Virus record (IMG/VR): IMGVR_UViG_3300021963_000602
Location: 1-25,276 of that record
DNA: 25,276 bases
Source: a virus
Reading direction: 5' to 3' (one strand)
Position numbers and translations under genes: made by a program. Under the pieces are notes generated by a model, which saw only the letters and a list, made by a program, of their open reading frames with translations, had not been told where the DNA came from and did not search any database. Below, in pieces: positions 1 through 25,276 of this stretch. Every line of letters begins with the position of its first letter. Within the stretch, counting starts at the first letter, position 1.

Positions 1-1021
1 GTCCGTCATTGCCGTAGACAAACACATAAGGGTGCAAACTAATCACGCCGCCCGAGATGCTTACTTCATTGTCAAATGTCAAAGTCGTTGTGCTTGATGC
101 CGTGGCGTTTGCGCTCAAGGTAATCGTCGTCCCTACGATGGCTGTGACCGTCGTTCCTGCAGCGATCCCATAACCCTTAACAACCTGGCCGGAAGCAATC
201 TTGGGATTAATTTCCGTGAGCGTGACGGTATTAGTGGCGTTTGTTGTCGTACAGTTGTCCACTGCAAACAGTCCTGCTGCCCAAAGGATGGTTCCCGTTA
301 AGGGTCCGCAAAGCAGACGCGTATTGATTTCGCTATCAATGTCCTCAAGATCTCTTGAAGGATGGGCTAGTAAAAGATTTGTCTGGTATCCCACCGTGTC
401 GGTAAACGTATCAAACTGCCATGAGTTCTGATCGCTTGCAGTAAACGGCGAATCGATGGTTGCAATCTGAATAGATAAACCAGAACCAGAGCCGCCAAGA
501 TTCGCCGCGGCTGCGGTAAGAAATTCACCCTTGACATACCGTATTCCACCGCTTGTAATCGTGACTGATGTAACCGCAGTTCCCGAGACAACAATGGTTG
601 CCCTAGCACCAATGCCTGTACCTGATGTGCTGTAAATCAGCGGTACGTTGGTATAGGTAGCGTTAGCGTATCCCGTGCCGCCATCAATAAGCGTAATTGT
701 AAGAATAGGACCACCAAAGCTGTAATCCTGAATTCCCGATCCCACCCCATTATTGTTCACAGGAATGAGTTGAAGGCCATCGTTGTACCCGCTGTAGATG
801 TTGTTAAAAAGATTTCTTACAACAACAAAGATGCCTCTTGATGGTCCAGCAAGGCTATTAACGATCTCGCGGTATCCGCCCATCTTCCTTGGACGTGCAA
901 ACTCGCCACCAAACTTTTGAAAGCGCACCCACTTACCATCGGTGTAATACTCTTTATCAAAGATCGTACCGTCCCGCTGGATGCCAGGCCTGGTATCAAG
1001 GGCAAAGACCTTCTTAGTCAA
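1..1021 (-). CDS. Large virion protein, possibly tail/DNA-stabilisation (P22 gp10-like), partial
   Basis: The frame stays open from a TTG codon at 1021 to the left window edge (about 340 codons), so the C-terminus is missing. TTG is chosen because a perfect GGAGG lies six bases upstream and the codon overlaps the TGA of the preceding fibre gene. The N-terminus reads MTKKVFALDTRPGIQRDGTI, followed by YYTDGKWVRFQ and RPRKMGGYREI. I associate this opening with virion proteins of aquatic podovirus-like phages, where it sits near the adaptor and fibre genes. The middle is Gly/Thr/Ser-rich beta-type sequence (ITLIDGGTGYANATYTNVPL). A P22 gp10-like tail-plug role is inferred from gene order and a remembered pattern; the frame itself is secure. 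Confidence 0.72.
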   Translation of the reverse strand, partial: MTKKVFALDTRPGIQRDGTIFDKEYYTDGKWVRFQKFGGEFARPRKMGGYREIVNSLAGPSRGIFVVVRNLFNNIYSGYNDGLQLIPVNNNGVGSGIQDYSFGGPILTITLIDGGTGYANATYTNVPLIYSTSGTGIGARATIVVSGTAVTSVTITSGGIRYVKGEFLTAAAANLGGSGSGLSIQIATIDSPFTASDQNSWQFDTFTDTVGYQTNLLLAHPSRDLEDIDSEINTRLLCGPLTGTILWAAGLFAVDNCTTTNATNTVTLTEINPKIASGQVVKGYGIAAGTTVTAIVGTTITLSANATASSTTTLTFDNEVSISGGVISLHPYVFVYGNDG

Positions 1022-2499
1022 AACGTGCCTCCGTTGACACTATTTGCGCCTTGAATGCCCGCAGATGAACCTGTACCCGTAAAAGTGCCAGATTCACCGG
1101 AAACTGCGCCTGAAAATGCGCCTACGCCCGTCACTGTCATTCCGGTTGTTTCAAATCTTGCTACCTGCGAACCGTTGGCAGTAATGCCAACACCATTTGC
1201 ACCTGTGCGGTAAATTCCGGTGTCGGTATCGCCTGTAAACGTAATAGCTGGTGCCGCTGCAGTTCCCGATGCAGTTGTCACAGTAGTCGTTACCGTAACC
1301 CCGCCCGTAACGCTTAAACCAGCGGCTATGATGTCAAGAACAAGGTTGCCAAGAATAGATACGCCAAACCTGCCGGCACCAGGCCTGTAAATGCCTGTAT
1401 TGGTTTCTGCGCCAAAGTTAAGTGATGGACTGCCAGCAGTTCCATTGACCAAGCTAAATGATGTGCCACCAGCTTGCGTTGTGTTTGCATTAAGAATGTT
1501 TGTAGCATCACAAAACAATGTGGCTTGCCCAGCAGCAGGAACCGTGGCTGTATTAGAACCGCCAATTCCCGTAGAAATGGTGACTGTGTTCCCTCCGGCG
1601 GTAGTTTGATTGCTGACAACGTAAAGATTAACCACAGGCGGCACAATAATGGTCACATTGCCCGATAAAGTGCCGTCAATAATCATGAGCGTATTGGCTG
1701 CTTCGCTTGCCGTAAGCGTGTACGTTCCACTGGTAACAGTTTTTGTAAGAACGCCGAACTCAAACTGAGTGCTTACTCCAAAACCTACGGTAACGTATTC
1801 CGTTCCTGTTGAAACTAAAAACGCAGATTCACTCGGAGCAAATGCTTTTGTCGCAGCACCATCAATATTGCCGCTTGCAGAAGCTAAGGTAAGCGTTCCT
1901 GTGCCGTTATTTTTGATGAGCATGAACCAGTTGTTGCCTACGGTTACCGCAGAAGGAAGCGTCACCGTGGTAGCGCCACCACCCCACACATAAGCTTTGG
2001 CTCGGTCACCGCTAACAAAAGATTGACCCGCAACAATAGAAACAACGGGGTGACTTTGATTAAGCGTAAGTCCTGAAACCAATAAACCAGCGCCGGCAAG
2101 GGTTGCGGCATCTGCTGACGATGTTCCTGTGCCAAAGGCAAAGTTTGCCCAAGTTCCCGTGGTTGTTGAGTTATCGGTAAGGTAAATGTATTTGGATTCA
2201 CCAGAAGCGATGGCGATGATAGTTCCTGCACCGCCATAGGTTTTGACTGTAAAGGTATTTGCACCCGTGTTTTTGATCAGCGCATCTTGCCCTGTTGAAA
2301 CTTGATTGGCAGGCGGCATCCGCAGCTCAAGACCAGCACTTGATGCCGATACATCCATAATCCTTGCTGCAGGCGTTTCTGTACTGAGGTTTCCATTAAT
2401 TGGCCACACCAACTGAAGGTTGGCTGTTAATGTGATGGATTCGTAAGAAACGTCAGTCGGGAGGACCACGTCACCCGTAAATGGACTTGTATAGCTCAT
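1018..2499 (-). CDS. Tail fibre-like virion protein with two TGIYR modules
   Basis: This 493-residue protein is rich in Gly, Thr, Ala, Ser and Val, with few charged residues, as in beta-structured phage fibres. The N-terminus (MSYTSPFTGDVVLPTDVSYE, then LVWPINGN) resembles an opening seen in fibre or appendage proteins of aquatic phages. Near the C-terminus two related modules repeat: residues about 353-398 (NFGAETNTGIYRPGAG) and 412-455 (TFTGDTDTGIYRTGANGVG), a pattern common in phage fibre stalks. The C-terminus is SVNGGTF, and its last four residues match those of the collagen-like fibre at 13133-15139. It starts two bases after the adaptor-like gene. Its exact position in the virion is unknown. 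Confidence 0.8.
   Translation of the reverse strand: MSYTSPFTGDVVLPTDVSYESITLTANLQLVWPINGNLSTETPAARIMDVSASSAGLELRMPPANQVSTGQDALIKNTGANTFTVKTYGGAGTIIAIASGESKYIYLTDNSTTTGTWANFAFGTGTSSADAATLAGAGLLVSGLTLNQSHPVVSIVAGQSFVSGDRAKAYVWGGGATTVTLPSAVTVGNNWFMLIKNNGTGTLTLASASGNIDGAATKAFAPSESAFLVSTGTEYVTVGFGVSTQFEFGVLTKTVTSGTYTLTASEAANTLMIIDGTLSGNVTIIVPPVVNLYVVSNQTTAGGNTVTISTGIGGSNTATVPAAGQATLFCDATNILNANTTQAGGTSFSLVNGTAGSPSLNFGAETNTGIYRPGAGRFGVSILGNLVLDIIAAGLSVTGGVTVTTTVTTASGTAAAPAITFTGDTDTGIYRTGANGVGITANGSQVARFETTGMTVTGVGAFSGAVSGESGTFTGTGSSAGIQGANSVNGGTF
1028..1032 (-). promoter_or_regulatory. Shine-Dalgarno GGAGG that fixes a TTG start
   Basis: Reading the minus strand, GGAGG is followed by a six-base spacer and then TTG at 1021-1019. 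There is no ATG or GTG at comparable spacing. The site lies inside the last codons of the upstream fibre gene, so the two genes are probably translationally coupled. Confidence 0.7.
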
Positions 2500-2501
2500 A
2501 A

Positions 2502-3134
2502 TTAACTATCCGCAGCGATGGCCTGGCGATCAGCGATACGCAGCTTATCCTCGGCCATAAGGGTTTGCATGATTGCGTCATACTGCGCCTGCCATACCGG
2601 CGTACGCTCATCGTTCTTCAGAAACGGCATGGCTTGCAAGAGTGAACCGTAAAGCAGAGCCTGTGGCGCGTAAACCGTAAACCAGTTCGTTTGGTTCTCT
2701 GTGCTTAAAGGTGCGACTCTTTCGTAGTACAGCACCTCGAAGTTATAGGCAATTGTCGGTGTCGGCGCTACGAACCAGTGCGTGTAATCGTAATCACAGT
2801 AAAACTTAGGAATTCCTGTTTGCGTGGGATCGGGCCAGTATTCTCTTAGATACTCATACTTTCGTAGTAAAACAGGATAACGCTTGCCGGCAACCGTGAC
2901 ATTCATCGAAACTGTTTTGTGCCAGCGAGCCGGCTTGTCAATCACAGGATTGCTTGCAATCATGGCACTTGATTGGACTGTCAAGTTACCCAAGAACTTG
3001 ATTTGACTTGCAATAACCTGCTCTGCAAGGCCAATAAAAGTAGGAATGCGATCAACCGTGGCCGTGTCAGTGCGCTCCAGATACTGCTGGATGTCTGTTA
3101 CCAGGTTGTTGTAGGTCATTGCATAAGCTGGCAT
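2502..3134 (-). CDS. Phage adaptor / head-to-tail connector-like protein
   Basis: This 210-residue protein starts at an ATG that overlaps the previous stop (TGATG) with AGAAGG seven bases upstream; a second ATG at 3119 is an alternative. The N-terminus MTYNNLVTDIQQYLERTD, the central segment with WHKTVSMNV and YPVLLRKYEYLREYWPD, and the segment around FEVLYYERVAPLS resemble the DUF6682-type 'phage adaptor protein' family. In that family the N-terminal helices dock on the portal ring or on the adaptor below it. The C-terminal helical part (QAQYDAIMQTLMAEDKLR) fits. The family assignment is from memory of the pattern. The window also encodes a second, longer adaptor-like protein at 15480-16550. 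Confidence 0.68.
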   Translation of the reverse strand: MPAYAMTYNNLVTDIQQYLERTDTATVDRIPTFIGLAEQVIASQIKFLGNLTVQSSAMIASNPVIDKPARWHKTVSMNVTVAGKRYPVLLRKYEYLREYWPDPTQTGIPKFYCDYDYTHWFVAPTPTIAYNFEVLYYERVAPLSTENQTNWFTVYAPQALLYGSLLQAMPFLKNDERTPVWQAQYDAIMQTLMAEDKLRIADRQAIAADS

Positions 3135-3358
3135 CACCACACCTTCTTTCTAATCGACTCAGGCTGAGGAACAAACTGTTTACCCTGCCTTTTTCCTTCG
3201 CGCTTGGCTCGTGTTGTTGCTGCGTACTCTTGTGGCGTCAGCATCTTGATCTTTGCTTCAGGCAGGTATCTTTCGCCCGTATCTGAAGATCGCTTACCTG
3301 ATTTTGTACGCCAGTTCTGTGCGGTCCACTCCTTGAGGCTTTGCTGCGGCTCTTTCAT
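3134..3358 (-). CDS. Small conserved basic phage protein
   Basis: This 74-residue protein is rich in Lys and Arg. It carries the segments QSLKEWTAQNWRTKSGKRSS, TGERYLPEAKIKMLT and EYAATTRAKREGKRQGKQFV, a pattern I recognise from many aquatic phages, where it is annotated as hypothetical. The ATG overlaps the previous stop (ATGA). Strong charge, the Trp residues and small size suggest nucleic acid or virion binding, but nothing in the sequence shows a function. Confidence 0.75.
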   Translation of the reverse strand: MKEPQQSLKEWTAQNWRTKSGKRSSDTGERYLPEAKIKMLTPQEYAATTRAKREGKRQGKQFVPQPESIRKKVW

Positions 3359-3549
3359 TTCGCTTCATACTTGGCAATCACTGCTCGCAACTCTTCAATA
3401 ATTCGGTCACGATCTGCAAGCTTTTTCTGATAGTCCGCAGTCATGTCAATCCACATCTGCAGATTATGGGCGCGGAGTTGGTTATCCTCAGCCATAACCC
3501 TGTAGAGGCGCTCTGAAGCCTCAAGCTGCTTCTGGACAAACTCAATCAC
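3355..3549 (-). CDS. Small coiled-coil protein, unknown function
   Basis: The product is 64 residues and almost entirely helical, with heptad-like spacing through EASERLYRVMAEDNQLRAHN and KKLADRDRIIEELRAVIAKY. The start is GTG at 3549, inside the last codons of the upstream 58-residue gene (GTGATTGA); no ATG exists nearby in frame. It ends in an ATGA junction with the next gene. I do not recognise a family. Position between the endolysin and the adaptor gene suggests a lysis accessory or a small virion component. Confidence 0.65.
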   Translation of the reverse strand: MIEFVQKQLEASERLYRVMAEDNQLRAHNLQMWIDMTADYQKKLADRDRIIEELRAVIAKYEAK

Positions 3550-3718
3550 GGTAACCGCCGCCTTTTTCTTTGTATTTTTTGGCTAGCAATTGGGCCTTAC
3601 GGGCTGACCACTGTCCCGCTGCAGTACCCTGCACCGCTGACCCTTTGATGCTGTCAAAGAGCCTCTTACGCATTTCTGGCTTCGTATAATTGCCTGCTTT
3701 GTTGACCTGTGATTTCAT
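3542..3718 (-). CDS. Small conserved phage protein (58 aa)
   Basis: This frame encodes 58 residues beginning MKSQVNKAGNYTKPEMRKRL and containing GQWSARKAQLLAKKYKEKGG near the C-terminus. I recognise this pattern as a small protein repeated across many phage genomes, usually unnamed. The ATG overlaps the endolysin TGA (ATGA), and the gene fills an otherwise empty interval. It is very basic (many Lys and Arg). A role in DNA binding or packaging is possible but not shown. Confidence 0.75.
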   Translation of the reverse strand: MKSQVNKAGNYTKPEMRKRLFDSIKGSAVQGTAAGQWSARKAQLLAKKYKEKGGGYRD

Positions 3719-4185
3719 CGCATGAATGCAGCTTCTGCTGCCCTCCGTCTTGTGAGACCCGTTAAAACGCGCCCAGAGGCTTTATTCCATTTCAGGCACT
3801 CTACAGCCGCACCTTCCCAATCCGATGCGTCTACGCGCTTTTTAAACGTACTGATGCGGTAATTTCCTAGTCCGCAATTGTACGCCCAGCTTGTGACTGC
3901 AGCAATCCTCCTCGGAGCGGCATTTGGAAAGGTCGGACTAAGTTTGCAAAGTCCTGCATAAAAGTAAGTGATGTGATGGTCTAGGGCATCCTCACACTTC
4001 TTAATCGTCCAAATAGTTCCTGGCTGAATGTCTTGGCCGGTAGATCCCCAACCGATTGTCCATGGATGTCCCTTGGTTCCGGGATCAGGATAAGACGTTA
4101 CGTTTCCGTCTGGCAGAAGCCTAGCCAGCCCTTCAAAGGGCTTGATGAGTACATCTCTGGCTAACTTTTTTGCCTCTTCATTCAC
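3715..4185 (-). CDS. Endolysin, glycoside hydrolase family 24 lysozyme
   Basis: This 156-residue lysozyme would cleave the N-acetylmuramic acid to N-acetylglucosamine bond of peptidoglycan at the end of infection. The family 24 (T4 lysozyme-like) triad is visible: Glu18 in KPFEG, Asp34 in SYPDPGT and Thr43 in WTIGWGST. The helical lobe follows, ending in the typical RRRAAEAAFM. The start is taken as GTG at 4185, which overlaps the TGA of the holin gene (GTGA); an upstream extension to 4236 would read through the holin C-terminus and add a non-homologous leader. No signal peptide or anchor is present, so release through a holin is expected, consistent with the two membrane proteins just upstream. 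Confidence 0.93.
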   Translation of the reverse strand: MNEEAKKLARDVLIKPFEGLARLLPDGNVTSYPDPGTKGHPWTIGWGSTGQDIQPGTIWTIKKCEDALDHHITYFYAGLCKLSPTFPNAAPRRIAAVTSWAYNCGLGNYRISTFKKRVDASDWEGAAVECLKWNKASGRVLTGLTRRRAAEAAFMR

Positions 4186-4667
4186 GACTTTTGATATTTT
4201 TCTATGCTGCGACCAACAAACCAGAATGTGAGACACATTGTAAACACACCAAAGTCATCTTCATCCCAAACCTTGGTTACGACTTCTGTCCAGTTTGCGC
4301 CCGTTTGAAACGCCATAACAAGCGCAGCCGCCTTAACCGATGCATACATGAAAAATAAACACCAAGTGATGCCGGGGCGTACAAGAGCAGATATTCCAGC
4401 CACAAACCAGCCCGCAGCTTTAGCCGTTTCAGCCTGTTCTTTAAAGGCCTCTTTGATGGAATCCAGTTGCTGGATAGAGTAATCAACATATTTCTCCTCT
4501 ACCTTAAATTCGCCGCGAAGCTTTTCAAGATCCGTTTGAAGCTGAAACATGGACAGTTCATGTTTGCGCTCGTTAGCTTTGTCTAGGAATTTTAAGATCT
4601 CAGGCGCAAGACGAAACAAACCACCAAAGATTGAACCTAGAAGACCACCAGACAAAAGATCAAACAT
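4182..4667 (-). CDS. Holin-like membrane protein (GTA holin 3TM type)
   Basis: The product has 161 residues. A Gly/Leu-rich N-terminus (MFDLLSGGLLGSIFGGLFRL) is followed by a charged helical segment (residues 28-82). Then come hydrophobic stretches at about 84-96 and 101-120 and a third near 139-153. The ISALVRPGITWCLFF segment matches the RPG-T-W pattern I associate with the GTA_holin_3TM family. It lies immediately upstream of the endolysin with a GTGA overlap, the usual lysis-cassette layout. Holin function is inferred from topology and context; some relatives are annotated only as structural proteins. Confidence 0.72.
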   Translation of the reverse strand: MFDLLSGGLLGSIFGGLFRLAPEILKFLDKANERKHELSMFQLQTDLEKLRGEFKVEEKYVDYSIQQLDSIKEAFKEQAETAKAAGWFVAGISALVRPGITWCLFFMYASVKAAALVMAFQTGANWTEVVTKVWDEDDFGVFTMCLTFWFVGRSIEKYQKS

Positions 4668-4900
4668 TACAGGCCAATCAGTTTATTAAAGAACGCCGCT
4701 GCGGCTCCAGGTCCTAAAAGAACCGCTGCCATGACCGCGTAAAGTATGTACTCAAGTCTTTTAAACTTTTGTGACCCGTCTTGAAACCGGTCATCAATTC
4801 TTTTGAAAGACTCTTGGATGCCTTTGTACCGTTCCGCACAAATTTGTTCGTGCGTATCAAGTCTCGCTTCAACTTCTGGGATTTGTTTCAACTCGCTCAT
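4667..4900 (-). CDS. Small coiled-coil plus single-TM protein, holin or lysis accessory candidate
   Basis: The ATG at 4900 gives 77 residues. Residues 1-49 are charged and helical (ARLDTHEQICAERYKGIQES, then FKRIDDRF). They are followed by one membrane segment at about 50-72 (YILYAVMAAVLLGPGAAAAF). This layout, a soluble helix followed by a C-terminal anchor, recalls XhlA-type haemolysin/holin partners. A longer reading from TTG at 4906 is possible but unlikely. It is directly upstream of the 3TM holin-like gene, so it may regulate or assist lysis. Confidence in the frame is high and in the role moderate. Confidence 0.65.
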   Translation of the reverse strand: MSELKQIPEVEARLDTHEQICAERYKGIQESFKRIDDRFQDGSQKFKRLEYILYAVMAAVLLGPGAAAAFFNKLIGL

Positions 4901-4902
4901 AA

Positions 4903-5073
4903 TCAAAATCCACGGAGCGTCTTTGCTAGTCTTGCGCGTTGGCCAAGCTTTCCTGGTGCCTTTGCTGCTTTGTTGAGCATCTTCGCGGGAATCTTTTTAT
5001 CCGCGGGAACGCCTAATTGTTTGTGTAATGCGCCAGGCTTTTTTACTGCTTTTTGAATCCACTTATCAGTCAT
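4903..5073 (-). CDS. Small conserved basic phage protein (WIQKAVKKPGAL type)
   Basis: This 56-residue product starts MTDKWIQKAVKKPGALHKQL and ends in GQRARLAKTLRGF. I recognise the WIQKA-KKPGAL opening and the RARLA-TLR ending from a very common small phage protein family without a known function. The ATG at 5073 overlaps the end of the preceding gene (AATGACTGA). High Lys, Arg and Ala content suggests nucleic acid contact, which is inference only. Confidence 0.78.
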   Translation of the reverse strand: MTDKWIQKAVKKPGALHKQLGVPADKKIPAKMLNKAAKAPGKLGQRARLAKTLRGF

Positions 5074-5308
5074 TACTCTCTCCAAGGATTACCGCTGTAT
5101 CTGTATCGTTAAACCAAAGCATCTTGCCTCGGCAAGCAATGTTGTAGTCCTGACCGTTAGCGTCCAACTCGCTCCAAGTTGGCACTCGGATTTGCAAGTG
5201 CCGTGCAAGGTGTTCGTTGCCGTTTTCAAAGACTCGCCAGACATGCTCTACGGTTCCTCGTCCTGGTTGCCCTCGGCTTTTATTAAACCGAATTTTGTAA
5301 TGATTCAC
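5066..5308 (-). CDS. Conserved phage protein of unknown function (80 aa)
   Basis: The product begins MNHYKIRFNKSRGQPGRGTV and continues EHVWRVFENGNEHLARHLQI. Its later part contains DYNIACRGKMLWFNDTDTAV. The pattern (a YKIRFNKSRG start, a VWRVFE-G core and a DYNI-C segment) is familiar from aquatic phages, where it is uncharacterised. It overlaps the tail chaperone-like gene by four bases (ATGA). The mixed beta/alpha composition looks like a compact single domain. Confidence 0.75.
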   Translation of the reverse strand: MNHYKIRFNKSRGQPGRGTVEHVWRVFENGNEHLARHLQIRVPTWSELDANGQDYNIACRGKMLWFNDTDTAVILGESND

Positions 5309-5691
5309 TCAGGACGAGTGGGCCAAACAATATTGTCTGGGAACCCAGCTTGCAAACGAATCTCGCGCAATCCACGGCGATACTCAATCCACGCAGCTTT
5401 ATCGCCAGCAGTCATAGGCACATCGGGCAGCATTGACCAATCGGATTCTTGCAACAGTTTTTTGGCACGATCCCATTCCAGTTGAGCTTGCGTTGCTTGA
5501 GCCGGAGGCGGTGGTGCTTCACCAACCTGAATCCAACCTTGATCGTTATAGGCTTTGCCTAACCATGACAAATCACCAAGCCGATCAGCAAACCCATGAA
5601 GACCAAAGATTGGCCCCCAATTTTCAGGCAGAGGCTGCGGCTCGTTTAGTGCTTCGCCGGTTGACAGTTTTTTTAGTTGCCACAGGCTCAT
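5305..5691 (-). CDS. Tail assembly chaperone-like protein (Phage_tail_APC type)
   Basis: The ATG at 5691 with an AAGGA ribosome site gives 128 residues; an upstream ATG at 5706 has no such site. The C-terminal half contains AKKLLQESDWSMLPDVPMTA and then KAAWIEYRRGLREI, ending with GFPDNIVWPTRP. This is the familiar pattern of phage tail/fibre assembly chaperones: DWs-lpD, W-eYR--LR and a closing WP-P. The N-terminus (WQLKKLSTGEALNEPQPLPE) resembles the short beta-domain of such proteins. Position after the adhesin-like gene fits a chaperone that helps fold or attach fibres. Confidence 0.8.
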   Translation of the reverse strand: MSLWQLKKLSTGEALNEPQPLPENWGPIFGLHGFADRLGDLSWLGKAYNDQGWIQVGEAPPPPAQATQAQLEWDRAKKLLQESDWSMLPDVPMTAGDKAAWIEYRRGLREIRLQAGFPDNIVWPTRPE

Positions 5692-6124
5692 GATCTTTCC
5701 TTTCAATATTTAATCCCGGTTGCTGCTCTGGAGGGGGTAGTATTGCACCTATATCTTTATGAGGAGCCATATCATTAGCATGTGGGGCATGACCTACTCC
5801 AGGAAAAGGCTGATTACCCCTGTAATGAACTAATTCTTCTTCAGTGTATTTCCAATCTCTCCACGATGAAAAATCTTTTCGTGGTTGAATATGAATATGG
5901 CAACCTACATTTGCTGCGAGTTGGTGAATCAACTCAATGACTTCTACGGGCTGCATTACACACCAAAGATGAGTGCCATCATTAGCACGCATAGACAACT
6001 CACAAGTACCACCAAATGCAGTTCCGATTGTTACAGATCTTGCACGATTTAATTCTGCTGTAGCGTTTGCAATATCTTGTTGCGAACGAATAACTTCAAA
6101 TGCCTTTTTTGTCTCTTTTTTCAT
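5624..6124 (-). CDS. Conserved phage protein of unknown function (166 aa)
   Basis: The start is placed at ATG 6124, which overlaps the adhesin stop (ATGA); the frame is open to a non-ATG codon further upstream. The core contains RSVTIGTAFGGTCELSMRAN, then WCVMQPVEVIELIHQLAANV, GCHIHIQPRKDF and SWRDWKYTEEEL, and looks like one alpha/beta domain. The tail is Pro-rich and ends in a basic segment (RRSTKRAAASA). The last 68 bases overlap the chaperone-like gene in another frame. The core pattern seems conserved among aquatic phages but I know no function. Confidence 0.72.
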   Translation of the reverse strand: MKKETKKAFEVIRSQQDIANATAELNRARSVTIGTAFGGTCELSMRANDGTHLWCVMQPVEVIELIHQLAANVGCHIHIQPRKDFSSWRDWKYTEEELVHYRGNQPFPGVGHAPHANDMAPHKDIGAILPPPEQQPGLNIERKDHEPVATKKTVNRRSTKRAAASA

Positions 6125-7086
6125 TGGGGGTTCCAAGAAACTTTTAGTTGTCCGTTAACGGTTACAGGATAGGAACCTCCTGGTGTTACCGTTACACAAT
6201 TAAATGTTGTTGGGTTAGCGTTTGACCCTGGGTTGCCCGGATTTCCAGCATTTCCAGCACCTCCTCTACCGCCTCCGGCAGCACCTACACAAGTCTCAAG
6301 CCCCCCAGCCCCACCACCGCCAGCGCCGCTAACATTTGCAGCAGATCCTGAAGCTGCATTCTGAATACTAATAGTGCATTCACAGCAAAAAAATTTATTA
6401 AAATAATAAAGGACTACCGCTCCCTGACCGCCTGCTCCCCCACCAGGGGTGCCACCTGATGCCGGACCGCTAGATGGATAGCATATTCCTATGCTTACAC
6501 CAGAGTTTGTTAATCCTGCACCACCTCCACCACCTCCACCAGAATAATAGCGATATATATTATATTGAGGGGGAATAGGGGTGTTTTGTTGTGATTTTCC
6601 CCCACCAAATCCGCCTCCTGTCGGTCCTGTCGGTCCTGCCGGATTTGCTAGTCCACATCTTATTCCCGAAGAATTACAATTAGTTGGTCCTTTTGGATAA
6701 CATTGGTATCCAGCTATACCTGCGTTGCCTTGATTACCGGCAGTACCACCGTTTCCTCCTGCCCCACCAGGAAAAGTTTTACAAAACCCTGAAGATGCAA
6801 GACCAGCATTACCTGCTGCCCCTGTATTACCTGCGCCACCAGCCGCCCCTCCAGCACCTCCATTTAATCCTTGTGGAGCTGCACCATTTCCTCCTTTGCC
6901 GCCAGCACCACGACCACCAGCATTACCTGATCCTCCAGCATTACCAGATCCACCATAACCAACAAGACTAATTTTTGAAACCCCAACGGGTACAGTAAAA
7001 GTACCTGGAGCATTAAATGTTTGACAACCACCGGGGACAAGCGACACACCCCCAAACAATACTACTTTAGGTGTTCCAGCAGGCAT
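6121..7086 (-). CDS. Glycine-rich adhesin-like fibre tip protein
   Basis: This 321-residue protein opens with a short beta segment of the glycine-rich domain type: FNAPGTFTVPVGVSKISLVG. It then becomes extremely Gly-rich (GGSGNAGGRGAGGKGGNGAA and many similar runs) up to about residue 295. A closing beta segment (TVNGQLKVSWNPQ) ends it. Gly/Ala/Asn repeats of this kind form polyglycine II sandwiches in the gp38 adhesins of T4-like phages, so a receptor-binding tip is plausible. It also carries 11 cysteines, including CCEC near residue 230, which is unusual for a protein assembled in the cytoplasm. The gene follows four oxygenase genes (TAATG junction) and precedes a tail chaperone-like gene. 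Confidence 0.75.
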   Translation of the reverse strand: MPAGTPKVVLFGGVSLVPGGCQTFNAPGTFTVPVGVSKISLVGYGGSGNAGGSGNAGGRGAGGKGGNGAAPQGLNGGAGGAAGGAGNTGAAGNAGLASSGFCKTFPGGAGGNGGTAGNQGNAGIAGYQCYPKGPTNCNSSGIRCGLANPAGPTGPTGGGFGGGKSQQNTPIPPQYNIYRYYSGGGGGGGAGLTNSGVSIGICYPSSGPASGGTPGGGAGGQGAVVLYYFNKFFCCECTISIQNAASGSAANVSGAGGGGAGGLETCVGAAGGGRGGAGNAGNPGNPGSNANPTTFNCVTVTPGGSYPVTVNGQLKVSWNPQ

Positions 7087-7682
7087 TATGACCTCCGCAA
7101 TTCAGAAGGAAAACCAAGATTAGGGCGTCTATCAAAACGATAATTTGTATTTGGGCCGGTTATATCAACATAATGCAACATGAACTGAATATTCATTTGG
7201 TCACGCTTAAAAGTGTCGCGCCAATGTTTTGTTTCACATCCTTTATATACAACCGCATCTCCAGGATTAAGCGTATACGAACACGGTTCGTTATCTTTAT
7301 AGTGCATCCATATAGGAGATGGACGACCTTTTGAAGCAACATTGATTGTTACGCTAATTTCACATGACGGACGATCAACATGCGGTTTAAGTTCTTCCCC
7401 AGGTTGATAAATACGCGTATAAGAATAAGTTGGGTAAAGTTGTTTTCCGCACACTTCAGATACTAAAGGCATACTGCTTAATAATACTGTTTCAATTAAC
7501 GGGTCGGCGTAATAAGCAAATTCAGTTGTGAAGTCTTTTGATTCAGCCTGCCATTCTTGCCTACGGAGCTTGTTTTCTAGGTATATTGAAATTGTTTGTG
7601 TTGTTATTGAATCTAAAAACTCTTGCACCAACACACATCCAAATCTTTCAAATTGTTCTGAGTTTGTAATTGTTTCAATCAT
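7086..7682 (-). CDS. 2OG-Fe(II) oxygenase-like protein, HxD type
   Basis: ATG at 7682 overlaps the previous gene's end by eight bases and gives 198 residues. Metal-site candidates are His101 and Asp103 in ELKPHVDRPS and His153 in ETKHWRDTF. These sit in the usual double-stranded beta-helix order with LNPGDAVVY between them. Such enzymes use 2-oxoglutarate, O2 and Fe(II) to hydroxylate protein, sugar or small-molecule targets. The conserved basic 2OG-binding residue expected about ten positions after the distal His is not certain (Lys159 or Arg160). The C-terminal tail after residue 175 (RFDRRPNLGFPSELRRS) is extra. This is the last of four adjacent oxygenases; the substrate is unknown. Confidence 0.8.
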   Translation of the reverse strand: MIETITNSEQFERFGCVLVQEFLDSITTQTISIYLENKLRRQEWQAESKDFTTEFAYYADPLIETVLLSSMPLVSEVCGKQLYPTYSYTRIYQPGEELKPHVDRPSCEISVTINVASKGRPSPIWMHYKDNEPCSYTLNPGDAVVYKGCETKHWRDTFKRDQMNIQFMLHYVDITGPNTNYRFDRRPNLGFPSELRRS

Positions 7683-8271
7683 AATAAAACCACCCAGTAA
7701 CAATATATTTTGAACGATCCCCAAGCACAGTATTGCCTCTATGGGTGTGAGTAAACGAAGCGGGCCATAAGATCATCTGGTTTTTCGTAGGGCTAAACCT
7801 CTGTCTTTGATACAAAAACTCGGTTTCACCGCCTTCTTCTGAGGCCAAGGTATTGAGATACAACATATATACAAGCACTCGGCCTGCATGGTCTCCGCTT
7901 CCTTGCTCCCCGTGCCACACATGGTAACCGCCCCCTGGAGGGGTACGCTGCATTTTCATAACATTAGCGCGAATTTTTCCGTCTTGAAGGCTTGAAAATT
8001 TTTGCGTGTACTCGTCATAGCAAGCTTGTAAACCATCAAAAAACATAGGGACGATGCGTTTATCTTCAAAATCTTGAGTATTTTGCCCGCGTAAATCTAA
8101 ACCAATTTGATAATCATTTTTAACCTTTTCAGGTGCTTTTTCTGATTGCCAACGGTTTGCACCTGCGCTGTCTTTTTCAAGACGATCAAACTCATTGATT
8201 AGATGCTGGCAATACCCTTCTGGATAAACATCGTTGTAAACGCCAATAAATCCGTTGTACTCAATGTTCAT
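7675..8271 (-). CDS. 2OG-Fe(II) oxygenase, prolyl-4-hydroxylase-like, HxE variant
   Basis: The start is ATG 8271, which overlaps the previous TGA (ATGA), giving 198 residues; a longer reading to 8295 would run into the upstream gene. The core resembles phage and bacterial P4H-like dioxygenases: MQRTPPGGGYHVWHGEQGSG, then LYLNT, GGETEFLYQ, FSPTKNQMILWPASFTHTHR and KYIVTGWFYYD. Predicted iron ligands are His120, Glu122 (where Asp is usual) and His175, with Lys188 as the 2OG contact. The family hydroxylates proline or other residues in proteins; the target here is unknown. Neighbouring collagen-like and glycine-rich fibres make a virion substrate conceivable. Confidence 0.86.
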   Translation of the reverse strand: MNIEYNGFIGVYNDVYPEGYCQHLINEFDRLEKDSAGANRWQSEKAPEKVKNDYQIGLDLRGQNTQDFEDKRIVPMFFDGLQACYDEYTQKFSSLQDGKIRANVMKMQRTPPGGGYHVWHGEQGSGDHAGRVLVYMLYLNTLASEEGGETEFLYQRQRFSPTKNQMILWPASFTHTHRGNTVLGDRSKYIVTGWFYYD

Positions 8272-8855
8272 CGAAATGCTGGTCCTGAAAGCCATGCCAC
8301 AAGACTTTGCCTACTACCTTGTGTTACAGGTGTTACTTGATGAAGTGTATAAGAAGGAAACACCGAAATAAGCCCCCGCTGTTTTCGTACGTTTACAGGA
8401 TTTCCTCCCGTTAAAACTTGAAGATTACCGCCTTCATACTGCGCTGGATCTGTTAACTGAAGTACCGCTGAAAGTTTTCTGCTTACGCTGCGCTTACCAC
8501 CATAGTCTTGATGCCAGCCGTACATACCATTCTCAGATTGGTCGTAATTTGTAAGCTGGAGTGCCTCACCAAAGCCTGTGAGGTCAAACCTATAAAACTG
8601 CGAGTTAAGAGATGAGATAACATGAGCTAATTTGTCAAATACCCAACGCGTTTCGTCAGTGCAGCCTATCCATGAAATATGAGAACGTCTAATTTTGGCT
8701 AAATGCTCTGCATCAGGATTGCCCCCGACTTGCGCTCTTTGGTCTGCCTTAATTGCTCGCTCTTGCAACCAATCAAGCTCTTTGTCGTTGAACGCACCTT
8801 CCCACCACACAAAAGGTTCTATTGGTTCTGCATAAGGAGTCAACATGTACTGCAT
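8268..8855 (-). CDS. PKHD-type 2OG-Fe(II) hydroxylase
   Basis: This 195-residue protein has the textbook layout of a PKHD-type (PiuC-like) hydroxylase. His115 and Asp117 lie in MYGWHQDYGG, followed by RKLSAVLQLTDPAQYEGGNL, then His172 in SYTLHQVTPV and Arg182 in QGSRQSLVAWLSGP. All metal and 2OG residues are intact, so it should be active. ATG 8855 has an AGGGA-like ribosome site and overlaps the upstream gene by 16 bases. Members of this family are frequent in aquatic phages but their substrates are not established. It sits in a run of four oxygenase-like genes. Confidence 0.92.
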   Translation of the reverse strand: MQYMLTPYAEPIEPFVWWEGAFNDKELDWLQERAIKADQRAQVGGNPDAEHLAKIRRSHISWIGCTDETRWVFDKLAHVISSLNSQFYRFDLTGFGEALQLTNYDQSENGMYGWHQDYGGKRSVSRKLSAVLQLTDPAQYEGGNLQVLTGGNPVNVRKQRGLISVFPSYTLHQVTPVTQGSRQSLVAWLSGPAFR

Positions 8856-9439
8856 TGTCTGTCCCTATGCGAAATAATAAAGTGAATACATCTTGTTGGA
8901 GACTGCGCGTTTCCATTGCTTAACTGATGCTGCATCCATGAATTGCTAAACAACACCGTTCCTGGAGCAACATTATTAAAGTGAATTGACCCTGTTGCAT
9001 TGCTTACTTCACCAGTATTCTCGTAGTCTAATTCTGACATTGCTTTATTTGAACGGGTGTCATAGTAGATTGGGTAAGCTCCATTTTCCGGCGTTTCTAA
9101 AAACATCCATCCACATATCTGACTGTTTTTATGCACATGAACATTTGTGCCCGCATTTTTTTGCAATTCTTGCGCCCACAAACCCTGAAAATAAAAATCA
9201 TATTTTGCAGTGATGTACCCTTGACCTCTTAAAATATCAACTGCGGAACACAAAAGATATTGCATCAAATTTTGCATTCTTATGTCAGAGCCAAGGTGCC
9301 CGGACTGAATAAAAGAAAATATTGCGTCCTGTCGAACTTTATCAAGCTCAGACATACAGACCGGCAAAATTTCTTCAATCAGGTCAGGGCGCTCATCTCG
9401 ATACACAATCGCCGGAAAATACGCAAACCCTTGCATCAT
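8840..9439 (-). CDS. Putative 2OG-Fe(II) oxygenase, TIGR02466-like
   Basis: This 199-residue product resembles the TIGR02466 family of putative 2OG-Fe(II) oxygenases. It has His101-x-His103 in NVHVHKNSQICGWMFLETPE, YYDTR near residue 125, VAPGTVLFSNSWMQHQLSNG with His171, and Arg183 in PTRCIHFIIS. The family typically shows HxH rather than HxD, so which residue supplies the acidic ligand is unclear. ATG 9439 overlaps the stop of the small coiled-coil gene (ATGATG). The N-terminal 80 residues are helical. It ends in RDRQCSTC. It is the first gene of the four-oxygenase run. Confidence 0.82.
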   Translation of the reverse strand: MMQGFAYFPAIVYRDERPDLIEEILPVCMSELDKVRQDAIFSFIQSGHLGSDIRMQNLMQYLLCSAVDILRGQGYITAKYDFYFQGLWAQELQKNAGTNVHVHKNSQICGWMFLETPENGAYPIYYDTRSNKAMSELDYENTGEVSNATGSIHFNNVAPGTVLFSNSWMQHQLSNGNAQSPTRCIHFIISHRDRQCSTC

Positions 9440-9669
9440 GAATTAATATACGTCACAAGTGTTTGAGCAAAAGCCTGAATATCAGCCGCTGATACATCAC
9501 GAGAATCTACAGGTTTGCTACGAGCGTTTTCAATCAAGGTCTCTTTCGCCAAACGAACTACCTCAAATTTTGCACGGACTGCTTCGGCCTGCATTTGATT
9601 GGCATGTCGTGCGTTTTCTACGGCCAACTGAATATCCACTTGTGCTTGCTGTTCTGCGGTTAAAGCCAT
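9436..9669 (-). CDS. Small coiled-coil protein next to fibre gene
   Basis: The product is 77 residues from ATG 9669, chosen because AGGAG lies eight bases upstream; the ATG at 9675 would be only two bases from that site. The sequence is nearly all helix (ALTAEQQAQVDIQLAVENAR, then KFEVVRLAKETLIENARSKP). It ends with AFAQTLVTYINS. I do not recognise a named family. Position between a short fibre and the oxygenases suggests a fibre accessory or chaperone. Confidence 0.65.
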   Translation of the reverse strand: MALTAEQQAQVDIQLAVENARHANQMQAEAVRAKFEVVRLAKETLIENARSKPVDSRDVSAADIQAFAQTLVTYINS

Positions 9670-9683
9670 TTTCATTACTCCTA

Positions 9684-10400
9684 TTAAGCTGTCATATTCT
9701 TCATGGCAATATTGCCATAATACGTTGTTCCCCCATCAGGGGTAAAGAAAACCCAAATATCAATAGCATTTGCTGCGGTTGAACGTGATAGTGACGCAGC
9801 TCCACCGGGAAACTTAAACGAACCTCCAGACCATGCGACTGTGCGTCCTGCGGTTCCGTCATTTGTAAGTATAAGTGTAAACGATGATGACCCAGAAGAT
9901 ACCGGGTATCGCAACGTAATCGTAGCGTTGCCTGTAAGTGTCGCTGTAAACACACCGCCGCTAACCACATCAAGATTGATTGCAGTACCTGTATTGCCCA
10001 GAGCTACAACTGTGTCGGCATAACCAATGGCTTTGATGTAAGTGCCAGAAGTTACGGCGGCAGAAGTAGCTAACAGGCTTGACGAGGAAATGGCTGTGCC
10101 TGCACCGCCGCCAAGCAAAACATTATTGGCCGCTAAAGTGCCCGATTGAGAGACTAGACCGCCCGTCTTATTAAGCTCTGAACCAAGTGCCGTTGCTACT
10201 AATCCGCCGGTTGTCGTGTCCGTGCCTAGTCGAGCGCCAATCAACTGAATAGCTGGGGTTCCGGCGTTATCCTTGTAAAAAAGGCGTCCGTCGTTATAAT
10301 TAATTGCAAGCTCGCCTGCATTAATATTGGCCGCCGTTGGCGCTGCTGAAGCAGTTGAGCTTCTGTAAAGCTGAATCGGCGTGTAATTGGTTGCTGGCAT
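9684..10400 (-). CDS. Short tail fibre-like protein
   Basis: This 238-residue protein opens with YTPIQLYRSSTASAAPTAAN and GELAINYNDGRLFYKDNAG, the typical opening of phage fibre repeats in which a virion-proximal motif is followed by a beta-stalk. The rest is Gly/Thr/Ala-rich. A C-terminal beta-sandwich follows, from about residue 145 (ATLTGNATITLRYPV, FTLILTNDGTAGRTVAWSGG, WVFFTPDGGTTYYG). GGAG six bases upstream supports the ATG. It lies between the sugar-transfer genes and the oxygenases, so it belongs to the fibre module. Whether it is a separate appendage or joins the collagen-like fibre cannot be told. Confidence 0.78.
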   Translation of the reverse strand: MPATNYTPIQLYRSSTASAAPTAANINAGELAINYNDGRLFYKDNAGTPAIQLIGARLGTDTTTGGLVATALGSELNKTGGLVSQSGTLAANNVLLGGGAGTAISSSSLLATSAAVTSGTYIKAIGYADTVVALGNTGTAINLDVVSGGVFTATLTGNATITLRYPVSSGSSSFTLILTNDGTAGRTVAWSGGSFKFPGGAASLSRSTAANAIDIWVFFTPDGGTTYYGNIAMKNMTA

Positions 10401-10427
10401 GTCTATCTCCGCGAAACGATCATCATT

Positions 10428-10886
10428 TTAAGCCGCCTTGTCTAAGTGCAAAAGCCCTGTCAGAGCTTCTAAAACGACTTCTGGCGCGACAAATTTACTG
10501 GGGTCATGCTCATAGCACTCCCACCACAAAAACTGATTCTGAGCGAGATTGGCTCGATCCTTAAGCAGGTTGATGTTCTCTGGGTGGCCAAAGATCTGCG
10601 GGTCCGATACCGACCAAAGCACGATGCCTGGCCTGCCCTCATCCCACCCTAAATGCTGCATGAAGCTATCGCACGCAATCCATGTCGTGCATTGCCTCAC
10701 TAACTGACGCAGCGCTTGAATCGGCAGGTTCTTGCGAAAGTCTGGCACGAGTTGCTGCTCACCCTCAACACCCACCTGAATAACCGGATTAGGCAAATGC
10801 GGGATCAGCGCTTCCCAGAACGGATAGTCCTTGGGATTGCGCTTACCGTTATTAAGCTTCTTAGCAAAGGGCGCTATCAAAATCAT
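10428..10886 (-). CDS. GT9 heptosyltransferase-like C-terminal domain, separate gene
   Basis: ATG 10886 overlaps the preceding TGA (ATGA) and gives 152 residues; a reading from 10928 would overlap the upstream coding end without its own signal. The sequence starts MILIAPFAKKLNNGKRNPKD and continues with YPFWEALIPHL, CDSFMQHLGW (72-81) and IFGHPENINLL (98-108). This resembles the nucleotide-sugar-binding half of family 9 (ADP-heptose:LPS heptosyltransferase-like) GT-B enzymes, with the D-SF-QH motif and the FGHP-N region. The N-terminal half is missing here, but a matching segment ends the upstream gene. It probably works with that product; substrate unknown. Confidence 0.75.
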   Translation of the reverse strand: MILIAPFAKKLNNGKRNPKDYPFWEALIPHLPNPVIQVGVEGEQQLVPDFRKNLPIQALRQLVRQCTTWIACDSFMQHLGWDEGRPGIVLWSVSDPQIFGHPENINLLKDRANLAQNQFLWWECYEHDPSKFVAPEVVLEALTGLLHLDKAA

Positions 10887-11851
10887 AGGTACATCTTCCT
10901 GTAAGCACCTTCCAAGCTTGTCTTCCACTTCCAGCGGTCCATCTTGGCATAGATGTTATACATTTCGATGTCGCCAAATAAGTCTCTGGCCTCAGCAATC
11001 GACCTGCAGGGAAGAATCTCAGGATAGCAGCCAAACACCAACGGGTTCTTAATCTCTGGCAAGACATGCGTAAACACAATGTGATCACCCATACCGTTGT
11101 TGAGAACCACAATCGTATGATCTTTGTGCGCTAGCATGTTGCGAAAAATTTGCTCATCATGCGCAAACATCTCTTGTTTATCTTCCATGCGAATACCGCC
11201 AGACGGCGCTTTAAGGTGCCAGGTTACTGCATTAGGCACCACTAATAAGTCATAGCCCTTTTGCTTTAAGCCAAAGCTGAAAAGCGTTTCCTCGCGGTGA
11301 GCTACCCGAGACAGGCCTAGGTTGTAGTCATAAATCCCTGCGCGGTACAGGAAGCTGCAGTGCAAGTGGTCTACATGCTTGACCTTCTTGATGCGCTGCC
11401 ATTGCGGATGTGGCTCGTGGTCAATCGCATCGATCTTGCCGGTAGGATTGGCTTCTTCAAAGTAATTGGGTGGCATAAGCACTGAGCCGCCCACACCGCC
11501 AATCATCGGGCCTGTATGCGCTAGCAAGACCTCAAGCACGTTTGGCTCAGGAATGGCGTCATCATCCACGCGCCACACCCAATCAAAGCCCATGCAGTTG
11601 GCCATTTGATGGTTGTGATGCTGGCCCTTCTTGCCGGCCCAAAGCCACTCCCAAGCAATCTGCTTGGCATCCATCATCCAATACAAGTTCTTGTATATCG
11701 GATCGCTACGCAGGTCTTGATTCTCGTCGTTATCATCAAAGATCACGATCTTGTCTGGCTTGCGGGTTTGGTTCATCACCGCCTGCAAAGCCAAAGGCAG
11801 CGTCGTATGTGACCGCCCCCTGGTAGAGACTGAGCACAAAACGCTAGGCAT
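10883..11851 (-). CDS. GT2-like glycosyltransferase with a GT9 N-terminal-like tail
   Basis: ATG 11851 overlaps the previous stop and gives 322 residues; the longer reading would use a TTG. Residues 1-240 are a GT-A fold, family 2-like: SVLCSVSTRGRSHTTLPLAL, IVIFDDND, the metal-binding RVDDDAIPEPN (Asp96-98), then REETLFSFGLKQKGYDLLVV and an NAVTWH acceptor-side motif. From about 244 the sequence changes to DHTIVVLNNGMGDHIVFTHV, which resembles the N-terminal Rossmann start of family 9 glycosyltransferases. The next gene supplies a matching C-terminal half through an ATGA overlap. It likely transfers one or two sugars to a fibre or glycan; donor and acceptor are unknown. Confidence 0.82.
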   Translation of the reverse strand: MPSVLCSVSTRGRSHTTLPLALQAVMNQTRKPDKIVIFDDNDENQDLRSDPIYKNLYWMMDAKQIAWEWLWAGKKGQHHNHQMANCMGFDWVWRVDDDAIPEPNVLEVLLAHTGPMIGGVGGSVLMPPNYFEEANPTGKIDAIDHEPHPQWQRIKKVKHVDHLHCSFLYRAGIYDYNLGLSRVAHREETLFSFGLKQKGYDLLVVPNAVTWHLKAPSGGIRMEDKQEMFAHDEQIFRNMLAHKDHTIVVLNNGMGDHIVFTHVLPEIKNPLVFGCYPEILPCRSIAEARDLFGDIEMYNIYAKMDRWKWKTSLEGAYRKMYL

Positions 11852-13133
11852 GCCAGCGTCCAATCAGCAAGTTGAGCCTGTTTTGATCGTCAATCGGTTT
11901 AGGCACGGCTGAGATGTTGCCTTGCTCGTCAATATAGTTGAACTCAAAGCCAGGGAAGTGCGACTCATTCAAGCCATGCAATTTGTGATGCGGACCCCAA
12001 AAGCCTACCGGCTCATTCATGGGTACGGTAAAGAGCAAGGTCTTGCAGTGCTGCTTGAGCTTTTGCAAGACTTCCAAGCCGTTATCAAGGTGCTCAATGA
12101 CCTCAAAGGCGATGATTGTGTCGTACTGCTGCAGGTCATACTTGTTAATGTCGGCATGCACAAACTGCGCCTTGGCACTCCAGCCCTGCTCCTTGGCCAC
12201 ATCCACAATGATTGGATCGTAATCAAGGCCTGTGTATTCCACACCTTCAGGCATGAACTGCACGCCATAACCGCTTGAGCAGCCAAGCTCAAACACACTC
12301 TTGCCCCTCACATGCTGCGCTGCCCACTGATACCGCGTCACTTCCCGCGGGAAGACCGGGTCGCCCTTCAGAAAAACAGCACGCTCCCAATAGTTTGATA
12401 AGCGCCAGCGATACCAGTCCGGGTTGAACTTCTTGGCAAGCTTGAGCGAGTTGCGCAGGAACACGTCGTTGTAATCAGGCACAAGCGACGTATCAAGCAT
12501 CGTGCCCTCGCCCTTGTGATAGATCGGAAACGCGCCCGTAAACTGGTTGCCGCTCCACTCCTTGGGCGAGCATTCATGCACCTCAAAACCTGCCATCTCA
12601 GCCTGAATGCAGAATTCGGTATCTTCACCGCCGCCAACGCCGTATTCGGTATTCAATAACCCAATCCGGTTAAATACACTACGCCTGATCATCACGCAAA
12701 AGAACACCGCAAAGTCACGGCCTGCAGGCTCTGATGGCCCCTTGATCACGCAGGAAATGCCGCACTTCTCGTGATGCGCAAATGGCTGGTTGAGCATGTC
12801 CATCCACTGGCTTTTATTCTGCGGCAACAGGACTGTGTCGTTGTTGAGCAGTACGATGCGATCTGTGCGCGTGGCGACAATCCCTGCATTGCATGCACCT
12901 GAATAGCCTAGCGGCTGATCATTCCAGACAACCTTGATGTGTTTATCAAAGCCAATGCTTGCAAAGCGAGTCGATAGTTCTTGCAGGTAAGCCTGTGTGC
13001 CATCTGTGCAGCCGTTGGCCGAAATGACCAACTCAACATCGGCCATGTCGGTGTACTTGAAGATAGACTCAAGACAGGGCTTGAGCAGATCCTCGCAATG
13101 ATTGTAGGTCGGAATAACAATGCTGTATTTCAT
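11844..13133 (-). CDS. GT2 glycosyltransferase / SAM methyltransferase fusion
   Basis: The 429-residue product has two domains. Residues 1-245 are a family 2 glycosyltransferase: YSIVIPTYNHCEDLLKPCLE, LVISANGCTDGT, the metal-site NND at 97-99 and GVGGGEDTEFCIQAEMAGF at 165-183. Residues 265-429 are a class I methyltransferase: SVFELGCSSGYG (SAM motif I, 279-290), YTGLDYDP, then IIAFEVIEHLDNGLEVLQKL and LLFTVPMNEP. The pairing suggests addition of a sugar that is then methylated, as in O-methylated surface glycans. It begins directly at the collagen-like fibre's stop (shared base), which suggests the fibre may be the acceptor. The acceptor is inference. Confidence 0.88.
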   Translation of the reverse strand: MKYSIVIPTYNHCEDLLKPCLESIFKYTDMADVELVISANGCTDGTQAYLQELSTRFASIGFDKHIKVVWNDQPLGYSGACNAGIVATRTDRIVLLNNDTVLLPQNKSQWMDMLNQPFAHHEKCGISCVIKGPSEPAGRDFAVFFCVMIRRSVFNRIGLLNTEYGVGGGEDTEFCIQAEMAGFEVHECSPKEWSGNQFTGAFPIYHKGEGTMLDTSLVPDYNDVFLRNSLKLAKKFNPDWYRWRLSNYWERAVFLKGDPVFPREVTRYQWAAQHVRGKSVFELGCSSGYGVQFMPEGVEYTGLDYDPIIVDVAKEQGWSAKAQFVHADINKYDLQQYDTIIAFEVIEHLDNGLEVLQKLKQHCKTLLFTVPMNEPVGFWGPHHKLHGLNESHFPGFEFNYIDEQGNISAVPKPIDDQNRLNLLIGRWHA

Positions 13134-15139
13134 TAGAACGTCCCACCATCAACCCCGCCAGTAATTGCATTAGTGCTGCCGTTAACCGACAAGCCTGCAT
13201 CCACTAGCACTGACTGACTGCCTGTTGTTGAATTTGCTGCAAACAAAATAAAACCTGCGGTTGCACTTGCTGTTGTGGTGACATTTGTTGGCGCAACACC
13301 TGAAAACCCGCTAATGCCTGATGCACCGCTAAAGCCAGATACGCCTGAGCCGCTGAAGCCTGAGATACCAGAAAAACCTGAAATACCAGAAAATCCTGAG
13401 AAACCTGAAATACCAGAAAATCCTGAGAAACCTGAAATACCAGAGAACCCGGATCGCCCGCTAAATCCAGATATACCTGAATCACCTGAGAATCCTGAGC
13501 GACCAGAAAATCCAGATATACCTGAGAACCCTGAGATGCCAGAAAAACCTGATATGCCTGAGAATCCAGATATTCCAGAAAACCCAGAAATACCAGAGAA
13601 ACCTGAAATGCCAGAGAAACCTGAAAAACCAGAAATGCCAGATCCAGAAAATCCAGACGTTCCTGAAAAGCCTGATATGCCGCTAAAACCAGAGATACCG
13701 CTAAACCCAGATATTCCACTAAATCCTGATCTTCCGCTGAATCCTGAGAATCCAGAAAACCCTGATGTACCGCTTTGAGCTACGCCATCAAGGCCTGAAA
13801 ATCCCGAAAAACCACTTTGCCCAGAAAAGCCGCTAATGCCACTAAAACCAGAGATACCGCTAAAGCCACTAATACCCGAAAATCCAGAAATACCGGAATA
13901 TCCACTGGTCCCAGAAAATCCTGAAATACCTGATCCTGAGTAACCAGAAATTCCCGATCCTGAAAATCCTGATAATCCAGAAAAACCACTGATACCAGAA
14001 AAACCACTGATACCAGAAAAACCTGAAATACCTGAGAAACCTGATATTCCAGAAAATCCTGAGATACCGCTAAATCCCGAAAACCCTGAAATGCCAGATC
14101 CAGAAAATCCAGAAATACCGGAGCCTGAATACCCCGAGATACCAGAAAATCCGCTAAAGCCTGATAAACCTGAGTAGCCCGAAATGCCGCTGAATCCAGA
14201 GATGCCGGAGTATCCCGAGGTGCCTGAATAGCCGCTGAATCCGCTAAAGCCCGAAACGCCTGAGCCTGAAAACCCTGAGATTCCACTGTAGCCAGAGATA
14301 CCAGAAAAGCCTGAAATTCCTGAAAACCCTGAGGTTCCGCTAAATCCTGATACTCCTGATCCAGAAAAACCTGAAAATCCTGAAAAGCCAGAAATTCCTG
14401 AGTAACCTGAAATTCCACTGTAACCCGACAATCCTGTCCATGCGCCAGCTACAACCCCTTCGTAAATCCCCAGATCCGTGTTGTATCGGATCATTCCATT
14501 CTGCGGCGAAGAACGCTGCACAGTTGTACCCGCAGGAATTTTTACTGATCCCGTGCCTGGCAATATTGGGTTATCCGAAATGCCTATCGTAGGGTCTGCG
14601 CCATCACCCGTGCCATTTGCGACATCAATTTCATTGGCCGTGCCTTGAAGTATTACCACCCCAATTGCATTACCTGACGTGCGTGAAATCAAGCCTGAAC
14701 CTGACGACAATGCTAAATCTAAAACAAGGCCTGATAGCAATACTGTAGGATTCCCCGCTATCCCATCGCCATCAGTAACGCTTAAACCCGTCGTTCCGGC
14801 TTGAATAGAGCGGTTTGTAAGCGTTGTGGCGTTAGTCTTGACCTGAATGCCCGCTGCTGAATTTACGAGGCTTGCAGGCGCTCCTGACAAGGCTAGCGCC
14901 ACTGTTGAGCCAGGACCGTTGTCTGTGAGTGTTAAACCTGATCCGGTTGTTGCAAGTTGCCTCGAATCCGTAAGTAAGCCTTCACTGGTTGCCGTGATAA
15001 AGCTGTAATTTGTCGCTGGACTCGCCGCAATTGCAGCCACCGTTGTCTGTACGGTGCCGCCATCTTGAACGATGGGAACAAGCTCTGCGCCTGTTAAGGC
15101 ACCTGCTGCCGGTAACTGCGTAATCGTCTGATTAGCCAT
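13133..15139 (-). CDS. Collagen-like tail fibre with Gly-X-Ser triplets
   Basis: This 668-residue protein has an N-terminal module common in phage fibres (MANQTITQLPAAGALTGAEL, then VPIVQDGGTVQTTVAAIA) and a beta-rich neck to about residue 234. Residues about 235-613 are repeats of Gly-Phe/Ile/Tyr-Ser triplets such as GFSGISGFSGYSG. They are broken at several places by a GS dipeptide (SGSGVSG, SGSGISG) and once by LDGVAQSG. A short C-terminal domain follows (FILFAANSTTGSQSVLVDAG), ending in GGVDGGTF. The triplets fit a collagen-like trimer but contain no proline. Serine fills the third position almost throughout. Glycosyltransferase genes follow directly. It is most likely a long fibre stalk. 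Confidence 0.88.
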   Translation of the reverse strand: MANQTITQLPAAGALTGAELVPIVQDGGTVQTTVAAIAASPATNYSFITATSEGLLTDSRQLATTGSGLTLTDNGPGSTVALALSGAPASLVNSAAGIQVKTNATTLTNRSIQAGTTGLSVTDGDGIAGNPTVLLSGLVLDLALSSGSGLISRTSGNAIGVVILQGTANEIDVANGTGDGADPTIGISDNPILPGTGSVKIPAGTTVQRSSPQNGMIRYNTDLGIYEGVVAGAWTGLSGYSGISGYSGISGFSGFSGFSGSGVSGFSGTSGFSGISGFSGISGYSGISGFSGSGVSGFSGFSGYSGTSGYSGISGFSGISGYSGLSGFSGFSGISGYSGSGISGFSGSGISGFSGFSGISGFSGISGFSGISGFSGISGFSGISGFSGLSGFSGSGISGYSGSGISGFSGTSGYSGISGFSGISGFSGISGFSGISGFSGQSGFSGFSGLDGVAQSGTSGFSGFSGFSGRSGFSGISGFSGISGFSGISGFSGTSGFSGSGISGFSGFSGISGFSGISGFSGISGFSGISGFSGISGFSGISGFSGRSGFSGDSGISGFSGRSGFSGISGFSGFSGISGFSGFSGISGFSGISGFSGSGVSGFSGASGISGFSGVAPTNVTTTASATAGFILFAANSTTGSQSVLVDAGLSVNGSTNAITGGVDGGTF
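13300..14440 (-). repeat. Coding tandem repeat, Gly-X-Ser collagen-like tract
   Basis: The DNA here consists of short imperfect repeats, 9 or 18 bases long, encoding Gly-Phe-Ser and Gly-Ile/Tyr-Ser. Third codon positions vary widely (GGA/GGT/GGC/GGG, AGC/AGT/TCA/TCT/TCC), so the repeat is maintained at protein level rather than by recent DNA duplication alone. Edges are approximate. Confidence 0.9.
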
Positions 15140-15480
15140 TATGGTGACACCGCTATGCCATCGAGGTTCCCGTTATTTTCTGGCGTTTGGGTATTGCCTT
15201 CAGTTGAAACAATGACATTCTGTTGATTGTTTGTTACAAGGTTGTTCTGTATTGCAGCCACAGAAACATCAGGCCTTGGAAACCGCAAGTTGATGCGCTC
15301 AGTCTGTCTTGCGGGCAGGCGATAAGGATCTTTCTCGTCTCTGCAGTTTTCTTCGCATACCATCAAGCCTGGAAAGTTGATGTCCGGTCCAAGGGTTGCA
15401 TGCGGACGTTTCATGCGGCATCGGTCACATATTGCAATCGCAATATCTGAATATCCCTCAGTGTCAAGAAACATTGGCAT
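15139..15480 (-). CDS. Small zinc-binding-like conserved phage protein
   Basis: This 113-residue protein carries four cysteines spaced as a zinc knuckle or ribbon: C18 and C21 in ICDRCRMKRPHATLGPDIN, and C42 and C46 in MVCEENCRDEKDPYRLPARQ. The segment TERINLRFPRPDVSV follows, then an Asn/Gln-rich tail. This arrangement is familiar from aquatic phage structural regions but has no assigned function. It lies between the adaptor-like gene and the collagen-like fibre, with TAATG junctions on both sides, which suggests a connector or fibre-attachment role. Confidence 0.75.
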   Translation of the reverse strand: MPMFLDTEGYSDIAIAICDRCRMKRPHATLGPDINFPGLMVCEENCRDEKDPYRLPARQTERINLRFPRPDVSVAAIQNNLVTNNQQNVIVSTEGNTQTPENNGNLDGIAVSP

Positions 15481-16550
15481 TATTTCGTGTACACACTTAT
15501 GTTGGGCGCAAAGTAGATAGGACTGCGATCACGCTCCTCAGCCTCTGCTAGGGCAAGATACTTGCCGGCCTGATCCTCAAGATACTTGATGCGATCAAGA
15601 GGAACCGCAGGCAATTCCATGCTTAACTGATGCGCTAGCATTCCGATTGTAGCCAAATACCAGCGCTGTGGGATCTGCAATTCATCTGTCAGATCGCCAA
15701 CATCCATGATCTGCTTTGAGTACCAAACAGTCATCTGCACATAGTACTCATTCGGTACAGGCCAAAGATAAATCTCTGGCTCTGGTACGGTTCTATTAAA
15801 CCAAAACTGGTAAGGCTGGTTCGCCGTGAAGTTTTTGTTGGGCAGGTTGGTATAGTCGTCGCGGTTGAGCCTGGCCATCTGAATTTCACGCGAATTGTTG
15901 CCTATGTAAAACTCACGCAAAGCCAAGGTCGTGCCACCAGATGCTCTGATCCGGTAATACTGAACGCTCTGACCGGGGTCGATGTCATACCACTTCCACT
16001 GCTTATCCGTCACAACAACAGCGCCAAGATCTTCTAGCGTGCTCCACGTTATGCCGTCTGTTGAGTATTCAAGGATCAATGTCCAGGTTGCGCTTCCACC
16101 GCCTGCTATGTAAGGCAGAATGCCAATCGAACCCGCATAGATTGGGTTGCCTGTACCAAAGTTGATGGCAATGTTGCCGTTGGCACTTGTCTGCTGGCAG
16201 TATGTATCTACATTGTTATCACCGGCTAACGCTGCATTGCCGCCGGCTGATGAGGAGTAACTTCCTGTTGGCCGAGTCATCGTGCGATACAGCACATTCA
16301 ACGCATCGTTAGCACCTACAGGAAGCGTGTAAATGTACTTGTCTGGCACAAGGCCAATGACCTCTTTCTTAACGGCCCAATACTGAATGCCGATGTTGAT
16401 AAGATTCGTTAGCGTAAACCCAAGCGATTCTCTAGCCGTCAGTAACTGCTCGCTGGTTAACTCCTCAGCAAGCTTACCGCAGCGCCTCGCAGCGTGGTCG
16501 ATCAGTGTCTGTACATTGAACACCTGACCGTAGGTATCGGAATAAGACAT
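15480..16550 (-). CDS. Head-tail adaptor-like protein with inserted discoidin-like domain
   Basis: The 356-residue product looks like a phage adaptor split by an insertion. Residues 1-93 (VQTLIDHAARRCGKLAEELT, then ESLGFTLTNLINIGIQYWAV and YIYTLPVG) and 226-356 (PEPEIYLWPVPNEYYVQMTV, then LQIPQRWYLATIGMLAHQLS) resemble P22 gp4 or T7 gp11-type adaptors that dock under the portal. Residues about 94-218 form an extra beta-rich domain with DNNVDTYCQQ, LILEYSTDGITWSTLEDLG, YYRIRASGGTTLALREFYIG, as in discoidin/F5-8C carbohydrate-binding modules. The insertion could expose a sugar-binding surface on the neck. The adaptor assignment is pattern-based. Confidence 0.75.
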   Translation of the reverse strand: MSYSDTYGQVFNVQTLIDHAARRCGKLAEELTSEQLLTARESLGFTLTNLINIGIQYWAVKKEVIGLVPDKYIYTLPVGANDALNVLYRTMTRPTGSYSSSAGGNAALAGDNNVDTYCQQTSANGNIAINFGTGNPIYAGSIGILPYIAGGGSATWTLILEYSTDGITWSTLEDLGAVVVTDKQWKWYDIDPGQSVQYYRIRASGGTTLALREFYIGNNSREIQMARLNRDDYTNLPNKNFTANQPYQFWFNRTVPEPEIYLWPVPNEYYVQMTVWYSKQIMDVGDLTDELQIPQRWYLATIGMLAHQLSMELPAVPLDRIKYLEDQAGKYLALAEAEERDRSPIYFAPNISVYTK

Positions 16551-16955
16551 TTAGAACCCCGGACATTTCCAGCGCCGCATGGATGCGCGTGCTCGTGAAC
16601 CTTTTTCGCTCTTTTCTGCGATAGGCCTCATCCGCGCACAAAATGAATCTTTTCTTGGACCGCCTTCTGGCTGTGGAGCCTTCAGATTTGATCCTGTTTC
16701 TCGGTTGTACTTGGCTCTGCCTTTGGCCGTGAGACCCGCGCCTTGAGACGCTGGCAACTTCTCACCGCGGCCAATTGCCAAGCTCGGACCGCCATCTTTA
16801 AGTCGTTCAGGAAGCTTTTCATAAGACTTTTTACCTACGTTTGATTGGGTATACTCAGCGCCAACGCTTGGCTTGATGCCAACCTTTTTGGCAAATGATG
16901 GATTATGCGCAACTGCTTGCATCAAGCGAAATTGCTCTTTGCTTTTAGCTGGCAT
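16551..16955 (-). CDS. Conserved basic phage protein (DUF6321-like)
   Basis: The product is 134 residues and strongly basic. It opens with MPAKSKEQFRLMQAVAHNPS and FAKKVGIKPSVGAEY, followed by GLTAKGRAKYNRETGSNLKA, PQPEGGPRKDSFCARMRPIA and a Trp-Lys-Cys ending (RRWKCPGF). The TAKGRAKYNRETG-NLKAPQPEGG-RK-SFCARM block is a pattern shared by many aquatic phages, usually of unknown function. It overlaps the upstream gene by 11 bases. A DNA- or capsid-binding role is possible because of its charge. Confidence 0.78.
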   Translation of the reverse strand: MPAKSKEQFRLMQAVAHNPSFAKKVGIKPSVGAEYTQSNVGKKSYEKLPERLKDGGPSLAIGRGEKLPASQGAGLTAKGRAKYNRETGSNLKAPQPEGGPRKDSFCARMRPIAEKSEKGSRARASMRRWKCPGF

Positions 16956-17355
16956 AACTTTTTACCATTTCTAACGTAACGGCGTAGAAGTCTCCATTTA
17001 CTGCATCAAGCGTACTGAATAAAACGTCACCCGTTTTGCCACTTCCTGCATTATTTGTTAGACCGCCAAATGATGAAAAATCAATCGTGTATTGACTATT
17101 CGGTGGAACAGACCAACACAAAATGTCTGTTGTAGCATCCCAATAAATTTCCACTTCTAATGCATGTGTGGACGCATGAATTTTTTGTATTGCAACACCA
17201 TTGCACGTTTTGCCTGATGCGCTTGGATTAAGGGCTGAGACATCAACTTTGAGAACTTTACTTTCATTGCCTGAACCGTCGCATTGAAACGTAAACTTCA
17301 TAATTGCCATGCGCTCGCCATCTAGGAGCGTTTGACTTCCAACCGTGTTGGCCAT
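16945..17355 (-). CDS. Conserved beta-rich virion protein (136 aa)
   Basis: The product begins MANTVGSQTLLDGERMAIMK and has alternating hydrophobic strands: FTFQCDGSGNESKVLKVDVS, HALEVEIYWDATTDILCWSV, YTIDFSSFGGLTNNAGSGKT and FYAVTLEMVKSYAS. Such short beta-sandwich proteins occur in the head region of aquatic phages and are probably structural. It has its own AGAGG ribosome site and lies just downstream of a UUCG hairpin. No catalytic motif is visible. Confidence 0.7.
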   Translation of the reverse strand: MANTVGSQTLLDGERMAIMKFTFQCDGSGNESKVLKVDVSALNPSASGKTCNGVAIQKIHASTHALEVEIYWDATTDILCWSVPPNSQYTIDFSSFGGLTNNAGSGKTGDVLFSTLDAVNGDFYAVTLEMVKSYAS

Positions 17356-17375
17356 GATCGACCTCTTTAAAGAAT

Positions 17376-17395
17376 GCAGGGGCCGAAGCCCCCGC
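17376..17395 (-). terminator. UUCG stem-loop downstream of the basic Met-rich gene
   Basis: In the transcript sense the sequence forms GCGGGGGC-TTCG-GCCCCTGC, an eight-pair stem (one G-U pair) closed by the very stable C(UUCG)G tetraloop. It is followed by ATTCTTTAAAG, which has only a weak U-tract, so it may be a partial terminator or an RNA-processing/stability element. It lies in the 43-base gap just after the stop of the gene at 17399-18568. Confidence 0.6.
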
Positions 17396-17398
17396 TAT

Positions 17399-18568
17399 TT
17401 AACACGCGCCGCCGGCTCGCTTCTTTGCTTCTGGTGGCGATACAGTTACAGACTTTTGCGTTTCTGTCACTGAACCTTGGCCACGCAACTTGTCTCGAAG
17501 CTTGTTGCCTAGCTCTCTAAAGATGCTTACAGGATTCATGGCATCTTCAAGTTCACGACTCGCTTTTGCAGCGGTCTCATACGGATCTTTAACAGGCTTG
17601 GATACATCAACTTTACCACCGTCTTCGTATCGTACCTTGCCGCCCTTCTTGAAGGTTCCTGACTGAATCGTGTTAGCAACGGCTTTTGATGCTGGTTTCT
17701 TGGGGTAGGCTACGGGTTTGCCTGAATCAACAAGCCCCCCCGTAGCGAAGTGCTTTTTTGCAGCACCGCCTTTCTTGTACCCACCTGCATTGGCCTCTTT
17801 GACTTCGCCCGTTGTGGTGTTTGATACGCCCGGCTTGGATGTAGACACATTACCTTCTACGCCCATGCCCTTAACACCGCCACCCATGGCATACATCATG
17901 CCGCCGCCCATCATCTTTTTGGCCTTGCCGCCCTTCTTAAAGCCTCCAGCATTGCCCATACGCACGCCGCCAGTACCGTGAGCCGTATCCCTCTTGGCCT
18001 CGTCTACCATCGTCGTTGCAGGCGTTCCGCGACGGGTTTCGCTTGGAATTGCACCACCCGTTGCATAGCCGGCAACTTGACCTTCTTTAACTTCTCCGGT
18101 CTTGCCTTTGACCATATCAGGCGTTGCGGTATGCATCTTTGTGGTTGCATACGATCCTACGGTGCCGCCCATTTTCAAGCCTTTATGACCTTTGCTGGCA
18201 GGCTTGCCTTCATGAGATTTAAGCTCTTTCTCAACTTTGCCAAGACGCTTCATTTCCATTTGATGAACGCCCTTGGTCTCGCCACCTTCCTTCATCATTG
18301 GGCGATTCATCATCGGACGAGCCATCATGGCTTTGCGGCGCATGGCCATCGAGGGACGTGCAGGTGCGCGGCCAGGCAAAACACCTTCGCCCATCTGCAT
18401 GCGGGTTGGTGCAGGTGCTGCTGACAATCCTGTCATCACACCACCATCCATCATTTTGTGTCCATGCTTTTTGTCATGCTTCATGGACACATGACCACCC
18501 TTTTTCAGCTTTAACTCCACTGAAGGCTCGGTGGTGTACATCTTTATCATCGGCTTAAACTGACCCAT
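17399..18568 (-). CDS. Strongly basic Met/Lys/Gly-rich protein, unknown
   Basis: This 389-residue protein is low-complexity and very basic. It has about 31 Met, mostly in the first 230 residues (AMRRKAMMARPMMNRPMMKE; KKMMGGGMMYAMGGG). It also has repeated units of the type TGEVKE-x-AGGYKKGG: GEVKEGQVAGYATGG near 160, NAGGFKKGGKAKK near 205 and GEVKEANAGGYKKGGAAKK near 255. A C-terminal helical part (ETAAKASRELEDAMNPVSIF, then LGNKLRDKLRGQG) follows. The only cysteine is the last residue. Similar KKGG/MMNGG proteins occur in aquatic phages without a function. It stands in the head block, flanked by two UUCG hairpins; DNA condensation inside the head is inference. Confidence 0.75.
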   Translation of the reverse strand: MGQFKPMIKMYTTEPSVELKLKKGGHVSMKHDKKHGHKMMDGGVMTGLSAAPAPTRMQMGEGVLPGRAPARPSMAMRRKAMMARPMMNRPMMKEGGETKGVHQMEMKRLGKVEKELKSHEGKPASKGHKGLKMGGTVGSYATTKMHTATPDMVKGKTGEVKEGQVAGYATGGAIPSETRRGTPATTMVDEAKRDTAHGTGGVRMGNAGGFKKGGKAKKMMGGGMMYAMGGGVKGMGVEGNVSTSKPGVSNTTTGEVKEANAGGYKKGGAAKKHFATGGLVDSGKPVAYPKKPASKAVANTIQSGTFKKGGKVRYEDGGKVDVSKPVKDPYETAAKASRELEDAMNPVSIFRELGNKLRDKLRGQGSVTETQKSVTVSPPEAKKRAGGAC

Positions 18569-18583
18569 TTCTGTTCCTTTCAG

Positions 18584-18605
18584 ATCCGACCCCGAAGGGC
18601 CGGAT
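18584..18605 (-). terminator. UUCG stem-loop downstream of the beta-helix gene
   Basis: In the transcript sense ATCCGGCCC-TTCG-GGGTCGGAT forms a nine-pair stem (one G-U pair) with a C(UUCG)G tetraloop, six bases after the stop of the upstream gene. No U-tract follows (CTGAAAGG instead). It may attenuate transcription or protect the 3' end of the abundant head-gene message rather than end transcription fully. Confidence 0.58.
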
Positions 18606-18610
18606 ACTCA

Positions 18611-19639
18611 TTAGGTTGGGTTAACAGCGATGCCGCTTGTTGCAGCAACCACCGAAGCGCCATCAACGTAGATCTGACCACGCGTGGTCGCGTCTGTGCC
18701 GAATTCAGTGATGCCAACCATGGTGCTATCTTTGATCAACAACAAACCCCCTGCCGAAGCGGGAAGGGTTGCCAATCCGTTCATCGTGGTTGATGTGGAT
18801 TGGACGTTGTTGATAAACGTACACTGCTGGAACAACTGGAAACGATCAATTGATGATGCAGCCGATGCGATGATGCCCAAAGGCGTTGCCGCAGAGGTCT
18901 GGAACGGGAACGTGCAGCCAATAAAGCTGTTTCGAGCAGTGCCCGAAGCAAACTCTACTGTTGCATTCGCTGCAGAACGCGCTACCGTATCAAGACCCAA
19001 CACGCAGTCTGTAAACGTGTTTTCTTGGCTTGTGATCTTCAGCGTGCGAGCAGCAGAGCCACCTGCAGATGCTGCGTCCGCCAAGCCTTGAATGTTTACA
19101 TTTTGGTAGGCGTTACGACCACCTGCCTCAAGCACACCAACCATCGTCGCAGAACCCGTGCTAAACCCAACAAAAATTTCGATGTTGGCAAACAAACAGC
19201 CAGCACCTGTGACGTTAATGAAGGTATTTGCCCCAAAAGTTGATGCCGTATATGTACCCGTGGGCGGTGCAATACGGGCACGCTGACCAATACGCGTTGG
19301 AGCCGTCATGCCAATCAAGTGCGTGGCATTCTTGTTCCAGTTCAGCGTACCGCTTGTTGCCGATGAATTAATCGTCTGAGCAAGAGCAAGCGACAGGCGA
19401 GCCGTACCGCTGGCTGCGCCGTTGCTCATCAGAACGATTACATCGTTGTTGCCTGATACTGCGCGGTTAATTGCTGCGTAAAGCGTTGCTAGAGGATAGT
19501 CGGCAGAGCCTTCGTTTCCATCAGCGCCGTTGACCGGATCTACAAAGTAGTAGTTTCCAGAGAACGGAATGCCGCCGATGTTGCCGAGGACAGGGACTCC
19601 AAAGCTCGTGATCCCATTAGGGAAGTTTGTTAGAGCCAT
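18611..19639 (-). CDS. Probable beta-helix virion protein
   Basis: The 342-residue product starts MALTNFPNGITSFGVPVLGN, an N-terminus I recognise from structural genes near the capsid gene of aquatic phages. It continues with YYFVDPVNGADGNEGSADYP and LATLYAAINRAVSGNNDVIV, the usual entry of pectate lyase-like right-handed beta-helices. Repeated short strands with Asn/Thr/Phe ladders follow (NTFTDCVLGLD, NSFIGCTFPFQ, FQQCTFINN). No lyase catalytic residues can be pointed out, so a decoration or head-fibre role is more likely than an enzyme. AAAGGAAAG upstream supports the ATG. A UUCG hairpin follows the stop. Confidence 0.75.
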   Translation of the reverse strand: MALTNFPNGITSFGVPVLGNIGGIPFSGNYYFVDPVNGADGNEGSADYPLATLYAAINRAVSGNNDVIVLMSNGAASGTARLSLALAQTINSSATSGTLNWNKNATHLIGMTAPTRIGQRARIAPPTGTYTASTFGANTFINVTGAGCLFANIEIFVGFSTGSATMVGVLEAGGRNAYQNVNIQGLADAASAGGSAARTLKITSQENTFTDCVLGLDTVARSAANATVEFASGTARNSFIGCTFPFQTSAATPLGIIASAASSIDRFQLFQQCTFINNVQSTSTTMNGLATLPASAGGLLLIKDSTMVGITEFGTDATTRGQIYVDGASVVAATSGIAVNPT

Positions 19640-19649
19640 TTCTTTCCTT

Positions 19650-20324
19650 TCATGTTTGAAATGACGAATTCAAATAATCAAAAGCGGCTTTAAGAATGTC
19701 CTTGTCATCACGAAACAATCCAAGACCACGATTACATTTAGTGCAGAGCAAACCTCTTGCCTTGCCTGTTTTGTGATCATGATCTACTGGCATTGCAATC
19801 ACCTTATTCCGTATGATAGCGGTTTCTGGCTGCTTGCAAATAGCGCAGACATTATTTTGCTTGGCAAGAGTTTCTTGATACCACTCATAAGTAACGCCAT
19901 AGTTTCTTCGTAAATCTTGATCCAAGTAATATTCAGGATTTGCGGCTCTCGCTTTGCGATACCACTCTCGCATATATTCTTTGTAATCCTCTGACGAAGC
20001 TCTACGCTCTTTCCAATAAAAATTGTCTTTGCCCCAAGGCTTTGTTGGATCTGCACGCCATGCAATTGAACCTTCTGGCTTTTCAGGAACATCTTTGACG
20101 AACTGCCAAAAATCTTCTCTCCAAGATTCTTGCATGTCCAACCGATGGTATCGCCGCAACCCACACCATGACTTATACGCCCAGTGCTTTTCTCGCGCTC
20201 CCCAATCATTTGGCCTCGTCTCACCAACATCTCCGTGACGCTGAACCCGCATGTAATGCTTTCGGCACAAGCCCTTTGCAATTGATGGCTGGGAACAGTT
20301 GTGTACATGACATTTCTCTGGCAT
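19650..20324 (-). CDS. Free-standing homing endonuclease, endonuclease VII-type
   Basis: This 224-residue nuclease has an N-terminal zinc finger-like part (C5, C10, C20 and H23, in CHVHNCSQPSIAKGLCRKHY). The C-terminal recombination endonuclease VII domain has Cys160 and Cys163 (NVCAICKQPE), Asp181-His182-Asp183-His184 (MPVDHDHKTGKARG), Cys194, Cys197 and Asn198 (LLCTKCNRGLG). These match the zinc ligands and active-site D-H-x-H and N of T4 endonuclease VII. A middle region (EYMREWYRKARAANPEYYLD) resembles the DNA-contacting part of phage homing endonucleases. Placement between the capsid gene and the next structural gene, away from replication genes, favours a mobile homing endonuclease over a Holliday-junction resolvase. 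Confidence 0.86.
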   Translation of the reverse strand: MPEKCHVHNCSQPSIAKGLCRKHYMRVQRHGDVGETRPNDWGAREKHWAYKSWCGLRRYHRLDMQESWREDFWQFVKDVPEKPEGSIAWRADPTKPWGKDNFYWKERRASSEDYKEYMREWYRKARAANPEYYLDQDLRRNYGVTYEWYQETLAKQNNVCAICKQPETAIIRNKVIAMPVDHDHKTGKARGLLCTKCNRGLGLFRDDKDILKAAFDYLNSSFQT

Positions 20325-20364
20325 CGGTAATCTCTTTGATTTCCATCTTAGATTTTACCGATGC
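20321..20364 (-). promoter_or_regulatory. Inverted repeat enclosing the homing endonuclease start
   Basis: In the transcript sense the sequence is GCATCGGTAA, a 24-base loop, then TTACCGATGC: a perfect ten-pair stem. The endonuclease ATG (20324-20322) lies in the 3' arm and its weak AAAGAG ribosome site lies at the loop edge. Folding of a long read-through transcript from the capsid gene would hide the start codon, as described for hairpins that limit translation of some T4 homing endonucleases. The pairing is seen; the control role is inferred. Confidence 0.6.
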
Positions 20365-20388
20365 TCGCTTCATTTTACAATACCTGTG

Positions 20389-21306
20389 TCAAATCCCAGG
20401 CGTGCCGTACATCGCCCTTGGATCTGTAAATCCAACGTCATAACGCTCAGTTGCTTTGTACCGCATGGTGTCGGTCTCAAAGTCACCTTCCATCGTCTTT
20501 TCGAGACGGCGGCGCATCAGAAGCTTCATGCCTTCAGGCGCGTCGGTCTGCACCCACCATGCCGTTGCCGAGGTCAAACGCGACAAAACTGCAGCACCTT
20601 CGTCAAGAAGACCGATGGACTTAACAGGGTTGATGTCGTTGTTTGCCTGACCTGCACGGAGCACTGACTTCAGCAGAACCTCAGCCTGGAAGATGTTGCC
20701 AGGAGCCACAACCAACTGACGTGGAACCAAGCGAATCTTCTTACCGTTGTTGTCCACGGCCTGACGGATCTGGATGAGCATTTGCTCAAGCGATGTCTGA
20801 CTGAGAACAGCAGCATTGGTCAACAGGTTGCTGAACGTACCGTTAACGATGGGGTGCGAAGCACTGTTAAGCGCTACACCGTCGCCACCAGCATACTGAC
20901 CACCCGTAAAGGCGTTGTTCAGTACGTTGGCGCACAGCGTTTCTTTGGTTTCTACCAAGGACTGTGCCAGGTGACGGGCATAAACCGAGCCGATGCGGAT
21001 GTGGTCGCCATCCTCAACAAGCACCTTGGTCAGTGCAAAGGCCAGGCCATACACTGCGTATACATAGCGCTTGAGGAAGAGTACACCACCTTGCTGATAC
21101 GTTACGGGGCTACCGTCCGGAAGGAGCGGAGCCAAACCGAAACCGTACAGAACCGGCTCTTCGTGGTAGTTACGGGGAATGCCGTCTTGCTCGCGGAACA
21201 CGCGGCTCCACTCGTCGGCACGTTGATCATAGACACCATCGAAGCACTCGTTGAGGATAGGCTCAACAATGCTCCGAAAGTCCGTACTGCGCATTGGGGC
21301 TGCCAT
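20389..21306 (-). CDS. Major capsid protein, HK97-fold
   Basis: The 305-residue product forms the icosahedral head shell. The N-terminal arm reads MRSTDFRSIVEPILNECFDG. A P-domain-like region includes LFLKRYVYAVYGLAFALTKV and the long helix HIRIGSVYARHLAQSLVETK. FTGGQYAGGDGVALNSASHP is a surface segment typical of coat proteins of this lineage. LEQMLIQIRQAVDNNGKKIR and LVPRQLVVAPGNIFQAEVLL make up the A-domain. Near the end, WWVQTDAPEGMKLLMRRRLE and DTMRYKATERYDVGFTDPRA resemble Mu gpT and related HK97-fold coats. A perfect AAGGAGG site precedes the ATG, as expected for the most abundant product. The scaffold-like and co-chaperonin genes lie upstream. Confidence 0.9.
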   Translation of the reverse strand: MAAPMRSTDFRSIVEPILNECFDGVYDQRADEWSRVFREQDGIPRNYHEEPVLYGFGLAPLLPDGSPVTYQQGGVLFLKRYVYAVYGLAFALTKVLVEDGDHIRIGSVYARHLAQSLVETKETLCANVLNNAFTGGQYAGGDGVALNSASHPIVNGTFSNLLTNAAVLSQTSLEQMLIQIRQAVDNNGKKIRLVPRQLVVAPGNIFQAEVLLKSVLRAGQANNDINPVKSIGLLDEGAAVLSRLTSATAWWVQTDAPEGMKLLMRRRLEKTMEGDFETDTMRYKATERYDVGFTDPRAMYGTPGI

Positions 21307-21314
21307 GATTTACC

Positions 21315-21321
21315 CCTCCTT
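21315..21321 (-). promoter_or_regulatory. Strong Shine-Dalgarno of the major capsid gene
   Basis: AAGGAGG stands eight bases before the capsid ATG. Its AA is the end of the TAA stop codon of the preceding gene, so ribosomes that finish that gene can restart here. This full-length site fits the need for very high capsid output. Confidence 0.8.
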
Positions 21322-21925
21322 ATACGATAGTGGCTGGGTAAATGGTAGCTGCACCAGTACCAATACCAAGGAATTGCGACTCAGAGATCTGTACACGCAC
21401 GATGGTGTAAGTATCTCCCCATGCGTTGCCTGGATAAGGGGCAACTTCAAGAACACGCAACTGCTTTGTACTGTTTGCGCCTGCAGCCGTTGTTCCCATC
21501 GTGCATTGCGACAATCCAGTTGTGGTCGAGCCGTTATCATTGTTGCTGATATCGTACTGCTGACCTACTGCTGTATAAGGAATTGAACCTTCCGATTGAA
21601 TTTCATAAACAATCAGCGGATCAACCCAAATGTAAGCAATTGCACTGCCCTGTTGAAAAGCTGTGTTTGCAGGGTAATAGTTGGAAACGCGACGACGACC
21701 CGTGGTATCAGTCCACTCAAAACCATCGAAGACGCCGTAAATAGCGGCTCCTGCAGCTTTGATGATGTATCCCGTACCAGGATCAAGAGTGACGGCTTGG
21801 CCTTTGAAAATGTTTGAGGCGTAGCCAGTCGCATAAGCAAATGGGTTTGGGAATGCAATCGCACGATCCAGCCCTGAGGGATGGAATACAGGTCGCAAGC
21901 CAAACGGAGCACTTGTAGCTGACAT
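21320..21925 (-). CDS. Probable head decoration protein
   Basis: This 201-residue protein begins MSATSAPFGLRPVFHPSGLD, an opening I know from a widespread head-region protein of aquatic phages. It has PFAYATGYASNIFKGQAVTL, GTGYIIKAAGAAIYGVFDGF and AIAYIWVDPLIVYEIQSEGS. These are beta-rich segments with a D-P-x-x-x-Y-E-I-Q core, as in barrel-shaped capsid cement proteins. GGAG lies six bases before the ATG. It directly precedes the major capsid gene, which supports a decoration or capsid-stabilising role; no experimental family is claimed. Confidence 0.75.
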   Translation of the reverse strand: MSATSAPFGLRPVFHPSGLDRAIAFPNPFAYATGYASNIFKGQAVTLDPGTGYIIKAAGAAIYGVFDGFEWTDTTGRRRVSNYYPANTAFQQGSAIAYIWVDPLIVYEIQSEGSIPYTAVGQQYDISNNDNGSTTTGLSQCTMGTTAAGANSTKQLRVLEVAPYPGNAWGDTYTIVRVQISESQFLGIGTGAATIYPATIV

Positions 21926-21937
21926 AACTTTCTCCGA

Positions 21938-22480
21938 TTAACCCTCAAATATGGGGGCTTGATTGATGGATTTGTTTGCTCGATCAAAGCCCTCGCCTTC
22001 CGTCTTCAGGAGCCTATGCCCTGAACTGTCCGCTCCCTGTAGCTCTTCCATACGCTCCATAATCGCTTGGGTTGCTTCCATCGGTTTTTGATAATGGAAA
22101 TGCGTCATGACTCGTTGGTAAAGATCCATAGGTAACTTAAACAGCAGCATCTCGTTACACGAAATGTGGCCCACATGCTCGCCAGCTTTTACGCGGTAAT
22201 TGTCAAACCCAGGCAACTCATCTGCAAGCACAGGCGTATACCCAAGTCGAATCCGCTTATCAATGGTGTCGTAGCTATTGGTGGTGGAAAGCCAGCACAA
22301 ATGGTATCCCGGAATATCCGGCACCTTTGGCAGGGCGCTTTGCGTCCACTCGTCACTCCACATTTTGTCAATGTCCTGTGTACTAGCGAACATTTCTTCA
22401 GCAGGAAGGCGCGATTGATCTTCGCTTGCGCGAGTATGACGGCCACCCACTGACAATGATTTTTTAAGGCGTGATTCCAT
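21938..22480 (-). CDS. Conserved head-region protein of unknown function (180 aa)
   Basis: The product contains PDIPGYHLCWLSTTNSYDTI, DKRIRLGYTPVLADELPGFD, VGHISCNEMLLFKLPMDLYQ and a helical C-terminus (QAIMERMEELQGADSSGHRL). The HLCWLST-N--DTI-KR--LGY-PV block is a pattern I associate with phage genomes having this head-gene order, where it is unannotated. It sits between the scaffold-like and decoration-like genes with AGAGGG upstream of its ATG, so a role in head assembly is likely but not shown. Confidence 0.72.
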   Translation of the reverse strand: MESRLKKSLSVGGRHTRASEDQSRLPAEEMFASTQDIDKMWSDEWTQSALPKVPDIPGYHLCWLSTTNSYDTIDKRIRLGYTPVLADELPGFDNYRVKAGEHVGHISCNEMLLFKLPMDLYQRVMTHFHYQKPMEATQAIMERMEELQGADSSGHRLLKTEGEGFDRANKSINQAPIFEG

Positions 22481-22483
22481 GAC

Positions 22484-23422
22484 TTACCCTCTTCTCTGTG
22501 ATTTCTGCTGCAGTGCATAACGCATAATCATGCTGGCTCGTTTTTTGGGGTCATCCCAAAATCCGGCTTCCTTCATCGCTTTTACCTGTTCGGCACTTAG
22601 CAAAAAGTCTTTATGCCCACCAGCGGACGATGCATTTTCACGGCCTGAGCTAGTCACAGCACTCCTGGGTCTACGTCGAGGAGAATCATCCTCATAACCG
22701 GCATTATACTTATGCGGAATGTATTCTTGCAAGCGTCTGTCCATTTCCTGCCAATAATCCTTGCTGGCAGGATTCCAGCCCTCAGAATGTAATTGCTCGT
22801 CAATCTGCTTTGCAATCTTGCTATCCATGTCTTTACGCTCTGGATCAAACCAAGGATTACGTCGCATCCAATCCGCTAAATTACGTTGAACGGCTGCATC
22901 AGGAACATTTTTCTGTTGCGGTGCGCTGACACGTTGTCTAAAGTTTTTGAGTTGTTCAAGCTTTTCCCGCTCATCCAACATCATTTCATTGGCTTGCGCT
23001 AGGGCATCACCATCTTGCGCCTGCGTTGCTTCTGCCATTTTCATCTTGGCATATTTCAAACGCAACTCTGCATCCTGCACGGCCTTATCAACCTGCGCTA
23101 AATCATTAGCATGGGTGCGCTGCTCAACAACCGCTAAACGCTCCATTAACTCCTGATTTTGTCTCTGCAATAATTGCAGGCGCTCATCTTTTTCCGCTTG
23201 GGTTTTGCGGATTAAATCTTTCTTCGCACGCCGACGCTCGCGCCGGGCAACCCGTAAGGAATCAAGTTCATCAGCGCTAGGGGGGTCATCATCACCAGGA
23301 ACGTCGCCGCCTTCAGCCTTGCCATCTTCGTCATCTTCAATTTGAATCGAATCAGGTAAAAAGGCAGTGACCGTGCCATCCGGCTCTTCCTTGATGGGAA
23401 TGTCTTCATTTTCGTTACTCAT
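22484..23422 (-). CDS. Scaffolding-like protein
   Basis: The 312-residue product has an acidic N-terminus (residues 1-55, e.g. IQIEDDEDGKAEGGDVPGDD), a long charged coiled-coil from about 56 to 165 (DLIRKTQAEKDERLQLLQRQ, then AELRLKYAKMKMAEATQAQD) and a basic C-terminus (DDPKKRASMIMRYALQQKSQ). This layout, acidic-helical-basic, is typical of capsid scaffolds, which guide coat assembly and then leave the head. A second folded part near 185-235 (LADWMRRNPWFDPERKDMDS) is conserved in related phage proteins. Position two genes before the capsid gene agrees. No protease domain is visible, so exit without cleavage is likely. Confidence 0.8.
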   Translation of the reverse strand: MSNENEDIPIKEEPDGTVTAFLPDSIQIEDDEDGKAEGGDVPGDDDPPSADELDSLRVARRERRRAKKDLIRKTQAEKDERLQLLQRQNQELMERLAVVEQRTHANDLAQVDKAVQDAELRLKYAKMKMAEATQAQDGDALAQANEMMLDEREKLEQLKNFRQRVSAPQQKNVPDAAVQRNLADWMRRNPWFDPERKDMDSKIAKQIDEQLHSEGWNPASKDYWQEMDRRLQEYIPHKYNAGYEDDSPRRRPRSAVTSSGRENASSAGGHKDFLLSAEQVKAMKEAGFWDDPKKRASMIMRYALQQKSQRRG

Positions 23423-23862
23423 AGAAATGCCCTCGTTTCTAATGGGTTAGTCGTAATCCGCGCAATAACCTCATGATCATTGCAAATCATAAATAACGCT
23501 GGATCTTCACTGGCATCCTCGCCGGGAACTTTAACTTCCCAACGATCACCACCCCACTTGGGCACGCGGATAAAGTCACCCACCTTGCACCATGAGCCTT
23601 CAGGCCATGATTTCATCGAGTCACGGTGACGAAACGCAAGACTGCCAATCTCAATAACTTTGGCTACCTGCGTATTCCACTTTTCCGTTTCCTTCGTTTC
23701 CTCAATCAACATAATTCCGCCCTTGGTGGTTTTCTTCTTGGACCGACGGATCTGCACTAAAATGCGGCCACCAAGAGGACTTGCACCAGGATCTACGCTC
23801 GGAAACGCCCAAGCCATCTCAGCGTCGTTAAACGCTTCTGGTTCATTCACTTTCATCTTCAT
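23419..23862 (-). CDS. GroES-like co-chaperonin (viral Cpn10)
   Basis: The product of up to 147 residues has a GroES fold pattern: GGRILVQIRRSKKKTTKGGI (residues 31-50), MLIEETKETEKWNTQVAKVI, EIG, then CKVGDFIRVPKWGGDRWEVK and ALFMICNDHEVIARI. The mobile loop keeps GGIML, the motif that binds the GroEL rim. So it could replace host GroES, as gp31 of T4 does, to fold the capsid protein. It is longer than bacterial GroES (about 97 residues), with an extra N-terminal segment and a loop at 78-95. ATG 23862 overlaps the upstream gene; ATG 23856 has better spacing to AAGGG. The gene lies just before the scaffold and capsid genes. Confidence 0.85.
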   Translation of the reverse strand: MKMKVNEPEAFNDAEMAWAFPSVDPGASPLGGRILVQIRRSKKKTTKGGIMLIEETKETEKWNTQVAKVIEIGSLAFRHRDSMKSWPEGSWCKVGDFIRVPKWGGDRWEVKVPGEDASEDPALFMICNDHEVIARITTNPLETRAFL

Positions 23863-24028
23863 CCCTTAAAATTGAATCAATCATCTGCAGCGTTTGTTCA
23901 AACGCCAGATACATCCCAACCGTGCGTTGATACGCTTCCCATGTCGCAGCATTACCTGCTGCCAAGGACTGGCTTATTTCAGCCTGGCGTATCTTGATGT
24001 CACGAATCAGGTCGGCTATTGGGTTCAT
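23843..24028 (-). CDS. Small helical phage protein, unknown (61 aa)
   Basis: The product starts MNPIADLIRDIKIRQAEISQ and continues SLAAGNAATWEAYQRTVGMY, with a strongly acidic end (SILRDEDESE). It is predicted to be all-helical. The pattern LAAG-A-TWEAYQR--G is familiar from small genes after phage portal genes, but no function is known to me. The ATG forms an ATGA junction with the upstream 52-residue gene and its end overlaps the co-chaperonin gene by about 20 bases. Confidence 0.72.
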   Translation of the reverse strand: MNPIADLIRDIKIRQAEISQSLAAGNAATWEAYQRTVGMYLAFEQTLQMIDSILRDEDESE

Positions 24029-24183
24029 TTTTTCTTTGCCGGCAATGCGCCTCCCTTGGTTGGTTGCTTGGGTTGCGTTCCCTTGGACTGCAGGCTTGTG
24101 CCGTCAAGGTTGGCTCCCATAGCGATACGCTTGTGATACGGAACCGTTTCAAGGTCTTTGATGTCTTTAGATTGCTGGGCCAC
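24025..24183 (-). CDS. Small basic protein after the portal gene (52 aa)
   Basis: A GTG start at 24183 gives MAQQSKDIKDLETVPYHKRI, then AMGANLDGTSLQSKGTQPKQ and a Pro/Lys-rich end (GGALPAKKK). AGGAG sits six bases before the GTG, and the gene overlaps the portal stop by 17 bases and the next gene by an ATGA junction, so it fills the gap exactly. I do not recognise a family. Its basic, flexible tail suggests binding to DNA or to an acidic partner such as the scaffold, which is only a guess. Confidence 0.65.
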   Translation of the reverse strand: MAQQSKDIKDLETVPYHKRIAMGANLDGTSLQSKGTQPKQPTKGGALPAKKK

Positions 24184-25276
24184 GATTAACTCCTAAGTTG
24201 CGTTGTGCTTCGTTCTGAAGCTTGATTGCAGTTTCAAACTGCTCGGCCTGCAAGCGCTCATCTTGATGCGTGAGACGCGCAGTTTCTATCCGCTCCTTAG
24301 TGAGGTTGTTTGTAGCGTTAAGCGCCACATCCAACTGGTCACGCTCAGAAGCGCGTTGCTGGTCTGCTTGCATGCGAGCCATATCAATTTGGCCGCTTTG
24401 TTGCAACTCAGCACCCTTAAGTTGTAGTTCAGCCTGATCCCGCTGGGCACGACGTTGAGTCTCAGCCAAGCTGGTTTCACGAAGTACCTGTGCCTCAGGC
24501 GGCAGTTGCGGTTGCGGCGTAAGCTTTTGCATAGCTTGCAAGAGTTCCTGCAGCCGCGGTACAACCTGCTTAAACGCTGCTTCCGTGTCTTTCATGACGT
24601 GCTGCGAGGCAAGCGCAAAGGTTTTGTCAATCTCTGCAGTCAACATCTTGTTCTCGTAGTCGCTTTCAGCCATTGGCTCACCGCGAGCCTTGTTGATATA
24701 GCCATTCATGCGACCTAAGTACCATAAGACCATGTGTTGCTTGAGGTGCTCTAACACCCTTGGCAGATAAAACGATGCCATGATCGGGTTTTGGCCAAAC
24801 GCAGGGTTTAAAGCAAAGTCTAAATGCGCCTGTACATGCGCTAGCTGGTCTTGGTGCGGATAAGCATAAGCATTCTGACCCAAAGCCATGGCTACGTTCT
24901 CATCCGAGGCTGGCCGCTCCTCTGGCGCAGGCGTACCCTTGAGCAATTCATTGATGCCAGGGATTTTTAGCTGCTTTAAGAGGCGCTCTTCCACTGCGCG
25001 GCGGTCATAAAGGTCAGGCGACTTATCAGAACGCGCCATAACCGCTTGAATCTGCGCCATGCGCTGCGTTTCAGAGAAGATATTGGGGTCTGACACGGGT
25101 ACAACGTCGCCCATGCGCTCAAAATCACCCGGCTTGACCTCCAAATCAAGCGTTTCCTCACCGCGGCGCATATCTTCGATGTACCAACGGTTCAAACGCT
25201 GCAAAATCCGCAATACACGACCTTGTGATTTGTGTAATCGGGCATGAATGGCCGAAAAAACGGCTGCACCCTGCTC
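24167..25276 (-). CDS. Portal protein, C-terminal part
   Basis: The frame is open to the right window edge (about 369 codons visible); an apparent TTG start at 25213 is not real because the coding continues upstream. The visible part begins EQGAAVFSAIHARLHKSQGR. It contains RILQRLNRWYIEDM and the GDVVPVSDPNIFSETQRMAQ helix region, then PHQDQLAHVQAHLDFALNPA and SFYLPRVLEHLKQHMVLWYL. A long Gln/Arg/Glu-rich coiled-coil tail follows (AETQRRAQRDQAELQLKGAE to the end). This matches the C-terminal half of podovirus-type portals, in which the terminal helices form a barrel in the head. The portal ring is the packaging channel and connects head and tail. Confidence 0.85.
   Translation of the reverse strand, partial: EQGAAVFSAIHARLHKSQGRVLRILQRLNRWYIEDMRRGEETLDLEVKPGDFERMGDVVPVSDPNIFSETQRMAQIQAVMARSDKSPDLYDRRAVEERLLKQLKIPGINELLKGTPAPEERPASDENVAMALGQNAYAYPHQDQLAHVQAHLDFALNPAFGQNPIMASFYLPRVLEHLKQHMVLWYLGRMNGYINKARGEPMAESDYENKMLTAEIDKTFALASQHVMKDTEAAFKQVVPRLQELLQAMQKLTPQPQLPPEAQVLRETSLAETQRRAQRDQAELQLKGAELQQSGQIDMARMQADQQRASERDQLDVALNATNNLTKERIETARLTHQDERLQAEQFETAIKLQNEAQRNLGVNRGPAI
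24190..24194 (-). promoter_or_regulatory. Shine-Dalgarno AGGAG that fixes a GTG start
   Basis: AGGAG stands six bases before GTG 24183 and lies inside the portal gene's last codons. It supports translation of the 52-residue frame from GTG and no other start. Confidence 0.65.

Follow-up and report, generated by a model that had tools for sequence, protein, structure and literature searches.

2OG oxygenases are among the most common auxiliary metabolic genes of phages, with up to 24 in one cyanophage. The DNA of an aquatic phage analysed here (IMG/VR record IMGVR_UViG_3300021963_000602, positions 1 to 25,276; this whole stretch of 25,276 nt is referred to as the window) has four such genes, OxyA to OxyD, in a single run amid tail genes, which raises the question of what so many oxygenases would act upon. 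Our analyses of the run, its neighbours and hundreds of related virus sequences suggest that the four enzymes bring about a chemical modification of an attachment protein that the phage itself encodes, which is glycine-rich and collagen-like and is termed Gly here. This would give one large group of phage 2OG oxygenases a concrete candidate substrate and, if confirmed, a new kind of job. Among openly accessible papers, none was found that ties phage oxygenases to the hydroxylation of a fibre or adhesin. Searches at the DNA level did not turn up a closely similar annotated phage, and the window had no match to tRNAs or Rfam elements.

Four oxygenase-like families in one run

The original prediction of four overlapping ORFs was borne out; they lie on the minus strand, with overlaps between successive genes (OxyA/OxyB, OxyB/OxyC and OxyC/OxyD) of 16, 4 and 8 nt (Table 1). 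OxyD has an alternative in-frame start, a TTG at 7724.

Table 1. Oxygenase genes of the window and the genes around them, in order from upstream to downstream
Feature	Coordinates	Strand	Description
Collagen-like fibre, (Gly-Phe/Ile/Tyr-Ser)n	13133..15139	-	Pfam Collagen 1.3e-48
fibU, tail-fibre-like, upstream of cassette	9684..10400	-	phrog_7760 6e-8 and further tail-fibre PHROGs
Small ORF, 79 aa, in the fibU/OxyA interval	9436..9675	-	Detected in 25/115 haplotypes
OxyA	8840..9439	-	199 aa; TIGR02466/PF13759-like oxygenase; site H101-x-H103...H171
OxyB	8268..8855	-	195 aa; PKHD/PiuC-like 2OG oxygenase; H115-x-D117...H172, R182
OxyC	7675..8271	-	198 aa; prolyl-4-hydroxylase-like 2OG oxygenase; H120-x-E122...H175/H177, K188
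OxyD	7086..7682	-	198 aa; phrog_2954, 2OG-oxygenase fold; H101-x-D103-R...H153-W-R; optional in cassette
Gly	6121..7086	-	Glycine-rich, adhesin-like; conserved ends, variable Gly-X-Y middle; proposed substrate
Downstream gene, 170 aa	5624..6136	-	Conserved; overlaps Gly; co-segregates with Gly and OxyD
Tail assembly chaperone-like protein	5305..5706	-	Pfam PF16778 5e-15

The profile and structure searches could have placed two or more of the genes outside the oxygenase fold; none fell outside, and all four have the double-stranded beta-helix, recognised via Pfam for OxyB and OxyC and via AlphaFold2 and Foldseek for OxyA and OxyD. OxyA matched Pfam PF13759 above its curated cut-off (1.6e-9), phrog_81 of PHROGs and, below the 62.5-bit cut-off, the NCBIfam family TIGR02466 (2.3e-8, 34.1 bits). 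Its solved relatives, PDB 3bvc and 2rg4, are uncharacterised proteins with the same fold and H-x-H pattern; both were found by profile, and 3bvc was also the best Foldseek match (6e-10) of the OxyA model (pLDDT 90). OxyB and OxyC both matched PF13640 above the curated cut-off (4.8e-14 and 2.3e-12, respectively) and phrog_61. By profile, OxyB resembled PKHD-type hydroxylases across its catalytic half (3dkq, 6.5e-13) and PiuC (9ghl), although its match to the PiuC/PKHD equivalog PRK05467 of NCBIfam (2.4e-17, 63 bits) was far below the cut-off of 143 and its genomic setting differs. A P4H-type catalytic domain was recognised in OxyC from its profile matches to prolyl 4-hydroxylases (5c5t, 6.5e-4; 5hv0, 0.03) and in OxyD from its model (pLDDT 92), for which the best Foldseek match was the Pseudomonas putida prolyl-4-hydroxylase 4iw3 (7e-9).

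The sole Pfam trace of OxyD was to PF13532, an AlkB-type family, at 0.0017 and under the curated cut-off. This trace, and the presence of AlkB among the lower Foldseek matches, could be taken to mean that the oxygenases act on nucleic acid, in AlkB/TET-like repair or DNA modification, but we consider that very improbable, as the closest solved folds to OxyD are those of protein prolyl hydroxylases and the genes sit amid tail genes rather than replication genes. In PHROGs, OxyD belongs with phrog_2954 (2e-45), a family labelled "ferrochelatase". Neither OxyD nor the "ferrochelatase" of pelagiphage HTVC023P matched any ferrochelatase family of Pfam at E<=1, the fold is that of an oxygenase, and the signature H101-x-D103-R...H153-W-R is invariant among 13 divergent phage members. 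The label looks wrong, which undercuts the basis of a heme-metabolism reading.

The four genes are separate families. Recent tandem duplication, which the original prediction had discounted, was rejected: the only pairwise BLAST signal was between OxyB and OxyC (E=0.008 over 39 aa). The His-rich metal sites noted in the original prediction were upheld: among relatives, the site residues in Table 1 show little or no variation. OxyB, OxyC and OxyD all have an invariant H-x-D/E...H triad. In OxyA the pattern is H-x-H...H, conserved without exception in 38 relatives and the same in its homologue 3bvc, and the protein is classed as oxygenase-fold, TIGR02466-like. The candidate residues for anchoring the C5 carboxylate of 2OG, R182 of OxyB and K188 of OxyC, are invariant; OxyD has neither Arg nor Lys at H+9 to H+11, where one is normally found, and has invariant R90, R155 and Q166 instead. 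This feature of OxyD, and the want of a facial-triad carboxylate in OxyA, count against the hydroxylation reading set out below.

Conservation of the cassette and its neighbours

Relatives show that the run is conserved as a cassette. Of the 115 distinct haplotypes with OxyA, OxyB and OxyC, fibU was upstream in 105, in keeping with the expectation that relatives would retain the same fibre gene beside the run, while Gly was downstream in 109 and the 170-aa gene in 106; where OxyD is absent, OxyC abuts Gly. The collagen-like fibre lies near the cassette and outside its conserved part, and has no Pro at its X and Y positions. The same cassette was found in a T4-like genome, amid genes for fibres and fibre assembly; the record is 165 kb long and includes a gene for the T4 capsid protein gp23. 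In a marine set of 80 separate loci, anchored on OxyD and with a gene order unlike that of the window, 61 loci had upstream sequence, and 50 of these had a glycine-rich ORF no more than two genes ahead of the oxygenase block; on the downstream side the count was 1/69. This adjacency was clear in the marine set, and marginal (p=0.05) in the first 48 non-canonical loci. The original link between the run and virion attachment proteins is thus well supported: synteny with fibre and glycine-rich genes holds in over 100 haplotypes, a second phage group shows a comparable arrangement in another gene order, and OxyD co-segregates with Gly alleles as described below. The further idea that glycans on the fibres are hydroxylated gained no support, the glycosyltransferase genes of the window being found in only ~5/115 haplotypes.

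Relatives remote from fibre genes were also found. The cassette itself keeps fibU and Gly, but remote family members occur in the early region of MW202545, in the baseplate/terminase region of HTVC008M and among sugar genes in S-SCSM1, and remote relatives of OxyA, OxyB and OxyD occur that have no glycine-rich neighbours; the link to attachment genes is therefore a property of the cassette and not of the families at large.

Runs of such oxygenase genes are already in published pelagiphage genomes. HTVC023P-type phages have families A, B and D side by side, as in the window, and were read as carrying auxiliary metabolic genes, with D as a heme enzyme (PMC9599517); the glycine-rich proteins of HTVC023P are gp59-62. 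A single run in HTVC008M holds four 2OG genes and an OxyD-type gene, and in the cultured phage HTVC033P two glycine-rich genes, those of gp62 and gp64, precede B-, A- and D-type genes. The group of the window differs in its order (fibU-A-B-C-D-Gly), in the addition of OxyC, and in a Gly with Pro at Y. That the oxygenases act on host molecules, affecting 2OG level, nitrogen status, iron/heme or cell-surface glycans, is the published reading for cyanophages and pelagiphages (PMC9602691; PMC9599517), and it gains from the bacterial OxyD relatives, which adjoin PF13640 genes and glycosyltransferase or sulfotransferase genes, and from the S-SCSM1 relatives. Host-metabolism genes would not, however, be expected to hold a fixed position among tail genes in >100 haplotypes, to occur as a whole cassette in a T4-like genome, or to switch with a Gly allele as OxyD does, and we think this explanation rather improbable for the window.

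The glycine-rich neighbour as candidate substrate

The two ends of Gly are conserved, whereas its middle is variable and has a glycine period of 3. In its Gly-X-Y-Gly units Pro makes up 29.8% of Y positions vs 2.7% of X, while Asn makes up 45.8% of X vs 3.6% of Y, and GNPG is 16-fold above composition shuffles; such units are few in the Gly of the window itself. X-Pro-Gly is the context for collagen prolyl hydroxylases. Glycine-rich partners of oxygenases elsewhere (loci L059, L064, L066, L049/54 and L051/53) lean the same way, those of the marine set have little or no preference for Pro at Y, and 25 glycine-rich ORFs not near oxygenases have 1.1% Pro at X and 2.3% at Y.

On balance, and with moderate confidence, we favour the view that the run is an adhesin-maturation cassette that hydroxylates Pro, and possibly Asn, of the adjacent Gly. 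OxyA to OxyD, encoded with the late tail genes, would hydroxylate the adhesin encoded directly downstream, most likely at Pro in X-Pro-Gly, with Asn in Gly-Asn-Pro/Ala units as a second candidate. The PKHD-like OxyB and P4H-like OxyC may act on features common to all Gly alleles, and the modification could stabilise a Gly-X-Y or polyglycine-II-like body bearing variable loops.

The nearest enzymatic precedents are the collagen P4Hs and bacterial P4Hs (P. putida, B. anthracis), which resemble OxyD and OxyC in fold and whose X-Pro-Gly context recurs in the neighbouring protein; identity to them is low, and in place of a long triple helix the partner here, an adhesin-like protein of a phage, has short stretches of Gly-X-Y. 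As for the adhesin, the T-even polyglycine-II adhesin gp38 is not known to have linked oxygenases. Like gp38, Gly has Gly-rich motifs alternating with hypervariable segments and lies beside genes for fibres and fibre assembly (PMC12892980), although it had no sequence match to any structure in the PDB, solved gp38 included. It has been held that viral and bacterial collagens are without a preference for Pro at Y because prolyl hydroxylase is absent (PMC3368898), a view on which Gly bears, as it has Pro almost exclusively at Y and sits beside P4H-like genes.

The target might instead be fibU, or another tail protein, with Gly a mere neighbour in a late operon. The position of fibU is about as conserved as that of Gly, distances of OxyA, OxyB and OxyC correlate with those of the fibU C-terminus at 0.46-0.49 and with those of the Gly C-terminus at 0.05-0.07, and cyanophage OxyC relatives adjoin large fibre genes with no glycine-rich ORF. 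Nevertheless, fibU is low in proline (~2.6%), a repeat comparable to that of Gly was not seen in it, the constant neighbour in the marine set is a glycine-rich ORF, and OxyD does not track fibU (balanced accuracy 0.51-0.53), so that we judge a fibre target unlikely.

Gain and loss of OxyD with Gly alleles

OxyD toggles at least 11 times while OxyA, OxyB and OxyC stay. The original prediction had envisaged sequential hydroxylation as one possibility; as OxyD is optional, no chain of reactions can depend on it as a required step, and a strict sequential pathway was rejected. The presence of OxyD is independent of OxyA, OxyB and fibU and goes together with the Gly allele. Its state was predicted from Gly with a balanced accuracy of 0.86-0.89, from the first two thirds of the 170-aa downstream gene with 0.81-0.82 (3-NN), and from OxyA, OxyB or fibU with 0.49-0.62; within OxyC, the accuracy climbs from 0.62 to 0.75 toward OxyD.

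The Gly alleles that accompany OxyD have extra prolines; the candidate targets of OxyD among them are Pro27 and a C-terminal T-P-G site, where alleles without OxyD have Ser or Gly. The Asn, Gly, Thr, Ala and Cys contents of Gly had no association with OxyD. Across 16 independent pairs on the A+B tree, Pro at a Gly C-terminal site went with OxyD in 13.4, against 0.0 in the opposite direction, and the p-values for the Gly sites are optimistic because the sites were chosen for their association with OxyD. OxyD may serve alleles with extra prolines near the conserved ends and be inherited with them. The fuller form of this proposal, a swappable adhesin-plus-hydroxylase system in which hydroxyproline (possibly hydroxyasparagine) is formed in a collagen- or polyglycine-II-like receptor-binding protein and OxyD is gained and lost with the allele whose prolines it modifies, is one we put forward tentatively. 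Such a system would mean that a virion protein of a bacterial virus matures through hydroxyproline formation.

OxyD and Gly are adjacent and are swapped as a block, which counts against the hydroxylation reading. The association could reflect physical linkage at a recombination boundary, the prolines simply marking one of two Gly allele types, and we take this to be a real possibility, though short of probable. It agrees with the numbers of OxyD changes, which come to 20-26 on the B+C or A+B trees (26 on A+B) vs 7-9 on Gly trees (7 on that of Gly plus the downstream gene). Linkage touches one strand of the evidence and is compatible with hydroxylation by OxyA, OxyB and OxyC. Set against it, the few switches of OxyD within the Gly plus downstream-gene tree run in the direction predicted from proline (3.8 for vs 0.0 against, an underpowered comparison that was not significant), and the association decays unevenly with distance: OxyC, directly upstream, predicts OxyD less well (0.75) than does the Gly C-terminus, ~0.9 kb off (0.86).

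Gene layout and oxygenase identity

The window is a complete IMG/VR record of 25,276 bases. Its capsid protein shares 88% identity with the one from a Manatee Spring phage, 75% with that of Caulobacter phage RW and roughly 40% with that of Pelagibacter phage HTVC023P. The overlaps of OxyA-OxyB, OxyB-OxyC and OxyC-OxyD are 16, 4 and 8 nt, and OxyD has one base in common with the gene for Gly, a glycine-rich, adhesin-like protein; a holin-like gene and an endolysin also lie downstream of this cassette. G+C is 41-43% over the cassette (7000-10000) and 46-53% elsewhere, and an HNH and endonuclease VII-like protein is encoded immediately after the capsid gene (19650-20324).

Features of the oxygenase cassette and its surroundings in the window
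Feature	Position	Strand	Location
Collagen-like fibre	13133-15139		upstream of cassette
Glycosyltransferase-like genes	10428-13133		upstream of cassette, between collagen-like fibre and fibU
fibU, tail-fibre-like gene	9684-10400		upstream of cassette
OxyA	8840-9439	minus	
OxyB	8268-8855	minus	
OxyC	7675-8271	minus	
OxyD	7086-7682	minus	
Gly	6121-7086	minus	
Conserved gene, no assigned function	5624-6136		downstream of Gly
PF16778 tail assembly chaperone	5305-5706		downstream of cassette

The glycosyltransferase-like genes, which few relatives have, include a GT-methyltransferase fusion, and the collagen-like fibre is built of proline-free Gly-(Phe/Ile/Tyr)-Ser repeats, with Ser at the third (Y) position in 97% of units.

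The original prediction, that the run holds four oxygenase-like genes that are not recent duplicates, was borne out in both parts. OxyB and OxyC exceeded the Pfam cut-off for 2OG-FeII_Oxy_3 and OxyA that for PF13759, and family profiles built from 38-48 relatives per gene led from OxyB to the PKHD hydroxylase 3dkq (6.5e-13), from OxyC to prolyl 4-hydroxylases and from OxyA to 3bvc/2rg4; the OxyD profile found no solid match among solved structures. AlphaFold2 models of OxyA (pLDDT 90) and OxyD (pLDDT 92) had the oxygenase fold, with Foldseek top matches to 3bvc and to a P. putida prolyl-4-hydroxylase, respectively, PHD2 structures following closely behind the latter. Active-site residues are invariant within each family, being H-x-H...H in OxyA instead of H-x-D/E...H, and H-x-D...H in OxyD, where Arg/Lys is absent at H+9 to H+11. 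There is almost no sequence similarity among the four.

That phages carry multiple 2OG oxygenases is already well known: S-SCSM1 has 24 (PMC9602691), HTVC023P-type phages have eight non-orthologous types (PMC9599517), and PHD-like structures of such enzymes have been described with Phold (PMC12774648).

The 'ferrochelatase' label of OxyD-type genes

OxyD belongs to phrog_2954, named ferrochelatase in PHROGs, and Wittmers et al. (PMC9599517), who described the gene as encoding a heme enzyme, found that pelagiphages with it always have an adjoining oxygenase. The motifs H-x-D-R, H-W-R and Q...H are common to 13 divergent phage members of the family, including the 'ferrochelatases' of HTVC023P, HTVC033P, HTVC008M and P-RSM4, and that of HTVC023P had no Pfam match at E<=1. 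A ferrochelatase identity for OxyD was rejected, the modelled fold pointing to another oxygenase-type protein. Phage genes with this label (L258, L286, L287; phrog_2954/phrog_3531) carry the 2OG-oxygenase signature and fold, and the name is apparently an error that has been propagated. In bacterial MAGs (L265, L270, L271), chromosomal OxyD relatives (35-37% identity) directly adjoin PF13640 oxygenase genes and have genes for glycosyltransferases or sulfotransferases close by; the pairing of OxyD-type and PF13640 genes seems to be old.

Conservation of the cassette and the link of OxyD to Gly

Four IMG/VR scans yielded 115 distinct haplotypes with OxyA, OxyB and OxyC, and the placement of the run beside the same fibre gene held among them, fibU being present in 105/115, Gly in 109/115, the gene after Gly in 106/115 and OxyD in 65/115; where OxyD is lacking, OxyC directly adjoins Gly. 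Capsid identity of cassette-bearing relatives to the window falls to about 38%, and in a record of 165 kb that encodes a T4 gp23 capsid protein the same cassette, with OxyA relocated, lies between fibre and fibre-assembly genes. Because fibre-type neighbours are kept in another type of phage, we suggest that the components function jointly.

OxyD presence changes 26 times on the A+B tree and 20 times on the B+C tree, where supported branches account for at least 11. When its state was predicted from nearest neighbours for each gene segment, balanced accuracy was 0.51-0.53 for fibU and 0.49-0.62 for OxyA and OxyB, rose along OxyC from 0.62 to 0.75, reached 0.89 and 0.86 at the two ends of Gly, and dropped from 0.82 to 0.68 along the next gene. 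At two Gly columns, both picked for their association with OxyD, Pro occurred in 46/66 with OxyD and 7/44 without (N-terminal), and in 51/66 and 2/44 (C-terminal); over 16 independent pairs the C-terminal Pro tracked OxyD in a mean of 13.4 pairs and opposed it in 0.0. The Asn, Gly, Thr and Ala content of Gly had no association with OxyD. Plain linkage behind this strand of evidence is a main rival reading: trees built from Gly show only 7-9 changes of OxyD, and much of the signal therefore comes from OxyD and Gly being exchanged as a block. Such exchange itself ties OxyD to Gly, and not to OxyA, OxyB or fibU.

Gly as the candidate substrate

The simplest account, and a likely one, makes the glycine-rich adhesin the target that these enzymes hydroxylate; activity, substrate and effect are all inferred, and Pro would be the first candidate residue. 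The other main rivals take fibU as the substrate, or host metabolism as the target. Pelagiphage HTVC008M (L286) has four consecutive 2OG oxygenase genes and a D-type gene (56808-59681) on the strand opposite to the adjoining tail and baseplate genes, none of the neighbours being annotated as glycine-rich. Our search of open-access papers found none proposing a phage adhesin as an oxygenase substrate.

Gly is 265-484 aa long, with 32-34% glycine at a period of 3, conserved ends and a variable middle. Collagen prolyl hydroxylases act in an X-Pro-Gly context. Across 2513 Gly-X-Y-Gly units from 110 proteins of the family, Pro takes up 29.8% of Y positions and 2.7% of X positions, and Asn 3.6% and 45.8%, respectively; in 25 glycine-rich ORFs away from oxygenases Pro reaches 2.3% at Y and 1.1% at X. 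Glycine-rich partners at other loci (L059, L064, L066, L049/L054, L051/L053) likewise favour Pro at Y; the window's own Gly has few units (Pro 3 at Y, 2 at X). Non-animal collagens have been described, in a paper on collagens of phages, as having no preference for Pro at Y because they have no such prolyl hydroxylase (PMC3368898).

A second, marine group has another gene order, exemplified by HTVC033P, in which two 34%-glycine proteins, lacking the Y preference for Pro, precede B-, A- and D-type genes. A scan anchored on its D-type gene gave 80 loci, mostly with A+B+D blocks, and a glycine-rich ORF lay at most two genes upstream of the block in 50 of the 61 with upstream sequence, and downstream in 1/69; an earlier, similar adjacency test on 48 mixed loci had been marginal (p=0.05).

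No solved structure matched Gly in sequence. Its layout resembles that of T-even gp38 (PMC12892980) in its Gly-rich motifs, variable segments and adjoining fibre genes and, if that likeness holds, Gly would be a receptor-binding tip. The family also has about 2.3% cysteine (about 8 per protein), many in variable segments, possibly as loop disulfides or metal sites.

Follow-up and report, generated by a model that had tools for sequence, protein, structure and literature searches.

The window, by which we mean the whole stretch of 25,276 nt analysed here (IMG/VR virus record IMGVR_UViG_3300021963_000602, positions 1 to 25,276), carries on its minus strand a major capsid protein gene, followed after 64 nt by a nuclease gene and then by a further gene. 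The nuclease gene, together with a hairpin over its start codon and a set of promoter-like sites, forms a cassette whose features are collected in Table 1. Comparison of the part from 17000 to 25276 with named phages gave no near DNA relatives.

Table 1. Features of the nuclease cassette and its neighbours in the window (positions are those of the window)
Feature	Position	Strand	Basis or remark
Major capsid protein gene, directly upstream of the nuclease	20389..21306	-	PF25209; annotated major capsid protein in MW202545
Whole cassette, missing from the colinear relative L003	19647..20395	-	749 nt replacing 37 nt
Predicted -35-like box TTGTAA (embedded sigma70-type promoter)	20375..20380	-	
Hairpin 5′ arm, RNA GCAUCGGUAA	20355..20364	-	Sequence and predicted fold
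-10-like TAAAAT (predicted)	20352..20357	-	Overlaps the 5′ arm
Expected nuclease-mRNA start, about 20344, inside the loop	20342..20347	-	Inferred from the -10 position
Apical part, 24 nt, two further 3-bp helices (predicted)	20331..20354	-	Fold
SD-like AAAGAG, weak	20332..20337	-	Partly paired in an inner helix
Hairpin 3′ arm, RNA UUACCGAUGC, contains the nuclease start codon	20321..20330	-	Sequence
Nuclease ATG	20322..20324	-	Inside the 3′ arm; M1 and P2 invariant in 20 aligned proteins
Nuclease ORF, 224 aa, C-terminal Endo VII-type (DHHRN) motif, Cys/His-rich N-terminus	19650..20324	-	Pfam, PHROGs and PDB matches
Next gene, downstream of the cassette	18611..19639	-	

The nuclease matches PF02945 (Endonuclease_7) with an E value of 2.8e-22 over residues 137-219 of 224, it is named “endonuclease VII” in PHROGs, where its N-terminal 40 residues also match “HNH endonuclease” families, and a PDB profile search leads from it to Hpy99I and T4 Endo VII. 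Nine residues (C160, C163, D181, H182, H184, R190, C194, C197 and N198) are invariant across 20 aligned nucleases, and the pattern CxxC, DHxH, R, CxxCN, in which R or K was permitted, was found in 77 of the 79 nucleases whose leaders are counted below. According to the account of the DHHRN family of F-CphI in PMC6083498, C-terminal motifs mostly belong to an endonuclease clade and N-terminal motifs mostly to a resolvase clade, and under this rule the motif of the window nuclease sits in the endonuclease-clade position. Judged by these residues and by the position of the motif, the window nuclease is a member of the DHHRN (Endo VII motif) family and is, for the same reasons, likely a homing endonuclease. 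The sequence-only reading had already called it one; to that name can now be added the motif, the domain order and a pattern of presence and absence, homing itself being presumed from these.

This pattern is seen in the relative L003, which is colinear with the window at approximately 79-80% nucleotide identity on both sides of the cassette, the match stopping at 20396 and restarting at 19646. The segment inserted relative to L003 comprises the promoter-like sites, the hairpin and the nuclease ORF, and the gene is thus present or absent at a fixed site in colinear relatives, as is characteristic of homing endonucleases, with L003 holding the empty site. Among the best 80 of 596 matches of the capsid search, the nuclease was present in 2 of the 74 capsid relatives with sufficient downstream sequence. 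In the opposite direction, a capsid homologue lies directly upstream in 83 of the 87 distinct nuclease leaders collected, and the identity of these capsids to the queries goes down to about 33%. In nuclease-free relatives (L001-L080) the capsid stop is often followed at once by a GC-rich stem, with an open SD behind it. The Caulobacter phage GB2A (L272:3915-5593) has another annotated homing endonuclease, with DUF723/CapR-type domains, directly behind the same capsid gene, which suggests an insertion hot spot. Its leader folds strongly (z -4.4), and on account of its domains we do not regard it as a nuclease of the same kind.

The sequence-only reading had pointed to GCATCGGTAA and TTACCGATGC as the arms of a perfect ten-pair stem, 24 nt apart and with the nuclease ATG in the 3′ arm, and all of this matches the sequence exactly, the ATG being read on the coding (minus) strand. 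Ten pairs alone are unremarkable, since inverted repeats of ten perfect pairs and a loop length of 3-40 nt are found twice in the window, where the mean of 100 Markov-1 simulated sequences was 1.21, and we therefore dropped the rarity of the stem as evidence, about 1.2 such stems being expected per window. What is unusual about the hairpin is the fold of its region, its placement on the start codon and its compensatory conservation in relatives. On the coding strand a 91-nt region folds at -23.6 kcal/mol, whereas its shuffles have a mean of -12.1 (z -4.39, equalled by 0 of 200 shuffles), and in the predicted structure the two 3-bp helices of the loop stand between small internal loops. The SD of close relatives is GGAG, as opposed to AAAGAG in the window. 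Rfam returned no family match for the hairpin at gathering score.

The start regions of related nucleases were collected from several searches, taking the best 80 of 596 loci from the capsid search and elsewhere 30 of 30, the best 80 of 541, 2 of 2 and the best 80 of 578; most leader loci came from nuclease searches and few from the capsid search, and the scan of genome contigs contributed L191 as a useful locus besides L192. Many contigs were fetched repeatedly, so that 181 nuclease loci with a start gave 87 distinct leaders, of which 79 were counted. Four leaders without a capsid match (L225, L251, L252 and L254) were dropped, as were four with the predicted start at most 7 nt from the capsid stop (L190, L224, L240 and L270). 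In the latter the predicted nuclease start lies on the capsid stop or almost abuts it and there is no hairpin leader, and these genes may use translational coupling instead. As controls we took 120 capsid starts and 66 next-gene starts in nuclease-free relatives.

Among the counted leaders, the median z of the fold from -60 to +12 is -5.51, and z lies below -3 in 63 of 79 leaders compared with 3 of 120 capsid and 4 of 66 next-gene starts. The SD region is predicted to be largely hidden, with a median unpaired probability of 0.19 in the 79 leaders against 0.46 and 0.51 in the two sets of control starts (both p ~2e-14), and when the RNA is cut at -28 the medians rise to 0.55 for the SD and 0.69 for the ATG. 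An SD was detected in 77 of the 79 leaders and is at least 75% paired in 62; by prediction and by covariation, the 3′ arm of a read-through RNA would keep the SD and/or AUG paired. The position of the stem follows the start codon: in 63 hairpins its 3′ end varies relative to the ATG with a standard deviation of only 3.2 nt, and its 5′ start relative to the capsid stop with one of 14.6 nt, hence the stem is anchored to the ATG and not to the capsid stop. There are also exceptions, as 11 of the 79 leaders have no fold at z<-2; in L177, L181, L182, L183 and L186 there is only short pairing across the ATG, and there is little or no fold in L173, L209, L262 and L268.

Compensatory changes in relatives, which the sequence-only reading had proposed as a check, were found. 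Twenty-nine close relatives and more distant leaders were inspected by eye, and in alignment A4, which holds 26 leaders, both sides changed in 11 of the 19 pairs of a named helix. The covariation score of this helix is 0.273 against 0.144 with shuffled partners, none of 500 shuffles reaching as high, and 74.9% of its cells are paired against 66.0% when shuffled. Because kin can exceed shuffles without any structure, both the wider set of leaders and a slide control matter here, and sliding the partners by 1-3 columns lowered the score to 0.111 or less. L191 was excluded from A4 because it had been misaligned in A3, and a second subgroup alignment (A5) was excluded as too gapped to count. RNAalifold recovered only six pairs on A4, probably as a result of unequal loop lengths and of inner helices misplaced by MAFFT, and the named structure was counted in its place. 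Sequence comparison shows the hairpin to be genuine and to be maintained as a structure while its sequence changes.

A second element, missed by the first reading, is a predicted sigma70-type promoter embedded in the leader. Promoters were scored with sigma70 weights, spacers of 15-19 nt and a threshold score of at least 6. The window site, TTGTAA-17-TAAAAT, has the second-best minus-strand score in the whole 25 kb; it matches at 9 of 12 positions only, and a simple scan counted 4 sites of this kind in the region, where shuffles gave 1.6. Of the 79 leaders, 60 reach the threshold, as do 5 of the 120 capsid starts and 2 of the 66 next-gene starts, and 49 of 79 leaders exceed their own dinucleotide shuffles at p<=0.05. 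Of the ten spacer lengths compared, 17 nt is clearly preferred, with 43 leaders scoring at least 6 against 8-24 for the others, and the sense strand exceeds the antisense strand (60 versus 24 of 79; p 4e-10), the antisense count standing above the other controls because an inverted repeat creates promoter-like sites on both strands. On the negative side, 19 of 79 leaders have no promoter at score 6, including the close relatives L091, L098, L099, L101, L102 and L131, of which L098, L099, L101 and L102 lack the -35. The leader sequences are related and the counts are therefore not independent; in 39 clusters at 70% protein identity, at least half of the members have the promoter in 29, the strong fold in 27 and both in 23.

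The placement of these sites, as read from the sequences, is mostly such that a transcript starting from them would skip the 5′ arm. The -10 lies mostly 32-41 nt upstream of the ATG, and in 45 of 59 promoter-bearing leaders the expected transcript would lose 90% or more of the stem pairs and still begin upstream of -11, where 25.6 would be expected under uniform placement. In the window the start would fall inside the loop, therefore the 5′ arm would be omitted from the nuclease's own mRNA; a start there removes 16 of 16 stem pairs, and the RNA from 20344 is predicted to fold at -4.0 kcal/mol compared with -21.0 for the longer RNA. The plainest example is that of L179, L187 and L195, in each of which a perfect TTGACA-17-TATAAT is present and the arm in its spacer co-varies with the 3′ arm, the pairs being CCTTCTC/GAGAAGG, CCCTCTC/GAGAGGG and CTATCTC/GAGATAG, respectively. 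We infer from these sites that the promoter works.

On this evidence we consider it likely that the hairpin is a translation switch of a mobile nuclease cassette that carries its own, arm-skipping sigma70-type promoter. On a long read-through mRNA from the capsid gene, the 5′ arm would pair with the nuclease's start codon and SD region and would therefore block ribosomes from starting. From the cassette's own promoter, whose spacer and -10 box coincide with the 5′ arm, the RNA would start in the loop without this arm, leaving SD and AUG exposed. With the read-through mRNA silent and the short mRNA open, the dose of nuclease would thus depend on its own promoter and be shielded from transcription of the capsid gene. 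The first reading had suggested that the stem keeps the nuclease low on capsid-derived transcripts, and the predicted hiding of the start region across relatives supports this; with the embedded promoter, “kept low” would become silence on the read-through message and translation from the nuclease's own transcript. A broader reading would be that of a portable, self-insulating homing cassette behind the capsid gene of many diverged phages, in which the 5′ arm of the hairpin is at the same time promoter spacer and -10, and promoter and riboregulator are combined within approximately 60 nt. As the gene read through is of a late type and the promoter of a host type, its timing may be the reverse of that in T4, i.e., open early and silent late. 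We hold this broader reading only tentatively, at slightly less than even chance. If the switch is real, it shows how a selfish gene can live beside one of the most highly expressed genes of a phage without being over-expressed, and with arms that covary in a natural series, simple reporters would suffice to test the model.

Alternatively, the main role of the stem could be in transcription, as a terminator or attenuator at which the capsid mRNA stops ahead of the nuclease. At least six consecutive T are found in the 20 nt before the ATG in seven leaders (L095, L096, L100, L134, L174, L175 and L211), and the stem after the capsid stop of nuclease-free relatives would fit such a role, GGGGGCTYCGGC being present at some place in 56 of the loci L001-L080 (the best 80 of 596). 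However, the T-run is absent from the other 72 of 79 leaders, the position of the stem follows the ATG rather than the capsid stop, and the window does not have a GC-rich stem followed by a T-run, its stem lacking the T-run and a scan of 19600-21400 showing no minus-strand terminator. Termination as the main role is therefore unlikely. A still less probable explanation is that the stem serves the capsid mRNA, in protection or processing of its 3′ end, and hides the start codon as a side effect. Nuclease-free relatives too have a stem behind the capsid stop, so a stem there may benefit the capsid mRNA, but the SD of their next gene is more open (the median of 0.51 given above), whereas the nuclease stem covers SD and ATG and shifts with the ATG.

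The first reading had itself offered a protein-binding operator as its alternative, and an inverted repeat of DNA could be bound, e.g., by the Cys/His-rich N-terminal region of the nuclease so as to repress the embedded promoter. The repeat does overlap the predicted -10, and I-TevI is reported to autorepress its late promoter through an operator located there (PMC2988022). Yet the arm sequences diverge widely among relatives while the nuclease N-terminus is conserved, stem cells hold 33 G-U against 6 A-C (in the core 29 to 5, compared with 39 to 19 with shuffled partners), and the coding strand out-folds its complement in 62 of 79 leaders, and beyond its own shuffles in 68, where a DNA palindrome predicts no strand preference; at capsid starts this bias is absent (43 of 120). 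Because of the G-U excess and the preference for folding on the coding strand, the operator is disfavoured and as improbable as protection of the 3′ end, and we retain the translation switch, in which the hairpin presumably represses as RNA.

Some other elements of the window and its relatives are recorded here. A conserved element, TCAAACTTTTCAAGGAG, occurs in 18 loci (including L066, L079, L093 and L098); in a subset of phages it stands ahead of the gene that follows the capsid or the nuclease, and it is possibly a phage-specific promoter or leader. The segments 13133-15139 (-) and 7086-9439 (-) hold a 668-aa protein with GFSG-type repeats (Pfam Collagen, E 1.3e-48), located a few genes from a row of four small proteins that match 2OG-Fe(II) oxygenases, one weakly and three above the cut-off; these are candidate prolyl hydroxylase-like enzymes in the vicinity of a collagen-like phage protein. 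Within the phage structural region, 10883-13133 (-) encodes two glycosyltransferase-like proteins (one above the cut-off, one weak), one of them fused to a methyltransferase domain.

That hairpins block translation of some T4 homing endonucleases, as the sequence-only reading had noted, is described for I-TevI and others in a review of T4 mobile elements (PMC2988022). I-TevI has a hairpin that hides the RBS on read-through RNA and a promoter that skips the 5′ arm, and similar arrangements are given for I-TevII, I-TevIII, segB and Aeh1 mobE (PMC2988022). The intron enzymes I-TevI, I-TevII and I-TevIII thus share with our case both the hidden RBS and the arm-skipping promoter, but they are GIY-YIG (I-TevI, I-TevII) or HNH (I-TevIII) enzymes, in contrast to the free-standing nuclease with an Endo VII motif. 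The promoter of I-TevI is a T4 late promoter, as opposed to the sigma70-like one seen here, and the late promoter box TATAAATA was found in none of the 79 leaders at up to 100 nt from the ATG; because of this absence, the switch resembles the T4 cases in its presumed working but is not classed among them. Closer in layout are Aeh1 mobE and T4 segB, which are likewise free-standing and combine an RBS-hiding hairpin with a similar promoter arrangement (PMC2988022, PMC3014915). They differ in family (HNH and GIY-YIG, respectively), in their neighbours (nrdA and tRNA genes) and in belonging to T4-type phages; the phages that carry the nuclease leaders did not turn up among T4 relatives.

The start regions of T4 e (lysozyme), soc and gene 49 (Endo VII) are likewise held in an RNA helix, and gene e has late promoters located where the helix's 5′ strand is encoded, as set out in a second review (PMC3014915). 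These are, however, ordinary phage genes, e being silent early and open late, whereas read-through in our case comes from the capsid gene, which would be late. F-CphI of cyanophage S-PM2 is also a homing endonuclease with a C-terminal Endo VII motif of the DHHRN type (PMC6083498), and it shares 52.6% identity over 44% of the relative at L168. It lies behind psbA, and the stem in its leader (L273) stands well upstream, with no hairpin that hides the SD, thus we rejected it as a further case of this hairpin. In S-PM2 an antisense RNA is annotated across the 3′ end of psbA and the F-CphI start, which offers a different way to act where an Endo VII-type homing gene begins.

In T4 the capsid gene is gene 23. 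The T4 gene segD likewise lies beside the major capsid gene, being listed between genes 23 and 24 (PMC2988022 Table 1), and differs in encoding a GIY-YIG enzyme; the review considers its transcript level vanishingly low (PMC2988022). A survey of phage homing genes notes that such genes occur near capsid genes, and a word search of its text gave no mention of hairpins or promoters (PMC10448857). Among the open-licence full texts searched, we found no paper on a hairpin and promoter arrangement for Endo VII-type nucleases behind capsid genes. By analogy with the T4 cases the logic of the switch would be the same, and the nuclease family, the neighbouring gene and the type of promoter are different. 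A design known from a few T4-type genes would now be present in dozens of diverged leaders outside that group, and, if true, this would represent a convergent control of selfish genes.
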